Part shown: in pieces, positions 1 through 64,000 of the stretch | How the letters are laid out: every line of letters begins with the position of its first letter | How positions within the stretch are numbered: position 1 is the first letter of the stretch | Source: Pseudomonas sp. PSE14 | GTDB lineage: Bacteria; Pseudomonadota; Gammaproteobacteria; Pseudomonadales; Pseudomonadaceae | DNA: 64,000 bases | Direction of reading: 5' to 3' | Assembly: GCF_029203285.1 (NCBI RefSeq) | Contig: NZ_CP115669.1 | Coordinates: 1,550,001 to 1,614,000, forward strand | The notes under the pieces: generated by a model | What the model was told of the DNA's origin: nothing | What the model saw: the letters and a program-made list of their open reading frames with translations, nothing else | The model's database searches: none | Position numbers and translations under genes: made by a program

Positions 1-2
1 TG

Positions 3-983
3 CCCTGGGCAGAGGAAGAGTACGGCGGAACCGCTCTGAAGGATTTCCGCTACGAACAGATCATGTGTGAGGAACTGGCCGCCATCAACGAGCCGGGCTT
101 CATGATCCCGCTGCACTCGGCGCTCTGCGGCCCCTACATCGCCGAGTATGGCAATGCCGAGCAAAAGGCCCGCTGGCTGCCGGGGATCATCCGTGGCGAG
201 AGCATCCTGGCGGTGGCGATGACCGAACCGTCCGCCGGCTCGGACCTCGCCGGCATGCGCACCACGGCGGTGGACAAGGGCGATCACTACGTCCTGAACG
301 GCTCGAAGGTGTTCATCTCCAACGGCCTGCTGGCTGACCTGGTGATTGTCGCGGCGAAGACCGACCCTTCGAACAAGCACGCCATGGGCCTGTTCGTGGT
401 GGAGCGCGGCATGGAGGGCTTCGAGCGCGGGCGCAACCTGAAGAAACTGGGCATGAAGAGCCAGGACACCGCCGAACTGTTCTTCAACAACGTGAAGGTG
501 CCGAAGGAAAATCTGCTGGGCGACGCCAAGGGCGGCTTCTTCTACCTGATGAACATGCTCGCCCAGGAGCGCCTGACCAACGCCTGTGGTGCGGTGGCCG
601 GCGCCGAGGCGGCGCTGAACGCGACCATCGATTACGTAAAGGAGCGCAAGGCCTTCGACCGCCCGGTGGCGCACTTCCAGAACACCCGCTTCAAGCTCGC
701 CGAGATGCGCACGCAGATCGACGTGGCGCAGGTCTTCACCGACCGCTGCGTGATGGACCACAACCAGAAGAAGCTCACCCCGGAAGTGGCCGCCGAGGCC
801 AAGCTGTTCACCACCGAGTTGCTGTGCAAGGTGGTCGACGAGGGCGTGCAACTGCATGGCGGCTGGGGTTACATGTGGGAGTACCCGATCTGCAAGATGT
901 ACGCGAACGCGCGCATCCAGCGCATCTTCGCCGGCACCTCCGAGATCATGAAGGAGATCATCAGCCGCGGCATGAAGCTCTGA
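3..983 (+). CDS. Acyl-CoA dehydrogenase, long-chain type (5' end outside window)
   Basis: FAD-dependent acyl-CoA dehydrogenase. The frame is open to the left edge of the window (it reads PWAEEEYGG before the first in-frame Met at 63), so the N-terminal helical domain is partly missing. Visible motifs are the FAD/substrate signature AMTEPSAGSDL and the C-terminal IFAGTSEIMKEII. Short-chain enzymes carry their catalytic Glu as YEGTS; here that position is Ala. The LAEMRT segment instead matches the place where the long-chain/isovaleryl group keeps its base, so I infer a long-chain or branched substrate. The CoA-transferase gene 43 bp downstream suggests one catabolic unit. The exact substrate is unknown. 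Confidence 0.9.
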   Translation, partial: PWAEEEYGGTALKDFRYEQIMCEELAAINEPGFMIPLHSALCGPYIAEYGNAEQKARWLPGIIRGESILAVAMTEPSAGSDLAGMRTTAVDKGDHYVLNGSKVFISNGLLADLVIVAAKTDPSNKHAMGLFVVERGMEGFERGRNLKKLGMKSQDTAELFFNNVKVPKENLLGDAKGGFFYLMNMLAQERLTNACGAVAGAEAALNATIDYVKERKAFDRPVAHFQNTRFKLAEMRTQIDVAQVFTDRCVMDHNQKKLTPEVAAEAKLFTTELLCKVVDEGVQLHGGWGYMWEYPICKMYANARIQRIFAGTSEIMKEIISRGMKL

Positions 984-1026
984 GGCGCGGCGTCAAAGTA
1001 TTCACGATAGCGTTACAGGAGTGCCC

Positions 1027-2208
1027 ATGAACGGCCCGCTCGCCTCCCTGAAGATTCTCGATTTCTCCACCTTGCTGCCGGGGCCGTTCGCCTCGCTGCT
1101 GCTGGCGGACATGGGCGCCGAGGTGCTGCGTGTGGAATCGCCCACGCGCATGGACCTGGTGCGCGTACTGCCGCCGCACGTGGACGGCACCTCCGCCAGC
1201 CACGCCTACCTCAATCGCAACAAACGTTCCATCGCGCTGGACCTCAAGCAGCCGCAGGCGGTGGAGGTGGTGAAGCAACTGGTGCGGGAATACGACATCG
1301 TGCTGGAGCAGTTCCGTCCCGGCGTGATGGACAAGCTCGGCGTCGGCTACGAGGCGCTCAAGTCGATCAATCCGAAGCTGATCTACGTGTCGATCACCGG
1401 CTATGGCCAGACCGGTCCGTTCCGCGACCGCGCCGGTCACGACATCAACTATCTGGCCCTGGCCGGCATCGCCAGCTACACCGGCCGCCGCGACATCGGC
1501 CCGCTGCCGCTGGGCGTGCAGTTGGCCGACATTGGCGGCGGATCGCTGCATGGCGTGATGGGGCTGCTGGCGGCGGTCATTCATCGGCAGCAGACGGGGG
1601 AGGGACAACTGGTCGACGTGAGCATGACCGACTGCGCGTTCAGCCTGCACGGCATGGCGGGTGCAGGGTACCTCGCCGCTGGAGTCGAGCCGGAGATGGA
1701 AGCCCTCGCGCTCAACGGCGGCAGCTTCTACGACTACTACCGTACCCGCGACGGTCGCTGGTTCTCGGTGGGCAGCCTGGAGCCGCAGTTCATGCAGCAG
1801 TTCTGTGCTGCCATCGGCCGACCGGAACTGGCCGCGCGCGGGCTCTCGTCCAAACCGGAAGACCAGCAGGCGCTCAAGCGCGAGATCGCCATCGAGTTCG
1901 AGAAGCACGATTTCCACGAGTGGCAGGAACGTTTCGCCGCGCTGGATGCTTGCGTCGAGCCGATGCTGTCGCTGTCCGAGGCGGTGGAGCATCCGCAGCT
2001 TCGCGAGCGGGGCGTAGTGACACAAGTACCCAATGGCAAGGGCGGTGTGCAGGAGCAGATCGCCTGCCCGATCCGTTTCTCCGCCGGCCTGCCCGAGCCT
2101 CGCCATATTGGCGCGGCACTGGGCGCACATACCGGCGAGGTGCTGGCGGAACTGGGCTATTCGGCAGAGCAGGTCGAGGCACTGAAGACGGCGAAGGCCA
2201 TCGCCTGA
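1027..2208 (+). CDS. CaiB/BaiF family (class III) CoA-transferase
   Basis: About 393 residues, the normal length for family III CoA-transferases, which move CoA between acyl-CoA and a free acid through an aspartyl-CoA intermediate. The N-terminus (GPLASLKILDFSTLLPGPFA), the segment DMGAEVLRVESP and the YLNRNKRSIALDLK block are typical of the family. A GTG lies six bases upstream, but the AGGAG at 1017-1021 overlaps that GTG, so the ATG at 1027 with a five-base spacer is preferred. It follows the acyl-CoA dehydrogenase on the same strand and probably activates or recycles the acid whose CoA ester that enzyme oxidises. Confidence 0.9.
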   Translation: MNGPLASLKILDFSTLLPGPFASLLLADMGAEVLRVESPTRMDLVRVLPPHVDGTSASHAYLNRNKRSIALDLKQPQAVEVVKQLVREYDIVLEQFRPGVMDKLGVGYEALKSINPKLIYVSITGYGQTGPFRDRAGHDINYLALAGIASYTGRRDIGPLPLGVQLADIGGGSLHGVMGLLAAVIHRQQTGEGQLVDVSMTDCAFSLHGMAGAGYLAAGVEPEMEALALNGGSFYDYYRTRDGRWFSVGSLEPQFMQQFCAAIGRPELAARGLSSKPEDQQALKREIAIEFEKHDFHEWQERFAALDACVEPMLSLSEAVEHPQLRERGVVTQVPNGKGGVQEQIACPIRFSAGLPEPRHIGAALGAHTGEVLAELGYSAEQVEALKTAKAIA

Positions 2209-2214
2209 GCCGCA

Positions 2215-2712
2215 TCACTCGCGGCGGGTTTCGCCGGTGAACACCAGCGTCGCGCGGCAACGCCGGCAGTAATAGCGGCGGCCCTGGGCGACCAGGTTAT
2301 GGCGCTGGGCGGAGAAGGGGAATTCGTTGCCCTCGCCGCAGTGGCAGCGATACAGGTAGCGGGTGGCGCGGCGGCGCTTGATTTCGTAGGTGTGGCAGCG
2401 GTCCGGCGGCAGGCCGTAGATGCCGCGCATGATCAGCTGCCACTCCTCGCCATGCGGGCGAATGCGCGGGCCGAACATCTGATGGGCGATCAGGTGGGCC
2501 ACTTCGTGGGCCACGGTCTGCTGCAGGAAATGATCGCGGTTTTCCCGATACAGCTGCGGGTTGAAGCGCAGCAGGTTCTCATCGAGGTGGGCGACGCCGG
2601 CCTTCTGGCCGCGCAGCCGGAAGCTCACTTCCGGGCGGGGAAAGCGCCGCTGGAAGAAGGCTTCGGCCTGCTGGTAGCAGGCTTCGACGCGAGCGTTGAG
2701 CTGTTCAGGCAT
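2215..2712 (-). CDS. sprT: SprT family zinc metalloprotein
   Basis: A 165-residue SprT-like protein with the metallopeptidase motif HEVAH at residues 69-73, and a C-terminal zinc-ribbon-like set of cysteines (C123, C125, C149, C152). SprT-type domains occur in the eukaryotic DNA-protein crosslink protease Spartan; the role of the bacterial protein is poorly defined. The frame is open further upstream, but family length and the start MPEQLNARVE support the ATG at 2712. It converges with the CoA-transferase, leaving six bases between the two stop codons. Confidence 0.88.
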   Translation of the reverse strand: MPEQLNARVEACYQQAEAFFQRRFPRPEVSFRLRGQKAGVAHLDENLLRFNPQLYRENRDHFLQQTVAHEVAHLIAHQMFGPRIRPHGEEWQLIMRGIYGLPPDRCHTYEIKRRRATRYLYRCHCGEGNEFPFSAQRHNLVAQGRRYYCRRCRATLVFTGETRRE

Positions 2713-2832
2713 ACAGTGGTTCTCCGACGGGGGCAGATTATGCCGCAGTCGAAGCGCCGGTGGAGGATTTCTCGCGGCCGCTCGTCCGGGGTGCAGGTTC
2801 AGGCAAGTCAGGCGAGTTTCAGGCAAGCGCGC

Positions 2833-2861
2833 AAAAGAAAACCGGGCCGCTGGGGCCCGGT
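2833..2861 (-). terminator. Rho-independent terminator after the Yip1 gene
   Basis: The inverted repeat ACCGGGC/GCCCGGT (2841-2861) is followed on the minus strand by a T-rich run (TTTTCTTTTG). It lies about 20 bp beyond the stop of the Yip1 gene. Confidence 0.75.
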
Positions 2862-2882
2862 CGTTCATTTTGTTGGTCAGGG

Positions 2883-3479
2883 TCAGGTGTATTCCGGCCC
2901 GACACCGCTGCCCCAGAGGATCACCGACAGGGCGATCATCGCCACCAGCACCACCAGTCCCACCGCCAGCACGGAGCTGGAGAACAGGAAACCTTCATCC
3001 TTGGGAATGTTCATGAAGGTCGGGATGCCGACATAGAGCAGGTAGACGGTGTAGCAGATCGCGGCTGTGCCGATGATCATGCCCAGCCACAGGTGCGGGT
3101 ACAGCGCCGCCAGGCCACCGATGAACAGCGGGGTAGCGGTGTACGCGGCAAATACCACGCATTGGGTCATCGATGGTGCTGCGTCATAGGTGCGTGCCAT
3201 CCAGTGGATGAAGGCACCCATCACGGCGACGCCGGCGAGCATGGCGATATAGGTCATGATGGTCAGCTGCATCGCACTGGCGGCTGTCAGCTTGACCGGT
3301 CCTGCATTGCCCAATACCCAGCCGACCTGCGTGGTGCCGATGTAGGCGGAAATGACCGGGATGGCAGCGAGGATCAGGACGTGGGTCAGGTACATGTGGC
3401 TGATGGATTCTTCCTCGCCACGGATTTCCTGCCATTCCTGATCGGGATGGGTGAAGAGCCCCCACACATGATGGATCAT
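2883..3479 (-). CDS. Yip1 domain integral membrane protein
   Basis: 198 residues with a short polar N-terminus (MIHHVWGLFTHPDQEW) and about five hydrophobic segments (near residues 30-50, 66-90, 105-125, 130-152 and 168-190). The HVWGLFTHPDQEWQEIR opening and the membrane layout match bacterial Yip1/YIPF-domain proteins, which are abundant in Pseudomonas but of unknown function. It is transcribed alone. The 160 bp upstream (3480-3639) hold no other gene. Confidence 0.8.
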   Translation of the reverse strand: MIHHVWGLFTHPDQEWQEIRGEEESISHMYLTHVLILAAIPVISAYIGTTQVGWVLGNAGPVKLTAASAMQLTIMTYIAMLAGVAVMGAFIHWMARTYDAAPSMTQCVVFAAYTATPLFIGGLAALYPHLWLGMIIGTAAICYTVYLLYVGIPTFMNIPKDEGFLFSSSVLAVGLVVLVAMIALSVILWGSGVGPEYT

Positions 3480-3639
3480 GTCAGCATTCTCCTCTTCTTA
3501 TAGAAGGTCGCCCCCCAGCGAAGCGCCGGAGACGCGTAGCCAGCGTCATCCGGTGCTCGGCCGACCTATGCGACCTTAAGTCGCAGTATAGGGAGGGCTG
3601 AAGGCCTCGTCGTCCGTGGGTTTAGAGCAAATGGAAGTT

Positions 3640-4236
3640 TCACGGGCGGCTGTAATAGCGCTCCAGAATTTCCATCGCCTTGTTGATCGACTGCAGCCGC
3701 GTGGTGCTACCGCCGCGATCCGGATGGTGCTGGCTGACCAGCTGACGGTAGCGCAGCTTGATCAGCGCATAGTCCACCGGGCCGTCCTCCAGCTCGAAAA
3801 GGGCCAGGGCGGCGGCCTTTTCCTCGTTGCCCTGCATGCGTGTCCAGAAGCTTTCCAGCAGCTTCTCCACGTCGCGCTCGGTGGTTTCTTTCAGATGTTT
3901 CTCGTCGAGATAGTAGTCGCGCAGGGCATCCTGCTCGCCGAGCGCCTGCGCGCCACTCATATAAGGAGAGAGGCGAATCTGCAGCGGGCCGATTTCCAGG
4001 TGCGCGGCGTTCTCCGCCCAGAGCCGGTCGCGCAGCCGGTAAAGCGCGTTGAACACCAGGAAGTGGGTGCGGAACAGCACCAGCTTGTCGATCAGCGGCA
4101 GGTTGGGCACGTGGGTGGAGTGCCGAGCTTTCAGCTGCTGGATCAGCTGGAATTCGGAGAGTCCTTCAGGTGCTTCCCGCAGTAGCTGCAGGAGCTGGTC
4201 CGTCAGGTCGAGGGAAGGGTCGAGGTCGGGCGTCAT
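3640..4236 (-). CDS. J-domain (DnaJ-related) protein
   Basis: 198 residues. The C-terminal third is a J domain with the HPD motif at residues 171-173 in the context QHHPDRGG; the N-terminal part (LLREAPEGLSEFQLIQQLK) matches the DnaJ-related N-terminal domain of these stand-alone proteins. J proteins stimulate the ATPase of an Hsp70 partner through HPD. No zinc fingers or Gly/Phe region are present, so this is a class C co-chaperone rather than DnaJ itself. It is divergent from ttcA; the 101-bp gap between them must hold both promoters. Confidence 0.85.
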   Translation of the reverse strand: MTPDLDPSLDLTDQLLQLLREAPEGLSEFQLIQQLKARHSTHVPNLPLIDKLVLFRTHFLVFNALYRLRDRLWAENAAHLEIGPLQIRLSPYMSGAQALGEQDALRDYYLDEKHLKETTERDVEKLLESFWTRMQGNEEKAAALALFELEDGPVDYALIKLRYRQLVSQHHPDRGGSTTRLQSINKAMEILERYYSRP

Positions 4237-4337
4237 GTTGTCAGATTAGCAGTGGCCCGATAGAGGGGCTGGGGTACGCGTCGCTTTGCGCGTAAAATGA
4301 CCGGCTTTTCGTCTTGCCCTTCGGATTCCAGAGCACC

Positions 4338-5165
4338 ATGGCCAGCACCCTTTCGGTCAACCAGAACAAACTGCAGAAACGCCTGCGCCGCCAGGTTGGC
4401 GAAGCGGTCACCGACTTCAACATGATCGAGGACGGCGACAAGGTCATGGTCTGCCTGTCCGGCGGCAAGGACAGCTACACCCTGCTGGACATCCTGCTGT
4501 ACCTGCAGAAGGTGGCGCCGATCCAGTTCGAGATCGTCGCGGTGAACATGGACCAGAAGCAGCCCGGCTTCCCCGAGCACGTGCTGCCGGCCTATCTGGA
4601 GTCCATCGGCGTGCAGTACCACATCATCGAGAAGGACACCTACTCGGTGGTGAAGGAGAAGATCCCGGAGGGCAAGACCACCTGCTCGCTGTGCTCGCGC
4701 CTGCGCCGTGGCACCCTCTACACCTACGCCGACGAGATCGGCGCGACCAAGATGGCCCTGGGTCACCACCGCGACGACATCCTGGAAACCTTCTTCCTTA
4801 ATATGTTCTACGGCGGCACCCTCAAGGCCATGCCGCCCAAGCTGCTCTCCGACGATGGCCGCAACGTGGTGATCCGCCCGCTGGCGTACTGCAACGAGAA
4901 GGACATCGAGGCCTACTCGGTGCTCAAAGAATTCCCAATCATCCCGTGCAACCTCTGCGGCTCGCAGGAAAACCTGCAGCGCCAGGTGGTCAAGGAAATG
5001 CTACTGGACTGGGAGCGCAAGTCGCCGGGCCGTACCGAGATCATGTTCCGCGCGCTGCAGAATGTGGTGCCGTCGCAACTGGCCGACCGCAACCTGTTCG
5101 ACTTCAACAGCCTGCGCATCGACGAGACCGCCACCCCGCGCTTCCTCGATGTAATGAACCTGTAA
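4338..5165 (+). CDS. ttcA: tRNA 2-thiocytidine(32) synthetase TtcA
   Basis: 275 residues. TtcA thiolates C32 of certain tRNAs using ATP and an iron-sulfur cluster. The PP-loop SGGKDS is at residues 41-46, and the two CxxC pairs expected of TtcA are C116/C119 ([11 protein letters not shown]) and C204/C207 (PCNLCGSQ). The ATG at 4338 ([14 protein letters not shown]) gives the normal family length, although the frame is open eight codons upstream. A glycosylase-like gene follows after 20 bp. Confidence 0.95.
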
Positions 5166-5185
5166 GACCTCCGCAAGGACGCCCG

Positions 5186-5857
5186 ATGCGCAATTACCAG
5201 TGGCTGTACGAGTATTGTCTGAACCGCTTCGGCTCGGTTGAGGCGCTGGAAGCCCGGATGCCGCAGCCCAGGACGCCGGCGGAGCTGGCGGCGGTGAGCG
5301 ATGACCGTTACCTGTCGCTGATCAGCCTGCGCATTTTCCGCGCGGGCCTCAAGCACAGCCTGGTGGACGCCAAGTGGCCGGCCTTCGAGGAAGTCTTCTT
5401 CGGCTTCGACCCGGAGAAGGTCGTGCTGATGGGCGGCGAGCGCCTGGAAAACCTGATGCAGGACGCCCGGCTGATCCGCCACCTGGGCAAGCTCAAGAGC
5501 GTGCCGCGCAACGCGCAGATGGTCCTCGACATCGCACGCGCATACGGCAGCTTCGGCAAGCTGCTGGCGGACTGGCCGTCGAACGACATCGTTGGCCTGT
5601 GGAAACTGCTGGCCAAGCGCGGCAACCAGTTGGGTGGCATGTCCGCACCGCGCCTGCTGCGCATGGCAGGCAAGGACACCTTTGTCCTCAGTGACGATGT
5701 GGTCGCCGCACTCAAGGCCCAGGAAATCGTCGACAAGACGCCCACCAGCCAGAAAGACCTGGCGCTGGTGCAGGCCGCTTTCAACCAGTGGCAGGAACAA
5801 AGCGCTCGTCCGCTGTGCCATATCTCGATGATGCTGTCGTACACGGTCAACCACTGA
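5186..5857 (+). CDS. DNA-3-methyladenine glycosylase I (Tag) family protein
   Basis: 223 residues. The segment FDPEKVV, then LMQDARLIRHLGKLKSV, matches the helix-hairpin-helix core of Tag-type 3-methyladenine glycosylases (compare VERLVQDAGIIRHRGKI in E. coli Tag). The N-terminal Cys/His and C-terminal His/Cys that bind zinc in E. coli Tag are not evident, so activity on 3-methyladenine should not be assumed. AAGGA at 5175-5179 serves the ATG at 5186. It sits 20 bp after ttcA and 28 bp before the sirtuin gene, so the three are probably cotranscribed. Confidence 0.75.
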   Translation: MRNYQWLYEYCLNRFGSVEALEARMPQPRTPAELAAVSDDRYLSLISLRIFRAGLKHSLVDAKWPAFEEVFFGFDPEKVVLMGGERLENLMQDARLIRHLGKLKSVPRNAQMVLDIARAYGSFGKLLADWPSNDIVGLWKLLAKRGNQLGGMSAPRLLRMAGKDTFVLSDDVVAALKAQEIVDKTPTSQKDLALVQAAFNQWQEQSARPLCHISMMLSYTVNH

Positions 5858-5885
5858 CGCGCGGCCTGGCCGCGGAGGAGGGCGC

Positions 5886-6650
5886 ATGGATTCGGCCATC
5901 GAACGCACCGGCGCGGCACTGGCTCGCGCCGAACGCATCCTGGTGATCACTGGCGCCGGCGTCTCCGCCGACTCCGGCATGCCCACCTATCGCGGCCTGG
6001 GTGGCCTCTATAACGGTCGCACCGAGGAAGGGCTCCCCATCGAGGCGGCGCTTTCCGGGCCCATGCTGCGCGACAACCCGGCGCTGTGCTGGAAGTACCT
6101 GGCTGAGCTGGGCAAGGCGTGTCTCAACGCACGGCCCAACGCCGGCCACGAAGCCATCGCCGAGCTGCAGCGATATAAGCCTGAGTGCTGGGTGCTGACG
6201 CAGAACATCGATGGCTTCCATCGCCGTGCGGGCTCGCCGGTGGAGCGTCTGATCGAGATCCATGGCGAACTGGCGCCACTCTACTGTCAGTCCTGTGGCC
6301 AGGAAGACGCAGGGTTGGCTGAGCGTCTGGAGGAGCCGCTGCCGCCGAAATGCACGCGTTGCGGCGGCGTGTTGCGCCCGCCAGTGGTGCTGTTCGAGGA
6401 GATGTTGCCGGAGGCGGCGATCGACACGCTCTATGCGCAGTTGCGCAAGGGATTCGACGCCGTATTGCTGGTGGGAACGACCGCGAGCTTCCCCTACATC
6501 ATCGAGCCGGTGATGCGGACGCGGGCCGCCGGAGGCTTCACGGCCGAGGTCAATCCGGGGCTGACCGATCTGAGTTCGGTGGTCGAAGAAAGAATGGTGG
6601 GTCGAGCCTTAGACATTATGCCGCGCCTGCTAAGTCACATTCCGCGATAA
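5886..6650 (+). CDS. Sir2 family NAD-dependent protein deacylase
   Basis: 254 residues. Sirtuins remove acyl groups from lysines using NAD+. Visible motifs are the NAD-binding GAGVSADSG (23-31), QNID (106-109), the catalytic His126 in EIHGE, and the zinc-binding C134/C137 and C156/C159. The ATG at 5886 follows GGAGGAGGG with good spacing. It is the last gene of the ttcA run. Substrates are not predictable from the sequence. Confidence 0.93.
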   Translation: MDSAIERTGAALARAERILVITGAGVSADSGMPTYRGLGGLYNGRTEEGLPIEAALSGPMLRDNPALCWKYLAELGKACLNARPNAGHEAIAELQRYKPECWVLTQNIDGFHRRAGSPVERLIEIHGELAPLYCQSCGQEDAGLAERLEEPLPPKCTRCGGVLRPPVVLFEEMLPEAAIDTLYAQLRKGFDAVLLVGTTASFPYIIEPVMRTRAAGGFTAEVNPGLTDLSSVVEERMVGRALDIMPRLLSHIPR

Positions 6651-6672
6651 AAAACTTGCATTACCCTCATTG

Positions 6673-6692
6673 AGCGGGCAAATTAGCCCGCT
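6673..6692 (+). terminator. Hairpin after the sirtuin gene, possible weak terminator
   Basis: AGCGGGC, a six-base loop AAATTA, then GCCCGCT form a 7-bp perfect stem 22 bp after the sirtuin stop. The tail ATTAAATGG is not strongly T-rich, so termination may be inefficient. Confidence 0.4.
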
Positions 6693-6725
6693 ATTAAATG
6701 GAACTAATGAGACACGGTCGTGCCC

Positions 6726-7349
6726 ATGCTTAAACGCTTCGCACCCCTCGTGCCCATGAGTTTCGTTCTGTTGCTGGCAGCTTGTGCCAGCCATTCGCCG
6801 GAATCGCAGCAAAGCCAGGTAGCCGTAACGCCGACCAGCCGCGCCGCTTTTCTTCAGATTGACCAGAATAAGGTCACGATGGCGGATGAGTCGCAGGACG
6901 AGGGGGCCAAAAACTATAACGGCAGTTCGACCTCGCACGTATCCGACATCCTGGATCGCGCGTTCTCGCTGATCGGTACTCCGTACCGCTTCGGTGGGAA
7001 ATCGGAACGAACTGGTTTCGATTGCAGCGGCTTCGTGGGCTATCTGTTCCGCGAAGAAGCAGGCATCAACCTGCCGCGCTCCACGCGCGAGTTGATCACC
7101 ATGGACGTCCCGCTGGTCTCGAAAGAAGACCTGCAACCGGGCGACCTGATCTTCTTCAACAATCGTGGTCGCGGTCGGGTGAGCCATGCCGGCATCTATA
7201 TCGGTGACGGTCAGTTCATCCACTCCGCCAGCCGCCGTGGCGGTGGTGTGCGGGTGGACAGCCTGGACGAGAGCTACTGGCGCCTGAGCTACATGGAAGC
7301 CAAGCGCGTACTCGAGCCGGGTTACCAGCCCAAGACGGTAACGCGCTAA
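6726..7349 (+). CDS. NlpC/P60 family lipoprotein (copy 1 of a tandem pair)
   Basis: 207 residues. A lipoprotein signal peptide ends in LLAAC (C20), and a C-terminal NlpC/P60 cysteine-peptidase domain carries C100 (FDCSG), H154 (VSHAG) and H166 (FIHSA), the expected catalytic triad. Such enzymes cleave peptidoglycan peptides (gamma-D-glutamyl-meso-diaminopimelate or related bonds). A GTG at 6720 is an alternative start; neither has a strong ribosome site. A paralogue follows 81 bp downstream; the two share the catalytic region but differ in their linkers. Confidence 0.88.
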   Translation: MLKRFAPLVPMSFVLLLAACASHSPESQQSQVAVTPTSRAAFLQIDQNKVTMADESQDEGAKNYNGSSTSHVSDILDRAFSLIGTPYRFGGKSERTGFDCSGFVGYLFREEAGINLPRSTRELITMDVPLVSKEDLQPGDLIFFNNRGRGRVSHAGIYIGDGQFIHSASRRGGGVRVDSLDESYWRLSYMEAKRVLEPGYQPKTVTR

Positions 7350-7370
7350 ACTTAAAGTTTTACTTTAAGT
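7350..7370. promoter_or_regulatory. AT-rich perfect inverted repeat between NlpC/P60 genes
   Basis: ACTTAAAG (7350-7357), a five-base spacer, then CTTTAAGT (7363-7370). It begins at the last base of the upstream stop codon. It could be an operator or a weak hairpin; the surrounding DNA is otherwise GC-rich. Confidence 0.45.
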
Positions 7371-7398
7371 ATTGCGTTCAAGCCACTGTCGGTGCAAA

Positions 7399-7430
7399 GT
7401 GATGGCATTCCTTAGCAGGGATGCCATCAC
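7399..7430 (+). promoter_or_regulatory. Leader hairpin ending at the start codon of the second NlpC/P60 gene
   Basis: GTGATGGCAT (7399-7408) and ATGCCATCAC (7421-7430) are perfectly complementary, with a 12-base loop that contains AGCAGGG, the only Shine-Dalgarno-like sequence available. The ATG at 7431 follows the stem directly. The folded RNA would put the ribosome site in the loop and the start codon at the stem base, which suggests translational control. Confidence 0.5.
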
Positions 7431-7961
7431 ATGCTCGCTCCACAGCGCGTCATTCTCTTCGCTCTTCTCGCCTCCCTGGCCGCCTGCGCCAGTCGCACTC
7501 CGCCGTCGCCTCCGCCCGTGGTGAACGCGCCTTCGCTCCCTGCCTACAATTCGCAAGCTGCCGATGATGTCCTGATCCGTGCCATTGGCCTGGTTGGCAC
7601 GCCGTATCGCTGGGGTGGCAACACGCCCGATGGCGGTTTCGATTGCAGCGGCCTGATCGGCTACGTCTACCGCGATGCCACCGGTCTGCAACTGCCGCGC
7701 TCCACCCGCGAGATGATTACCCTGCGCGCGCCCAGCATCGGTCGCGAATCGCTGCAGAGTGGCGATCTGGTGTTCTTCGCTACCAGCGGTGGACGTGGCG
7801 TGAGTCATGCGGGTATCTATGTCGGAGAAGGGCGCTTCGTTCATGCGCCCAGAACGGGCGGGACCGTACGCCTGGACAGCCTCGACAGCGCCTATTGGCA
7901 GAAAGCCTTCCTGGAAGCCAAGCGCGTCCTCGCCGTGCAGAGTCTCGCTCTCCATCCCTGA
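7431..7961 (+). CDS. NlpC/P60 family lipoprotein (copy 2 of a tandem pair)
   Basis: 176 residues. A signal peptide with lipobox SLAAC (C19) and a short Pro-rich linker precede an NlpC/P60 domain with C72 (FDCSG), H126 (VSHAG) and H138 (FVHAP). It resembles the upstream paralogue through GTPYR, LPRSTRE and VSHAGIY, but has a shorter linker. The likely role is periplasmic or outer-membrane-anchored peptidoglycan hydrolysis. Its start lies directly after a perfect 10-bp stem. Confidence 0.9.
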   Translation: MLAPQRVILFALLASLAACASRTPPSPPPVVNAPSLPAYNSQAADDVLIRAIGLVGTPYRWGGNTPDGGFDCSGLIGYVYRDATGLQLPRSTREMITLRAPSIGRESLQSGDLVFFATSGGRGVSHAGIYVGEGRFVHAPRTGGTVRLDSLDSAYWQKAFLEAKRVLAVQSLALHP

Positions 7962-7979
7962 TCGTTTGCGGGAAGGGTC

Positions 7980-8642
7980 ATGACTACACGCACGCTGAAC
8001 CTGGACGACGCCCTTTACCAGTACCTGCTCGATGTCTCCCTGCGAGACTCGCCCATCAAGGCTCGTCTGCGCGAGGTGACTGCTGCGCTGCCGATGTCGC
8101 GCTGGCAGGTCGCCCCGGAGCAGGGGCAATTCCTCGCCTTGCTGGTGAAACTGATCGGCGCCCGACGCATTCTCGAAGTGGGTACCTTCACCGGCTATAG
8201 CGCGCTGTGCATGGCCGAAGTGCTTCCCGCCGACGGGCATCTCCTGTGCTGCGATCTGCCTGGTGACTACAACGAGATCGCGCGCACCCACTGGCGGGAG
8301 GCGGGCGTCGACAGCCGCATCGAGCTACGCCTGGGGCCGGCGCTGTCCACGCTGGAGAGCCTGATGGCCGGCGGCGAGGAGGGGCGCTTCGACCTGGTCT
8401 TCATCGATGCCGACAAGGCGCGTTATCCCACCTACTTCGAATACGCCCTCAATCTGCTGCGTAGTGGCGGGCTGGTGGTCTTCGACAATGTGCTGTGGAG
8501 TGGCAGGGTGCTGGAACTGGAGCCCGAGAGCGACGACACACGGGCCATTCAGCAGCTCAATCGGGCGTTGAAGGAGGACGTCCGGATTGATTACTCGTTG
8601 GTGCCGATCGGTGACGGCATGAGTCTTTGCCGCAAGCGGTAA
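7980..8642 (+). CDS. SAM-dependent O-methyltransferase (CCoAOMT family)
   Basis: 220 residues. The SAM-binding motif ILEVGTFTGYSAL lies near residues 64-76; the acidic FIDADKARYPTYF and the VVFDNVLWSGRV segment match the caffeoyl-CoA O-methyltransferase/catechol methyltransferase family (class I, metal-dependent). GGGAAGGG at 7970-7977 supports the ATG at 7980. It follows the NlpC/P60 gene by 18 bp and may be cotranscribed. The substrate is unknown. Confidence 0.88.
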   Translation: MTTRTLNLDDALYQYLLDVSLRDSPIKARLREVTAALPMSRWQVAPEQGQFLALLVKLIGARRILEVGTFTGYSALCMAEVLPADGHLLCCDLPGDYNEIARTHWREAGVDSRIELRLGPALSTLESLMAGGEEGRFDLVFIDADKARYPTYFEYALNLLRSGGLVVFDNVLWSGRVLELEPESDDTRAIQQLNRALKEDVRIDYSLVPIGDGMSLCRKR

Positions 8643-8687
8643 GTGCGAGCAATACGCCCCGCAAATGCAGGGCGGGCACGATCAGCG

Positions 8688-9437
8688 TCAGATGTTGAGT
8701 TTGTTGAAGACCACCGCAGGCATGTGTCGGATAACCCACATGATCAATTGCCATTTGCGAGGGGTGTAGAGCGTTGCAACCCCCTTGCCCGCGGCCTGGA
8801 CAATATCGTTGGCAACGTCTTCCACCGGCGCAAGGCGAGCACCTTCACTCTTCAGATGTGCAGTCATTGGCGTATCGGTGGGGCCCGGCTTCACCAGCAT
8901 CACCTTGACGTCGCTGCCAGCAAGGCGATGTTGCAACCCTTCCGCGTATCGGGTAACCAGGCCCTTGGCGGCGCCATACACATAGTTGGACTTGCGCCCG
9001 CGATCACCGGCTACCGAGCCGAGGATGATCAGGGTGCCGCGGTTGTTGCGTTCCATGTGGGCGGCGAAGGCCTCGGCGAACAGTACGGGTGAAAGACCGT
9101 TGATTTCCAGCGCCTGGTGAGCCTCTTTTAGATTGCTTTGGCAGGCGCCCTGCTCCGGAAGGGAGCCATGGGCAATCAGGACGATGTCCGCGGGGCCGCT
9201 GGCCAGCCATTCATCGACTTGCCGCTGAATGGATTGCGGATCGACGAAGTCGGCAGTCGAGCAGTGGATTTCGCTGTTCTGGCTGCGGACGTTCAGGTCC
9301 GTAGCGATGCGCTGCAGGCGCTGCAGGTCACGGCCCACCAGGGTCATGTCGACCTCCTGGCCCTGGGCCCAGAGGCGCGCACAGTGTTCGGCGATGGAGG
9401 AGGTCGCTCCGACGATGATGATACGTTTCCTGTTCAC
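8688..9437 (-). CDS. DprE2-like short-chain dehydrogenase (decaprenylphosphoryl-2-keto-ribose reductase)
   Basis: 249 residues. A Rossmann-fold SDR with an N-terminal IIIVGATSSIAEH and catalytic S141, Y154 and K158 (YGAAKG). The C-terminal GPTDTPMTAHLK and IMWVIRHMPAVVFNKL closely resemble mycobacterial DprE2, which reduces the 2-keto intermediate to decaprenylphosphoryl-D-arabinose. The start is GTG at 9437, one base after the stop of the DprE1-like gene and with AGGA in that gene's last codons, so the two are translationally linked. Confidence 0.85.
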   Translation of the reverse strand: MNRKRIIIVGATSSIAEHCARLWAQGQEVDMTLVGRDLQRLQRIATDLNVRSQNSEIHCSTADFVDPQSIQRQVDEWLASGPADIVLIAHGSLPEQGACQSNLKEAHQALEINGLSPVLFAEAFAAHMERNNRGTLIILGSVAGDRGRKSNYVYGAAKGLVTRYAEGLQHRLAGSDVKVMLVKPGPTDTPMTAHLKSEGARLAPVEDVANDIVQAAGKGVATLYTPRKWQLIMWVIRHMPAVVFNKLNI

Positions 9438-9438
9438 T

Positions 9439-10740
9439 TCAGCTTCCTAGCAGGCGGCGGGACAGCCCCGAGCTGATGCCGGGGTCGCGGTAAGACAAAA
9501 ACTCATTCAGCAGCGGATAGCCGGACTCGAACAGATCGCGCGGCATGCGTGCATCCTTGGCGGGGTAAAGGCGCCCATGCGCCTCGCGGACTATCGCATC
9601 GAGCCTTTCCAGCAAGCGCAGGGTGCGGGTGCCCCGGTTGGGGAAGTCGAGCGCAAGGGTGACTCCGGGCTGCGGGAAACTCAGCATTCCCAGCGATTGT
9701 CGCTCGCCGAATGTCTTGAGCACCGCAAGGAATGATCCTTCTCCTAATCCCGCGATGGCATCCAGCATGGCTTGCACCGCTTCCTGGCCAACTGCCCGTG
9801 GAACAACGCTCTGGTATTGATAGAAGCCGCGCGGACCGTACATGCGGTTCCAATCGAGAATGTTGTCGAGTGGGTAGGAGAACGGTTCGTAGTGCGCAAC
9901 TCCCTTGCCGGCCTTGCGCTGGTTGAGACGGTAGTAGGCAGTATTGAAGGGGCGCAGCGTCAGGCCATTGACCAGAGATACCGGCGGGACGAAAGGCATG
10001 CCTAGCTTGCGCCTGCGCGGCTCGTCTCGCGGTCCGCTGGCGGCCGGATTGGCACGCAGGAAGATTCCGCGGCTACCGCCTTTCGATAGGCAATCGATCC
10101 ACGACACAGTCTGTTCCCAACCTGCCTCCGAGCTGTCGGCGAGGGCGAAGAACTCGTTCAGGTTTCCATAGGGAATGGTTTCGGTATCCAGCCAAGGGCT
10201 GGCTATCCGGCGCAATTGCAGCTCGGCTTCGACTATCACTCCCGTCAGCCCCAAGCCGCCTACGGTAGCTCGGAACCAACCCCGTTCCGATTGGGGCCCG
10301 CAGTCGAGAGTTGTGCCGTCGGTGCGTACGAGGCGGATGCGCTGCACGTGGTCGCCAAACGAACCGAGGATGTGATGGTTCTTGCCGTGCACGTCATTGG
10401 CAATAGCTCCGCCCACGGTGACCAGTTGGGTGCCCGGTGTGACGGGCAGTATCCAGCCGCGAGGCACCGCCAGGCGCTGAATGTCCCTGAGCAGGACTCC
10501 TGCCTCGCACGTCAGTCTCCCGGAGCGCTCATCGAACTGGATCAGGTGATCCATTGCTTGAGTCAGCCACAGGGTGCCATCGGCGTTGAGACAGCTGTCC
10601 CCGTAGCTGCGCCCCATGCCGTGGGCCAGGCCGGGCAGCGTGCTGCCTTCAAGAGTTTGCGCGACACGTTCGGGGGCGGAAAGCGGGATGACCTCATGGA
10701 GAGGGGCCTCGAGTCGGCCCCAGGAGTTGACGCGCCTCAT
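9439..10740 (-). CDS. DprE1-like FAD-linked oxidase (decaprenylphosphoryl-ribose 2'-oxidase)
   Basis: 433 residues. The FAD-binding part has GRSYGDSCLNADG, TPGTQLVTVGGAIANDVHGK and NHHILGSFGDHV, near-identical in pattern to mycobacterial DprE1, which oxidises the 2' position of the lipid-linked ribose. The C-terminal LYPAKDAR keeps the conserved Lys (K395). At the Cys targeted by benzothiazinone drugs in mycobacteria (ICVDFP) this protein has Ala363 (LALDFP). Its ATG overlaps the GtrA stop by four bases. Confidence 0.88.
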   Translation of the reverse strand: MRRVNSWGRLEAPLHEVIPLSAPERVAQTLEGSTLPGLAHGMGRSYGDSCLNADGTLWLTQAMDHLIQFDERSGRLTCEAGVLLRDIQRLAVPRGWILPVTPGTQLVTVGGAIANDVHGKNHHILGSFGDHVQRIRLVRTDGTTLDCGPQSERGWFRATVGGLGLTGVIVEAELQLRRIASPWLDTETIPYGNLNEFFALADSSEAGWEQTVSWIDCLSKGGSRGIFLRANPAASGPRDEPRRRKLGMPFVPPVSLVNGLTLRPFNTAYYRLNQRKAGKGVAHYEPFSYPLDNILDWNRMYGPRGFYQYQSVVPRAVGQEAVQAMLDAIAGLGEGSFLAVLKTFGERQSLGMLSFPQPGVTLALDFPNRGTRTLRLLERLDAIVREAHGRLYPAKDARMPRDLFESGYPLLNEFLSYRDPGISSGLSRRLLGS

Positions 10741-11138
10741 GCGGCCTCCATGCGGAATACGTAGCGCTTGTCCAGGTGATACTTGGTCACATAGCCGATC
10801 GCCAGACCGATCACTCCGCCGAGATAGCGCATGCCGTCGGACTGGAAGATGTGCTGGAAGGCGAACTCGAAGCCCCAGAAGATGACTGTCGTGGCTAGGC
10901 CCATGACGGTGTAAAGGATGAAGGTCTGTCCGTCATGGACCACATCTCGAGCCTTGAAGCGAAAGATATAACGCTTGTCGAGAGCGTATTTGAGCAGCAG
11001 GCCAACGCCTGTCCCGACAATGATCGAAAGAGTGATTGAGTAGGGTCCGGAGTAATTTCTGACGACCAGGTCCTGTGACCCTATGTTTGCTACGGTAGCG
11101 ATTAATGCAAGAATTGCGTAGATAAGTGCCAGTTTCAT
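10737..11138 (-). CDS. GtrA family membrane protein
   Basis: 133 residues with four hydrophobic segments and two family-typical LDKRYIFRF / LDKRYVFRM repeats. GtrA-type proteins take part in moving polyprenyl-linked sugars across the membrane or organising their transferases; mycobacteria keep one (Rv3789) beside dprE1/dprE2. The ATG at 11138 is chosen over a TTG one codon upstream. The base composition of the 5' half is clearly more AT-rich than the flanks. It is first gene of the leftward GtrA-DprE1-DprE2 unit, with 36 bp to the divergent UbiA gene. Confidence 0.85.
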   Translation of the reverse strand: MKLALIYAILALIATVANIGSQDLVVRNYSGPYSITLSIIVGTGVGLLLKYALDKRYIFRFKARDVVHDGQTFILYTVMGLATTVIFWGFEFAFQHIFQSDGMRYLGGVIGLAIGYVTKYHLDKRYVFRMEAA

Positions 11139-11174
11139 CAAGATTCTTCTAAAGAGAATAATCAGGAAAAGTAC

Positions 11175-12062
11175 ATGCAGGAATCACTGGTGGGGGAGTG
11201 CGGTACGGGGCAGGCGCGAGGCCTGATCAAGTTGTTACGCCCCAGGCAGTGGGTAAAGAACGGATTCGTCCTTGCCCCCTTGGTATTTTCCGGCGAGTTT
11301 CTCAACTTCTACGCAGTTAGTCATGCGTTTCAGGCGATGCTGCTGTTCTGTGTTGCATCGTCTGCGACATACATCATCAACGACTGGCGTGATATCGAGC
11401 GCGATCGGTTGCATCCGCTCAAGTCGAAGTCACGACCGCTTGCCAGCGGAGCAGTTTCGGTCTCCGCAGCACTGACGCTGCTCGTTGGCCTTTACTGTGT
11501 CCTGGCCGTGGGCGGATTCCTGCTGCCCAAGGTCATCGGTGTGATCCTGGCCTATATGGTGTTGAACCTTGCCTACTCCTTCGTCCTCAAGCATCAGCCC
11601 GTAGTCGATATCTTCACCATCGCCATCGGCTTCGTCCTGCGAGTCTATGCCGGAGCCGTGGCCTTGAGTGTTCCTGTTTCCTCCTGGATGTTCGTGACGA
11701 CGCTCTGCCTGGCGCTCTATCTGGCGGCGGTGAAGCGTCGGCAGGAGTTGAGTAAAAGTGGTGCTGGCGCTCGCGAGGTACTGGGCAAGTATTCGCTTGC
11801 TCTGGTCGATCGCTATGCGGAGATATCCGCTACGGGCGCGCTGCTTTTCTACAGCATGTTCGTGATGTCAGCGAAGCCGGACCTTGTTATCACCGTTCCC
11901 TTGGTGCTGTTCGGCCTGTTCCGATATTGGTATGTGGTTGAAGCGCTGGACGGCGGTGAGTCGCCTACCGATGCACTACTGGCAGATTGGCAATTACTGC
12001 TGACGGTGGTCGTATGGGGAGGCGTTTGCATGTGGGCGCTCTGGCCGGGAATGCCGGTATGA
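11175..12062 (+). CDS. UbiA-family polyprenyl-phosphate phosphoribosyltransferase
   Basis: 295 residues. A multi-span UbiA prenyltransferase with RPRQWVKN near the N-terminus and the Mg-diphosphate motif NDWRDIERD (69-77). These features match decaprenyl-phosphate 5-phosphoribosyltransferase (mycobacterial Rv3806c), which makes the first lipid-linked intermediate from PRPP, rather than quinone or haem enzymes. AGGA at 11164-11167 gives a seven-base spacer. The stop overlaps the start of the next gene (ATGA). Confidence 0.85.
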   Translation: MQESLVGECGTGQARGLIKLLRPRQWVKNGFVLAPLVFSGEFLNFYAVSHAFQAMLLFCVASSATYIINDWRDIERDRLHPLKSKSRPLASGAVSVSAALTLLVGLYCVLAVGGFLLPKVIGVILAYMVLNLAYSFVLKHQPVVDIFTIAIGFVLRVYAGAVALSVPVSSWMFVTTLCLALYLAAVKRRQELSKSGAGAREVLGKYSLALVDRYAEISATGALLFYSMFVMSAKPDLVITVPLVLFGLFRYWYVVEALDGGESPTDALLADWQLLLTVVVWGGVCMWALWPGMPV

Positions 12063-12478
12063 GCACTTATTCTTATGCGTTGACACCGTTCCTGGCGTGG
12101 CTAGTCGCTGGTTGCAGCAAGTTCGCCATCAATAGCATCAAGGCTGGAAAGCCCGCGTTTGGTCTGATTGGCTATGGTGGCCTGCCGAGCAATCACAGTG
12201 CGATTGTCAGCAGCATGGCTGCCCTTATTGCTTTCAAACACGGCATGGATCAGCCAGCATTCGGCATTGCCTTGACCTTGGCTTTTATCGTAATGCTTGA
12301 TGCCAATAGCCTACGTCGGCAGGTTGGAAAGCATGCTGCGGCAATCAATCGGCTGGCTGTAGCTGGGGCGGATCATCAACCGCTACGGGAGCGCATGGGG
12401 CACACCCGCATCGAGATTGTCGCGGGCGTTATCGTAGGGATTCTGGTTGCCGCTGCAGTGAGTGCTTTGGGCATCTGA
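12059..12478 (+). CDS. DUF212 divergent PAP2-family phosphatase
   Basis: 139 residues, several membrane spans. The GGLPSNHSAIVSS segment is the DUF212 form of the PAP2 acid phosphatase motif (GGMPSSHSA). Its four-base overlap with the UbiA gene and position in the arabinose-donor set suggest that it removes the 5-phosphate from polyprenyl-phosphoribose phosphate, a step assigned to a small membrane phosphatase (Rv3807c) in mycobacteria. The function is inferred from context. Confidence 0.82.
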   Translation: MSTYSYALTPFLAWLVAGCSKFAINSIKAGKPAFGLIGYGGLPSNHSAIVSSMAALIAFKHGMDQPAFGIALTLAFIVMLDANSLRRQVGKHAAAINRLAVAGADHQPLRERMGHTRIEIVAGVIVGILVAAAVSALGI

Positions 12479-12493
12479 TTCATTTACATGACG

Positions 12494-12523
12494 AAAAAGG
12501 CACGCCAATCGGCGTGCCTTTTT
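12494..12523. terminator. Bidirectional terminator between convergent genes
   Basis: AAAAAGGCACGCC, loop AATC, GGCGTGCCTTTTT: a 13-bp perfect stem with A and T tracts, placed between the DUF212 and pirin stops, so it can serve both strands. Confidence 0.92.
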
Positions 12524-12541
12524 CGTTTCCATTGCGTGCTG

Positions 12542-13240
12542 TCAGGCGATGTCCACCAGGATGACCTCACTGTCTTCCAGCGCGGTCACCTTCACCACCG
12601 CTTCATCGGCGATTGCGGCACCGTCGCGGGCTTCCAACAGCACACCATTCACTTCCACCTTGCCGGTTGCCGGCACCAGGTAGGCGCGGCGGTCTGCGCC
12701 CAACTCGTACTCGGCGCTCTGGCCGGCCTTGATGGTGGCGGCGACCAGGCGGCCTTCGGCGCGGATGCGCAGGGCATCGCCGTCGTTCTCATAGCCGCTG
12801 GCCAGGGTGACGAAGCGCCCGGCGCGGTCGCCCTTCGGGAAGGGTTTGGCGCCCCAGGACGGCGTGCCGCCGCGTACCGAGGGGATGATCCAGATCTGGA
12901 AGATCTTGGTTACGTCCTTCTCGAGGTTGTACTCGGAGTGCACGATGCCGGTCCCGGCGCTCATGACCTGTACGTCGCCGGCTTCGGTGCGGCCCTTGTT
13001 GCCCAGACTGTCCTGGTGGGTGATCGCGCCCTGGCGAACGTAGGTGATGATTTCCATCTCGCGGTGCGGGTGCGGCGGGAAGCCGGTGCCGGCAGCGATT
13101 TCGTCATCGTTCCAGACGCGGAGGTTGCCCCAGTCCATACGCTCAGGGTCGTAGTACTCGGCGAAGGAGAAGTGGTGCTTGGCGTTGAGCCAGCCGTGGT
13201 TGGCACCGCCGAGTTGCTGGAAGGGTCTGCGTTCGATCAT
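12542..13240 (-). CDS. Pirin family protein
   Basis: 232 residues, bicupin of the pirin/YhhW group. The metal-binding N-terminal cupin shows HPHREMEIITYVRQG with a later HSEYN. Some relatives act as quercetin dioxygenases, others as regulators, so the role cannot be assigned. A GAGGAC site precedes the ATG. The gene is transcribed alone towards a shared terminator. Confidence 0.88.
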   Translation of the reverse strand: MIERRPFQQLGGANHGWLNAKHHFSFAEYYDPERMDWGNLRVWNDDEIAAGTGFPPHPHREMEIITYVRQGAITHQDSLGNKGRTEAGDVQVMSAGTGIVHSEYNLEKDVTKIFQIWIIPSVRGGTPSWGAKPFPKGDRAGRFVTLASGYENDGDALRIRAEGRLVAATIKAGQSAEYELGADRRAYLVPATGKVEVNGVLLEARDGAAIADEAVVKVTALEDSEVILVDIA

Positions 13241-13256
13241 GGCGAAGTCCTCATGG

Positions 13257-13285
13257 GCACGGCCGGCGGGATCGCCGGCTCGTGC
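13257..13285 (-). promoter_or_regulatory. 5' leader hairpin upstream of the pirin gene
   Basis: GCACG-GCCGGCG, loop GGAT, CGCCGGC-T-CGTGC: a 12-bp stem with one bulge, ending just upstream of the pirin ribosome site. The rest of 13286-13379 is AT-rich and probably holds the pirin promoter. Confidence 0.35.
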
Positions 13286-13379
13286 GGTTCATGGGAGCTA
13301 TGTTCTCTCGCAATTGATCGATATAAAAGCGCAAATATCCGAGCAAAAGAATCGATTAGTTCGATTTATTTGTGGCGGA

Positions 13380-14131
<752 letters not shown>

Positions 14132-14135
<4 letters not shown>

Positions 14136-14806
14136 GCCTCGTGCTCCTGGTCATGACGGTTGACCCGCTCTTCCAGGCGGTTCTGCAGGTGCGACAGGAT
14201 GCTGGCGAGCACCCAGTACAGCAGCGCGGCGGCGAGGTACATGGTGAAGACCTCGAAGGTGCGCGCGGTGATGAGTTGGGCCTGGCGGAACAGCTCCGGC
14301 ACCTGGATGGTGGCGGCCAGTGCGGTGTCCTTGACCAGCGAGATGAAGCTGTTGCCCAGCGGCGGCAGCGCGGTGCGCGCGGCCTGCGGGAGGACGACGC
14401 GGCGCAGGGTCTGGGCGCGGGTCATGCCGATGCTCGATGCGGCTTCCCATTGGCCTCGGTCGATGGAGCCGATGGCGGCGCGCAGGATCTCGCAGACATA
14501 GGCGGCCATGTTCAGCGAGAAGCCGATCAGCGCCGCGGGCAGTGGGTCGAGCTCGATGCCCAGTTGCGGCAGGCCGTAGTAGATCATGAAGAGCTGGACC
14601 AGCAACGGCGTGCCGCGGAAGAACGACACGTAGATGCGGGCGAGCCAGCTCAGGGCGGTGAATCCGTACAGGCGCATCAGCGCCAGTCCGAAACCCAGCA
14701 GCAGTCCGAAGAACATGCCGCCTACGCTGAGGACTACTGTGAAGACCGCGCCCTTGAGCAGGAAGGGCGCGGAATCCAGCGCAAGCTGCAGGCTTGCGTC
14801 GATCAT
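14132..14806 (-). CDS. tcyL: L-cystine ABC transporter, permease
   Basis: 224 residues with about five membrane segments. The polar amino-acid permease pattern is clear: FFRGTPLLVQLFMIYYG, then the EAA loop around GSIDRGQWEAASSIGMTRAQTLRRVVLPQA. Its start overlaps the tcyJ stop by four bases and its stop overlaps the tcyN start, so the three are translationally coupled. Confidence 0.9.
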
Positions 14807-15603
14807 TGGGTCACGTCAGCCTTGAACCACTTCTCCGACAGCTGCTTGAGGGTGCCGTCGGCACGCAGCTTGTCGATGGCCTTGTTCAGCGCCGCCAGCA
14901 GTTCCGGGTTGCCCTTGCGCAGGGCGATGCCGGCTTCCTGGCGGGCGAAGGGCGCGCCGGTCAGGGCCATGGCGCCATTGGTCTTGTTGACCATGTCGAA
15001 GGCGGCCAGGCGGTCCACCAGGATCACGTCGATGCGACCGCTGCGCAGGTCCTGGAACTTGGTCGGGTCGTCCTCGTAGGTGCGGACGTCGGCCTGCGGG
15101 ACGTGCTCCTTGAGCCATTGTTCGTAGTTGGTGCCCAGGCCGACGCCGACTTTCACCCCGGCGAGCTTCTCGGGGGTGTCGTACTTGCTTTCGTCACCCT
15201 TGCGCACCAGGGCCTGGATGCCGGAAACGGTGTAGGGCTCGGAGAAGTCGTACTTCTTCTTGCGCTCCTCGGAGATGGTCACCTGGTTGATCACCAGGTC
15301 CAGGCGCTTGGACTCCAGCGCGGCGAGGATGCCGTCCCACTTGGTCGGCTGGAGCTTGGCCTTGACGCCCAGTTCCTTGGCGATCAGGTCGGAGAAGTCC
15401 ACTTCGAAACCGGCGAGCTTGCCGCTCTCGTCCTGGAAGCTGAAGGGCGGGTAGGTGCCTTCGAGGCCGACGCGGACTTCGCCCTTGGACTTGAGCTGGG
15501 CGAGCAGGTCGTCGGCGGCCTGGGCCTGGCCGAACAGGCTGGCGCCAAGGGTGAGGGTCAGGCTGGCAAACAGGAAGTGACGGCGCAGTGCAGAGAAGGT
15601 CAT
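14803..15603 (-). CDS. tcyJ: L-cystine-binding periplasmic protein
   Basis: 266 residues with a cleavable signal peptide ending AQAAD. The type 3 solute-binding fold shows GLEGTYPPFSFQDESGKLAGF, LINQVTISEERKKKYDFS and GVKVGVGLGTNYEQW. This agrees with FliY/TcyJ-type cystine binders. The ATG at 15603 is preferred to an upstream TTG (15642), which would place 13 residues before the signal peptide. First gene of the transporter operon. Confidence 0.9.
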   Translation of the reverse strand: MTFSALRRHFLFASLTLTLGASLFGQAQAADDLLAQLKSKGEVRVGLEGTYPPFSFQDESGKLAGFEVDFSDLIAKELGVKAKLQPTKWDGILAALESKRLDLVINQVTISEERKKKYDFSEPYTVSGIQALVRKGDESKYDTPEKLAGVKVGVGLGTNYEQWLKEHVPQADVRTYEDDPTKFQDLRSGRIDVILVDRLAAFDMVNKTNGAMALTGAPFARQEAGIALRKGNPELLAALNKAIDKLRADGTLKQLSEKWFKADVTQ

Positions 15604-15720
15604 GGTGAGCCCCGTTTTTGGTGTTTTAAGCAGGTTAGTCAACGCGTAGCGACTATAGGGTTGTAGTTGTTATTCTATAAAATAATAAAAAATTACATGC
15701 TTAGTTTGATTTTATCTGCG
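15604..15720 (-). promoter_or_regulatory. AT-rich control region upstream of tcyJ
   Basis: The stretch 15655-15712 is strongly AT-rich (for example TATTCTATAAAATAATAAAAAATTA on the plus strand, split here as TATTCTATAAAATAATAA and its tail), in sharp contrast to the genes. On the minus strand TATAGT near 15652-15657 could be a -10. Sulfur control by a CysB-type activator is plausible but I cannot place a site. Confidence 0.4.
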
Positions 15721-16722
15721 TCAGCTCGCTGGATGGTAGGCAAACAGCGCCGGCGAGCCTCCGGTGTGCAGGAAGAGTAGCGGGCCCTGGCTGGCGAAAC
15801 GTTGACGGGCGACGCCATCGAGCAGGCCGGCCATGGCCTTGCCGGTGTAGACCGGGTCGAGCAGCAGTCCTTCGTGGCTGGCCAGCAGTCGTACCGCCTC
15901 CAGCGTGCCGGCGTTGGGTTCGCCATAGCGTGGGGCGAAGTACTCGTCCCAGAGTTCCACCTTCGGCGCCTTGGCGGTGTCCTGGCCGAGCAGCTCCAGC
16001 GTGCGCTGGATCAGTCCTTCCACTTTCGGCCGTTGCGCTGCATCGGTGCGCGAGACGGTCACGCCAATCACCGGCAGTTCTGGCAGGGCGTCGGCCAGCG
16101 CCACGGTCAACCCGGCGTGGGTGCCGGCGCTGCCGGAGGCCAGCACCACGGCGGCGAAGCGCTGGCCGCTGTGGCGAATCTGTTCGGCCAGTTCCAGCCC
16201 GGCGCGCACGTAGCCCAGCGCGCCGAGGGCGTTGGAGCCGCCGATCGGCACCAGGTAGGGTTTGCGGCCCTCACGCAGCAGGCGCTCGCCGGTCTGCTGC
16301 AGCAGTTCGTCGGCGTTGTCCAGGTTGGGCACGAGTTCGACCTCGGTGCCGAACAGGTCGAGCAGCAGGCGATTGCCGTTGCTCAGGTAATTGTGATCGC
16401 CAGTGCCGATGGGATTCTCCAGCAGCGCCACGCAGCGCAGGCCTAGCTTGGCAGCGACCGCTGCCGTCTGGCGCACGTGGTTGGACTGGATCGCCCCGGC
16501 CGTCACCAGGGTGTCGGCGCCGGCGCGCAGCGCATCCGCGGCGAGGAATTCAAGCTTGCGTACCTTGTTGCCGCCCAGCGCGAAGGGCGTGGTGTCGTCG
16601 CGCTTCACATGGATGTCGCGACCCAGGCGGGCGGAAAGCCGCTCCAGTTTTTCCAGCGGCGTCGGGCCGCCGGCCAGTTCGAGTCGAGGGAAACGGGCGA
16701 GCGATTCGCGCAGGGAGCTCAT
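15721..16722 (-). CDS. dcyD: D-cysteine desulfhydrase
   Basis: 333 residues. A PLP enzyme that converts D-cysteine to pyruvate, sulfide and ammonia. Long stretches follow E. coli Dcy[66 protein letters not shown] and [15 protein letters not shown]. The Lys of GGNKVRK is the expected PLP residue. The ATG at 16722 matches the family length better than the GTG at 16743. It lies 117 bp upstream of tcyJ on the same strand. Confidence 0.92.
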
Positions 16723-16839
16723 GGGGGAATCTCGGTTCGGCACGGTGAGGAGGCCACGATAGAGCTCCCGAGGCCGCGCGGCAATGGACTTAATACGGCG
16801 CTGCTGCAGGTGTCATCATCACGAGCTCTTCACATGTTC

Positions 16840-16864
16840 TGTTATAAGGTTACAGAAATATAAT
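16840..16864 (+). promoter_or_regulatory. Candidate Zur box within a sigma-70 promoter
   Basis: TGTTATA-A-GGTTACA (16840-16854) matches the gamma-proteobacterial Zur pattern TGTTATA-N-TATAACA perfectly in the first half and at four of seven positions in the second. A perfect -10 TATAAT follows at 16859-16864, so the box would lie in the spacer, where a repressor blocks polymerase. The -35 (about 16835-16841) is poor. The first SPFH start is about 100 bp downstream. Confidence 0.5.
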
Positions 16865-16963
16865 CGCCGGCTTCATAGAGCCTTAATCTTCTACGCTCAG
16901 GCTCGCCGGCGCGCCGCTTTCGCTCGAAAGAGGCGGGCGATCCGTTCAACCGTTGGAGCATCC

Positions 16964-18925
16964 ATGAGAGTCGACCTGGACATCGAGGACCGCAGCCTGG
17001 AAGGGCTGCCGCGTTTCCAGCGCTCGGCGTACCAGTCGCGTCGCTTGAAGCTGCTCATCTGGCTCTCGGGTGGCCTCGCCGCGTTGCTGTTCCTGATGGC
17101 GATCTTCATCGGCCTGTTCACCGCCGACTCGCTCTGGTTGCCCTTGCTGTGCAACAACGCTGCGGCGCTGCTGTTGCTGGCGGCGGTCAGCCAATCGGCC
17201 TTGCGCGTGGCCCGCTGGCGCGCTACGGCGATCGGGACCGCGGACGCGGCTGCGGCGCCTGAGGCGCCAGCCGATCTTACCCAGCTCAGTGCCTATGACC
17301 GTCTGCTCGAACGCATCAGTCGTGCGAGCCAGCGCCTGGCACAGCGCATCGGCGTTGGCGCCCTCTGGTTGGCGGGTTTGGCCCTGGTGGCCCTGTTGAT
17401 CGTCAAGGCCGGCTGGAACCTGGCGACACCTGCCGTTTCGCTGGGACAGGCGGGTTGGCTGGTCACCGGGTTGCTGACACTGACGGCGTTCGGCCTGCTG
17501 GTGGTGGAGCGCCACCTGAGCGCGGCCGGTCAGGAGGAGTGGCCCGAAGCGCACGCCTTGTCACTGATGGCGCGCTCGGTGATCGCCGTGCAACTGCTGT
17601 CCTTGCCTGGCCTGTTGTTCTCCAATGGCGAGAGCGTCTGGCCGAGCCGGTGGGTGGTGCTGGTGGGGTTGCTGCCGGCGCTGCTGGCGGCGGAGCTGAT
17701 CCTGCGCGCGCTGCTCTCGATCTTCAGCCCGCAGCGCCCGCGCGAGGAACCCCGGTTGATCGGCGAAAGCCTGGTCGCCGCGCAGTTGCGCTGGCCGCCG
17801 CGTCCGCTGCAGTTCCTGCAGGGAGAACTGCAGCAGCGTTTTGGCATCGACCTGCGTCAGGTCTGGGCCTTCGGCTTCATGCGCCGCGCCTTCCTGCCGG
17901 TGTTGGGGTTGATGCTGCTGGTGGGCTGGTTGCTGACCGGCGTCAGCGAGGTCGCCATGAACGGGCGGGGCGTCTACGAGCGCTTCGGCAAGCCGGTGGC
18001 AGTCTACCCGCCGGGGCTGCATCTCGGGCTGCCGTGGCCGTTCGGCCGCGTGCTGTCGGTGGAGAACGGGGTGATTCACGAACTGGCGACCTCCGGCGAC
18101 TCTGCCCGGGCTGACCTGTTGGTCGATGCCGAAGGACCCGCCCCGGAGGCTGCCAACCGTTTGTGGGATGCGTCCCATGTGAGCGAGAACTCGCAGGTGA
18201 TCGCCAGCGAGGCGGGCGGCCAGCAGAGCTTCCAGATCGTCAACATGGACGTGCGTTTCGTCTATCGCATCGGCTTGAGCGACAAGGCGGCGCTGGCAGC
18301 GACCTATAACAGCGCCGACGTGCCGGAGCTGATTCGCAGCACCGCCAATCGCGTGCTGGTCCACGATTTCGCTGCCCGCACCCTGGACGGCGTGCTGGGG
18401 GCGGAGCGCGAAGCGCTGGCGCGGGATATCGGCAAGGCCGTGCAGGCCGACCTCGACCGGCTGGACAGCGGCGTGGAAATTCTCGCCACCGTGGTTGAGG
18501 CGATCCATCCGCCGGCTGGCGCGGCCAATGCCTATCATGGCGTTCAGGCGGCGCAGATCACCGCCCAGGCGCTGATCGCCCGCGAGCAGGGCAAGGCCGC
18601 CGAGCAGACCAATGCCGCGCGGCAGGCTGCCAGCGCCGCTACCGACAAGGCATCCGCCGATGCCCGCGAAATCCTCGCCCAGGCCCAGTCCGCCGATCTG
18701 CGCTTCGGCGCCGAGCGCACCGCCTGGCAGCGCGCCGGGCAGGCATTCCTCCTCGAACAGTATTTCAGCCAGCTGGGCCAGGGTCTGGCCGGTGCCCGCA
18801 GCCTGGTCATCGACCACCGCCTGAGCGCGGACCAGGCACCGACCCTTGATCTGCGCAGCTTTGGCGCGCCGGTCGATCCGCAGCGCGGCAAGACCGCTAA
18901 CCGTCCCCAGGAGATCGCACCTTGA
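16964..18925 (+). CDS. Polytopic SPFH/band-7 (HflK-like) membrane protein
   Basis: 653 residues. About seven hydrophobic segments fill roughly residues 25-320 (for example LIWLSGGLAALLFLMAIFIG and LGLMLLVGWLLTGV). A band-7/SPFH domain follows, beginning GRGVYERFGKPVAVYPPGLH, then an Ala/Gln-rich coiled-coil region. Ordinary HflK has one N-terminal span, so the large membrane part is unusual. The ATG at 16964 is chosen for GGAG at 16955-16958; the frame is open 60 codons further upstream. First gene of the operon behind the Zur-like promoter. Function unknown; a scaffold for the metal ATPase is inferred. Confidence 0.85.
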   Translation: MRVDLDIEDRSLEGLPRFQRSAYQSRRLKLLIWLSGGLAALLFLMAIFIGLFTADSLWLPLLCNNAAALLLLAAVSQSALRVARWRATAIGTADAAAAPEAPADLTQLSAYDRLLERISRASQRLAQRIGVGALWLAGLALVALLIVKAGWNLATPAVSLGQAGWLVTGLLTLTAFGLLVVERHLSAAGQEEWPEAHALSLMARSVIAVQLLSLPGLLFSNGESVWPSRWVVLVGLLPALLAAELILRALLSIFSPQRPREEPRLIGESLVAAQLRWPPRPLQFLQGELQQRFGIDLRQVWAFGFMRRAFLPVLGLMLLVGWLLTGVSEVAMNGRGVYERFGKPVAVYPPGLHLGLPWPFGRVLSVENGVIHELATSGDSARADLLVDAEGPAPEAANRLWDASHVSENSQVIASEAGGQQSFQIVNMDVRFVYRIGLSDKAALAATYNSADVPELIRSTANRVLVHDFAARTLDGVLGAEREALARDIGKAVQADLDRLDSGVEILATVVEAIHPPAGAANAYHGVQAAQITAQALIAREQGKAAEQTNAARQAASAATDKASADAREILAQAQSADLRFGAERTAWQRAGQAFLLEQYFSQLGQGLAGARSLVIDHRLSADQAPTLDLRSFGAPVDPQRGKTANRPQEIAP

Positions 18926-19974
18926 GCCCGACCCTCGTCCACGGCGATCACCCGCATCACGACCATGACCACGATCACGCCCATGACCATAACCATGATC
19001 ATGGCCATCATCACGCTCATCACCATGACGAGGGGCCGGCGCGTTTCCCCTGGCGTCGCACAGCCCTGGCAAGCTTGCTGGTGCTGTTCGCTGCCGCGAC
19101 CGCTTGCCTGGTCCAGGTACGCTCCGGCGAGGCGACGGTGATTACCCGCTTCGGCAATCCCGCCCGGGTATTGCTGGAGCCCGGGCTCGCCTGGCGCCTG
19201 CCGATTCCGTTCGAGGCCGCCGTGCCGGTGGACCTGCGGCTGCGCACCACCTCCAGCGGCCTTCAGGACGTCGGCACCCGCGATGGCCTGCGGATCATCG
19301 TGCAGGCCTATGTCGCCTGGCAGGTGAAGCCCGATCCGGACAGCATCCAGCGCTTCATGCGTGCGGTGCAGAACCAGCCTGACGAGGCGGCCCGGCAGAT
19401 TCGCACCTTCGTTGGCTCAGCGCTGGAAACCTCCGCCAGCGGATTCGATCTTTCCGACCTGGTGAACACCGATGCCGGCAAGGTGCGCATCGCCGACTTC
19501 GAGCAGCGCCTGCGCGAGCAGATCGAGCGCCAGTTGCTCGATACCTACGGCGTGCGCGTGGTCCAGGTGGGCATCGAACGGCTGACGCTGCCGAAGGTTA
19601 CCCTCGGCGCCACGGTCGACCGCATGCGCGCCGAGCGCGAGACCATCGCCACCCAGCGCACCGCCGAAGGCAAGCGCAAGGCCGCGGAAATCCGCTCCGC
19701 TGCCGAGCGTGACGCGCGCATCCTGCAGGCCGACGCCACGGTGAAGGCCGCCGATATCGAGGCCCAGTCGCGGGTGCAGGCCGCGGACATCTACGGCAAG
19801 GCCTATAGCGGCTCGCCCGAGCTGTACAACATGCTGCGCTCGCTGGACACCCTCGGCACCCTGGTCAACCCCGGCACGCGCCTGGTGCTGCGTACCGACG
19901 CGGCGCCGTTCCGCGTGCTGGTGGATGGCCCGCCGCAGCAACCGTCCGCCAAGCCGGTCAATGCCCATGACTGA
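18922..19974 (+). CDS. SPFH/band-7 protein with His-rich N-terminal tail
   Basis: 350 residues. Residues 7-35 are almost entirely His, Asp and Asn (alternating HD/HH), a likely cytosolic metal-binding tail. One membrane span follows (about 48-66), then a band-7 domain (SGEATVITRFGNPARVLLEPGLAWRLP) and an Ala/Arg/Glu-rich coiled coil ending in HflC-like YNMLRSLDTLG. The start is TTG at 18922, overlapping the previous stop (TTGA) with GGAG eight bases upstream. This pairs with its neighbours as an HflK/HflC-like complex. Confidence 0.87.
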   Translation: MSPTLVHGDHPHHDHDHDHAHDHNHDHGHHHAHHHDEGPARFPWRRTALASLLVLFAAATACLVQVRSGEATVITRFGNPARVLLEPGLAWRLPIPFEAAVPVDLRLRTTSSGLQDVGTRDGLRIIVQAYVAWQVKPDPDSIQRFMRAVQNQPDEAARQIRTFVGSALETSASGFDLSDLVNTDAGKVRIADFEQRLREQIERQLLDTYGVRVVQVGIERLTLPKVTLGATVDRMRAERETIATQRTAEGKRKAAEIRSAAERDARILQADATVKAADIEAQSRVQAADIYGKAYSGSPELYNMLRSLDTLGTLVNPGTRLVLRTDAAPFRVLVDGPPQQPSAKPVNAHD

Positions 19975-21007
19975 CCGGCGGGAGGAGGGCACGAGCCCCT
20001 GGCTGCAGGCCGGGCGCCTGGCATTCCTGGCGCTGTATGGGGTGACCCTGCTGGCGGCGCTCGGCTGGGCGCTGTCCAATGTGCGCCAGATCGGCCCGGA
20101 AAGCCGTGCCGTGGTCCTGCGCATGGGGGCGCTGGAGCGCATCCAGAACGCCGGATTGCTGCTGGCCTGGCCGCGTCCGTTCGAGCAGGTGGTGGTCCTG
20201 CCGTCTGCCGACCGGGTGATCGAGCGCCGGGTGGAGACCCTGCTGCGCTCGGGGCTGGCGCAGAAATCCGATCTGGATGGCAGTCTCGCCAACGACGCCA
20301 CCGCGGGCTCCGGCTATCTGCTCACCGGCGATGCCGGCGTGGTGCAGCTGGATGTGCGGGTGTTCTACAAGGTCACCGCCCCCTACGATTTCGTGCTCCA
20401 GGGCGATCACGTGCTGCCGGCGCTGGACCGGCTGGTGGCGCGCAATGCGGTGGCGGTGTGCGCATCGCGCGACCTGGACACCATCCTGGTCGCCCGCCCC
20501 GAGCTGATCGGCGCCGACAGCAGCGTCGCCGAGCGCCGCGAACGGCTGCGCGGCGATCTGCAACAGGGCATCAATCGCAGCCTGGCCGCGCTGGTGTCGG
20601 CCGGCAATGGCCTGGGTATCGAAGTCGAGCGTGTGGACGTGCAGTCCTCGTTGCCACGCGAGGCGGTGAGCGCCTTCAATGCGGTGCTGACCGCCAGCCA
20701 GCAGGCGGAGCAGGGCGTCGCCGCGGCGCAGAATGACGCCGCCCGGCAGCTCCAGGCGGCCAACCAGGCCGCCGATCGTACGCTGCAGGTTGCCCGTGCC
20801 CAGGCCAGCGAGCGCCTGGCCCGCTCCCAGGCGGACACCGCCACCATCACCAGTCTTGCGCAGGCCCAGCAGCAACATGCCGACCCCGGGCTGCTGCTGC
20901 GCCTGTACCGCGAGCGCGTACCGGGCATCCTGTCCCGCGCAGGTTCGGTGACCACGGTCGATCCACGCGATTCCGGACACCTGATCCTGGAGGGGCCGCA
21001 GCCGTGA
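19961..21007 (+). CDS. SPFH/band-7 (HflK-like) protein, third of the set
   Basis: 348 residues. One N-terminal membrane span (LAFLALYGVTLLAALGWAL), a band-7 domain (SRAVVLRMGALERIQNAGLLLAWPRPFEQV), then a long Ala/Gln coiled coil (QQAEQGVAAAQNDAARQLQ). The order resembles HflK. Starts at 19961 or 19967 are both possible; both lie inside the end of the preceding gene. Its last bases overlap a possible GTG start of the next small frame. Confidence 0.85.
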   Translation: MPMTDRREEGTSPWLQAGRLAFLALYGVTLLAALGWALSNVRQIGPESRAVVLRMGALERIQNAGLLLAWPRPFEQVVVLPSADRVIERRVETLLRSGLAQKSDLDGSLANDATAGSGYLLTGDAGVVQLDVRVFYKVTAPYDFVLQGDHVLPALDRLVARNAVAVCASRDLDTILVARPELIGADSSVAERRERLRGDLQQGINRSLAALVSAGNGLGIEVERVDVQSSLPREAVSAFNAVLTASQQAEQGVAAAQNDAARQLQAANQAADRTLQVARAQASERLARSQADTATITSLAQAQQQHADPGLLLRLYRERVPGILSRAGSVTTVDPRDSGHLILEGPQP

Positions 21008-21144
21008 GCTCGCTGATCGCCGGAGGCTGTGAATCAATGTGCGGACAGTCTTGCGGCGAACCGCTACGCTCGCAGTGCAAGCCCGGCACCTTCGTCCGGG
21101 CGGATAACGACAATCAGGAACACCAGGGGCGGGACATCCAATGA
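21004..21144 (+). CDS. Possible Cys-containing micro-protein in the SPFH-ATPase operon
   Basis: A 46-codon frame starts with GTG overlapping the previous stop (GTGA, 21004-21007) and ends with TGA overlapping the next start (ATGA, 21141-21144). It encodes four Cys in the pattern C-x3-C-x3-C-x8-C (GGCESMCGQSCGEPLRSQC). An internal ATG at 21037 has GGAGG upstream. Double coupling and Cys content in a metal operon make it plausible, but it is short and has no recognised family. Confidence 0.45.
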   Translation: MSSLIAGGCESMCGQSCGEPLRSQCKPGTFVRADNDNQEHQGRDIQ

Positions 21145-21593
21145 CATCAGCCGGACTTCACTCCATCCATGAATCCCCACGCTCGCTGCGACGCCTGGCC
21201 CTGCAATGCCTGGGCGCGCTGGCGCTGGTGCTGGGCTGCAGCCTCCCGGCGCAGGCCGACCGGGTCCTGCCGTCGGGCATGATGCTGGCTTTCGTCGACT
21301 ATGCGCAGTTCCCGACGATCACTCTGAAGCGCCCCAGGCCCAGCCTGCTCAAGCAGATACTCACCCTTGGTCTGTACAGAAAGAACATCACCTATCCGGT
21401 AGCGGCGTCCGTGCGCATTCGCGACGAGGACAACCACTTCCTCGTGAACGGAATGATGCCGCTGCTCAAGGGCAAGGTCGTTGCCGTCAAGCCCGGCATC
21501 GACAAGCAGATCAACCAGATCTGGGTCCTGACCGAAGCGGAGGCCAACGAATACGCCACCCGGCCGGGAACCCTCTTCCCCCCCATCAATTAA
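21141..21593 (+). CDS. Secreted hypothetical protein in the SPFH-ATPase operon
   Basis: 150 residues. A signal peptide (residues about 18-39, LALQCLGALALVLGCSLPAQAD) directs it to the periplasm. The mature part is basic, with FPTITLKRPRPSLLKQILTLG and a C-terminal EANEYATRPGTLFPP. There is no His-rich or Cys-rich metal site. I do not recognise the family. It lies 18 bp before the ATPase gene, so a periplasmic partner role is possible. Confidence 0.75.
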   Translation: MTSAGLHSIHESPRSLRRLALQCLGALALVLGCSLPAQADRVLPSGMMLAFVDYAQFPTITLKRPRPSLLKQILTLGLYRKNITYPVAASVRIRDEDNHFLVNGMMPLLKGKVVAVKPGIDKQINQIWVLTEAEANEYATRPGTLFPPIN

Positions 21594-21611
21594 AGCAGGC
21601 ACCTTCGCGGT

Positions 21612-23576
21612 ATGAGCGTTCACCACCATCACGGCCATGCGCACCACGGCCACTCCCATGGCCACCTTACCGGTGGAATGCTCACCCGCGACGAGCAGCG
21701 CAGCGCGGCGCGCCAACTCAGTCTGGCGATGATCGCCCTCGGCCTGCTGGTGCTGGGCCTGCTCTGGCGTTGGTTCGCCCCGCAACAGGAAGGCGTGGCG
21801 CAGGTGCTCCTGGGCGTCGCGTCCCTGCTGGTAGCGGTACCGGTGCTGCGCTCGGGCTGGTACAGCCTGCGTCATCCCAGCCTGCACGGCATCACCGACC
21901 AGCTCATCGCCCTGGCCATGCTGGGCGCCTGGGCCACCGGCGACCTGATGACCGCTGCGTTGCTGCCCATCATCATGATCTTCGGGCACGTGCTGGAAGA
22001 ACGCAGCGTGATCGGCTCGCAGGAGGCTATCGAGGCGCTGGGACGTCTGACCCGCAGCCAGGCCCGGCTGATTGTCGACGATGGCAGCGTGCGTGAAGTC
22101 GACAACGGCGAGTTGCGGCCGGGCGACCAGGTGGAAGTCCGCGCGGGGGATCGAGTGCCTGCCGATGGCCGAGTGCTGGAAGGCCAGGCCAGCCTGGACA
22201 CCGCACCGATCACCGGCGAGTCGGTGCCGCTGGAGGCAGGCGTCGGCATGGACGTCTATGGCGGCGCGATCAACCTCGACGGCCTGCTGCGCATCGAAGT
22301 GACCCGCACCGGCGATGCCTCCACCCTCGGCAAGGTCATCGCCCTGATGCAGCGCGCCGAACAGTCCAAGCCGCCCATCACGCGCCTGCTGGAACGCTAT
22401 GCCGGGCGCTATATGGTGCTGGTGCTGCTGATCGCCGCCGTCACCTGGTTCATCACCAACGACCCGCAGGCCATGCTGGCCGTGCTGGTCGCCGCCTGTC
22501 CCTGTGCGCTGGTGCTGTCGGCGCCGGCCACCGCCATCGCCGGCATAGCCGTTGCGGCTCGCCACGGCATCCTGATTCGCAGCTCGGCGTTCCTCGAAGA
22601 ACTGGCCGACCTGACCTCCCTGGTAATCGACAAGACCGGCACCCTGACCTACGGCGCGCTGCGTCTGCAGGCCGTGCGTACGGAGTCTGGCGAGACCCGG
22701 GGCGACATCGAGCGACTGGCCGCCAGTCTGGGCGCCGCCAGTAGCCACCCAGTGAGTCGCGCACTGGCGTCGCTAGCTCCCCACGATGCGCATCACTCGC
22801 TCGCCGACATCCACGAACGGCAAGGCTTGGGTGTAGTCGCCCGGACCGAACAGGGTGAAGCCGCCCTCGGCCGCCCGGAACTGTTCGCCCGTCTGGGGAT
22901 TTCGACGCCGGCGGTGCCGGATCACGATGGCCCCATCGCCGGATTGTCGCTGGGTGGGCGTTTCCTTGCGTGGTTGCTGCTCGCCGACAGCGTTCGCCCG
23001 GAGGCCACCCACGCGGTGGCGGATCTGCGGGAGCTGGGCCTGGGCCGGCAACTGCTGCTTACCGGCGACCGCCAGAGCGTGGCCGATGCGCTGGCCCGTG
23101 AGGTCGGCATCGACAGCGTGGTTGCCCAGGCCCTGCCGGAAGACAAGCTGGCACGGGTCAACGAGGAAATCCGCAAGGGCTTCCGGCCGCTGGTCGTGGG
23201 CGACGGCATCAACGACTCGCTGGCACTCAAGGCCGGCGTGGTCGGGGTGGCGATGGGCGCCGGTGGCGCGGATATCGCCCTGGCTTCGGCGGATATCGTG
23301 CTGATCGGCAGCGATCTTCGTCGTCTGGGCACCTGCGTGCGCCTGAGCCGTCAGTGCCGCAGCACCCTGCAGGTCAACGTGCTGATCGGTCTGGGCTGGA
23401 CCCTGGCCATCGTCGCGGCCGCCGCTTTTGGTCTGCTGGGCGCTGCCGGGGCAATGATCGCGGCGATCCTGCACAACCTCAGCACCCTCCTGGTATTGGG
23501 CAATGCCGGCCGCCTGCTGCGTTTCGACGAGGCCCTCGGACAGCCGGGCGCTCGTCTTGTCGACGTGCCGGCGTGA
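21612..23576 (+). CDS. P1B-type heavy-metal transporting ATPase with His-rich N-terminus
   Basis: 654 residues. It has TGES (201-204), the metal-transit CPC (296-298), the phosphorylation motif DKTGT (340-344), the P1B-specific HP pair (379-380) and GDGIND (530-535). Instead of a CxxC ferredoxin-like domain the N-terminus carries about ten His (residues 4-18). This suits zinc or a similar divalent ion. I recall the P. aeruginosa importer HmtA (PA2435) in the same context; the direction of transport cannot be read from sequence. Confidence 0.92.
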   Translation: MSVHHHHGHAHHGHSHGHLTGGMLTRDEQRSAARQLSLAMIALGLLVLGLLWRWFAPQQEGVAQVLLGVASLLVAVPVLRSGWYSLRHPSLHGITDQLIALAMLGAWATGDLMTAALLPIIMIFGHVLEERSVIGSQEAIEALGRLTRSQARLIVDDGSVREVDNGELRPGDQVEVRAGDRVPADGRVLEGQASLDTAPITGESVPLEAGVGMDVYGGAINLDGLLRIEVTRTGDASTLGKVIALMQRAEQSKPPITRLLERYAGRYMVLVLLIAAVTWFITNDPQAMLAVLVAACPCALVLSAPATAIAGIAVAARHGILIRSSAFLEELADLTSLVIDKTGTLTYGALRLQAVRTESGETRGDIERLAASLGAASSHPVSRALASLAPHDAHHSLADIHERQGLGVVARTEQGEAALGRPELFARLGISTPAVPDHDGPIAGLSLGGRFLAWLLLADSVRPEATHAVADLRELGLGRQLLLTGDRQSVADALAREVGIDSVVAQALPEDKLARVNEEIRKGFRPLVVGDGINDSLALKAGVVGVAMGAGGADIALASADIVLIGSDLRRLGTCVRLSRQCRSTLQVNVLIGLGWTLAIVAAAAFGLLGAAGAMIAAILHNLSTLLVLGNAGRLLRFDEALGQPGARLVDVPA

Positions 23577-23640
23577 GCCGCAGGTGGGCGAGATCGGCTA
23601 TCATGTGTGCCGTTCCAGACTCTCATAGAACCCTCGACCC

Positions 23641-23847
23641 ATGACTTCCTCTCAGCAGCCGCCCCGCGACGACAGCGCGGAAAACGCTCAAGAATCCACC
23701 ACTCTGTCCCTGACCGAACTCGCCAAGGCCGCCCTGGCGGCGCAGAAGCAGGCGAATTCGGCCTATCAGCACCGCAAGCCGCACGACAAGGCGGAATACC
23801 GTCCGCCGCATCCGCGCGGCTCCCGCCGCTCGATGGGCAAGCGCTGA
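23641..23847 (+). CDS. Small conserved hypothetical protein
   Basis: 68 residues, polar and likely disordered at both ends: an acidic/Ser-rich start, a central predicted helix (SLTELAKAALAAQKQA) and a basic tail (RGSRRSMGKR). There is no signal peptide or membrane segment. It begins 64 bp after the ATPase gene. Codon usage is normal for the window, which supports a real gene. Confidence 0.6.
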   Translation: MTSSQQPPRDDSAENAQESTTLSLTELAKAALAAQKQANSAYQHRKPHDKAEYRPPHPRGSRRSMGKR

Positions 23848-24044
23848 GACGATCTTCCTCCGGCGAGCCCCCCAGACAATCTCACGGGTTTGGTGGGGCC
23901 GCTGGCTGAACTGCGTCGCTGAGTTCGGGTCGAACACCCACCGCCATCTGCAGGCGGTCGTTCGAATCACCAGCCCGCTTTCGCGAAACCGTCAGGGAAC
24001 GACGGGCGCGCCACTGTCGGCGCATCGCGTAGCAAGGAGATGCC

Positions 24045-24299
24045 ATGAAATACCTGATCCCCGTACTGTCCCTGCTGGCCCTCGGTGGCTGCATCACCAT
24101 GACCGGCAACTACGAAGTCAGCGCCCACGACGAGTCGGGCAAGGCCCTGAGCAACGGCAAGTTCCTTGCCCATGGCAGCGGCATCTACACCGTGCGCAAT
24201 TCCCTCTGCTCGGTGTATCCCAAGGCCATCGTCACCATCCGCGATGTGGAGACGGACCAGGAGCTGGAGGGCGAGAGCCCGTACCACTGCCACAAGTGA
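24045..24299 (+). CDS. Small putative lipoprotein
   Basis: 84 residues with a lipoprotein signal peptide (LLALGGC, Cys15). The mature part has a second Cys near residue 55 and a third near the C-terminus (YHCHK). AAGGAGA at 24034-24040 gives a strong ribosome site. No family is recognised. Confidence 0.7.
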   Translation: MKYLIPVLSLLALGGCITMTGNYEVSAHDESGKALSNGKFLAHGSGIYTVRNSLCSVYPKAIVTIRDVETDQELEGESPYHCHK

Positions 24300-24430
24300 A
24301 GTAAGGCGATTGCCGAGCGTGGCGGAAGGCCGTTGTCCTGCGAGGCCTCTGCTGCCGCTGGTGGGCGAAGTCGCTACACTGCTGGCACTTCAGGGCTCTC
24401 GTCAGTCGGCCCTCTCAGAGCAGGATGCGT

Positions 24431-25495
24431 ATGTCGATCTACCAGCCCCCCCTGACGTTGACTCCGGCGATGTTCTCGTTGGTGGCGGAGCTTGCCGAGC
24501 GTATCGGGCGTCTGGCCGCTGGTCAGGAGCGCTCATTGACGCCGCAGCTTCGGCGCGGCAATCGAATCCGCACTATTCAGGCGTCCCTGGCGATTGAGAA
24601 CAACACCCTGAGCGTCGAGCAGGTGACGGCGCTATTGGAAGGGCGGCGGGTTTTGGGGTTGCCCCGGGAAATCCAGGAAGTTCGCAATGCCTTCCGAGCC
24701 TATGAGCAGTTGCCTCAATGGCGGGCGGACTCGGTAGCTGACCTGCTGGCTGCCCATGGTTGTCTGCTGGAGGGTCTGATCGACGAGGCGGGGCGTTTTC
24801 GTCAGGGTGGGGTGGGGATCTACCGGGAACAGATGCTATTGCACATGCCTCCACCGGCTAGCCGGGTGCCTCTGCTGGTCGAGCAGTTGCTGGGCTGGCT
24901 GGGGCGGACGGATTGGCATCCGCTGATAGCAAGCTGTGTGTTCCATTACGAGTTTGAATTCATTCATCCGTTCAGCGACGGCAACGGGCGCATGGGGCGT
25001 TTGTGGCAGACATTGCTGCTTGGTCGCTGGAATCCCGTGCTCGCCTATCTTCCGGTGGAGACCGTGATCCATGCCCGGCAGGCCTCCTACTATGCGGCGC
25101 TTGCCGAGTCGGATCGTCAGGCGGAGGCCACGCCCTTTGTATTGTTCATGTTGCAGGCATTGTTGTCGGCGGTGGATGAGGTGGCCGTCGCTGGGGAAGC
25201 GGATTCGCGGAGTGACCTAGTAAGTGACCCAGTAAGTGACCCAGTAGACGGTGAGATCGAGCCGTCCGTTCGACGCTTGCTGTCACTGTTCCAACCGGGG
25301 GATGTGCTGAAGATCGGGGACATGATGGGACGCCTGTCGTTGTCACATCGCACGAGCTTCCGCAACAACTACCTGAACCCCGCACTGACGGCGGGCTGGC
25401 TGGAAATGACCCAGCCGGACTCTCCGCGCAGTCCAACCCAGGGGTATCGCCTTACCGCCCGCGGGCGACGGCTGCTCGCAGCAACCGGGGTCTAA
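24431..25495 (+). CDS. Class II Fic-domain protein (predicted AMP-transferase)
   Basis: 354 residues. The Fic motif HPFSDGNGRMGR is complete at residues 179-190; Fic enzymes usually move AMP from ATP to a target side chain. The N-terminal inhibitory motif is also present (S52-LAI-E56-N57), whose Glu blocks the ATP site, so the enzyme is probably self-inhibited until released. A C-terminal winged-helix-like region (GRLSLSHRTSFRNNYL) follows a repeat-encoded linker. The ATG at 24431 is preferred because the AGCAGG ends at 24424. No antitoxin gene is adjacent. Confidence 0.88.
   Translation: MSIYQPPLTLTPAMFSLVAELAERIGRLAAGQERSLTPQLRRGNRIRTIQASLAIENNTLSVEQVTALLEGRRVLGLPREIQEVRNAFRAYEQLPQWRADSVADLLAAHGCLLEGLIDEAGRFRQGGVGIYREQMLLHMPPPASRVPLLVEQLLGWLGRTDWHPLIASCVFHYEFEFIHPFSDGNGRMGRLWQTLLLGRWNPVLAYLPVETVIHARQASYYAALAESDRQAEATPFVLFMLQALLSAVDEVAVAGEADSRSDLVSDPVSDPVDGEIEPSVRRLLSLFQPGDVLKIGDMMGRLSLSHRTSFRNNYLNPALTAGWLEMTQPDSPRSPTQGYRLTARGRRLLAATGV
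25211..25246 (+). repeat. Three tandem 12-bp repeats inside the Fic gene
   Basis: AGTGACCTAGTA followed by two copies of AGTGACCCAGTA. They encode a Ser-Asp-x-Val linker between the Fic core and the C-terminal DNA-binding-like region. Being in-frame multiples of three, copy changes would only lengthen or shorten the linker. Confidence 0.85.
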
Positions 25496-25503
25496 AAGCT
25501 CGG

Positions 25504-26133
25504 TCAGTGGGCGGACTGCTCGATGCCCTGTGCCTGCCCCTGCTGCAACGTCCACTCCACCACCTGCGCGGCGAGCTGGTCGCTGGCCTTGCCGAAGGCG
25601 CTGACCACTTCCGCGACCTGTTTGCCGTCCACCGCCTGGCGGACCTCGAAGCTGCGCGAGGCGACGATGCGCTGGCCGAGGGTGCGCACCAGACGCGCTT
25701 CGTAGCGGATGTGCACGACCGGTTTGCCGCCCTGGTATTCGCTCTGGAAGGCGCGCAGTTCGCCGGTGAGGTCGAGGTCGGCCTGCAGGCTGGCTTCGTC
25801 GCTGCTCAGGGCGTGGATACTGCCGTTGGCGGTGAAGGCGTCGAGCAGCCGGTCGCGCAGCAGGCCGGGTGCGCGGTTGCTCCAGCGCGCGCCCTGGTAA
25901 CTGCTGATCTGGTTGCCCTGTGGGATCACGGCGATGCGGTTGTTATCCAGCGCGAGGCTTGCGCTGGGGGCGCTGACCCGCATCGACCAGTTCACCGCCG
26001 CGTTGCTGCGCGCCGGTTGTTGGGCCGCCGGCAGCAGATAGAAGTCCGGGGTTTCCGCTTCCGGGAGGATCGAGCAGGCGCTGAGCATTCCGAGCAGGGC
26101 GGCGACGCCAATCAGTCGGGGAAGGGCGGTCAT
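25504..26133 (-). CDS. ABC-type transport auxiliary lipoprotein (PqiC-like)
   Basis: 209 residues. A lipoprotein signal peptide (LLGMLSAC) precedes a domain like the ABC-type transport auxiliary lipoprotein component, with the early DFYLLPAA segment typical of PqiC/YmbA. Its ATG overlaps the MCE stop (ATGA). It would sit in the outer membrane as the distal partner of the MCE shuttle. Confidence 0.82.
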   Translation of the reverse strand: MTALPRLIGVAALLGMLSACSILPEAETPDFYLLPAAQQPARSNAAVNWSMRVSAPSASLALDNNRIAVIPQGNQISSYQGARWSNRAPGLLRDRLLDAFTANGSIHALSSDEASLQADLDLTGELRAFQSEYQGGKPVVHIRYEARLVRTLGQRIVASRSFEVRQAVDGKQVAEVVSAFGKASDQLAAQVVEWTLQQGQAQGIEQSAH

Positions 26134-27068
26134 GGCTGGAACTCCTTGTTGCGTTCGCGGCCGAGGAGGTAGCCGGCGGGGTTCTCCTGCAGGCGACGGG
26201 TGACGCCACGCAGGTCCTCGAGGGTGGCGCGCAGCTCGCGCACCGCCGGGCCTATTTCGCCCAGTCCGCTCATGCCGCCGTTCACCGCGTCGTAGTTGTT
26301 GTTGAGAAGTTGCTCGACCCGCTCGCTGCTGGCGCGCAGGGCGGCCAGGGTCTTCTGGGTGTCGTCGAGGATGGCCGGGCCCCGGCTGCCGAGGGTCTGG
26401 TTGGCGCGTTCGAGCAGTGCGCTGGCGTTGGCCAGGGTGATGCGCGCCTGCTCGCTGGCGGCGGCCATTTCCTTGATGGTCTGGCGGATATCGGCGCGCT
26501 GCTCGGCGATCACGCTGGTGGCCTGGTCCATGTGGTCGAGGGTGCGGCTGATGTGGTCGACGTTCTCCTGGGAGAACAGCCGGCTGGCGTTGGCGAGCAG
26601 GGTGTTGACGTTGGTGGCGATGTCTTCGCCATTGGCCAGGAGCTTGGCCAGCGGCGAGGGGATGGTCTTGATCACCGGGATGCTGCCGTCCTGGCTGACC
26701 AGCGGCGGGCTGTCCTGGGCGGCGCTGGAGAGCTGGATGATGGCCTGGCCGGTGACGCCGGTGAGCGCCAGCTTGGCACGGGTGTCTTCGCGGATCGGCG
26801 TGCTTTCGTAGACGCGGATGCGTGCACGGACCTTGCGCGGATCGTTCGGGTCCAGGCGCAGGGACACCACGTCGCCCACGCGGATGCCGCTGTACTGCAC
26901 GGTGCCGCCTTCTGAGAGGCCGGTCACCGCTTCGTTGAAGATCACGTCGTAGAACTTGAACTTCTGGTCGTTGCTCGACTGCGCCAGCCACAGCGCGAAC
27001 AGCAGCGCGCCGATCGAGACGATCAGGGTGAAAAGGCCGATCAGCACGTGATGGGCACGGGTTTCCAT
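26130..27068 (-). CDS. MCE (MlaD-like) substrate-binding protein
   Basis: 312 residues. One N-terminal membrane anchor (VLIGLFTLIVSIGALLFALWL) and one MCE domain (VTGLSEGGTVQYSGIRVGDV), followed by a long helical region (about 170-290). MCE proteins form hexameric rings or tubes that carry lipids between the membranes. The extended helical part is longer than in MlaD, as in Mce-type tunnel-forming proteins. Confidence 0.88.
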   Translation of the reverse strand: METRAHHVLIGLFTLIVSIGALLFALWLAQSSNDQKFKFYDVIFNEAVTGLSEGGTVQYSGIRVGDVVSLRLDPNDPRKVRARIRVYESTPIREDTRAKLALTGVTGQAIIQLSSAAQDSPPLVSQDGSIPVIKTIPSPLAKLLANGEDIATNVNTLLANASRLFSQENVDHISRTLDHMDQATSVIAEQRADIRQTIKEMAAASEQARITLANASALLERANQTLGSRGPAILDDTQKTLAALRASSERVEQLLNNNYDAVNGGMSGLGEIGPAVRELRATLEDLRGVTRRLQENPAGYLLGRERNKEFQP

Positions 27069-27854
27069 TCAGCTTTCCTCCCGCAGGTGTTCGGTGGCCT
27101 GCAGCGCGGCACGGCCGCGTGGGCCGTGGAAGTAGTCCTGTACCCAGGCGTCGTTGGTCTCGGCCACCTGATCCAGCGGCCCCACTACCAGCACGCGCTT
27201 TTGCGAGAGCACGGCGACGCGGTCGCAGATGGTGTAGAGGGTGTCCAGGTCGTGGGTGACCAGGAACACGGTGAGGCCGAAGGCGTCGCGCAGGGTCAGG
27301 ATGAGTTGGTCGAAGGCCGCGGCGCCGATGGGGTCGAGGCCGGCGGTGGGTTCGTCGAGGAACAGGATGTCCGGGTCCAGCGCCAGGGCGCGGGCCAGGG
27401 CGGCGCGCTTGACCATGCCGCCGGAGAGCTCGGCGGGGTACTTGGCGCCGGCATCCGGCGGCAGGCCGGCGAGGGAAATCTTCACCTTGGCCATGAATTC
27501 GGCATCGTTGCGGGACAGCCCGGCGTGCTCGATCAGCGGCAGGCAGATGTTCTCGCTGACGGTCAGCGAGGAAAACAGCGCGCCGTTCTGGAACAGCACG
27601 CCGAAGCGCCGCTCCAGCTTCGATCGCTGTGCCGGTGGCAGCGCCGGCAGGTTCTGGCCGAATACGTGGACGCTACCTTCGCTGGGCTGGCGCAGGCCGA
27701 TGATGCTGCGCAGCAGCACGGACTTGCCGGTGCCGGAGCCGCCGACCACGCCGAGGATCTCGCCCTTCATCACGTCGAGGTCCAGGTGCTCGTGCACGGC
27801 GTGGCTGTCGAAGCGGTTGGCCAGATCGCGGACCATGATGATCGGTTCGCTCAC
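27069..27854 (-). CDS. MlaF-like ABC ATP-binding protein
   Basis: 261 residues. Walker A GGSGTGKS, signature ELSGGMVKRAALARA, Walker B ILFLDEPTAGLDPI and switch VTHDLDT. The GM-K variant of the signature is characteristic of the MlaF/Ttg2A subfamily. The start is GTG at 27854 overlapping the permease stop (GTGA), with GGAG eight bases upstream; the frame is open far beyond, but that is a shadow of the permease gene. Confidence 0.9.
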   Translation of the reverse strand: MSEPIIMVRDLANRFDSHAVHEHLDLDVMKGEILGVVGGSGTGKSVLLRSIIGLRQPSEGSVHVFGQNLPALPPAQRSKLERRFGVLFQNGALFSSLTVSENICLPLIEHAGLSRNDAEFMAKVKISLAGLPPDAGAKYPAELSGGMVKRAALARALALDPDILFLDEPTAGLDPIGAAAFDQLILTLRDAFGLTVFLVTHDLDTLYTICDRVAVLSQKRVLVVGPLDQVAETNDAWVQDYFHGPRGRAALQATEHLREES

Positions 27855-28996
27855 CAGCCCATCTCCATGAAGAACAGCGCGAACACCGCATCCAGCAGGA
27901 TCACCACGAAGATCGACTGGACCACGGCGGAGGTGGTGTGCTCGCCCACCGACTGAGCGCTGCCGCTGACGCGGAAGCCTTCCAGGCAACCGATCACGGC
28001 GATGATGAAGGCGAACACCGGCGCTTTGACGATGCCCACCAGGAAGTGCTGCACGGCGATGTCGTTCTGCAGCATGTAGAGGAACATGCGTGGCGAGATG
28101 TCCAGGCTCAGCGCGCAGACCACGCCGCCACCGAAGATGCCGGACATCATCGCCAGGAAGGTCAGCATCGGCAGCACCAGCAGCAGGGCGAGCACCCGTG
28201 GCAGCACCAGCAGCTCCACCGGGTCCATGCCCAGGGCCTGGATGGCGTCGATCTCCTGGTTGGCCTTCATCGAACCGATCTGCGCGGTGAAGGCGCTGGC
28301 CGTGCGGCCGGCCAGGAGGATGGCGGTGAGCAGCACGCCGAATTCGCGGAGGAAGGCGAAGCCGACCAGGTCGACGGTGTAGATCGCCGCGCCGAACTTC
28401 TTCAGCACCGTGGCGCCGAGGAAGGCCACCACCGCACCGACCATGAAGGTGAGCAGGGCAACGATGGGCACGGCGTCCAGGCCCGTCTGCTCCATGTGTG
28501 CGGTCAGCGAGGTGAGGCGCCAGCGGCGCGGGCGCAGCAGGGTGCGCGCCAGGGTCTGCAGGGTCAGGCCGATGAAGCCCAGCCCGCCGATCACATGACC
28601 GCGGAAGGTCAGGGTGGCGATGCCGATGCGTTCGAGTACGTCGACGACGGCGTTGCCGGGCGGCGGCTTGCGTTCGTCCAGGCGGCACTGGGTGATGGCG
28701 CTGCCCACGGTACGCAGCAGGGCCTGGCGCTCGGCGGGCAGGTTGCGGGTGACCTGTTCGAGCTGGTCCATGCGCGTGCCGCCGATGACTTCGGCGAGCA
28801 GCGCCGCGCCGGCGGTATCGAGCGCGCCCAGCTCGCTGAAATCCAGCGCGGCGGGCTGGCCGCCGTGGCGCACGCCGGCGACCTGGGATTCCAGGGCGCT
28901 GAAATGCGCCAGAGTCCAGTCGCCGCTGACGTGCATCAGTGGGGGGCTGGAGTGGGGATCGAGCTGGAGTTGGCCGGGCCGTGCGGTCGTCGTCAT
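27851..28996 (-). CDS. MlaE-type permease with N-terminal STAS domain
   Basis: 381 residues. Residues about 10-100 form a STAS-like domain (PAALDFSELGALDTAGAALLAEV), and the rest is an MlaE/YrbE permease (GAVVAFLGATVLKKFGA, GRTASAFTAQIGSMKANQEIDA). In E. coli the STAS partner MlaB is a separate protein; here it is fused. First gene of the minus-strand operon permease-ATPase-MCE-lipoprotein. The ATG at 28996 is chosen; one three codons upstream is possible. The divergent riboswitch begins about 140 bp away. Confidence 0.88.
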   Translation of the reverse strand: MTTTARPGQLQLDPHSSPPLMHVSGDWTLAHFSALESQVAGVRHGGQPAALDFSELGALDTAGAALLAEVIGGTRMDQLEQVTRNLPAERQALLRTVGSAITQCRLDERKPPPGNAVVDVLERIGIATLTFRGHVIGGLGFIGLTLQTLARTLLRPRRWRLTSLTAHMEQTGLDAVPIVALLTFMVGAVVAFLGATVLKKFGAAIYTVDLVGFAFLREFGVLLTAILLAGRTASAFTAQIGSMKANQEIDAIQALGMDPVELLVLPRVLALLLVLPMLTFLAMMSGIFGGGVVCALSLDISPRMFLYMLQNDIAVQHFLVGIVKAPVFAFIIAVIGCLEGFRVSGSAQSVGEHTTSAVVQSIFVVILLDAVFALFFMEMGW

Positions 28997-29138
28997 GCAT
29001 CGCATTCTAGCGAAGTTCTGCCATGCCTCCACTTGACTTGTGTTTATCGATTGAGCCGCTCTGGCGCGGGCGTCGGCACTGGCCGCGACAGCCTGTTCAA
29101 TTGACGCCCCAGGCCGCGAGCCTCTAAGCTGCGCGCCT

Positions 29139-29340
29139 GCTTCAGGTGCCCCCGGCGCAAGTCGGGGGTGAAACAGGGAAGCCGGTGAATTCAGACCCCA
29201 GGGTCCGACCAGTCCGGCGCTGCCCCCGCAACGGTAAGCGAGCATCGAGCCGCATTTCGCCACTGTGCCCTTGGCATGGGAAGGCGCGGTTTCAGGAGCC
29301 AGTCACGACTCCACTCGCAAGCCCGGAGACCGGCCTGCTG
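29139..29340 (+). promoter_or_regulatory. Cobalamin (AdoCbl) riboswitch
   Basis: The conserved elements appear in the right order: CAGGTGCC (29143-29150), GGGAAGCCGGTGAA (29176-29189), the B12-box-like core GCTGCCCCCGCAACGGTAA (29219-29237), CCACTG, GGGAAGGC (29278-29285) and GCCCGGAGACCGGCC (29321-29335). It lies upstream of btuB and presumably shuts btuB and the cob genes down when adenosylcobalamin is plentiful. The switching hairpin in 29341-29460 is not clear to me. Confidence 0.95.
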
Positions 29341-29460
29341 CAAGCCATGGCATCGCGGGAGGCGCTGCCGATCGCTCCGGCCTGCTGCCGGGGCGTTCCC
29401 GTCCTCCGCCTGCCTTTTCGGGTCAGAGCCGCGCGGGTGAGAGCGGCGGAGTGAGTTCAC

Positions 29461-31305
29461 GTGAAGCATTTTCTCTATTGGCCGACAGCCCTGGCGCTGA
29501 GCGGCTTCTCCTGTTTGGGCCAGGCGGCCGACGAAGCGCCGCTGGCGCTCGACGATCAACTGGTGACCGCCACGCGCACCGAGCAACGCGCCGGGCAGAG
29601 CCTCGCCTCGGTCAGCGTGCTGGACCGCGTGGACATCGAACGCGCCCAGGCGCAGTCGGTGCCGGATCTGCTGCGGCGCCTGCCGGGGATTTCCCTGAGC
29701 AGCAACGGCGGGCCCGGCAAGGCCACCAACCTCTATCTGCGCGGCAGCGAATCCGACCATGTGCTGGTGCTGATCGATGGCATCAAGGCCGGTTCGGTGT
29801 CCTCTGGCGGTGCATCGCTCCAGGACCTGCCGGTGGAACTGGTCGAACGCATCGAGGTGGTGCGCGGGCCGCGCTCCAGCCTGTATGGCTCCGAAGCCAT
29901 CGGCGGGGTGATCCAGATATTCACCCGCCAGGCCGTGGAGCAGGGTTTCAAGCCTTGGGCCTACGCCGGCGCGGGCAGCCAGAGCACCTATGAAGGCAGT
30001 GCCGGGGTCTCGGCCGGCAACGGGCGCGGCTGGTTCGCCCTGGGCGTGTCCAGCCTGGATACCGCCGGCATCGACGCCAAGGCCAACGGCGCCAGCGGCC
30101 ATGAGCCGGACAGTGACGGTTACCGCAACCTCTCAGGTTCGCTGCGTGCGGGCTACCGTTTCGACAGCGGCCTGGAACTGGACGGCAGCCTGCTGCAGAG
30201 CGATTCGCACAACGACTTCGACACCGTGAACAGCCGCCGCACCCAGGGCTTCGATGCCTACAACGATGGTGTGCAGCGGGTCATCGGCGGCCGCGCGCGC
30301 TTCGCTCCGCTGGAGCCATGGCAGGTGAGCCTGTCCGCTGGGCGCAGCGAGGACAAGTCCGATGCCTATCAGGACGGCGCCTTCTACTCGCGCTTCGACA
30401 GCCGTCGCGACACCGCGTCCTGGCAGAACGACCTGGAACTCGCGCCCGGCCATACCCTGACCCTGGGCTACGACTGGCAGCAGGACGAGCTGAGCAGCTC
30501 CACCGACTACGCGGTGACCTCCCGCGATAATCGCGGCACCTTCGCCCAGTACCTGGGCCGCTTGGGGCGCCATGACTGGCAGCTGAGCCTGCGCCACGAC
30601 GACAACCAGCAGTTCGGTAGCCGCAACACCGGCAACCTCGCCTGGGGCTATGCGCTGACCGACGCCGTGCGCGCTTTCGCCAGCTACGGTACGGCCTTCA
30701 AGGCGCCGACCTTCAACGAGCTCTATTACCCCGGCTACGGCAACCCCGACCTGGACGCGGAAACCTCGCGCAGCGTGGAGCTCGGCGTGGACGGCCGCCA
30801 CGAGTGGGGGCACTGGGCGGCGAACCTGTACCGCACGGTGGTCGACGACCTGATCGCCTACGACTCGGCATTGCGGGCACCGGAGAATATCGACCAGGCG
30901 CGCATCCGCGGCATCGAACTGCAACTGGGCAGCCAGTGGCGGGACTGGGTGTGGAACGCCAACGCCAGCCTGCTCGACCCGGAAAGCCGCGCCAGCGGCA
31001 GCCGTGGCAACGACCTGCCGCGCCGCGCCCGGCAACTGTTCAACCTGGACCTCGACCGGCGCTTCGACGCGCTGAGCCTGGGCGCCAGCCTGCACGCCGA
31101 GGGTCGCCGCTATGACGACCTGGGCAACCGCAATCGCCTGGGCGGCTTCGCCACCCTGGACCTGCGCGGCGAATATGCGTTGAGCCCGGAGTGGCGCCTG
31201 CAGGCGCGCCTGAGCAATCTGTTCGACGCCGACTACCAGACCACCCTGGGCTATGAGCAGCCCGGCCGCGCCGTACTCTTCGGCGTGCGCTACCAGGCCC
31301 TTTGA
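29461..31305 (+). CDS. btuB: TonB-dependent vitamin B12 receptor BtuB
   Basis: 614 residues. Signal peptide to about residue 23 (CLGQAAD), a TonB-box region (DQLVTATRTEQ), a plug domain (VPDLLRRLPGIS, LYLRGSESDHVLVLIDG, SSLYGSEAIGGVIQI) and a 22-strand-type barrel ending in ARVLFGVRYQAL-like aromatic sequence. It imports cobalamins across the outer membrane. The start is GTG with GGAG nine bases upstream. Riboswitch control and the cob genes behind it fix the substrate. Confidence 0.92.
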   Translation: MKHFLYWPTALALSGFSCLGQAADEAPLALDDQLVTATRTEQRAGQSLASVSVLDRVDIERAQAQSVPDLLRRLPGISLSSNGGPGKATNLYLRGSESDHVLVLIDGIKAGSVSSGGASLQDLPVELVERIEVVRGPRSSLYGSEAIGGVIQIFTRQAVEQGFKPWAYAGAGSQSTYEGSAGVSAGNGRGWFALGVSSLDTAGIDAKANGASGHEPDSDGYRNLSGSLRAGYRFDSGLELDGSLLQSDSHNDFDTVNSRRTQGFDAYNDGVQRVIGGRARFAPLEPWQVSLSAGRSEDKSDAYQDGAFYSRFDSRRDTASWQNDLELAPGHTLTLGYDWQQDELSSSTDYAVTSRDNRGTFAQYLGRLGRHDWQLSLRHDDNQQFGSRNTGNLAWGYALTDAVRAFASYGTAFKAPTFNELYYPGYGNPDLDAETSRSVELGVDGRHEWGHWAANLYRTVVDDLIAYDSALRAPENIDQARIRGIELQLGSQWRDWVWNANASLLDPESRASGSRGNDLPRRARQLFNLDLDRRFDALSLGASLHAEGRRYDDLGNRNRLGGFATLDLRGEYALSPEWRLQARLSNLFDADYQTTLGYEQPGRAVLFGVRYQAL

Positions 31306-31319
31306 GAGGAGAGAGACCA

Positions 31320-31931
31320 ATGAGCGAATCCCCGGAAAAGGACGAACGCCACCGTTCGCGCATGCAGCGCAAGAAAACCGTGGTCGACGAGAAGATCGCC
31401 CAGGCCCAGGGCGAGCGCGGTGTGTTCCTGGTTCACAGCGGCAACGGCAAGGGCAAGAGCAGTTCGGCCTTCGGCATGGTCGCCCGCGCGCTGGGCCATG
31501 GCATGAAGGTGGGCGTGGTGCAGTTCATCAAGGGCGCGGCCACCACCGGCGAAGAGGCCTTCTTCCGGCGCTTCCCCGAGGAGGTCAGCTACCACGTGAT
31601 GGGCGAGGGCTTCACCTGGGAGACCCAGGACCGCCAGCGCGATATCGCCAAGGCCCGCGAGGCCTGGGAGGTCGCCCGCCAGTTGCTGAGCGATCCGCAG
31701 GTCGGCCTGGTGGTGCTGGACGAGGTGAACATCGCCCTCAAGCACGGCTACCTGGAGCTGGATACCGTGCTCGCCGACATCGCGGCCCGCCCGCCGATGC
31801 AGCATGTGGTCGCCACCGGGCGCGGCGTGCTGCCGGCGATGGTCGAGGCGGCCGATACCGTGACCGAGATGGGCCTGGTGAAGCATGCCTTCAAAGCCGG
31901 GATCAAGGCGCAGAAAGGGGTGGAGTTCTGA
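31320..31931 (+). CDS. cobO: Cob(I)yrinic acid a,c-diamide adenosyltransferase
   Basis: 203 residues. CobO/BtuR adds the 5'-deoxyadenosyl group from ATP to cob(I)alamin-type precursors. The P-loop HSGNGKGKSSSAFG and the VVLDEVNIALKHGYL segment are typical. AGGAGAGA precedes the ATG at 31320, 15 bp after btuB. Its stop shares a base with a nine-codon frame that leads into cobB. Confidence 0.95.
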   Translation: MSESPEKDERHRSRMQRKKTVVDEKIAQAQGERGVFLVHSGNGKGKSSSAFGMVARALGHGMKVGVVQFIKGAATTGEEAFFRRFPEEVSYHVMGEGFTWETQDRQRDIAKAREAWEVARQLLSDPQVGLVVLDEVNIALKHGYLELDTVLADIAARPPMQHVVATGRGVLPAMVEAADTVTEMGLVKHAFKAGIKAQKGVEF

Positions 31932-31960
31932 TGGCTGCCGTTGTGCCGGAGCGCACCTGA
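31931..31960 (+). other. Nine-codon coupling mini-ORF between cobO and cobB
   Basis: ATG at 31931 shares its A with the cobO stop (TGATG); the frame encodes MAAVVPERT and stops at TGA 31958-31960, which again overlaps the cobB ATG (TGATG). GGAG inside it (31948-31951) also serves cobB. Such a frame would let terminating ribosomes pass from cobO to cobB. No product function is claimed. Confidence 0.4.
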
Positions 31961-33255
31961 TGTCCGACTCCCGTCAGTGCCCCGCACTCCTGATCGCCGC
32001 CCCCGCTTCCGGCCAGGGCAAGACCACCGTCACCGCCGCCCTGGCGCGCCTGCACACGCGCCTCGGGCGCAAGGTGCGGGTGTTCAAGTGCGGCCCGGAC
32101 TTCCTCGACCCGATGGTCCTCGCCCGCGCCAGCGGCGCGCCGGTGTACCAGCTGGACCTGTGGATGGTCGGCGAGGCCGAGAGCCGCCGCCTGCTCTGGG
32201 AAGCCGCCGAGGAGGCCGACCTGATCCTGATCGAAGGCGTGATGGGGCTGTTCGACGGCTCACCCTCGGCCGCCGATCTCGCCCGTCGTTTCGGCGTACC
32301 GGTGATGGCGGTGATCAATGGGCAGTCCATGGCCCAGACCTTCGGCGCGCTGGCGGTCGGCATGGCCACTTACCAACCGGACCTGCCATTCTCCGGCGTG
32401 CTCGCCAACCGCATCGGCAGCCAGCGCCATCGCGACCTGGTGCGCGACAGCCTGCCGGAGTGGATTCGCTGGTACGGCGCGCTGCCGCGCGACACCGAGG
32501 TGGAGCTGCCCAGCCGCCACCTGGGGCTGGTGCAGGCCGATGAACTGGCCGACCTCGATGCCCGCCTGGACGCCGCCGCCGATGCCCTGGCTGCCAGCGC
32601 CAGTACCGAGCTGCCGGCGCCGGTGAGCTTCGCAGCGCCCGAGCCGCGCGTTGCCCAAGACCGCCTCGAGGGCGTGCGCATCGGCGTGGCGCGGGACAAT
32701 GCCTTCGCCTTCCTCTACCAGGCCAACCTCGACCTGCTGCGTGAACTGGGTGCGGAACTGGTGTTCTTCTCGCCGCTGCGCGATGAGGCGTTGCCCGAGG
32801 TAGACAGCCTCTACCTACCCGGTGGTTACCCGGAACTGCACCTGCGGGCGCTGGCGGAAAATCGGGCCATGGCCCATGCGATCCGCGCGCACCACGCTGC
32901 CGGCAAGCCTATCCTGGCCGAGTGCGGGGGCATGCTCTATCTCTTCGACGCACTGACCGACGTGGCGGGCGAACGCGCCGAACTGCTCGGCCTGCTGCCT
33001 GGCGAGGCGCGCATGCAGAAGCGCCTGGCGGCCCTGGCGCTACAAGCCGTGACGCTGCCCGAAGGCACCCTGCGCGGCCACACCTTCCACCATTCGCTGC
33101 TGGACAGCGCGGAGCCGCCACTGGCCCGAGGCGTCTGTCCGAACGACAAACCGGTGGTCGAGGCGGTGTTCCGCCGTGGCCGGCTCACCGCCTCCTACAT
33201 CCACTTCTACCTGCCGTCCAACCCGGACGCCGCAGCGGCGTTGCTCAGACCATGA
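31960..33255 (+). CDS. cobB: Cobyrinate a,c-diamide synthase
   Basis: 431 residues. It amidates the a and c side chains of (hydrogeno)byrinic acid using ATP and glutamine. The N-terminal P-loop APASGQGKTTVTAAL and the C-terminal class I glutamine amidotransferase domain (LPGGYPELHLRALAEN, nucleophile in ILAECGGMLYL) are both present. The ATG at 31960 is placed by GGAG upstream; the frame is open earlier. It overlaps bluB by four bases. Confidence 0.94.
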   Translation: MSDSRQCPALLIAAPASGQGKTTVTAALARLHTRLGRKVRVFKCGPDFLDPMVLARASGAPVYQLDLWMVGEAESRRLLWEAAEEADLILIEGVMGLFDGSPSAADLARRFGVPVMAVINGQSMAQTFGALAVGMATYQPDLPFSGVLANRIGSQRHRDLVRDSLPEWIRWYGALPRDTEVELPSRHLGLVQADELADLDARLDAAADALAASASTELPAPVSFAAPEPRVAQDRLEGVRIGVARDNAFAFLYQANLDLLRELGAELVFFSPLRDEALPEVDSLYLPGGYPELHLRALAENRAMAHAIRAHHAAGKPILAECGGMLYLFDALTDVAGERAELLGLLPGEARMQKRLAALALQAVTLPEGTLRGHTFHHSLLDSAEPPLARGVCPNDKPVVEAVFRRGRLTASYIHFYLPSNPDAAAALLRP

Positions 33256-33908
33256 AAACGACCGACCACGCCTACAGCCCCGAGGAGCGCGCCGCGCTCT
33301 ACCGCGCCATCGCCGAACGCCGCGACATGCGCCATTTCAGTGGCGGCGAGGTGGCGCCGGAGCTGCTCGCTCGTCTGCTGGAGGCCGCGCACCAGGCGCC
33401 CAGCGTCGGTCTGATGCAGCCCTGGCGCTTCCTGCGCATCACCCGGCCGGAGTTGCGCCAGGCGATCCACCGCCTGGTGGATGAGGAACGCCTGCGCACC
33501 GCCGAGGCGTTGGGCGAGCGCTCCAGTGAATTCATGCGGCTGAAAGTGGAGGGCGTGCTCGACTGCGCCGAGCTGCTGGTGGCGGCCCTGATGGAAGGCC
33601 GCGAGACGCATGTCTTCGGTCGTCGCACGCTGCCGCAGATGGACCTGGCGTCGCTGTCCTGCGCCATTCAGAACCTCTGGCTGGCGTCCCGCGCGGAAGG
33701 TCTGGGGATGGGCTGGGTGTCGCTGTTCGACCCGGCCGCATTGGGCGAATTGCTGGGGCTGCCTGCCGGTGCCGAGGCGGTGGCGGTGATCTGCCTTGGC
33801 CCGGTGGAACAGTTCTACCCGGCGCCCATGCTGGCCCTGGAAGGCTGGCGTCAGCCGCGCCCGCTGACCGAGTTGGTATTCGAGAATCATTGGGGAGAGC
33901 AGCCATGA
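33252..33908 (+). CDS. bluB: 5,6-dimethylbenzimidazole synthase BluB
   Basis: 218 residues, nitroreductase-like fold. BluB breaks down reduced FMN with oxygen to form dimethylbenzimidazole, the lower ligand of B12. The opening [16 protein letters not shown] and [19 protein letters not shown] match the family. Its presence means the organism can make the complete cofactor aerobically. ATGA overlaps at both ends link it to cobB and cobD. Confidence 0.93.
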
Positions 33909-34834
33909 ACCTGGCGCTGCTGACTGTGCTCGGGGTAGCGCTGGACGCGCTGCTGGGCGAGCCGAAACGCTGGCATCCGCTGGTGGCCTTCGGGCGCTTC
34001 GCGGACCGCCTGGAGCGCCGCTTCAATCGCTCGCGCACCGACGCTGCGAGCGATACGCCCGGCCTTGGATGGCGCAGTCACGGCGTCACCGCCTGGGTGC
34101 TGGCGGTGATCCCGCTGACCTTGATCACGCTGCTGCTGAGCCTGCTGCCCTACGTCGGCTGGCTGGTCCAGGCACTCGCCCTGTATGCCGCGCTGGGGCT
34201 GCGCAGCCTGGGTGAGCACGCCGAGCCGGTGGCGCTGGCATTGCGTGACGGCGACCTGAATGAAGCGCGCCTGCGCGTGGGCTATATGGTCAGCCGCGAG
34301 ACCTCCGCGCTGGACGAGTCCGCCGTGGCCCGCGCCGCCACCGAGTCGGTGCTGGAGAATGGCAGCGACGCGGTGTTCGCCGCGCTGTTCTGGTTCGCCG
34401 TGGCCGGCGCGCCGGGCGTGGTGCTGTATCGGCTGAGCAATACCCTCGATGCCATGTGGGGGTATCGCAATGCACGCTTCGAGCGCTTCGGCTGGGCGGC
34501 GGCGAAGATCGACGACGTGCTTAATTACATCCCCGCGCGGCTGGTCGCGCTGACCTATGCGCTGCTCGGGCAGACCCGCCTGGCCATGCGCTGCTGGCGC
34601 ACCCAGGCGCCGCAGTGGGACAGCCCCAACGCCGGCCCGGTGATGGCCGCCGGCGCTGGCGCCCTGGGCGTCGCACTGGGCGGCGCGGCGCGTTACCACG
34701 GCGAACTGCATGAACGCCCGCAGCTGGGCGAAGGCTCTGCACCGACTGCCGCGGACATCTGGCGAGCGCTGGCGTTGGTGCGCCAGGGCGTGCTGCTGTG
34801 GCTGGCGGTCATCCTGATTCTGGGAGTGCTCTGA
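33905..34834 (+). CDS. cobD: Adenosylcobinamide-phosphate synthase (CobD/CbiB)
   Basis: 309 residues, membrane protein with about five spans. It attaches the aminopropanol (phosphate) arm to adenosylcobyric acid. Family segments: [37 protein letters not shown] and [23 protein letters not shown] (parts shown). Its ATG overlaps the bluB stop (ATGA). Confidence 0.93.
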
Positions 34835-35836
34835 ATGCTCGAACATGGTGGCCGGTTGCGCCGGGCGGCGCAGCAGTACGGTATACCGCTGGCGGAGTGG
34901 CTGGACCTGTCCACCGGCGTCTCGCCCTGGCCCTGGAGCCTGCCGAACATCCCAACCAACGCCTGGATGCGCTTGCCCGAGGACAGCGACGGCCTGGAAG
35001 CGGCTGCCTGCCGTTACTACGGCGCGGAACAGCTGCTGCCGCTGCCCGGCAGCCAGGCGGCCATCCAGCTGCTGCCGAAGCTGCGCCAGCCGGGCAAGGT
35101 CGGCGTGGTCTCGCCCTGTTACGCCGAACACGCCGAAGCCTGGCGCAGCGCGGGGCATAGCCTGCGGGAGGTCAGTGACCAGGAAGTACCCCAGCACCTG
35201 GAGCACTTCGACGTGCTGGTGGTGGTCAACCCGAACAATCCCACCGGCCGCCGCATCGAGCCCGGCGTACTGCTGGAGTGGCACGCGCAGTTGCAGAAGC
35301 GCGGTGGCTGGCTGGTGGTGGATGAGGCGTTCATGGACTGCACCCCGGAGCAGAGCCTGGTCGCCAGCTGCGCCAGCCGGCCGGGCCTGGTGGTGCTGCG
35401 TTCGTTCGGCAAGTTCTTCGGGTTGGCCGGTGCGCGCCTGGGCTTTGCCTTCGCCGAGCCGCGCCTGCTGGCGAGTCTTGCCCAACTGATCGGCCCCTGG
35501 GCGGTGAACGGCCCGACACGCTGGGTAGCGCAGGCGGTCCTGGGCGACTTCCACGAGCACGTCGAGCGCCGCCGCGACCTGGCCGAGGCCAGCCGGCGTT
35601 TGGCGGGGCTGCTCGGCGAGCAGGGTTTCGCGCCCCAGGGCGGCACCTCGCTGTTCCAATGGACGGTGTCGATGCAGAGCCGTGCGCTGCGCGACCATCT
35701 GGCGCGCCAGGGGATTCTCGTGCGTCTGTTCGACTCGCCGGTCAGCCTGCGCTTCGGCCTGCCGCCGGACGAGGATGGCTGGCGGCGCCTGGAGCACGGC
35801 CTGCGCACCTTCAACCAGATGGAGGGCCTGCGATGA
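34835..35836 (+). CDS. cobC: Threonine-phosphate decarboxylase
   Basis: 333 residues. A class II PLP aminotransferase fold enzyme that makes (R)-1-amino-2-propanol phosphate for the nucleotide loop. [30 protein letters not shown] and the PLP Lys in [15 protein letters not shown] are visible. It follows cobD directly (TGA then ATG) and overlaps cobQ by four bases. Naming follows Pseudomonas usage; the enterobacterial CobC is a different enzyme. Confidence 0.92.
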
Positions 35837-37284
35837 CCACCTTGATGGTGCAAGGCACGACCTCCGACGCCGGCAAGAGCACCCTGGTGACCGCGCTGTG
35901 CCGCTGGCTGCGCCGCCAGGGCGTGGCGGTGGCGCCGTTCAAACCGCAGAACATGGCGCTCAACAGTGCGGTAACCGCCGACGGCGGCGAGATCGGCCGC
36001 GCCCAGGCGGTGCAGGCCCAGGCCTGCGGATTGCCGCCGCACACCGACATGAACCCGGTGCTGCTCAAGCCCAACAGCGACGTCGGCGCCCAGGTGATCA
36101 TCCACGGCCGTGCGGTGACCAGCATGAACGCCGCCGCCTACCACGACTACAAGCGGGTGGCGATGCAGGCGGTGCTGGAGTCCCACGAGCGTCTCCGTGC
36201 GCAATACCCGGTCGTCATGGTGGAAGGTGCAGGCTCGCCGGCGGAGATCAACCTGCGCGCCAACGACATCGCCAACATGGGCTTCGCCGAGGCGGTGGAC
36301 TGCCCGGTGATCCTGATCGCCGACATCGACCGGGGCGGCGTCTTCGCCCACCTGGTCGGCACCCTGGAGCTGCTCTCCGAGTCGGAGCGGGCGCGGGTGA
36401 AGGGCTTCGTGATCAACCGCTTCCGCGGCGACATCGCCTTGCTGCAGGGCGGCCTCGACTGGCTGGAGGAGCGTACCGGCGTGCCGGTGCTGGGTGTGCT
36501 GCCGTACCTGATGGACTTCCACCTGGAAGCCGAGGACGCCATCGACATCCGCCAGTCGGCCAAGACCGGCGAGCGCCTGCGGGTGGCGGTGCCGGTACTG
36601 CCGCGCATCAGCAACCACACCGATTTCGATCCGTTGCGCCTGCACCCGCAGGTGGAGCTGACCTTCGTCGGGCCGGGGCAGCCGCTGCCGCCGACCGACC
36701 TGATCATCCTGCCCGGCTCCAAGAGCGTGCGTGCCGATCTCGCGTTCCTCCGCGAGCAGGGCTGGGAGTCGGCGATCCAGCGCCACCTGCGCTATGGCGG
36801 CAAGCTCCTGGGGATTTGCGGCGGCCTGCAGATGCTCGGTCACACCCTGGCGGACCCGCATGGGCTGGAAGGCGCGGCGGGGGAGAGCGACGGCCTCGGT
36901 CTGCTGGACTTTCGCACCGTGCTGGAGCCGGAGAAGCAACTGCGCAACGTCAGCGGCCGGCTGGCGCTGGAAGACGCCGAGGTCGCCGGTTACGAGATTC
37001 ATGCCGGCGTCACCGCGGGGCCGGCGCTGGCGAGTCCGGCGGTACGCCTGAGCGATGGTCGCGTCGATGGCGCCATGAGTGCGGATGGCCAGGTGATGGG
37101 GACTTACCTGCACGGCCTGTTCGAGTCGCCGGCCGCGTGCTCGGCGTTGCTGCGCTGGGCCGGGCTGCGTGAGGTGCAGAGCATCGATTACCACGCCCTG
37201 CGTGAGCGCGACATCGAGCGCCTGGCCGACCAGGTCGAGGAGCATCTGAATATCGAAAAGCTGAGGGCGCTGTGCGGACTGTAG
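35833..37284 (+). CDS. cobQ: Cobyric acid synthase
   Basis: 483 residues. It amidates side chains b, d, e and g of adenosylcobyrinic acid a,c-diamide. The N-terminal ATPase region ([20 protein letters not shown]) and the C-terminal glutaminase-like domain ([15 protein letters not shown]) are intact. Its start overlaps cobC (ATGA). The TAG stop is embedded in the adjoining palindromic repeat. Confidence 0.95.
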
Positions 37285-37389
37285 GGCGGATAACCGTTCG
37301 CGGTTATCCGCCATGTTGCGGCGCCGTGACTTCGGCGGATAACGCGGGGGACGTCATGCGCCCTACCAGAGTGCTTTTCGTAGGAGCGA
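37281..37389. repeat. Pseudomonas-type palindromic repeat between cobQ and cobP
   Basis: A perfect 12-bp stem GGCGGATAACCG / CGGTTATCCGCC with a TTCG tetraloop (37285-37312) is nested in a larger inverted pair GTAGGGCG (37281-37288) and CGCCCTAC (37359-37366). GGCGGATAAC recurs at 37334-37343. CGTAGGAGCGA at 37379-37389 is identical to an arm of the repeat at 46155. The hairpin could also terminate or stabilise cobQ mRNA. Confidence 0.8.
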
Positions 37390-37404
37390 TCTTAGGGGGA
37401 CACC

Positions 37405-37926
37405 ATGCTTGAACTGATCCTTGGCGGAGCCCGTTCGGGGAAGAGCCGCCTGGCCGAACGCCTGGCGCTGGAAAGCGGCCTGCCGGTCACCTACGTCGCC
37501 ACTGCACTGGCCGGCGATGGCGAGATGTCCGAACGCATCCTCCATCATCGCGAGCGCCGTCCCGCGCAGTGGGGCCTGGTGGAGGAACCGCTGGCCCTGG
37601 CCGATGCCCTGGAGCGCCTGGCGGAGCCGCAGCGCTGCGTGCTGGTGGATTGCCTGACCCTGTGGGTCACCAATCTGCTGATCCATGAGGACGGCTGGCG
37701 CCTGCGCGGCGAGATCGATGCGCTGCTGGAGGTGCTGCCGCGCCTGCCGGGGCGGATCATCCTGGTCAGCAACGAAACCGGTCTGGGGGTGGTGCCGCTG
37801 GGCGAGCTCAGCCGCCGTTATGTCGATGAGGCCGGCTGGCTGCACCAGTCGCTGGCCGAGGTCAGCGAGCGCGTGGTGTTCACCGTCGCCGGCCTGCCCA
37901 TGGTGCTGAAGGGGGACGCGTTATGA
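37405..37926 (+). CDS. cobP: Adenosylcobinamide kinase / guanylyltransferase
   Basis: 173 residues. It phosphorylates cobinamide and then forms GDP-cobinamide. The P-loop [17 protein letters not shown] opens the protein, and [14 protein letters not shown] and [14 protein letters not shown] are family hallmarks. GGGGGA precedes the ATG. It restarts the operon after the repeat and overlaps cobT by four bases. Confidence 0.95.
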
Positions 37927-38978
37927 GTTTGCAATGGTGGCTGCAGGGTACCCAACCGATCGATCGCGTGGCGCAGGACAAGGCCGCCGCGCGTCAGGAC
38001 CAGTTGACCAAGCCGCGCGGCGCGCTGGGCCGGCTGGAAGAGGAAACCATCCGCCTGGCCGGCCTGCAGGGCCGCGAGCGGCCGGCGCTGGAACACATCT
38101 GGATTGCCCTGTTCGCGGGCGATCACGGGGTGGTGGCGGAGGGTGTATCGGCCTATCCGCAGGCGGTGACCGTGGAGATGCTGCGCAACTTCGTGCGTGG
38201 CGGCGCGGCGATCAGCGTGCTGGCCCGCGATCTCGATGCGCGCCTGGAGGTCATCGACCTGGGCACGGCGACGCCGTTGGAACCGCTGCCGGGCGTGCTG
38301 CATGTGATGGTCGGCGCCGGCACCGCGAACTTCACGAAAGAACCGGCGATGACTGCCGCGCAGTGCCTGATCGCCCTGGAAACCGGGCGCGAGGCGGTGC
38401 GCCGCGCGCAGCAGGCCGGTACGGAGCTGTTCATCGGTGGCGAGATGGGTATCGGCAACACCAGCGCTGCCGCCGCGCTGGCCTGTGCGCTGCTGGACGA
38501 GCCGGCGCAGGCGCTGGTCGGCCCCGGCACCGGGCTGGACGCCCAGGGCGTGGCGCGCAAGGTCGAGGTGATCGACCGTGCGCTGGCCCTGCACCGGCCC
38601 CATTGCGGCGATCCCTTCGAGGCACTGTGCCGCCTCGGCGGCTTCGAGATCGCCGCGCTGGTCGGCGCCTATCTGGCCTGCGCGCAGAAGGGCATTCCGG
38701 CGCTGGTGGACGGCTTCATCTGCAGCACCGCCGCACTCTGCGCCACGCACTTCAATCCCGGCTGCCGCGACTGGCTGCTGTTCGCCCATGCCGGCGCGGA
38801 ACCGGGGCACAACCGTGTGCTCAGGGCGCTGAATGCACAGCCGCTGCTGGACCTCGGCCTGCGCCTGGGCGAAGGCAGTGGTGCGGCGCTGGCGGTGCCG
38901 CTGCTGCGCCAGGCGTGCCGGCTGCATGACGGCATGGCCACCTTCGCCGAGGCGGCGGTATCGGACCGCCCGGCATGA
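37923..38978 (+). CDS. cobT: Nicotinate-nucleotide:dimethylbenzimidazole phosphoribosyltransferase
   Basis: 351 residues. It makes alpha-ribazole phosphate from nicotinate mononucleotide and dimethylbenzimidazole, the BluB product. [28 protein letters not shown] and [14 protein letters not shown] are diagnostic. Coupled to cobP and the next gene by ATGA overlaps. The same protein is called CobU in some Pseudomonas literature. Confidence 0.95.
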
Positions 38979-39562
38979 CGCTGCGCCTGGACCTGTTGCG
39001 CCATGGCGAGACGGAGCAGGGCGGCGGCTTTCGCGGACGCCTGGACGATGCGCTGACCGAGACCGGCTGGACGCAGATGCGCTCGACCGTCGGCCAGGCG
39101 TGCCGCTGGTCGGCGGTAGTCAGCTCGCCGCTGCGTCGTTGCGCCGCCTTCGCCGAGGAGCTGGCGGGCCGCCACGGGCTGCCGCTGAGCCTGGACGCCG
39201 ACCTGCGCGAGCTGGACTTCGGTCAATGGGAAGGCCTTTCGCCAGCTAAGCTGATGGAAAGCGATGCCCAGGCGCTGGGGCGTTTCTGGTCCGATCCGTA
39301 CGCGTTTCCTCCGCCCGATGGCGAGCCGTTGGGCGATTTCGAATTCCGCGTATTCCGCGCACTGGAGCGGTTGCACCGCGACCACGCCGGAGCCTGTGTA
39401 CTGGTGGTGACCCACGGCGGCGTGATGCGCCTGCTGGGGGCATTGGCGGGTGGCTTGCCGGCCCGGCGTTTGCTGGAGGTGGTGGTCGATCACGGCCAGT
39501 GCCTGTCGCTGGCGGTGACGCGTGAAGGCGGCAGCTGGCGAATCCAGCAGGCGGAACAATGA
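38975..39562 (+). CDS. Alpha-ribazole phosphatase (histidine phosphatase family)
   Basis: 195 residues. RHGET near the N-terminus holds the phospho-accepting His, and [11 protein letters not shown] supplies the second His. Context between cobT and cobV points to removal of phosphate from alpha-ribazole phosphate or the cobalamin phosphate. The enterobacterial counterpart is CobC; I leave the symbol empty to avoid confusion with the decarboxylase. Confidence 0.9.
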
Positions 39563-40371
39563 TGAGCGAACAACCCGAACGAGAGGAGCCCGTGCCGCCG
39601 TCGGGCGACGCATCCACTTCCTTGCCCACCGCGCAACTCAGCGACTGGTGCCTGCCGCTGGTGGCGCTGCAGTTCCTCACCCGCCTGCCGGTGCACTTCA
39701 CCAACATGCCGACCCCGGAGCAGTTCGGCCGGGCGACGTTGTTCTATCCGCTGGTGGGGTTGCTGGTCGGTGCGCTGCTGATGGCCGTGGGCGAGCTGCT
39801 GGTCAACGTGCACCTGCTGCTTCAGGCGGCCTTGCTGCTGGCGCTGTGGGTGGTGATCAGCGGCGCGTTGCACCTGGATGGTCTGGCCGATACGGCGGAT
39901 GCCTGGGTCGGTGGTCTGGGCGATCGCGAACGCACCCTGGCGATCATGAAGGACCCGCGCTGTGGACCGGTGGCGGTGGTGACCCTGGTCGTGGTGCTGC
40001 TGCTGAAGTTCGCCGCGCTCACCGCGGTGCTCGGCAATCACCAGTACTGGGCGCTGCTGCTGGCGCCCTGGCTGGGGCGTTGCGCCTTGCCGCTGCTGTT
40101 CCTCACCACCGGATACGCCCGCCCTGGCGGCCTGGGACAGGCGCTGGCCGACCATTTGCCGCGCCGGGCGATGCCCTGGATGTTGGCGGGCAACGCCGCG
40201 CTGATGGTGCTGGCGGGGCTGCCCGGCATGCTCGCGGTGGCGGTTACCCTGGTGGTCTTCGTCTGGTTGCGCAGACGCCTCATCGCTCGCCTGGGTGGCA
40301 CTACCGGAGACACTGCCGGGGCGATGGTGGAGCTGATCGAGTGCGCGGTGCTGGTGGCGCTGGCGCTCTGA
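39559..40371 (+). CDS. cobV: Adenosylcobinamide-GDP ribazoletransferase (cobalamin synthase)
   Basis: 270 residues, integral membrane enzyme joining GDP-cobinamide and alpha-ribazole. The N-terminal part is polar; ALQFLTRLPVH, the GALHLDGLADTADAW motif and IMKDPRCGPVAV are diagnostic for CobS/CobV. The ATG at 39559 overlaps the previous stop; a second ATG follows at 39562. Last gene of the cobalamin operon. Confidence 0.95.
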   Translation: MMSEQPEREEPVPPSGDASTSLPTAQLSDWCLPLVALQFLTRLPVHFTNMPTPEQFGRATLFYPLVGLLVGALLMAVGELLVNVHLLLQAALLLALWVVISGALHLDGLADTADAWVGGLGDRERTLAIMKDPRCGPVAVVTLVVVLLLKFAALTAVLGNHQYWALLLAPWLGRCALPLLFLTTGYARPGGLGQALADHLPRRAMPWMLAGNAALMVLAGLPGMLAVAVTLVVFVWLRRRLIARLGGTTGDTAGAMVELIECAVLVALAL

Positions 40372-40414
40372 ACTCCCCTTCGGAAGTTCCTGGTTGGGGA
40401 GCCCCTCTCCCTAA

Positions 40415-40507
40415 CCCTCTCCCTGAAGGGAGAGGGGACTGTATGGTGCCGGTTGATGCCGCGGTTTCAGCCGGCACGGGCGGCTCCCTCTCCCTTCAGG
40501 GAGAGGG
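40415..40507. repeat. Inverted pair of short palindromes after cobV
   Basis: CCCTCTCCCT-GA-AGGGAGAGGG (40415-40436) and CCCTCTCCCT-TC-AGGGAGAGGG (40486-40507). Each is a 10-bp stem with a two-base loop, and the second copy is the reverse complement of the first. CCCTCTCC also occurs just upstream (40403-40410). This fits dispersed intergenic repeats common in Pseudomonas and may end transcription from both sides. Confidence 0.85.
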
Positions 40508-40572
40508 CGGGGGAGAGGGCTGAAGCTCGCGCCGGAGGTCAGGCAGGTGCGAGCGAGGGCTTGGCGCCTAGG

Positions 40573-42393
40573 TTAATCAAACGCGAAATGCTCCGTCTTC
40601 AATCCCATGATTGACCGCACCGGCTTGGCCATCGCCGCCGCGTGCCCCTTGGCGCGGGGCAGCAAGCGAGCGAAGTAGAAGTCACTGGTGGCGATCTTCG
40701 CCTTGTAGAAGTCGCTCGACTCGCTGCCGCCCTGGCGTAGGCGTTTGCGCGCGGCGGCCTCCTGCAGCGCCCAGGAATACGCCAGCGCGGCGTAGCCGGA
40801 GAACATCAGGTAATCGTGGCTGGCGGTGCTCACCAGGTCGCGCTGCTTGCGGGCGGTGAGGGCGATGCGCAGCGTCAGCAGGTTCCACTGCGCGCAGAGC
40901 TTCAGCAGCGTGAGCGCGCGGCCGCGCATGGCCGGTTCCTGCTTGAGCAGCTCGACAGCGAACTTCGCCACTTGCCGGGTGAAGTCGCGCACGGCCTTGC
41001 CCTGGGTCATCAGCAGGACCTTGCGACCGAGCAGGTCCAGCGCCTGGATGCCGGTGGTGCCCTCGTAGAGCGTGGCGATCCGCGCATCGCGGACGATCTG
41101 CTCCATGCCGTGTTCCTTGATGTAGCCGTGGCCGCCGAACACCTGCATGCCGAGGTTGGCGCTCTCCAGGCCCAGTTCGGTCAGGCAGCCCTTGAGGATC
41201 GGGGTGAGGAAGCCGAGCTTGTCGTCCCAGCGGTCGTACTCGGCGTTATCGTTGCTCAGCAGGCCCTGGATCATCTTGTCGGCGTACTGGGTGGCCAGAT
41301 AGATCAGCGCGCGGCCGCCCTCGGCCACGGCCTTCTGGGTCAGCAGCATGCGGCGCACGTCGCCGTGGTGCATCAGGCTGTCGGCGATCTCGCCTGGCTC
41401 CTTGGTGCCGGACAGCGCACGCATGGAGCGGCGCTCGCGGGCGTAGGCCAGCGCGCCCTGATAGGCCAGTTCGGCGGTGGCCACGCCCTGGATGGCGGTG
41501 CCGATGCGCGCGCTGTTCATGAAGGTGAACATGCACTCCAGGCCCTTGTTCGGCTCGCCGATCAGGTAACCGGTGGCGCCGTCGAAGTTCATCACGCAGG
41601 TGGCCGAAGCCTTGATGCCCATCTTCTTTTCCAGCGCGCCGCAGGTGACGCTATTGCGCGGGCCGAGTGTGTTGCCTTCGCCCGGAAGGAACTTCGGCAC
41701 GATGAACAGCGAAATGCCGCGCGTACCTTTCGGTGCATCCGGCAGGCGGGCGAGGACGATGTGCACGATGTTCTCGGTGAGATCGTGTTCGCCGGAGGAG
41801 ATGAAGATCTTGGTGCCAGTGATGGCGTAGCTGCCGTCGGCGTTGGCTTCGGCGCGGGTCTTCACCTGGCCCAGGTCGGTGCCGCACTGCGGCTCGGTCA
41901 GGCACATGGTGCCACCCCAGCGGCCTTCGGTGAGCGGGGTGAGATAGGTCTGCTTCTGCTCCTCGGTGCCGTGCTGCATCACGGTGTTCATCGCGCCCAG
42001 CGACAGCCCCGGGTACATCGAGAAAGGCCAGTTGGCGGTGCCCATCATCTCCTGCTTGAGCGCGCCCAGGCTCATCGGCAGACCCTGGCCGCCGTATTCC
42101 ACCGGGTGCGACAGGCCTTGCCAGCCGCCGGCCACATAGGCGTCATAGGCCTCCTTGAAGCCCTTGGGCGTGCGCACTTCGCCGTTCTCCAGGTGGCAGC
42201 CTTCCTCGTCGCCGCTGTGGTAGAGCGGGGCGATCACTTCCTCGCAGAGCTTCGCGCATTCGCCGAGGATGGCGTCGACCATGTCCGGCGTGGCTTCGCC
42301 GCCATTCACCAGGTTCCGGTAGTGCGTGGGGAAATCGAAGACTTCGTTGAGCAGGAAGCGGGTGTCGCGCAGCGGGGCTTTGTAGACGGGCAT
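40573..42393 (-). CDS. FadE/DmdC-type acyl-CoA dehydrogenase
   Basis: 606 residues, the size of the large acyl-CoA dehydrogenases with an extra C-terminal domain. GTMCLTEPQCGTDLG binds FAD and substrate, and the catalytic Glu is in the standard YEGTTGIQALDLLG context. The start MPVYKAPLRDTRF at 42393 is typical. Transcribed away from marR across a 174-bp gap containing one operator copy, so it may be controlled by that repressor. Substrate chain length unknown. Confidence 0.92.
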   Translation of the reverse strand: MPVYKAPLRDTRFLLNEVFDFPTHYRNLVNGGEATPDMVDAILGECAKLCEEVIAPLYHSGDEEGCHLENGEVRTPKGFKEAYDAYVAGGWQGLSHPVEYGGQGLPMSLGALKQEMMGTANWPFSMYPGLSLGAMNTVMQHGTEEQKQTYLTPLTEGRWGGTMCLTEPQCGTDLGQVKTRAEANADGSYAITGTKIFISSGEHDLTENIVHIVLARLPDAPKGTRGISLFIVPKFLPGEGNTLGPRNSVTCGALEKKMGIKASATCVMNFDGATGYLIGEPNKGLECMFTFMNSARIGTAIQGVATAELAYQGALAYARERRSMRALSGTKEPGEIADSLMHHGDVRRMLLTQKAVAEGGRALIYLATQYADKMIQGLLSNDNAEYDRWDDKLGFLTPILKGCLTELGLESANLGMQVFGGHGYIKEHGMEQIVRDARIATLYEGTTGIQALDLLGRKVLLMTQGKAVRDFTRQVAKFAVELLKQEPAMRGRALTLLKLCAQWNLLTLRIALTARKQRDLVSTASHDYLMFSGYAALAYSWALQEAAARKRLRQGGSESSDFYKAKIATSDFYFARLLPRAKGHAAAMAKPVRSIMGLKTEHFAFD

Positions 42394-42549
42394 CGGGAAC
42401 CTCGGGCCATGGCGCGCCCCGCCGACGGTGCGGGGCTGGATGTCCGCAGTTATACGGCTGGCTCCGCGTGGTGCCCTTGGCTGCGCCAACGCGGCGCTCT
42501 GGCAGATGGGACAATCGGTGGCGGCCGGGATTGACGGCTCGCCATTTGC

Positions 42550-42561
42550 GGGTATATACAC
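42550..42561. promoter_or_regulatory. Operator-like half-palindrome upstream of marR
   Basis: GGGTATATACAC, seven bases before the marR start, matches the perfect palindrome GGGTATATACCC upstream of the MFS gene at 11 of 12 positions. Its place at the ribosome site suits autorepression. Confidence 0.6.
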
Positions 42562-42567
42562 GCATTC

Positions 42568-42984
42568 ATGCTGACGACCCAATGCCTCTGTACCAAGCTG
42601 CGCCGCTCCGCCCGCGCGGTCACCCGTGTCTATGACGACGCCCTGAAGGGCGTTGGGCTGACCACGCCGCAATTTTCCCTGTTGCGGCACCTCTCGCGGC
42701 TGGAGCAGCCGAGCATTTCCGACCTGGCCGAAGCCATGGGCCTGGACCGCAGTACCCTGGGGCGCAACCTCAAGCCGTTGGAAGGCGAAGGGTTGGTGCG
42801 GCTGGCGGAGGGCGAGGACCTGCGCAACCGCATCGTGGTGCTGACCCCGGAAGGGCTGGCGCGCATCGAACAGGGCCGTGAAGCCTGGGATGCGGCGCAG
42901 CGGGATGTGGCGGCCCACCTGGGCGAGGAAAAGCGCCGTCAGTTGGAAGCCTTGCTGGATGAATTGGCCGAGCTGGAGAGTTAG
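42568..42984 (+). CDS. MarR family transcriptional regulator
   Basis: 138 residues with a winged helix-turn-helix: LTTPQFSLLRHLSRLEQPSISDLAEAMG (recognition region beginning near residue 32) and the wing LRNRIVVLTPEG. MarR proteins are usually repressors released by small aromatic or lipophilic ligands. The start is ATG at 42568. It lies between the divergent FadE-like gene and the MFS gene, each preceded by the same box. Confidence 0.9.
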   Translation: MLTTQCLCTKLRRSARAVTRVYDDALKGVGLTTPQFSLLRHLSRLEQPSISDLAEAMGLDRSTLGRNLKPLEGEGLVRLAEGEDLRNRIVVLTPEGLARIEQGREAWDAAQRDVAAHLGEEKRRQLEALLDELAELES

Positions 42985-43023
42985 CAGCGGCCGGCGTGCA
43001 ATGGAAAGACCCTGATTGAAAGC

Positions 43024-43035
43024 GGGTATATACCC
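43024..43035. promoter_or_regulatory. Perfect 12-bp palindromic operator upstream of the MFS gene
   Basis: GGGTATATACCC lies in the 66-bp gap between marR and the MFS start, overlapping the likely leader. A near copy lies upstream of marR at 42550. Confidence 0.7.
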
Positions 43036-43050
43036 GTGTAGGAGATAATG

Positions 43051-44253
43051 ATGTCGAAGCTGTCGCGTACGGGGTTCTGGATACTCTTGTCCGGCGCCCT
43101 GATCCTGGCCCTGTCCCTGGGCATCCGCCACGGCTTCGGCCTGTTCCTGGCGCCGATGAGCGCCGAGTTCGGCTGGGGGCGCGAGACCTTCGCCTTCGCC
43201 ATTGCGCTGCAGAATCTCATCTGGGGCATCGCCCAGCCGTTCACCGGGGCCATCGCCGACCGCTTCGGCGCCATGCGCACCGTGCTGGTGGGCGGCATTC
43301 TCTACGCCATCGGCCTGGTGCTGATGGGCTATTCCGATTCGGCCTTCAGCCTGTCGCTGAGCGCCGGCCTGCTGATCGGCATCGGCCTCTCCGGCACCTC
43401 CTTCTCGGTGATCCTCGGCGCGGTGGGCCGCGCGGTGCCGCTGGAGCGGCGCAGCATGGCCATGGGCATCTCGGCGGCCGCCGGCTCCTTCGGCCAGTTC
43501 GCCATGCTGCCGGGTACCCTCGGCCTGATCAGTTGGCTGGGCTGGTCCGCCGCGCTGCTGGCGCTGGGGCTGCTGGTGGCGTTGATCGTCCCGCTGTCCG
43601 GGCTGATGCGTGACAAACCGCTGCCGATCCAGGGCCACGAGCAGACCCTCGGCGAGGCGCTGCGCGAGGCCGCCGGGCATTCCGGCTTCTGGCTGCTGTC
43701 GTTGGGCTTCTTCGTCTGCGGCTTCCAGGTGGTGTTCATTGGTGTGCACCTGCCGGCGTATCTGGTGGATCGCCATCTGCCGGCCACCGTTGGCACCACG
43801 GTGCTGGCGCTGGTGGGGCTGTTCAACGTCTTCGGCACTTACATCGCAGGCTGGCTCGGCGGACGGATGAGCAAGCCCAAGCTGCTCACCGGACTGTACC
43901 TGCTGCGTGGCGTGGTGATCCTTGCCTTCCTCTGGGCGCCGCTCACCGTGTGGACCGCCTACGCGTTCGGCATCGCCATGGGGTTGCTGTGGCTGTCCAC
44001 GGTGCCACTCACCAACGGCACCGTCGCCACGCTGTTCGGCGTGCGCAACCTGTCGATGCTCGGCGGCATCACCTTCCTGTTCCACCAGATCGGCGCCTTC
44101 CTCGGCGGTTGGCTGGGTGGCTACGTGTATGACCACACCGGCAACTACGACCTGGTCTGGCAGATTTCCATCCTCCTCAGCCTGCTCGCCGGCCTGCTCA
44201 ACTGGCCGGTGCGCGAGCGCCCGGTCGAGCGGGCGGCGCTGGGGGCGGCGTGA
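43051..44253 (+). CDS. Major facilitator superfamily transporter
   Basis: 400 residues, 12 predicted spans. GAIADRFGAMRTVLVGG is the loop 2-3 motif and GGRMSKPKLLTG its repeat in the second half. The family resembles the monocarboxylate/oxalate-formate antiporter-like group (SAEFGWGRETFAFA). GGAG at 43041-43044 favours the ATG at 43051 over 43048. MarR box upstream suggests inducible export or uptake of a small acid. Confidence 0.88.
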   Translation: MSKLSRTGFWILLSGALILALSLGIRHGFGLFLAPMSAEFGWGRETFAFAIALQNLIWGIAQPFTGAIADRFGAMRTVLVGGILYAIGLVLMGYSDSAFSLSLSAGLLIGIGLSGTSFSVILGAVGRAVPLERRSMAMGISAAAGSFGQFAMLPGTLGLISWLGWSAALLALGLLVALIVPLSGLMRDKPLPIQGHEQTLGEALREAAGHSGFWLLSLGFFVCGFQVVFIGVHLPAYLVDRHLPATVGTTVLALVGLFNVFGTYIAGWLGGRMSKPKLLTGLYLLRGVVILAFLWAPLTVWTAYAFGIAMGLLWLSTVPLTNGTVATLFGVRNLSMLGGITFLFHQIGAFLGGWLGGYVYDHTGNYDLVWQISILLSLLAGLLNWPVRERPVERAALGAA

Positions 44254-44372
44254 AGCGTTCACTGGCCATCATGCTGGCGCTGGGCCTCGGCCTGGTGCTG
44301 GCCGGCCTCGCCTGGTGGGGCTGGCAGCTCGGCGGGCTGGCGTTGATGCAACTGGGTATGGGCAGTTGCTGA
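44250..44372 (+). CDS. Small membrane protein coupled to the MFS gene
   Basis: 40 residues, starting with GTG that overlaps the MFS stop (GTGA). MKRS is followed by one hydrophobic helix (LAIMLALGLGLVLAGLAWWG) and a short tail ending GMGSC. The coupling and the positive N-terminus suggest a genuine single-span micro-protein, perhaps a transporter accessory. No family recognised. Confidence 0.55.
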   Translation: MKRSLAIMLALGLGLVLAGLAWWGWQLGGLALMQLGMGSC

Positions 44373-44420
44373 GGGGCGCCGCGCAGCGTAGCGTGACGGG
44401 ATAATTCGAGGATCACTGCC

Positions 44421-44972
44421 ATGCGTCTTTCCCTGCTCGCCCTGTCCCTGTTACTGCCCTTGGTCGCGCAAGCCGCCGACTGCCCGGCGCTGCTCAAGAC
44501 CCAGGGCGAGCTGCCCAAGCTGCGCTCCAAGGATGTGCTCGACCTGTGCGAGCTGTACGCCGGCAAGCCGCTGGTGGTGGTAAACACTGCCAGTCACTGC
44601 GGCTTCACCCCGCAGTTCAAGGGGCTGGAAGCGCTGTACCAGAAGTACAAGGGGCAGGGCCTGGAAGTGCTCGGCGTGCCCTCCGACGACTTCAAGCAGG
44701 AAGACGCCGATGCCGCCGAGACCGCCAAGATCTGCTATGGCAACTACGGTGTGACCTTCAACATGACCTCGGTGCAGCACGTCCGCGGCGACGAGGCCAT
44801 CCCGCTGTTCAGGGACCTCTCCGCCCAGGCCGACCAGGTGCCGCGCTGGAACTTCTTCAAGTACGTGGTGGATCGCCAGGGCAAGGTCGTGGCGGAGTTT
44901 TCCAGCTTGACCAAGCCGGATGATCCGGAGTTGCAGGCGGCAGTGGAGAAGGCCATTGCCAGTCAGCCTTGA
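44421..44972 (+). CDS. Periplasmic glutathione peroxidase family protein
   Basis: 183 residues. A signal peptide ([10 protein letters not shown]) precedes a thioredoxin-fold peroxidase domain with peroxidatic Cys in [12 protein letters not shown] and conserved [12 protein letters not shown]. In bacteria these Cys-type enzymes often use thioredoxin-like donors. A strong terminator follows. Confidence 0.9.
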
Positions 44973-44990
44973 TCCGTAGCGCCGCCAGAA

Positions 44991-45016
44991 AGCCGGGCCG
45001 ATGCCCGGCTTTTTTG
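44991..45016 (+). terminator. Rho-independent terminator after the glutathione peroxidase gene
   Basis: AGCCGGGC, loop CGAT, GCCCGGCT, followed by TTTTTTG. Confidence 0.93.
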
Positions 45017-45137
45017 TGCCTGCGCCAGTCTGTGAGAAATTTTCTGTTACAGATGTCGTGGCGAGATGCCACAATTCACTTCCAGGTACCGCGTCAGGCG
45101 GTCACCGGATCATGGACTGATTCAGGAGATTTCCCCT

Positions 45138-46070
45138 ATGGATGGCAAAGCCCTCTTCCTCGTTGCATTGCTCGCCCAGGCTGTCGCCGCACCGGCGTTC
45201 GCAGCCACCGCCACGTCTACCCAGAGCGAGGCACCCGCGCCTGCCACCGCACCGGCTGCAGAATCGGACGAGGAGATGTCCCCCGAGACCTTCGTCGCCA
45301 GCCTGCACTTCAAGAAGGGCAAGGTGGTGGTGGGCGACAACCTCGCGACCTTCGATCTGCCGGAAAACTTCGTCTTCCTCGACAGCGCGGACGCCGAGCG
45401 GGTACTCGAAGCCTGGGGCAACCCGCCGAACGCGGAGCCGCCGCTGGGCATGTTGATGCCGGCCGGCGTCTCGCCCTTCGAACCCGCCGCCTGGGCGGTG
45501 ACCGTGCAGTACGAGGAGAGCGGCTACGTCTCCGATGAGGACGCCGGGAAGATCGACTACGCCGAGATGCTCAAGGAAATGCAGGACGACCTGCGCGAAG
45601 CCAATCCAGAGCGCGAGAAACAGGGTTTCGAAGCCATCCAGCTGATCGGCTGGGCGGCACCGCCGCACTATGACGCGGCCGAGAAGAAGCTGTACTGGGC
45701 CAAGGAGCTGAAGTTCGGCGACAGCAAGAAACACACGCTGAACTACAACATCCGCGTGCTGGGCCGCAAAGGCGTGCTGGTGCTGAACTTCGTCGCTGGC
45801 ATGGAGCAACTGCCGGAGATCGAGAAGAACGTCGGCAAGGTGCTGGCGATGACCGAGTTCAACCCGGGCAGCCGCTATGTCGACTTCAACCCCAGCGTCG
45901 ACAAGGTCGCCGCCTATGGCCTGGGTGCATTGATCGCCGGCAAGGTCGCGGCCAAGGTTGGTCTGTTCGCCACCCTGCTGGTCCTGCTGAAAAAACTGTG
46001 GATCGTCCCGGCCCTGGCCATCGGCTGGATCGCCCGCCGCTTCAAGCGCAAGCCGTCGAACGAAGGCTGA
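45138..46070 (+). CDS. DUF2167 family membrane-anchored protein
   Basis: 310 residues. Signal peptide (AAPAFAATA), an Ala/Pro/Glu linker, then the DUF2167 region (FKKGKVVVGDNLATFDLPENFVF, PFEPAAWAVTVQYEESGYV) and one or two C-terminal spans before a basic tail (RRFKRKPSNEG). AGGAG nine bases upstream selects the ATG at 45138. Function of the family is unknown to me. Confidence 0.85.
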   Translation: MDGKALFLVALLAQAVAAPAFAATATSTQSEAPAPATAPAAESDEEMSPETFVASLHFKKGKVVVGDNLATFDLPENFVFLDSADAERVLEAWGNPPNAEPPLGMLMPAGVSPFEPAAWAVTVQYEESGYVSDEDAGKIDYAEMLKEMQDDLREANPEREKQGFEAIQLIGWAAPPHYDAAEKKLYWAKELKFGDSKKHTLNYNIRVLGRKGVLVLNFVAGMEQLPEIEKNVGKVLAMTEFNPGSRYVDFNPSVDKVAAYGLGALIAGKVAAKVGLFATLLVLLKKLWIVPALAIGWIARRFKRKPSNEG

Positions 46071-46095
46071 TACGCAGCCTGATTCTCCAGGCAAT

Positions 46096-46122
46096 AAAAA
46101 GCCGGGCGTTGCCCGGCTTTTT
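46096..46122. terminator. Bidirectional terminator
   Basis: AAAAAGCCGGGC, loop GTT, GCCCGGCTTTTT, 25 bp after the DUF2167 stop. Confidence 0.92.
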
Positions 46123-46154
46123 ATTGGCCGCGCTCACTACGGCGTGCGGCTCTT

Positions 46155-46250
46155 CGTAGGAGCGAGCTTGCTCGCGAACATTGTGTCCGACGGTATCGAC
46201 GCCAAGCGGTTCGCGAGCAATAGCGATGGCGTCCCCCTCGCTCCTACAGG
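46155..46250. repeat. REP-like palindromic element
   Basis: Outer arms CGTAGGAGCGAG (46155-46166) and CTCGCTCCTACA (46238-46249) pair at 11 of 12 positions; inner arms GCTCGCGAAC (46170-46179) and GTTCGCGAGC (46209-46218) pair perfectly. GCGAGCTTGCTCGC is a further palindrome. The motif is the familiar dispersed Pseudomonas repeat. It lies between two terminators in a 249-bp gene-free gap. Confidence 0.88.
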
Positions 46251-46278
46251 CTCCGCGCTCCGCGTGGCGCGGAAATGA

Positions 46279-46304
46279 AAAAGCCGGGCAATTGCCCGGC
46301 TTTT
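46279..46304. terminator. Bidirectional terminator after the DUF3108 gene
   Basis: A 26-base perfect palindrome, AAAAGCCGGGCA / ATTGCCCGGCTTTT, 16 bp beyond the DUF3108 stop on the minus strand. Confidence 0.88.
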
Positions 46305-46319
46305 CTTTTCGCTGAAGGA

Positions 46320-47036
46320 TCAGCCTTTCTCGCCCTGGACGGCTTTGCCGTTCACGGTGCCTTCCTTGAGCATGATCTGGTATTCCTTGCCATCGGACTC
46401 CTGCTGATACAGGCGCACGAGGAGGAAGTCCCAATCCTTGGCGAACCAGAGGATGGTCTTGCGGTTGCTCTTGGTGGGGTCGCGTACGCGCTCCACCTTG
46501 ATGGCGGTGATCAGGCCGGCCTGGGTGCGGACCTTCTCCTCGCCGAGCACGCGGAAGTCGTAGGTATCGGTGTCGGTACCCTCGATCACCTGGTAGCTCA
46601 TGGCTTTCTTGCCGACGGCGACGTCGTGCTGCAGCGCGAGCTGGTAGGTGGACTTGTCCAGCTGGCCCTTGTTCAGCGGCTGGCGCACCTGGTCGCCACG
46701 GTCGCTGCCCAGCACCTGCTTCTCGGCCCAGTCGAAATCGAGCTCGGTTTGCTTGTTCTTGCCCAGGCCTTCACGGGCCCAGCGGTAGGTCAGCGGCAGG
46801 TAGACGTCGTTTTCGACCTTGAACGTGCTGCTTTCGGTGAGGCTGGCGAGCAGCATGGACGCCTTGAAGTCCAGTTCCCAACGGCCGCCGTCGCCTTGCT
46901 TGAGGCTGCGGGAGGCGGTTCCGCTGATCGGCATCTGTTTCCAGTCGGCGGTGTAGCTGGCCTCGAACGGCTGCAGCTCGAAAGCCTGCGCCGGCAAGGT
47001 CAGTACAGCCATCAGGAACAGCAGGGCTCTACGCAT
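46320..47036 (-). CDS. DUF3108 family periplasmic protein
   Basis: 238 residues. Signal peptide (LFLMAVLTLPAQAF) followed by a beta-rich domain (FELQPFEASYTADWKQMPISG) typical of DUF3108. Beta-barrel-like relatives are thought to act at the envelope; no role is established. AGGAGA with a six-base spacer selects the ATG at 47036. It lies 10 bp after purN on the same strand and is likely cotranscribed with purM-purN. Confidence 0.88.
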   Translation of the reverse strand: MRRALLFLMAVLTLPAQAFELQPFEASYTADWKQMPISGTASRSLKQGDGGRWELDFKASMLLASLTESSTFKVENDVYLPLTYRWAREGLGKNKQTELDFDWAEKQVLGSDRGDQVRQPLNKGQLDKSTYQLALQHDVAVGKKAMSYQVIEGTDTDTYDFRVLGEEKVRTQAGLITAIKVERVRDPTKSNRKTILWFAKDWDFLLVRLYQQESDGKEYQIMLKEGTVNGKAVQGEKG

Positions 47037-47046
47037 CACGAATCTC

Positions 47047-47697
47047 CTAGGTTCGGTACGAATGGCCGGAGGCGGGGAGAGTCTCCCCATCCAGCATGGC
47101 GCCTTGCTCGCCCAGGCGCAAACGGCCTTCGGCGAACCAGCGCATGGCCAGCGGATAGATCACGTGCTCCTGCAGGTGAACGCGCTGCGCCAGCGTTTCC
47201 GGCGTGTCGTCAGACTGTACCGGGATTGCCGCCTGTACGACCAGAGGACCACCATCAAGTTCCTCGGTAACGAAGTGCACACTGCAGCCATGCTCGGCAT
47301 CGCCGGCTTCCAGCGCGCGCTGGTGGGTGTGCAGGCCCTTGTACTTGGGCAACAGGGACGGATGGATGTTCAGCAGGCGGCCGTGGTAGTGGCGCACGAA
47401 GCCCGGACTGAGGATACGCATGAAGCCAGCGAGCAGCACCAGGTCGGGGCTGAAGCCGTCGATGGCCTGGATCAGCGCGGCATCGAAGCTTTCACGGTCG
47501 GCATAGGCCTTGTGGTCGAGGAAGCAGGTTTCGATGCCGGCCTTGCGCGCACGCTCCAGGCCATAGGCGTCCGCGCGGTTGGAAAGTACCGCGCGGATCA
47601 CCGCCGACGACGGGGCGTCGGCGAGGCTGTCGATCAGGGCTTGCAGGTTGCTGCCGGAGCCGGAAATCAGCACCACGACATTGCAAGGTGTGGACAT
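47047..47697 (-). CDS. purN: Phosphoribosylglycinamide formyltransferase
   Basis: 216 residues. Third step of purine synthesis, formyl transfer from 10-formyl-THF to GAR. VVLISGSGSNLQALID, LLAGFMRIL and the catalytic NIHPSLLPKYKGLHTH are visible. The ATG at 47697 overlaps the purM stop (TGATG); longer frames upstream lie within purM. Confidence 0.95.
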   Translation of the reverse strand: MSTPCNVVVLISGSGSNLQALIDSLADAPSSAVIRAVLSNRADAYGLERARKAGIETCFLDHKAYADRESFDAALIQAIDGFSPDLVLLAGFMRILSPGFVRHYHGRLLNIHPSLLPKYKGLHTHQRALEAGDAEHGCSVHFVTEELDGGPLVVQAAIPVQSDDTPETLAQRVHLQEHVIYPLAMRWFAEGRLRLGEQGAMLDGETLPASGHSYRT

Positions 47698-48758
47698 CAG
47701 TGGCCTTTCAGGTTGTTCAGGACCACGCGCTCGGCGTCGGCGGCGCAGGCGTCGATGCGGCCGATGACCCACGGCTGCTCGCCGGCGTCACGCAGGGCCT
47801 TGAGCGAGGCTTCGACCTGGTCCTGGGCGACGCAGATGACCATGCCCACGCCGCAGTTCAGCACGCGGTGCATTTCGGTCTCGTCGACGTTGCCTTTTTC
47901 CTGCAGCCAGTCGAAGACCGCCGGGCGCTGCCAGCTGGCCACGTCGATGACGGCCTGGGCATTGTCCGGCAGCACGCGCGGGATGTTGTCCAGCAGGCCG
48001 CCGCCGGTGATGTGGGCCATGGCCTTCACCGCGCCGGTCTGCTTGATCAGTTGCAGCAGGGGCTTCACATAGATGCGGGTCGGGGCCATCAGCAGGTCAG
48101 CCAGCGGCTTGCCGTCGAGCTGGGTGGCTTCGATATCGGCGCCGGAGACTTCGATGATCTTGCGGATCAGCGAGTAGCCGTTGGAGTGCGGGCCGGAGGA
48201 GGGCAGGGCGATCAGGGCGTCGCCGGCGACCACTTTCGAGCCGTCGATGATTTCCGATTTTTCCACCACGCCAACGCAGAAGCCGGCCAGGTCGTAGTCT
48301 TCGCCTTCATACATGCCGGGCATCTCGGCGGTTTCACCACCGACCAGGGAGCAGCCGGCCAGCTCGCAACCGGCGCCGATGCCGGTGACCACGGTGGCGG
48401 CCACGTCGACGTTGAGCTTGCCGGTGGCGTAGTAGTCGAGGAAGAACAGCGGCTCGGCGCCGCATACGACCAGGTCGTTCACGCACATGGCGACCAGGTC
48501 CTGGCCGATGCTGTCGTGCTTGTTCAGGTTCAGCGCCAGGCGCAGCTTGGTGCCGACGCCGTCGGTGCCGGAGACCAGCACGGGCTGCTTGTAGCCGGCC
48601 GGGATTTCGCACAGAGCGCCGAAGCCACCCAGGCCGCCCATCACTTCCGGACGCGCGGTGCGCTTGGCGACGCCTTTGATGCGTTCGACCAGGGCTTCGC
48701 CGGCGTCGATGTCCACACCGGCGTCCTTGTAGCTCAACGAGGGTTGCTTGTTGCTCAT
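47697..48758 (-). CDS. purM: Phosphoribosylaminoimidazole synthetase (AIR synthase)
   Basis: 353 residues. Fifth step of purine synthesis, ATP-dependent ring closure of [39 protein letters not shown] and [12 protein letters not shown] are hallmark segments. The ATG at 48758 ([12 protein letters not shown]) gives normal length. purM-purN is the usual gammaproteobacterial pair. 209 bp separate it from the divergent DUF2066 gene. Confidence 0.96.
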
Positions 48759-48967
48759 AAATCCAGGCCTATAGAGGGATGATTCGTCTTGCGGCCAGAG
48801 CACGCCATCGGCGCGCTCAGCCTGCGCGGGAGGCGCGGGATTTTATCAGGCTTGCCCGGCAGCGGCCATCTCGCGCTGTTGCCGCTGGCTGGACGGCTGT
48901 TTAAGGTATAGGCCTTCTTTGCCGCCTCGCACGATGCGGCGTCCCGATTCTTCCGCGAGAGCCCGCC

Positions 48968-50008
48968 ATGCGTCTGACCGCCCGCCTGTTGATCCTCTGC
49001 CTGTCGCTGCTCAGCCTGCCCAGCTTCGCTGAAACCCTCGGCAACCTCTACCAGGTACATGAGCCGGTCGCCTCCCAGCAGCCGGATGAGCGCAACGCCG
49101 GCCTGACCCGCGCCCTGCAGACCCTGGTGCAGCGCCTGACCGGCGACAGCCGTGGTCTGCAAAGCCCCGCGCTGGCTGGTTACTTCAAGGACCCGCAGCA
49201 ACTGATCAGTCAGTACGGCTACGAGAATGGCCCGCCCCTGGCGCTGGTGGTCGATTTCGATCCGACCGCCACCGACAAGGCGCTGCGTCAGGCCGGTCTG
49301 CCGGTGTGGGGTGCCAGCCGTCCGTCCGTGCTGGCCTGGTGGCTGAACGAAGGCGCCAACGGCAGCAGCCTGGTGGGTGACAGCCAGGAAGCCGCCGCTC
49401 CCCTGAATCGCGCCGCCCAGCGTCGCGGCCTGCCGCTGCGCCTACCGATGGCCGACCTCAGCGAGCAGCAGGTCGGTACCGCCGAGAACATCAACGCCGC
49501 GCAACCCGGCGCGCTGCAGTCCGCCTCCGAGCGCTACGGCGCCGATGCCCTGCTGGCGGTGGACGCCAAGGAGGCCGACGGCAAGTGGAGCGCCACCTGG
49601 CGTGTATGGATGGGCGACAGCCGCGAGCAGGGCCAGGCCCAGGGCGATACCCCCGATGCGCTGGCCGATGCAGTGATGCTGGGCGTTTCGCAGCGCCTGT
49701 CGCAGCGCTTCGTCGGTTCCGCCGGTGCCGCCACCGCGCAGGTGCTGGAGATCGAGGGAGCCGACCTGGCCCGCTATGCCGAGGTGTCGCGTCTGCTCGA
49801 ACCCATGGGCGCCAAGCTGGTGCTGGTCCAGGGCGGCAAGCTGGTCTACAACGTGACCGCCAGCCCCGAGCAACTGCGCGCGCAACTGGCCCTGGCGCGT
49901 CTGCAGGAGGCTTCCGCCGAACCGGCCCAGCCGGCGGTGGACGCCAGCGGCCAGCCGGTGCCGAACCCCGCCGTGCCGCGTGCGAGCGTCCTGCGCTTCC
50001 ACTGGTAA
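48968..50008 (+). CDS. DUF2066 family secreted protein
   Basis: 346 residues. Signal peptide (LILCLSLLSLPSFAE), then the DUF2066 pattern (LYQVHEPVASQQPDERNAGLTRALQTLVQRLTG, shown in part: RALQTLVQRLTG). Pro/Ala-rich C-terminus. Conserved next to purM and hda in Pseudomonas as I recall it, with no known role. Confidence 0.87.
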   Translation: MRLTARLLILCLSLLSLPSFAETLGNLYQVHEPVASQQPDERNAGLTRALQTLVQRLTGDSRGLQSPALAGYFKDPQQLISQYGYENGPPLALVVDFDPTATDKALRQAGLPVWGASRPSVLAWWLNEGANGSSLVGDSQEAAAPLNRAAQRRGLPLRLPMADLSEQQVGTAENINAAQPGALQSASERYGADALLAVDAKEADGKWSATWRVWMGDSREQGQAQGDTPDALADAVMLGVSQRLSQRFVGSAGAATAQVLEIEGADLARYAEVSRLLEPMGAKLVLVQGGKLVYNVTASPEQLRAQLALARLQEASAEPAQPAVDASGQPVPNPAVPRASVLRFHW

Positions 50009-50165
50009 CTTGCACGGATAATCCCGGCCCTGGGTGCGGACAAGGTCCCGTTCCCAGGGGACGGCCGCTCTGACCCGCACTGAGTAGCTGCGTTATCCTT
50101 CTGATTTGGATAAACTTTCAGTCACCACGGCCCACCACAAGCGATTGAAGAAACGCCCGGCCCGC

Positions 50166-50870
50166 ATGACTCCTATGCAGCTCCCCTTAAGCGTACGCCT
50201 GCGTGATGACGCAACGTTCGCCAACTACTACCCCGGCGCCAATGCGGCGGCGCTGGGCTATGTCGAGCGCCTGTGCGAACCAGAGGCAGGCTGGACGGAG
50301 AGCCTGATCTACCTCTGGGGTGCCGAAGGCGTGGGCCGTAGCCACTTGCTGCAGGCTGCCTGTATCCGCTCCGAACAGCTGGGTGAACCGTCCGTCTACC
50401 TGCCGATGGCCGACCTGGTGCCCTACGGCCCGGAAATCTTCGACAACCTCGAACAGCGCGAACTGGTGTGCCTTGATGATCTCGATGCGCTGGCCGGCAA
50501 GCGCGAGTGGGAAGAGGGGTTGTTCCACCTGTTCAACCGCCTGCGCGATTCCGGCCGCAAGCTGCTGCTCTCGGCCTCGGTGTCGCCGCGGGAGCTGCCG
50601 GTGAAGCTGCCGGACCTGAAATCCCGCCTGACCCTCTCGCTGATCTTCCAGCTGCATCCGCTGACCGACGACGAAAAGCTTCGCGCGCTGCAACTGCGTG
50701 CCTCGCGCCGCGGCCTGCACCTGACCGACGAAGTGGGACGCTTCATCCTCACCCGCGGTGCACGCAGCATGCAGTTCCTCTTCGACCTGCTGGACGAGCT
50801 GGACAAGGCCTCGCTGCAGGCCCAGCGCAAGCTGACCATTCCCTTCCTGAAGGAAACCATGGGCTGGTAA
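50166..50870 (+). CDS. hda: DnaA regulatory inactivator Hda
   Basis: 234 residues. An AAA+ DnaA paralogue that, with the sliding clamp, promotes ATP hydrolysis by DnaA after initiation. The clamp-binding motif QLPLSV is at the very N-terminus (MTPMQLPLSVRL), which fixes the start at 50166; WGAEGVGRSHLLQA is the modified Walker A and VCLDDLDAL the Walker B. Frame open 20 codons upstream from a TTG, not used. Confidence 0.95.
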   Translation: MTPMQLPLSVRLRDDATFANYYPGANAAALGYVERLCEPEAGWTESLIYLWGAEGVGRSHLLQAACIRSEQLGEPSVYLPMADLVPYGPEIFDNLEQRELVCLDDLDALAGKREWEEGLFHLFNRLRDSGRKLLLSASVSPRELPVKLPDLKSRLTLSLIFQLHPLTDDEKLRALQLRASRRGLHLTDEVGRFILTRGARSMQFLFDLLDELDKASLQAQRKLTIPFLKETMGW

Positions 50871-50894
50871 GGCCCAGGTTTCCTACGCGGCACC

Positions 50895-51344
50895 TCAGGC
50901 GCTGGTCGCCTCCTGCTTCGGCTCTTCGCCTTCGCCAGCCCGCTTGCGGTCGTACTGGAAGCGCCAGCGCGTGTAGAGCAGCGCCGAACAGAACAGCGAC
51001 ACGCTGAGGATGATCTCGGCCCAGCCGAAGATGGCGTGGTTCGGATCGAAGGCGTTGAGCACGCCGAGGATGAAGTACAGGTTGATCACGTAGCACGCCC
51101 AGGCATGGCCGCGGGCGCTGCCGATCAGCATGCCCGGCGCCACCACCAGCAGCGGCAGCAGCTTGAACGCCAGCACCGCCCAGGGCACCCAGTGCGCGGC
51201 GCCGTGGGCGTCGGCGAACAGCAGGTCCCAGATGACGATGAGCAGGATCAGCCCGATGAAGCTGCCGAGGGCGACCGCGCGGCTGGCGGCCAGCCGGGGT
51301 TTGAGCCACTCCATGGGCGGCAGCGGTTTGTTCTTGCGGGCCAT
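50895..51344 (-). CDS. DUF2069 family membrane protein
   Basis: 149 residues with four predicted spans and a polar basic/acidic tail (RKRAGEGEEPKQEATSA). LYFILGVLNAF and WAEIILSVSLFCSALLY match DUF2069. It starts directly after the wrbA stop, so it is the last gene of the arsC-wrbA-DUF2069 run. Confidence 0.88.
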   Translation of the reverse strand: MARKNKPLPPMEWLKPRLAASRAVALGSFIGLILLIVIWDLLFADAHGAAHWVPWAVLAFKLLPLLVVAPGMLIGSARGHAWACYVINLYFILGVLNAFDPNHAIFGWAEIILSVSLFCSALLYTRWRFQYDRKRAGEGEEPKQEATSA

Positions 51345-52291
<947 letters not shown>

Positions 52292-52416
52292 GTGCCGGGA
52301 CTCGCAAGGCCGATGAAGTGGCGGCTATTCTAACCGCCTCCTCGGATCGGACTGAACCGCTGTCGTGCGGCGCGATCTACGAGGGCGGATATTTCTGTGC
52401 AGCCAAAGGACAATTC

Positions 52417-53646
52417 ATGCGCGAACGCTTGCAGGGCCTGGTCGAGTTCGGCCGCTATCTGGTCCAGCGCTTCCACGCCGACAAGGCGCCCAACAGCGCG
52501 GCGGCCCTGACCTACACCACGCTGTTCGCTGTCGTGCCGATGATGACCGTGACCTTCGCCATGCTGTCGGCCGTGCCGGCCTTCGAGGGGATGGGGGAGC
52601 GCATCCAGCTGTTCGTGTTCCGCAACTTCGTGCCTTCCACCGGCGAAGCGGTTGAGGCCTATCTGCGTAACTTTACCGTGCAGGCGCGCCATCTGACCTG
52701 GCTGGGCGTGGCGTTCCTGGCGGTCACCGCGTTCACCATGCTGGTGACCATCGAGAAGGCCTTCAACGCCATCTGGCGGGTGCGCCAGCCGCGCCGTGGT
52801 GTCGCGCGCTTCCTGCTGTACTGGGCGATCCTCAGTCTGGGGCCGCTGCTGCTGGGGACGGGCTTTGCGGTGTCGACCTACATCACCTCGCTGTCGCTGC
52901 TGTCCGGTCCCCATGCCCTGCCGGGCGCGGCGACCTTGCTGAAATTCATGCCGCTGCTGTTCAGCGTGGCGGCTTTCACTCTGATCTACGCGGCGGTGCC
53001 CAATGCGCGGGTGCCGTTCCTGCATGCCCTGGCTGGCGGCGTGTTCACCGCGATCCTGTTCGAGGCGGCGAAGTCGCTGTTCGGCCTCTACGTGAGCTTT
53101 TTCCCTGGTTACAAGCTGATCTACGGCGCCTTTGCCACCGTGCCGCTGTTCCTGCTGTGGATCTACCTGTCCTGGCTGATCGTGCTGTTCGGTGCGGAGC
53201 TGGTCTGCAACCTGTCCTCGACGCGCTTGTGGCGCCGCCGTGCGCTGCCGCGCCTGCTGGTGATCCTCGGGGTGCTGCGGGTGTTCTTCGATCGTCAGCG
53301 GCACGGCGTGCCCACCCGGCTGGAGCATCTGCACCGCGCGGGATGGCTGTTGCCGGAGGATGAGTGGGAGGAAATCCTCGATTTTCTGGAGAGCGAGCAA
53401 CTGGTTTGCCGCGTAGGCGCGACCAGTGCGTCCTGGGTCCTGTGCCGCGACCTGGGCAGCTACCGCCTGCATCACCTGCTCAACCGCAGCCCCTGGCCGC
53501 TGCCGTGCCTCGATGCCTTGCCGGCGGAGCTGGACGAGCCCTGGTACCCCGCCTTGCGGCAAACCCTGGAGCGCTACCAGGCGGAACGACAGGCGCTTTT
53601 TGGCGCCAGCCTCGCAGAATGGTTGAAGCCGTCACATTCTGAGTGA
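52417..53646 (+). CDS. YihY/BrkB family inner-membrane protein
   Basis: 409 residues. About six spans in the first 290 residues ([35 protein letters not shown]) and a cytosolic tail with a winged-helix look ([18 protein letters not shown]). Often named ribonuclease BN, but the true RNase BN is a different protein. AAAGGA upstream selects the ATG at 52417. Confidence 0.9.
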
Positions 53647-53803
53647 CGTAAAACGTCAGTTTCGGGCGATTCTGATGCTTCGAAACTTTCGTGGCGGGCG
53701 CGAGGCGCACCAATCTTGGCTATTCGTGGATTGGCACGCTTCTGGCTACAGGACTGGCAGGACAATGATGTCCTGCAGAAGTTCCTTCAAGGCCCGTGAA
53801 TCC

Positions 53804-54001
53804 ATGAATAACGACCAGAAGAACGTAGTACACCTGCATCAGCGTGATCCGCAAAGCGCGCTGGAGAGGCTGAATAGAATTACTGGTCTGCAATTCAGCA
53901 GTTGGCCGGAGTCCCTGTTGCCTGCAGTACAGGGCGAGGTGAAGGATCTGGCGTCGCACGCTGAACTCGAACCTGTTGCCCAAGTGCGCCAGTTGGGCTG
54001 A
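53804..54001 (+). CDS. Small conserved hypothetical protein
   Basis: 65 residues (MNNDQKNVVHLHQRDPQSAL), soluble, with a helical middle (LERLNRITGLQFSSWPESLL). The frame is open to 53675, but the upstream part has no family look and 53804 gives a plausible start. It converges with the next gene, the two stops being adjacent at 54001/54002. Confidence 0.6.
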   Translation: MNNDQKNVVHLHQRDPQSALERLNRITGLQFSSWPESLLPAVQGEVKDLASHAELEPVAQVRQLG

Positions 54002-54397
54002 TTACAGGGTAGTGGCAATCGGTCGGGCCGCGCTGTTCAGCGGCTCGACCGCCTGCACGAACAGCTCTTCGACCACCAGGCGCGACAGGCCGATGGCCGT
54101 CCGCAGCCTTACCTGCATATCCTCGATTCGCTGGCGGAACGGCAGGCGGGCGATGCCCGACAGCAGGATGCGGCTCTGCGCATTCACCATGCCGTGATCG
54201 ACGGCTACTTCCCGAACCTGTTCTCCATCCCGATAGGTGACCACCAGTGTCACGGGCAGCGCTGTCACGCCGGGCAGGTGCAGCCAGGCGGCGACGTTGT
54301 AGTCGGCCAGGCGCCCGCCGCTGGCGGAGTTGCCGATACGTGCGCTACCGACGATCTGGCTGGGAACCTTGCTGACGAGCTGGTCTGTGGGCTGCAT
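54002..54397 (-). CDS. Hypothetical protein, beta-rich
   Basis: 131 residues. A central region alternates hydrophobic residues (VAAWLHLPGVTALPVTLVVTYRDG) and the end is Arg/Leu-rich (LRTAIGLSRLVVEELFVQAVEPL). No signal peptide or membrane span. AGGA seven bases upstream supports the ATG at 54397. I do not recognise the family. It reads in the same direction as the PilZ-like gene, 182 bp away. Confidence 0.65.
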   Translation of the reverse strand: MQPTDQLVSKVPSQIVGSARIGNSASGGRLADYNVAAWLHLPGVTALPVTLVVTYRDGEQVREVAVDHGMVNAQSRILLSGIARLPFRQRIEDMQVRLRTAIGLSRLVVEELFVQAVEPLNSAARPIATTL

Positions 54398-54579
54398 CTG
54401 GCGATCCTGTCGAGAGTGGGAGGCGTGCGTGGCGCCTGCCGCATACTGGGGCTGTCGAGAGGCGGCTGGATGAAATGCTCTAGTCGGCTCGGACGATCGT
54501 TCCGAATTATAGGTAGGAGATATCCGACAAACCGGGCGTACTGCCGATCTTCGCTGTGACTTGTCTCGCAATTCAGCTT

Positions 54580-55989
54580 TCAGGCCAGGCGCAGCGGATG
54601 GCGGGAGACGAGGGGCGTGCCCAGGTTGGAGGTCGGCAGCGGCAGGATGGTCTGGTTGTCGAAACTGGCCAATTGCAGCCAGAGGTTTTCGCCTTCCACG
54701 AAGTGCCCCTGAGCCAGCCATAAGCCGTGATACCAGCCATTGCCGGGTTCCGGGGTACTCTGCAGCACGCCGGGGTGACGCTGGGCGTCAGGTGCGCGGC
54801 GTAGCCAGACGGGGCGGGGGAGCCCTTTCAGATAACGCAGGCCCAGGTGCAGGCCGTCATTGTTGAGGTGCCGCCAGCGCACGATGGCCAGGGTCGGCGT
54901 GCCATTGCTGTTGAGGATCAGCAGCAACTGGCCGACGGGGAACTGGCTGGCGCGGTTGCCGTCGCAGCGGATGCGCGTGCCTCCGGCGCTGACGTCGAGA
55001 ATCCCTGCTTCGCAGCCGCTCTGGGTGTTGGGGGTGAGCAGGTGTTGCTGGATGGCGCCGAGTCCCACGATCAACTGGCAGGTGCCGGTTTGCTCCATGC
55101 GTTCGTGGCGACGTGGATGCTGTCCCAGCCAGTGATGGCGGACACGCTCCAGCAGGGCGCCCTGGTCGGCTCTGCGCAAGGGGGCGGGGTCGTGCAGGGC
55201 GATCAGCAGGGCGCCCAGCTCCAGGCGGCGCAGTTGTTGGGGCGGCGTATCGACGGTCTGCTCGGGGCTGATGCAGGGTAGGTCGGCGCCCAGGTCGACC
55301 AGGTAACCCTCCTGTTCCTCGTCATCCCAGGGCTGCAGTCGCCCAAGAGCGGCAAGGGGTGCAAGGGCGCTGAACAGTTGCGGGGCTTCGCCTTCGGTCA
55401 GGTGGAAGGGGTTGCTCAGGGCGAGCAGCAGAATCTGCTGGTAGAGGCCGCGCAGGGTTCCGGCGGGGATGGGATCGAAGGCGGCAGCCACCGGCTCGTC
55501 GAGGCACTCCTGGTGTTCAGCGATCCAGTACAGCAGGTGGCTGTCGCGCCAGAGCACTCCGGGTGGCTGCTGGTATTGCTGGTAGTGACGCAGCAGCGCC
55601 TGGGCCAGGAAATGCTGGGCCATGTACAGGCACCAGGCCATGTGTGGCCGAGACGGTTTGCGGCCATTCAGGATCTGCAGCAACAGGCGCTTGAAGCCTG
55701 CCGCCAGCTCGGTGCAGAAATGCACGAAAAGCTCCGGCGGTGTCTTCTCGTGGCGAACCCGCTGCGAATAGTGGCGATATTCTTCGGTCAGGCTTTGCAG
55801 GGCGCGTTGCCTTTCCAGTAAGGTCAGCGCACATCGGTTGAGGCGAAGCAGCGTGCCGAGGGTTTTCTGCAGTCCTTCCTGTAGGGAGTGGCGTCGGAAT
55901 TCCTGAAGCCCAGCCGCCAGATTGCTCACTGCATCGGAATTCTCCTCGAGGATATCCGGCACCTCCAGACGCGAGGCATCGAGCGTCAT
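54580..55989 (-). CDS. Uncharacterised protein with PilZ-like C-terminal region
   Basis: 469 residues. The first 280 residues are helical and rich in Leu, His and Gln, with no recognised domain. Later, RRHER (293-297) and DVSAGG (332-337) fit the PilZ pair RxxxR and (D/N)xSxxG used to bind cyclic di-GMP, and a beta-rich stretch surrounds them. Start at MTLDASRLEV (55989) chosen; the frame opens 39 codons earlier inside the divergent gene region. A c-di-GMP-responsive role is inferred. Confidence 0.7.
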   Translation of the reverse strand: MTLDASRLEVPDILEENSDAVSNLAAGLQEFRRHSLQEGLQKTLGTLLRLNRCALTLLERQRALQSLTEEYRHYSQRVRHEKTPPELFVHFCTELAAGFKRLLLQILNGRKPSRPHMAWCLYMAQHFLAQALLRHYQQYQQPPGVLWRDSHLLYWIAEHQECLDEPVAAAFDPIPAGTLRGLYQQILLLALSNPFHLTEGEAPQLFSALAPLAALGRLQPWDDEEQEGYLVDLGADLPCISPEQTVDTPPQQLRRLELGALLIALHDPAPLRRADQGALLERVRHHWLGQHPRRHERMEQTGTCQLIVGLGAIQQHLLTPNTQSGCEAGILDVSAGGTRIRCDGNRASQFPVGQLLLILNSNGTPTLAIVRWRHLNNDGLHLGLRYLKGLPRPVWLRRAPDAQRHPGVLQSTPEPGNGWYHGLWLAQGHFVEGENLWLQLASFDNQTILPLPTSNLGTPLVSRHPLRLA

Positions 55990-56019
55990 GAACACCCCGC
56001 ATACACGAGGACTGAAGGC

Positions 56020-56490
56020 ATGGGAGTGCGGCTCCGTATCGTAATGGGATTGGTCGCCGGCCTTCTCCTGGCCGGTTGTTCGGCGGACTATGGCGTCGAT
56101 CAGCATGGGCAGAAAGTAACCGCTGCGAGCATGGATGGCCAGTGGCTAGTTATTAATTATTGGGCCGAATGGTGCGCACCGTGCCGCAAGGAAATTCCCG
56201 AGCTGAATCGGCTCGCAGAAGAGGGCAGGACCCAGGGCTTCCGAGTGCTGGGCGTGAACTTCGACGGGCTGCGCGATGCCGACCTGGCGAAGGCTGCGCA
56301 GGCGCTGGAGGTGCAGTACACCGTGCTGGCCGACGACCCCGCGCCGCACTACAGCCTGCCGCGCAGCGAAGCGCTGCCTGTAACCTATATCGTCGACCCT
56401 GAGGGTAAGTTGCGCGAGCAGTTGCTCGGCGAGCAGACCGCCGCCGGCCTGCAGGCGCGCCTGACCACGCTGCGGGAGGAGAAGCACTGA
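56020..56490 (+). CDS. TlpA-like thioredoxin-family lipoprotein
   Basis: 156 residues. Lipoprotein signal (LVAGLLLAGC), then a thioredoxin fold with redox motif WCAPC (INYWAEWCAPCRKEIPEL) and cis-Pro in EALPVTYIVD. It is a periplasmic thiol:disulfide oxidoreductase, probably a reductant. The gene is divergent from the PilZ-like gene (30 bp) and overlaps the acylphosphatase gene (TGATG). Confidence 0.9.
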   Translation: MGVRLRIVMGLVAGLLLAGCSADYGVDQHGQKVTAASMDGQWLVINYWAEWCAPCRKEIPELNRLAEEGRTQGFRVLGVNFDGLRDADLAKAAQALEVQYTVLADDPAPHYSLPRSEALPVTYIVDPEGKLREQLLGEQTAAGLQARLTTLREEKH

Positions 56491-56765
56491 TGGCCAGAAT
56501 CTGTCTGCACGGCTACGTGAGCGGTAAGGTGCAGGGCGTGTACTACCGGCAGAGCGCGCAGGAGCAGGCCGAACGCCTGGACATCGACGGCTGGGTGCGC
56601 AATCTGGAGGATGGACGGGTGGAGGTGCTGCTCGAGGGCGAGGAGGGCGCCGTACGCGAACTGGAGAAGTGGCTGGCTCGCGGGCCGGTCAAGGCGAAGG
56701 TGACGGCAGTGGAGCTGGAACCGATGACACCCCAGGGCATCACCGGCTTCATCGTGCGCCGCTGA
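56490..56765 (+). CDS. acyP: Acylphosphatase
   Basis: 91 residues, usual length. It hydrolyses carboxyl-phosphate bonds. CLHGYVSGKVQGVYYRQS contains the catalytic Arg, and GWVRNLEDGRVEVLLEG the catalytic Asn. Confidence 0.95.
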   Translation: MARICLHGYVSGKVQGVYYRQSAQEQAERLDIDGWVRNLEDGRVEVLLEGEEGAVRELEKWLARGPVKAKVTAVELEPMTPQGITGFIVRR

Positions 56766-56766
56766 A

Positions 56767-57729
56767 TCAGTTGCTGGCCGCGCCGGGATCGGCGGCCAGG
56801 CGACCGGCGTCGGTCATCAGGCTGTGGAGAAACTCTTTCTGCAGCTCCGGATCGTTGCGGGTCAGTTCGATCAGGCTCTGTTCCAGCTCGCTGGCTTCTT
56901 CTTCCAGGCCGAGTTCGGAAAGTCGCTTCACGCGGTGTACCCAGTGGTGCACATCATCCGCTTCCAGATCGTCGTAGATCAGCCGGTGAGCTTCCTGCAG
57001 CTTGCCGCGAAGCGAGCGGCTGACCAGCAGGCTGGCATCGCCGCGGGTGTCATCCGATGGGTCCTGCACGCTGAACTGCAGGCGGCCGATGCGGCTGACC
57101 TCTTCATCGCTGAAGGGGCCTTCCAGCAGGTTCAGGCGCAGCACGCCATGGCGGTCGGTCAACAACTCCTGGGAGTTCTTGCCGGCAGTGATGGTCACCG
57201 GACGCTCCGACCAGGGCAGGCTCGAATACTCCGTGCGCTTGTCGCGCTGGTGCTCTTCGATGCTTGCCAGGTTCTGCTCGGCGCGGCCGTTGGACTGCAC
57301 GTTCATGAACGGATTCATGCCGTCGATGCCATAACGGATCCAGCCACGGGTGACGCTTTCGGGCAGGTTGCCGAGGGCGAACACGTTGACCACGTTGGCG
57401 CCGATGCCGCCAACGAAAGCGACGACGCCCAACGGCATTTCGTACACCTTGCGCCAGCCCTGGTAGGGCGTATAGCGGTCGTAGCGGCGGGTGACCTCGA
57501 ACTCGGTGACTTCGAAGGTCTTCTGTTCCTGCACGCGAATGCGACGCTGCGGCAGTTCCAGGGTGGCCGGCGTGCCCACATCGATCTGCAGACTGTGCTC
57601 GAGCAGTTTGCGCTCGACGCGTTCTTCATGCTCGCTGCGTTGCGACAGCTGGTTGGCGCAGCCGCTCAGCAGGAGGCTGCCGCCCACCAGGGCGGCAGCC
57701 GCGAGGCTGGAGGTACTTCGGGGGAACAT
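56767..57729 (-). CDS. Conserved lipoprotein of unknown function
   Basis: 320 residues with lipobox LLLSGC. An amphipathic region precedes a weakly hydrophobic glycine-rich segment (GVVAFVGGIGANVVNVFALG), then a beta-rich domain (RPVTITAGKNSQELLTDRHGVLRLNLLEGPF) and a helical C-terminus (parts shown). I recall a homologue at this place in PAO1. No function known. It ends one base after acyP. Confidence 0.8.
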   Translation of the reverse strand: MFPRSTSSLAAAALVGGSLLLSGCANQLSQRSEHEERVERKLLEHSLQIDVGTPATLELPQRRIRVQEQKTFEVTEFEVTRRYDRYTPYQGWRKVYEMPLGVVAFVGGIGANVVNVFALGNLPESVTRGWIRYGIDGMNPFMNVQSNGRAEQNLASIEEHQRDKRTEYSSLPWSERPVTITAGKNSQELLTDRHGVLRLNLLEGPFSDEEVSRIGRLQFSVQDPSDDTRGDASLLVSRSLRGKLQEAHRLIYDDLEADDVHHWVHRVKRLSELGLEEEASELEQSLIELTRNDPELQKEFLHSLMTDAGRLAADPGAASN

Positions 57730-57737
57730 CGCTCTGC

Positions 57738-59453
<1,716 letters not shown>

Positions 59454-59555
59454 CTTTGGCCGTTATGTCGGTTGCGAAGAGGGATGTAGGCTGGGCATTG
59501 TACGGTGCAGGTCTGGCTGCGTACAGGGCGTGGCGGGCAGAGAGGGAGTAGCAAG

Positions 59556-59972
59556 GTGAGTCGACTGAGTGCAGCGCAGGTGCAGGCGTTCATCCGGGCG
59601 GGATTGCCCATGGCGGATGAGATGGATTTTCGTGTCGATGCGCTGGAGAGGCGTAGTGCGTTCGCGCGCATTCCATTCCACGGCAAGCTGGTTCGCCCTG
59701 GCGGAACAGTATCCGGGCCGACCATCATGGCGTTGGCGGATGCGGCAATGTATGCGGTGATTCTGGCTCAGCTGGACAATGTCGAGATGGCCGTTACTTC
59801 CAACCTCAATATCAACTTTCTCAGCAAACCGAAGCCGGAAGATCTTCTGGCGGAGGCGAAGATATTAAAGCTCGGGCGCCGTCAAGTGGTGTGTGAGGTG
59901 TCTGTCTATTCCGTGAGCAATCAGGATGAGTTGGTTGCTCATGTAACTGGCACTTACGTACTGCCGATGTAA
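59556..59972 (+). CDS. PaaI-type hotdog thioesterase
   Basis: 138 residues. The hotdog-fold segment GGTVSGPTIMALADAAMYAVI and SNLNINFLSKPKPEDLLAEAKILKLGRR fit the PaaI/YiiD group (parts shown). Predicted to hydrolyse small acyl-CoA esters. The start is GTG at 59556 with GGGAG eight bases upstream. Followed by a terminator shared with oprD. Confidence 0.85.
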   Translation: MSRLSAAQVQAFIRAGLPMADEMDFRVDALERRSAFARIPFHGKLVRPGGTVSGPTIMALADAAMYAVILAQLDNVEMAVTSNLNINFLSKPKPEDLLAEAKILKLGRRQVVCEVSVYSVSNQDELVAHVTGTYVLPM

Positions 59973-60005
59973 CAAGTTCGTTCGAAGTTGTTTGCAAGTT
60001 GCAAG

Positions 60006-60032
60006 AAAAAGCCCGGCCGAAGCCGGGCTTTT
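60006..60032. terminator. Bidirectional terminator between thioesterase gene and oprD
   Basis: AAAAAGCCCGGC, loop CGAA, GCCGGGCTTTT; it lies between the convergent stops. Confidence 0.92.
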
Positions 60033-60055
60033 CATTACCTGCGGTTTGTTCCGTA

Positions 60056-61411
60056 TTACAGAACGGACAGCGGGTAGTCGACGATCAGACGGAATTCGTC
60101 GATATCGCCTTCGCCCTGATCTTCGTTGGCACGGTGCCAGGCTTGACGGATGCGGAAGGACAGGTCCTTCGCAGCGCCTTCCTGGATCACGTACTTGGCT
60201 TCCAGGTTGGTTTCGTGGTGCTTGCCGTCTGCGCCGTACAGACCAACGTACGGGCTATCCGAGTCAGCTTTGGTGCCGTCGATGTCCTTACCGTTGATGT
60301 AGCGGCCCATGAAGGTCAGGCCGGGTACGCCGTACTCTTTCATGTTCAGGTCGTAGCGAGCCTGCCAGGATTTTTCGCCCGGGCCGTTGAAGTCGGAGTA
60401 CTGAACGGAGTTGGCGAGGAAGATCGAGTCGCCGCCCTTGTTGTTGTCACCGATGCCGATGTAGTCGAACGGAGTGTTGCCGTTAACTTTCTGGAAGGCC
60501 AGGGTGAAGGTGTGCGCGCTGATGGTGTACGCAGCGGCCAGCGAGTAGGCGTTGTTGTCGATTTCGCCTGCTTTCGCGCTGCCTTCGTCCTTGGTGTTGT
60601 AGTAGTTGACGTCGAAGCCCAGGGACTGGTCGTCGGCGATCGGCAGGGTGTAGTTCAGGTTGGCGTAGTACTGGTTCCACACGTCTTCCAGCTTGGCGCC
60701 GTACAGGGAGGCGCTCAGGCTGTCGGTGATGGCGTACTTGCCGCCGATGAAATCTGCGGTCTTGCCGGTCACGCCAGCGTAGTTCGCCCAGATTTCGCCG
60801 TCATGGCTGGTGTCGTTCTGGCTGGTGCCGGAGTAGTAGTGACCGCCTTCCACGTCCAGGCCGTCGAGCTCACTGCTCATGATGGCCACGCCGCTGGCGG
60901 TCTGGGGCAGCAGGCGGCTGCCGCCTACGGCGAATACCGGAGCGGTCGGCTGCATGTCGCCGGCCTTCAGCTCGGTCTTGGATACGCGGACTTTGACCGC
61001 GCCACCGGCTTTGCCGAAGGAGTCGGACGGTTCGCCGTCGTCGTTAATGGCGAGGTTCTCGGAACCGGTACGGCCGCGGCCGGAATCCAGCTTCAGACCC
61101 AGATAGCCAAAGGCGTCAACGCCAAAGCCGACGGTGCCCTGAGTGAAGCCGGAGCTGTAGTTGCCCCAGAAGCCCTGGGTCCACTCTTCGCGGTAACCGT
61201 TCTTGTGGCCGTGGGCAGCAGCGGTGGGGTTGCTACCACCATTACGGTAGTCACGATTGAAGTAGTAGTTGCGAACCAGGAAGTTCAGGCTGCTGTCTTC
61301 GACAAAGCCTTTTGCATCAGCCTGATTGCCTACGAAGGGCTCGGCCATTGCCAGTTGCGTGGTGCCTGCAGATACCGCCAGGGCGATGGCGCTCCACTTC
61401 ATCACTTTCAT
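60056..61411 (-). CDS. oprD: OprD-family outer-membrane porin
   Basis: 451 residues. Signal peptide MKVMKWSAIALAVSAG...AMAE; early GFVEDSSLNFLVRNYYFNRDYRNG and GFWGNYSSGFTQGTVGFGVDAFGYLGLKLD are OprD signatures (parts joined by dots). These 18-strand channels take up basic amino acids, peptides or carboxylates; in P. aeruginosa OprD also admits carbapenems. AAGGAG eight bases upstream fixes the ATG at 61411. Neighbours (proS, HIT, slyX) are those I recall around PAO1 oprD, which favours the true orthologue. Confidence 0.9.
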   Translation of the reverse strand: MKVMKWSAIALAVSAGTTQLAMAEPFVGNQADAKGFVEDSSLNFLVRNYYFNRDYRNGGSNPTAAAHGHKNGYREEWTQGFWGNYSSGFTQGTVGFGVDAFGYLGLKLDSGRGRTGSENLAINDDGEPSDSFGKAGGAVKVRVSKTELKAGDMQPTAPVFAVGGSRLLPQTASGVAIMSSELDGLDVEGGHYYSGTSQNDTSHDGEIWANYAGVTGKTADFIGGKYAITDSLSASLYGAKLEDVWNQYYANLNYTLPIADDQSLGFDVNYYNTKDEGSAKAGEIDNNAYSLAAAYTISAHTFTLAFQKVNGNTPFDYIGIGDNNKGGDSIFLANSVQYSDFNGPGEKSWQARYDLNMKEYGVPGLTFMGRYINGKDIDGTKADSDSPYVGLYGADGKHHETNLEAKYVIQEGAAKDLSFRIRQAWHRANEDQGEGDIDEFRLIVDYPLSVL

Positions 61412-62135
61412 TGTGATTGCTCCTTTGGTTTTGAAATTATCTGCCATCACAGTGCCGCGGTGACGGCTCATTCTTTTTGTCGGCGCTAACTTATAGCACG
61501 CGTGTTGTCTTGGCGATAGTTGCCTAAATAATCACGCGAAAACTTTACGGGGCTGTCGCAAACCTGCATGAGAGATGTCGCATTCAGGTAGATTCGATGT
61601 TGCAAAAAGAGATTGCTCCCCCGGTTTGCAGCATATTGTCGATTACGTCAGCCAAGGTGGTTCGTTCTCCATTGACCACTTTCGGGTTCCCTTCGTCGTG
61701 CTGCATTCAGGCAGAGCACGGCGGCGATGTCCTTGCCCCTTGTCCCTCTGCTAGCAACAAGCGTGCACAAATGCTCTGGTTGTTGCCGCGCGTCGCCGGG
61801 CTTGCGGCGCGATGACGCATTTCACGGCTTCCTTGGCCGTTTTGCAATAAAGAGCATGCGGCAGCGTCGTTTTCAGAATTGTGTCGCGTTCGTTGGTTTA
61901 ACGATTTTTCGATGCTTTTCAGTGCACTTGGCCGTGGGTTCGCTTCCGGAGGCCTGTTGTCGGAATGTGTCGCGTTTGCGCGCTGCGCAGTTCTGGAGCC
62001 AGTTGGCTTGCGGGGCGCCCTGCTGAGGTGCGTTGCTGGCGTATTCGCTGGCGGGGCGCTCTAGTATGCTTCGCGCCCTTCGGCCCCTGGTGGGGCTAGT
62101 CTTATCAATGCGTTCGTCGAACAGGAGATGTGGTT
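61412..62135. promoter_or_regulatory. 724-bp gene-free region between divergent oprD and HIT genes
   Basis: No convincing gene is seen; short frames here have atypical codon use. Composition is markedly more AT-rich than the neighbouring genes at 61480-61700. On the minus strand TATAAG (61490-61495) could be a -10 for oprD. GTGTCGCGTT occurs twice in direct orientation (61881-61890 and 61967-61976). The length allows a long leader or a small RNA, but nothing is diagnosable. Confidence 0.5.
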
Positions 62136-62561
62136 ATGTTCGTCCTGGATACCCGCCTGAAGCAGGACACCGTCCCGGTGGGGGATTTTCCATTGAGCAG
62201 TCTGCTGCTGATGAATGACTCGCAGTATCCGTGGTTCATCCTGGTGCCCCGGCGCGAAGACGTCAGCGAGCTGTTCCAGCTCGATCCCGAGGATCAGCAG
62301 CAGCTCTGGAGGGAAGCCACGCAACTGGCCGAGACCCTCAAGGACACCTTCTGCGCCGACAAGATGAACGTCGCCAATCTCGGCAACGTCGTCAGCCAAT
62401 TACATGTGCACGTGATCGTCCGTCGCCGTAGCGACGTGGCCTGGCCAGGTCCGGTGTGGGGGCGGCATCCGGCGGTGCCATACAGTGCCGAGGAGCTCGC
62501 CCGCCTGCGCGAGAAGCTGCGCATGGTGTTGGGTGACGAGTTCCGATTCGCACAGGAGTGA
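62136..62561 (+). CDS. HIT family hydrolase
   Basis: 141 residues. The histidine triad is the variant QLHVHVIVRR; HIT proteins hydrolyse nucleoside phosphoramidates or dinucleotides. AGGAG at 62123-62127 with an eight-base spacer selects the ATG at 62136 over a GTG at 62130. SlyX follows immediately. Confidence 0.9.
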   Translation: MFVLDTRLKQDTVPVGDFPLSSLLLMNDSQYPWFILVPRREDVSELFQLDPEDQQQLWREATQLAETLKDTFCADKMNVANLGNVVSQLHVHVIVRRRSDVAWPGPVWGRHPAVPYSAEELARLREKLRMVLGDEFRFAQE

Positions 62562-62564
62562 GTG

Positions 62565-62771
62565 ATGGAGCTGGAAGATCGGGTTGCCGACCTGGAGAGT
62601 CGACTGGCATTCCAGGATGACGCTTTGCAGACCTTGAGTGATGTGGTCTACGAGCAAGAACGGGTGATCGAGCGCCTGCGTCTGCAGATGCAGGCCTTGA
62701 TCAAGCGTCTCGAGGATCTGCAGGGGCAGGTTGGTGTCGCGGATGACGAGGCGCCGCCACCGCACTACTGA
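62565..62771 (+). CDS. slyX: SlyX family protein
   Basis: 68 residues, entirely helical with heptads ([19 protein letters not shown]) and the conserved acidic/Pro end (APPPHY). SlyX forms small coiled coils of unknown function. GGAG six bases upstream selects the ATG at 62565. Confidence 0.92.
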
Positions 62772-62787
62772 TCTCTTGAAAACGAAG

Positions 62788-62825
62788 CCAATAAAAAGCC
62801 CGCCAATCGGCGGGCTTTTTATTGG
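62788..62825. terminator. Long bidirectional terminator between slyX and the cold-shock gene
   Basis: CCAATAAAAAGCCCGCC, loop AATC, and its exact complement: a 17-bp perfect stem with internal A and T tracts serving both convergent genes. Confidence 0.94.
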
Positions 62826-62829
62826 GTGT

Positions 62830-63423
62830 TCAGCGGCGGTTGGGCAGGGCCGCTATCACGTCTTCGGCCTGCAATCCCTTGTCGCGCTGGACGACGGAGA
62901 ACTCCACTCGCTGGCCTTCGATCAGGATACGGTGACCCTCGCCGCGGATGGCGCGGAAGTGCACGAAGATGTCTTCCCCGGTGTCGCGGGAGATGAAGCC
63001 GAAGCCCTTGGAGGTGTTGAACCACTTCACGGTGCCGGTTTCGCGGTTTTCGTCGCTGATCGGCGCGGCGGCAAGGTCGGTGGGCTTGTTCAGGCTGGCG
63101 GCCCATTGCAGGACGACGGCGACGGCCAGGCTCAGCAGTGGCAGCAGAATGGCCGGCTGCTCGCCGATGAAGGGTAGCGGTGCAAGCAGGATAAGCACTT
63201 GCAGCACGACGGCCAGAACCACCAGTGCGGTCGACAGGCTTTGCAGGGCGGCGGGTTGCTTGAGGCTGCTGCCAGGGGCGAGCAGCAGGCTGGTCAGGCC
63301 GAGCAGGGCGAGATAGATGGCATCGCTTTGCTGCAGGTAGGGCAGGGCATCGCTGCGCAAACTGGGAACGAACGACAGCAAGAGTGCTGCGACGCCCGTC
63401 AGGAGATGGACGACTTTCAACAT
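62830..63423 (-). CDS. Membrane protein with C-terminal cold-shock domain
   Basis: 197 residues. Three to four N-terminal spans ([48 protein letters not shown]) are followed from about residue 125 by a cold-shock domain: [19 protein letters not shown] (RNP1) and [10 protein letters not shown] (RNP2). The fusion would tether a nucleic-acid-binding domain to the inner membrane. Start at 63423; the frame opens 35 codons earlier without family resemblance. Confidence 0.88.
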
Positions 63424-63596
63424 GGCTACAGATTCACCTTGAGCGGGTAACGAAGAAGCAGCCGTCCCGTGATGCGACGCCGAATAGGGAAATGAAAGCG
63501 TGCCGGACGGCCTATGCGCGAAACGCACGGCGGTTATTTAACAGCAAACCACTTGCCTTCACAAATCAACCGCTTAGGCCATTCGTAGGGGGAGGA

Positions 63597-63620
63597 AAAG
63601 CCCGCCTGTGGGCGGGCTTT
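63597..63620 (-). terminator. Rho-independent terminator after dps
   Basis: AAAGCCCGCC, loop TGTG (plus-strand reading), GGCGGGCTTT, with T-rich tail TTTTCC on the minus strand, 22 bp after the dps stop. Confidence 0.9.
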
Positions 63621-63641
63621 CTTCTATCTATTAAGGAAGGT

Positions 63642-64000
63642 TCAGTCGGCGAGGAGGCTGCGGAGCATCCAGGCGGTCTTTTCATGCACCTGCATGCGCT
63701 GGGTGAGCAGGTCGGCGGTGGGCTCGTCGTTAACCTTGTCCAGCAAGGGGAAAAGATTCCGGGCGGTGCGGACCACCGCTTCCTGTCCCTGTACCAGCAG
63801 GCGGATCATTTCCCTGGCCTCCGGTACGCCTTCCTCTTCCTGGATCGAGGACAGGCGTGCGTAGGCGGCGTAAGTCCCGGGTGCGGGGAAGCCCAGTGCG
63901 CGAATGCGCTCGGCGATGCTGTCCACGGCCAGTGCCAGTTCGGTGTATTGCCCTTCGAACATCAGGTGCAGGGTGTTGAACATCGGTCCGGTGACGTTCC
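63642..64000 (-). CDS. dps: Dps/ferritin-like DNA-protection protein (5' end outside window)
   Basis: The frame is open to the window edge: reading into it gives [21 protein letters not shown], where NVTGPMF is the Dps ferroxidase-centre signature (with the preceding Trp/His lying outside). Dps forms 12-mers that oxidise iron and coat DNA in stationary phase. About 119 residues are visible of a usual 155-170. The internal Met at 63983 is not the real start. Tail [14 protein letters not shown] is typical. Confidence 0.92.

Follow-up and report, generated by a model that had tools for sequence, protein, structure and literature searches.

A close known counterpart of the locus analysed here, by gene order, is the PA2434-PA2439 cluster of Pseudomonas aeruginosa, in which hmtA (PA2435) adjoins an operon of SPFH genes; this adjacency is stated in two papers, and in the accessible parts of both a joint function is neither proposed nor tested. 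Deletion of paFlo5-7 in strain PA14 is reported to give mild phenotypes only, growth being tested in LB (PMC13086221), and the available portion of that article does not contain the word HmtA and has a single mention of zinc, made with reference to FtsH. A preprint, in its accessible part, describes domes of the SPFH protein stomatin that enclose AQP1 and UT-B (PMC12407830). That the operon exists, adjoins hmtA and is under zinc control has been published before, and what is new here is the linkage data. An earlier note on this DNA, made from the sequence alone, mentioned such a neighbourhood for HmtA in P. aeruginosa, and hmtA adjoining the SPFH operon is in print in the material available; its central idea, that the SPFH trio encloses or organises a metal-import ATPase in a membrane compartment not described as such, was not found in the literature searched.

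The window is a 64,000-nucleotide stretch of the Pseudomonas sp. PSE14 genome (NZ_CP115669.1, positions 1,550,001 to 1,614,000), and Table 1 gives the features of the locus within it. We call the three Band_7/SPFH genes A, B and C in their order, and the last gene ATPase. The operon consists of A (7 spans plus SPFH domain), B (His-rich tail plus SPFH domain), C (SPFH domain) and then an HmtA-type P1B ATPase, with adjoining genes overlapping by 4-14 bp or separated by an 18 bp gap; gene B has a TTG start and a 4-bp overlap with A. The parts noted earlier (three adjoining SPFH genes, an ATPase with a CPC motif and a His-rich N-terminus, tight spacing) are all present in the sequence, and position 16840, at which the earlier note began its description, is the first base of the Zur-box-like site TGTTATAAGGTTACA. 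The order A-B-C-ATPase is the published PA2439-PA2435 order and a Zur-like box is present; the match to the HmtA (PA2435) cluster is by gene order.

Table 1. Features of the SPFH-ATPase locus, numbered from the first base of the window.
Feature	Position	Strand	Remarks
Zur-box-like imperfect palindrome TGTTATAAGGTTACA	16840..16854	+	~110 bp upstream of gene A
Gene A, 653-aa HflK-like SPFH protein, N-terminal domain with six extra membrane spans	16964..18925	+	PF01145 2.2e-19
Gene B, HflC-like SPFH protein, His-rich N-terminal tail before single span	18922..19974	+	PF01145 1.7e-32
Gene C, SPFH protein resembling HflK, with one N-terminal span	19961..21007	+	PF01145 1.2e-18
Cys-containing 46-aa open frame, probably no gene	21004..21144	+	in 2/93 loci searched
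Predicted secreted protein, 150 aa, accessory, genus-restricted	21141..21593	+	coding pattern; 24/198 family genomes
P1B ATPase of the HmtA type; has CPC motif and His-rich N-terminus, lacks HMA domain	21612..23576	+	TIGR01525 526 bits; PF00122 3.3e-53

Which of these frames belong to the system? The earlier note had included the coupled Cys-containing micro-frame, and this part of it is not upheld: the two loci (of 93 searched) that have the frame are those of the two nearest relatives, and the frame carries no coding signature. Its base changes are spread evenly over the three codon positions (4, 3, 4 and 4, 3, 2), whereas the neighbouring gene has a coding pattern (12, 3, 23 and 11, 1, 29), and of its four Cys two are lost; a metallochaperone gene was rejected on these two grounds. 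The secreted protein has a coding pattern by codon position and no Pfam match at E ≤ 1. Of 198 family genomes, 24 have it, all belonging to a single genus, and 11 of these 24 are without the operon, so it was rejected as a core part and is better described as a genus-specific extra than, as first supposed, a part of the system.

The four remaining genes are linked. In the family sample the 64 genomes (of 298) that carry A are exactly those that carry the ATPase, with both genes on the same contig and strand and 2022-2769 bp apart, and in the phylum sample the two genes likewise coincide in 10 of 398 genomes, counts that are not independent because the genomes are related. A occurs without the ATPase in none of the 64 family genomes and none of the 10 phylum genomes that carry it, and all four genes are together in 88 of 89 loci, the remaining locus being cut by the end of its contig. 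Among 10 plasmid records with A, all five loci examined (two Rhizobium, Paraburkholderia, Klebsiella and Burkholderia, which represent three proteobacterial classes) have all four genes. The earlier note had counted a lack of conserved co-occurrence between trio and ATPase among the things that would speak against its proposal, and in the samples examined the co-occurrence is complete. The available text of PMC13086221 states that the PaFlo5-7 operon, together with its context, is found again in a few species from different classes, with horizontal transfer suggested; of the 10 other Pseudomonas reference genomes in that sample 2 have the trio, versus the 64 of 298 family genomes here. Some 3.5 kb separate the P. 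sprentiae copy from an operon for a zinc ABC transporter that includes a CobW protein, and Pfam searches of the cassette neighbours in two genomes gave no common zinc theme. This conservation of a four-gene unit across bacteria and plasmids suggests that a scaffold may hold the pump under zinc scarcity.

The above linkage also bears on what such a scaffold might hold. FtsH is a zinc protease, and a canonical HflKC-like trio could enclose or modulate it in zinc starvation, with the ATPase merely co-regulated or a substrate. B and C are HflC/HflK paralogues (the nearest solved relatives by sequence are the HflC/HflK cage proteins for both, and HflK for C), and two P. aeruginosa studies, in their accessible parts, raise FtsH when listing these genes (PMC11761036, PMC9431628). 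We nevertheless consider this reading unlikely: the linkage is to the ATPase, A never being without it in 64/64 and 10/10 genomes, when a neighbour that is no more than co-regulated should sometimes be separated from it; no ftsH is listed within ~9 kb of the cassette in four annotated plasmid stretches; and a separate hflKC-like pair coexists in the genome. That second adjacent SPFH pair, at 5246477-5247987, is probably the canonical hflKC, and B and C are 27% and 24% identical, respectively, to its members. All three proteins of the trio score below the equivalog cut-offs, A and C with 56.3 and 88 bits against the hflK model TIGR01933 (cut-off 159.4) and B with 102.9 bits against the hflC model TIGR01932 (cut-off 134.4).

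All three are clearly SPFH/Band_7 proteins, with PF01145 scores of 70.6 (A), 113.3 (B) and 68.3 (C) bits at a gathering cut-off of 23.6. In A, hydropathy gives 7 hydrophobic segments, every one of which lies within a helix of the AlphaFold2 model, a single-chain model with a confident N-terminal bundle and a low-confidence SPFH part. The N-terminal 309 aa of A have no Pfam family match at E ≤ 1, and no His or Cys is conserved at 95% in its extra domain (residues 1-330). Weak Foldseek matches of the six-span domain include YiiP, ZnT3 and ZnT7 (E 0.95-2.0, probability 0.20-0.54); with no match at E ≤ 0.001 and no conserved His or Cys, a cation-diffusion-facilitator-like transporter was considered and we do not claim that identity. 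In B, at least 8 His precede the span in 88 of 88 loci; the Klebsiella plasmid copy has no His tail. The length of the tail differs between loci. The N-termini of B and C are probably cytosolic, by analogy with HflK-HflC.

Membership of the last gene in the P1B ATPases is firm (TIGR01525 526.1 bits against a cut-off of 346.25, with PF00122 and PF00702 present), and its CPC (296-298) and DKTGT (340-344) are invariant across 10 sequences. It exceeds the cut-off of the cadmium-family subgroup TIGR01512 (489.8 against 313.5 bits) and falls below those of the copper subfamily TIGR01511 (359.5 against 397 bits) and of the ZntA equivalog models (307.7 against 1005 and 277 against 1240 bits). Alignment to 4umv finds neither the TM7 Lys nor the TM8 Asp of ZntA, which are features of the ZntA type (P1B-2); the TM8 motif is H621-N622-L-S-T. 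No HMA domain was matched at E ≤ 1, whereas N-terminal metal-binding domains, complete or in part, are present in all of the four other P1B pumps scanned; the other P1B ATPases found in the genome are 34-38% identical to this one over the matched part. The His-rich tail that the earlier note saw on the ATPase is present in only ~21 of 88 loci and is thus not a general feature.

The evidence for zinc control comes from both the DNA and the P. aeruginosa literature. The site TGTTATAAGGTTACA has 3 mismatches to TGTTATANTATAACA, and the consensus alone finds 13 sites genome-wide versus 17 for a reversed control, so the box is not unusual and its significance by itself was rejected. In 82 of 90 loci a Zur-like site (≤4 mismatches) precedes A, compared to 2.4% of random 300-bp stretches (n = 1577) drawn from these loci; at this threshold none precedes A in the 4 tested plasmid loci, and a sigma-70 promoter scan found none. 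According to the available parts of the publications, Zur shifts the PA2439 promoter in a gel shift (PMC8531726); PA2434, PA2435 and PA2437-PA2439 are induced 5.6- to 14.4-fold in RNA-seq of a znuA mutant (PMC4542158); cluster proteins are higher under zinc depletion by proteomics, where the proteome table for PA2435 and PA2437-PA2439 has p < 0.05 for PA2438 only, by one method (PMC11761036); a zinc chelator raises PA2437-PA2439 (PMC9431628); and calprotectin raises HmtA (PMC8557868). On the other side, one study found the hmtA mRNA level to be low throughout, with no repression when zinc was added (PMC8531726), and a review excepts hmtA from the uptake genes whose promoters Zur binds (PMC10393844). 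The zinc link drawn in the earlier note is supported across loci by the conserved putative box and in P. aeruginosa by Zur binding, RNA-seq and proteomics in print, with the unresponsive hmtA mRNA speaking against it.

In which direction does the pump move metal? It might export zinc or copper beneath a periplasmic dome, loading or storing it for periplasmic proteins, with the reported import being indirect. P-type metal pumps usually efflux, import by HmtA "needs further analyses" in the accessible text of PMC10393844, and a periplasmic SPFH dome would be on the export side of the pump. The same text reports that HmtA overexpression raises intracellular zinc and copper, and Zur control with zinc-starvation induction fits uptake better, so that export seems to us rather improbable.

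We tentatively favour, as quite possible, a zinc-starvation cassette in which an HflKC-like periplasmic SPFH ring organises, and probably encloses, a zinc-import pump, and in which the tails of B replace a metal-binding domain. The topology, assembly and enclosure that we infer, with the roles of the A domain and, in trans, of the His tails, would be as follows: A, B and C, anchored in the inner membrane, would form a hetero-oligomeric ring or dome at its periplasmic side; this structure would organise, and probably enclose, the HmtA-type ATPase, which would move zinc, and perhaps copper as well, into the cytosol; A might contact the pump at membrane level through its extra six-span domain; the cytosolic His-rich tails of B, of which each ring would have many, might stand in for the missing N-terminal metal-binding domain of the pump and catch or buffer imported metal at its exit; and Zn-loaded Zur would turn the operon off. 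The trans role of the tails is proposed because the pump has no HMA domain, four other P1B pumps have metal-binding domains and the B tail is present in 88/88 loci. No report of physical association of SPFH proteins with the ATPase was found in the literature. It is doubtful that the cassette is a dedicated bacterial "membrane encapsulin", that is, a zinc-uptake compartment in which an importing P1B ATPase sits inside an SPFH cage of three components and receives its metal-binding domain in trans from a ring of His-rich cytosolic tails.

The trio could also help the pump in a general way, through a membrane domain or added stability (a lipid patch, or protection from proteolysis), with no enclosure and a His tail that does not handle metal. 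SPFH proteins are widely proposed to be membrane-domain organisers (PMC13086221, available part), and the tail is variable in length and absent from one plasmid copy. The tail is nonetheless present in 88/88 loci, and three distinct paralogues, one of them seven-span, are together in 88/89 loci and suggest a specific assembly; we regard a general aid as quite unlikely. The favoured cassette joins two open questions, namely what clients bacterial SPFH rings have besides FtsH and how a P1B pump acts in zinc uptake, and the four-gene unit, intact across classes and plasmids, is a small testable system for both. The use of LB for the growth assays (PMC13086221, in the text available) is a possible reason for the near-silent P. 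aeruginosa SPFH deletions.

Compared with known systems, the trio is like HflK-HflC, the FtsH modulator cage, in its SPFH domains and in the single span of B and C, and differs from it in having three members rather than two (one with six extra spans and one with a His tail), in scoring under the HflK/HflC equivalog cut-offs and in its genetic linkage to a metal pump. The ATPase shares its core domains, a CPC or SPC site and DKTGT with ZntA (4umv), CopA (3rfu) and 7qbz; unlike these it has no HMA domain, and its TM8 has HNLST where they have DTGAT, MALSS and HEGST, respectively. The stomatin dome, as described in the accessible part of the preprint, is an SPFH oligomer that keeps a transporter within a patch of membrane, which is the mode proposed here; stomatin is a human red-cell protein, is homo-oligomeric, has no dedicated operon and holds channels rather than an ATP-driven pump. 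With the P. aeruginosa PA2434-PA2439 cluster (the PaFlo5-PaFlo6-PaFlo7 operon and HmtA), which in the available sources has a Zur-shifted promoter and zinc-starvation induction as features of its own (PMC4542158, PMC8531726, PMC11761036), the locus has in common three SPFH genes with the gene for an HmtA-type ATPase behind them.

The three adjacent SPFH genes A, B and C and the HmtA-type P1B ATPase that ends their operon occupy, with two small frames lying between C and the ATPase, positions 16964 to 23576 on the + strand of the window, and the genome carrying them is a single contig of 5.98 Mb. A gene for a Fic/DOC family protein (24425-25495; PF02661, PF21247) is present a short distance downstream.

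Open frames of the SPFH-ATPase operon (window coordinates)
Feature	Position	Strand	Domain matches
Gene A	16964-18925	+	PF01145
Gene B	18922-19974	+	PF01145
Gene C	19961-21007	+	PF01145
46-aa open frame (micro-frame)	21004-21144	+	
150-aa predicted secreted protein	21141-21593	+	none in Pfam
P1B ATPase	21612-23576	+	PF00122, PF00702, TIGR01525

Co-occurrence of the SPFH trio with the ATPase, which the earlier note proposed as a check, is found in both genome samples as follows: In the phylum sample an A orthologue (at least 47% identity; 29 further matches of 23-28% to its SPFH half, residue 289 onward, are left out) is present in 10 of 398 genomes and the ATPase (E<=1e-130) in the same 10, and in the family sample A (E<=1e-60; two of the matches contain TGA) and the ATPase (E<=1e-150) are present in the same 64 of 298 genomes. 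All 64 family pairs share contig and strand, with a gap of 2022-2769 bp. The four genes stand together in 88 of the 89 loci inspected (9 from the genome search and the best 80 of 369 relatives, the latter all Pseudomonas-titled); the locus apart from these, L097, terminates shortly past A, and the ATPase is partial in loci L058 and L128. In locus L039 gene B, a single frame in the other loci, appears as two adjacent open frames (7135-8118). Because the sampled genomes are related, the 64 and the 88 are not independent events, and the copies in three classes are a stronger argument than these counts.

Plasmid records contain A in 10 cases at E<=1e-40 and the ATPase in 8 at E<=1e-150, and all five plasmid loci examined (R. 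tumorigenes, P. sprentiae, K. aerogenes, B. ubonensis and R. lusitanum) hold the four genes in order. The P. sprentiae and B. ubonensis ATPases, 57-58% identical to that of the window, fall outside the E<=1e-150 set. The cassette of the P. sprentiae plasmid has a zinc ABC transporter operon and a CobW protein upstream of it (nearest gene ~3.5 kb from A), as if it sat in a metal-starvation island. Its neighbors in this locus (L139, 34-4817 and 7179-7628) include a PCu(A)C copper chaperone as well. The Klebsiella aerogenes plasmid, typed conjugative, carries the cassette at 8443-14169 of locus L140, and a Tn3 family transposase gene is found ~2.4 kb downstream of the ATPase.

The two intervening frames, a coupled Cys-containing micro-frame and a secreted protein, had also been counted as operon members, and we set both aside. 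The micro-frame was found in 2 of 93 loci searched, its base changes are even over codon positions and two of its four Cys are lost. Of 198 family genomes 24 encode the secreted protein, and all of them belong to a single genus; the operon is missing from 11 of the 24, and the gene is inside the operon in 9 and elsewhere in 4. Its gene lies between C and the ATPase in 5 of the 88 complete loci.

The genome has eight SPFH matches in total; two of them form an adjacent pair of their own at 5246477-5247987, which we take for the canonical hflKC. Among these proteins the nearest to B (27%) and to C (24%) are the two members of that pair, one each, and the nearest to A is C (28%). A has seven hydrophobic segments; its first 309 residues match no Pfam family at E<=1, and Foldseek gave no PDB match at E<=0.001. 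In an AlphaFold2 model of A (46 sequences, mean pLDDT 63), confidence is good for most of the helices in the N-terminal bundle and low across the SPFH part. Since no His or Cys in residues 1-330 is conserved in 95% of the 46 sequences, the extra N-terminal domain probably has a structural role rather than one in conducting metal.

Where in this unit might metal be bound? The N-terminal tail of B has at least 8 His before its span in all 88 loci (median 15). For the ATPase tail, about 21 of the 88 loci show 5 His or more and about 57 show no more than 2, estimates that depend on starts guessed from the first Met. Thus the conserved metal-binding stretch is, judging from these sequences, mostly on the scaffold rather than the pump, and the His-rich tail of B may serve the pump. 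Among the four plasmid B proteins examined, three have the tail; the Klebsiella B is without it. In the ATPase no HMA domain is seen at E<=1, and the four other P1B ATPases scanned, a set that excludes a 693-aa frame with two short matches, each have HMA, ATPase-cat_bd or YHS/HMBD domains. In one of the four, L143, the HMA match of 19.8 bits is under its cut-off.

Zinc control was approached through a Zur-like box. The sequence TGTTATAAGGTTACA at 16840 differs from the consensus TGTTATANTATAACA at 3 positions; sites at <=3 mismatches number 13 in the genome versus 17 with the reversed pattern, so this match alone proves nothing. The 300 bp upstream of A contain a site at <=4 mismatches in 82 of 90 loci (upstream position approximate in L039), compared with 2.4% of 1577 random same-locus stretches and ~6% of mononucleotide shuffles; none was found upstream of A in four plasmid loci tested. 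Two of the genome's best sites precede a DksA-like gene (0 mismatches) and a gene for a His-rich secreted protein (2 mismatches); judged by eye, these genes look like two known Zur targets, dksA2 and PA4063. A second box-like site, TGTTATTCTATAAAA at 15668-15682 (2 mismatches, possibly by chance), precedes a minus-strand solute-binding protein gene (14803-15642, PF00497) by 26 bp and adjoins a PLP-dependent enzyme gene (15721-16743, PF00291).

The operon is matched to the P. aeruginosa PA2439-PA2435 cluster by gene order and by published annotation. There, PA2434, PA2435 and PA2437-PA2439 are reported up 5.6- to 14.4-fold in a znuA mutant, and the Zur site is described as weak (PMC4542158), and the PA2439 promoter gives a zinc-dependent Zur gel shift in a study that found hmtA mRNA constantly low (PMC8531726). 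Cluster protein levels are reported raised in zinc depletion, p < 0.05 being reached in the proteome table only for PA2438 and by one method (PMC11761036); N-acetylcysteine as zinc chelator raises PA2437-PA2439 among other genes (PMC9431628), and calprotectin raises HmtA (PMC8557868). One review describes hmtA as the exception to Zur binding and accepts import by HmtA provisionally (PMC10393844), and another gives import as fact (PMC8456098).

Because linkage is complete in the samples, the whole unit occurs on plasmids, zinc control is reported and the scaffold has a His tail, the simplest account is that A, B, C and the ATPase are one functional system, in which a putative HflKC-like ring would organize the HmtA-type pump during zinc starvation. 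A survey from 2026 of the SPFH proteins in P. aeruginosa named the trio PaFlo5-7, noted the shared operon, described mild phenotypes, and found operon and context recurring in a few species of different classes, with horizontal transfer likely; it lacks the word HmtA and mentions zinc once, in connection with FtsH (PMC13086221). Titles and abstract beginnings among the matches listed, mostly outside the subscription literature, contained no proposal of an SPFH compartment around an HmtA pump.

An alignment with solved relatives places HNLST in the ATPase's eighth span against DTGAT in ZntA, MALSS in CopA and HEGST in 7qbz. B and C have a single span apiece preceded by arginines, which suggests cytosolic N-termini and periplasmic SPFH domains, the topology of HflKC. 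For enclosure of the kind proposed here for A, B, C and the pump, stomatin (PMC12407830) is a direct precedent.
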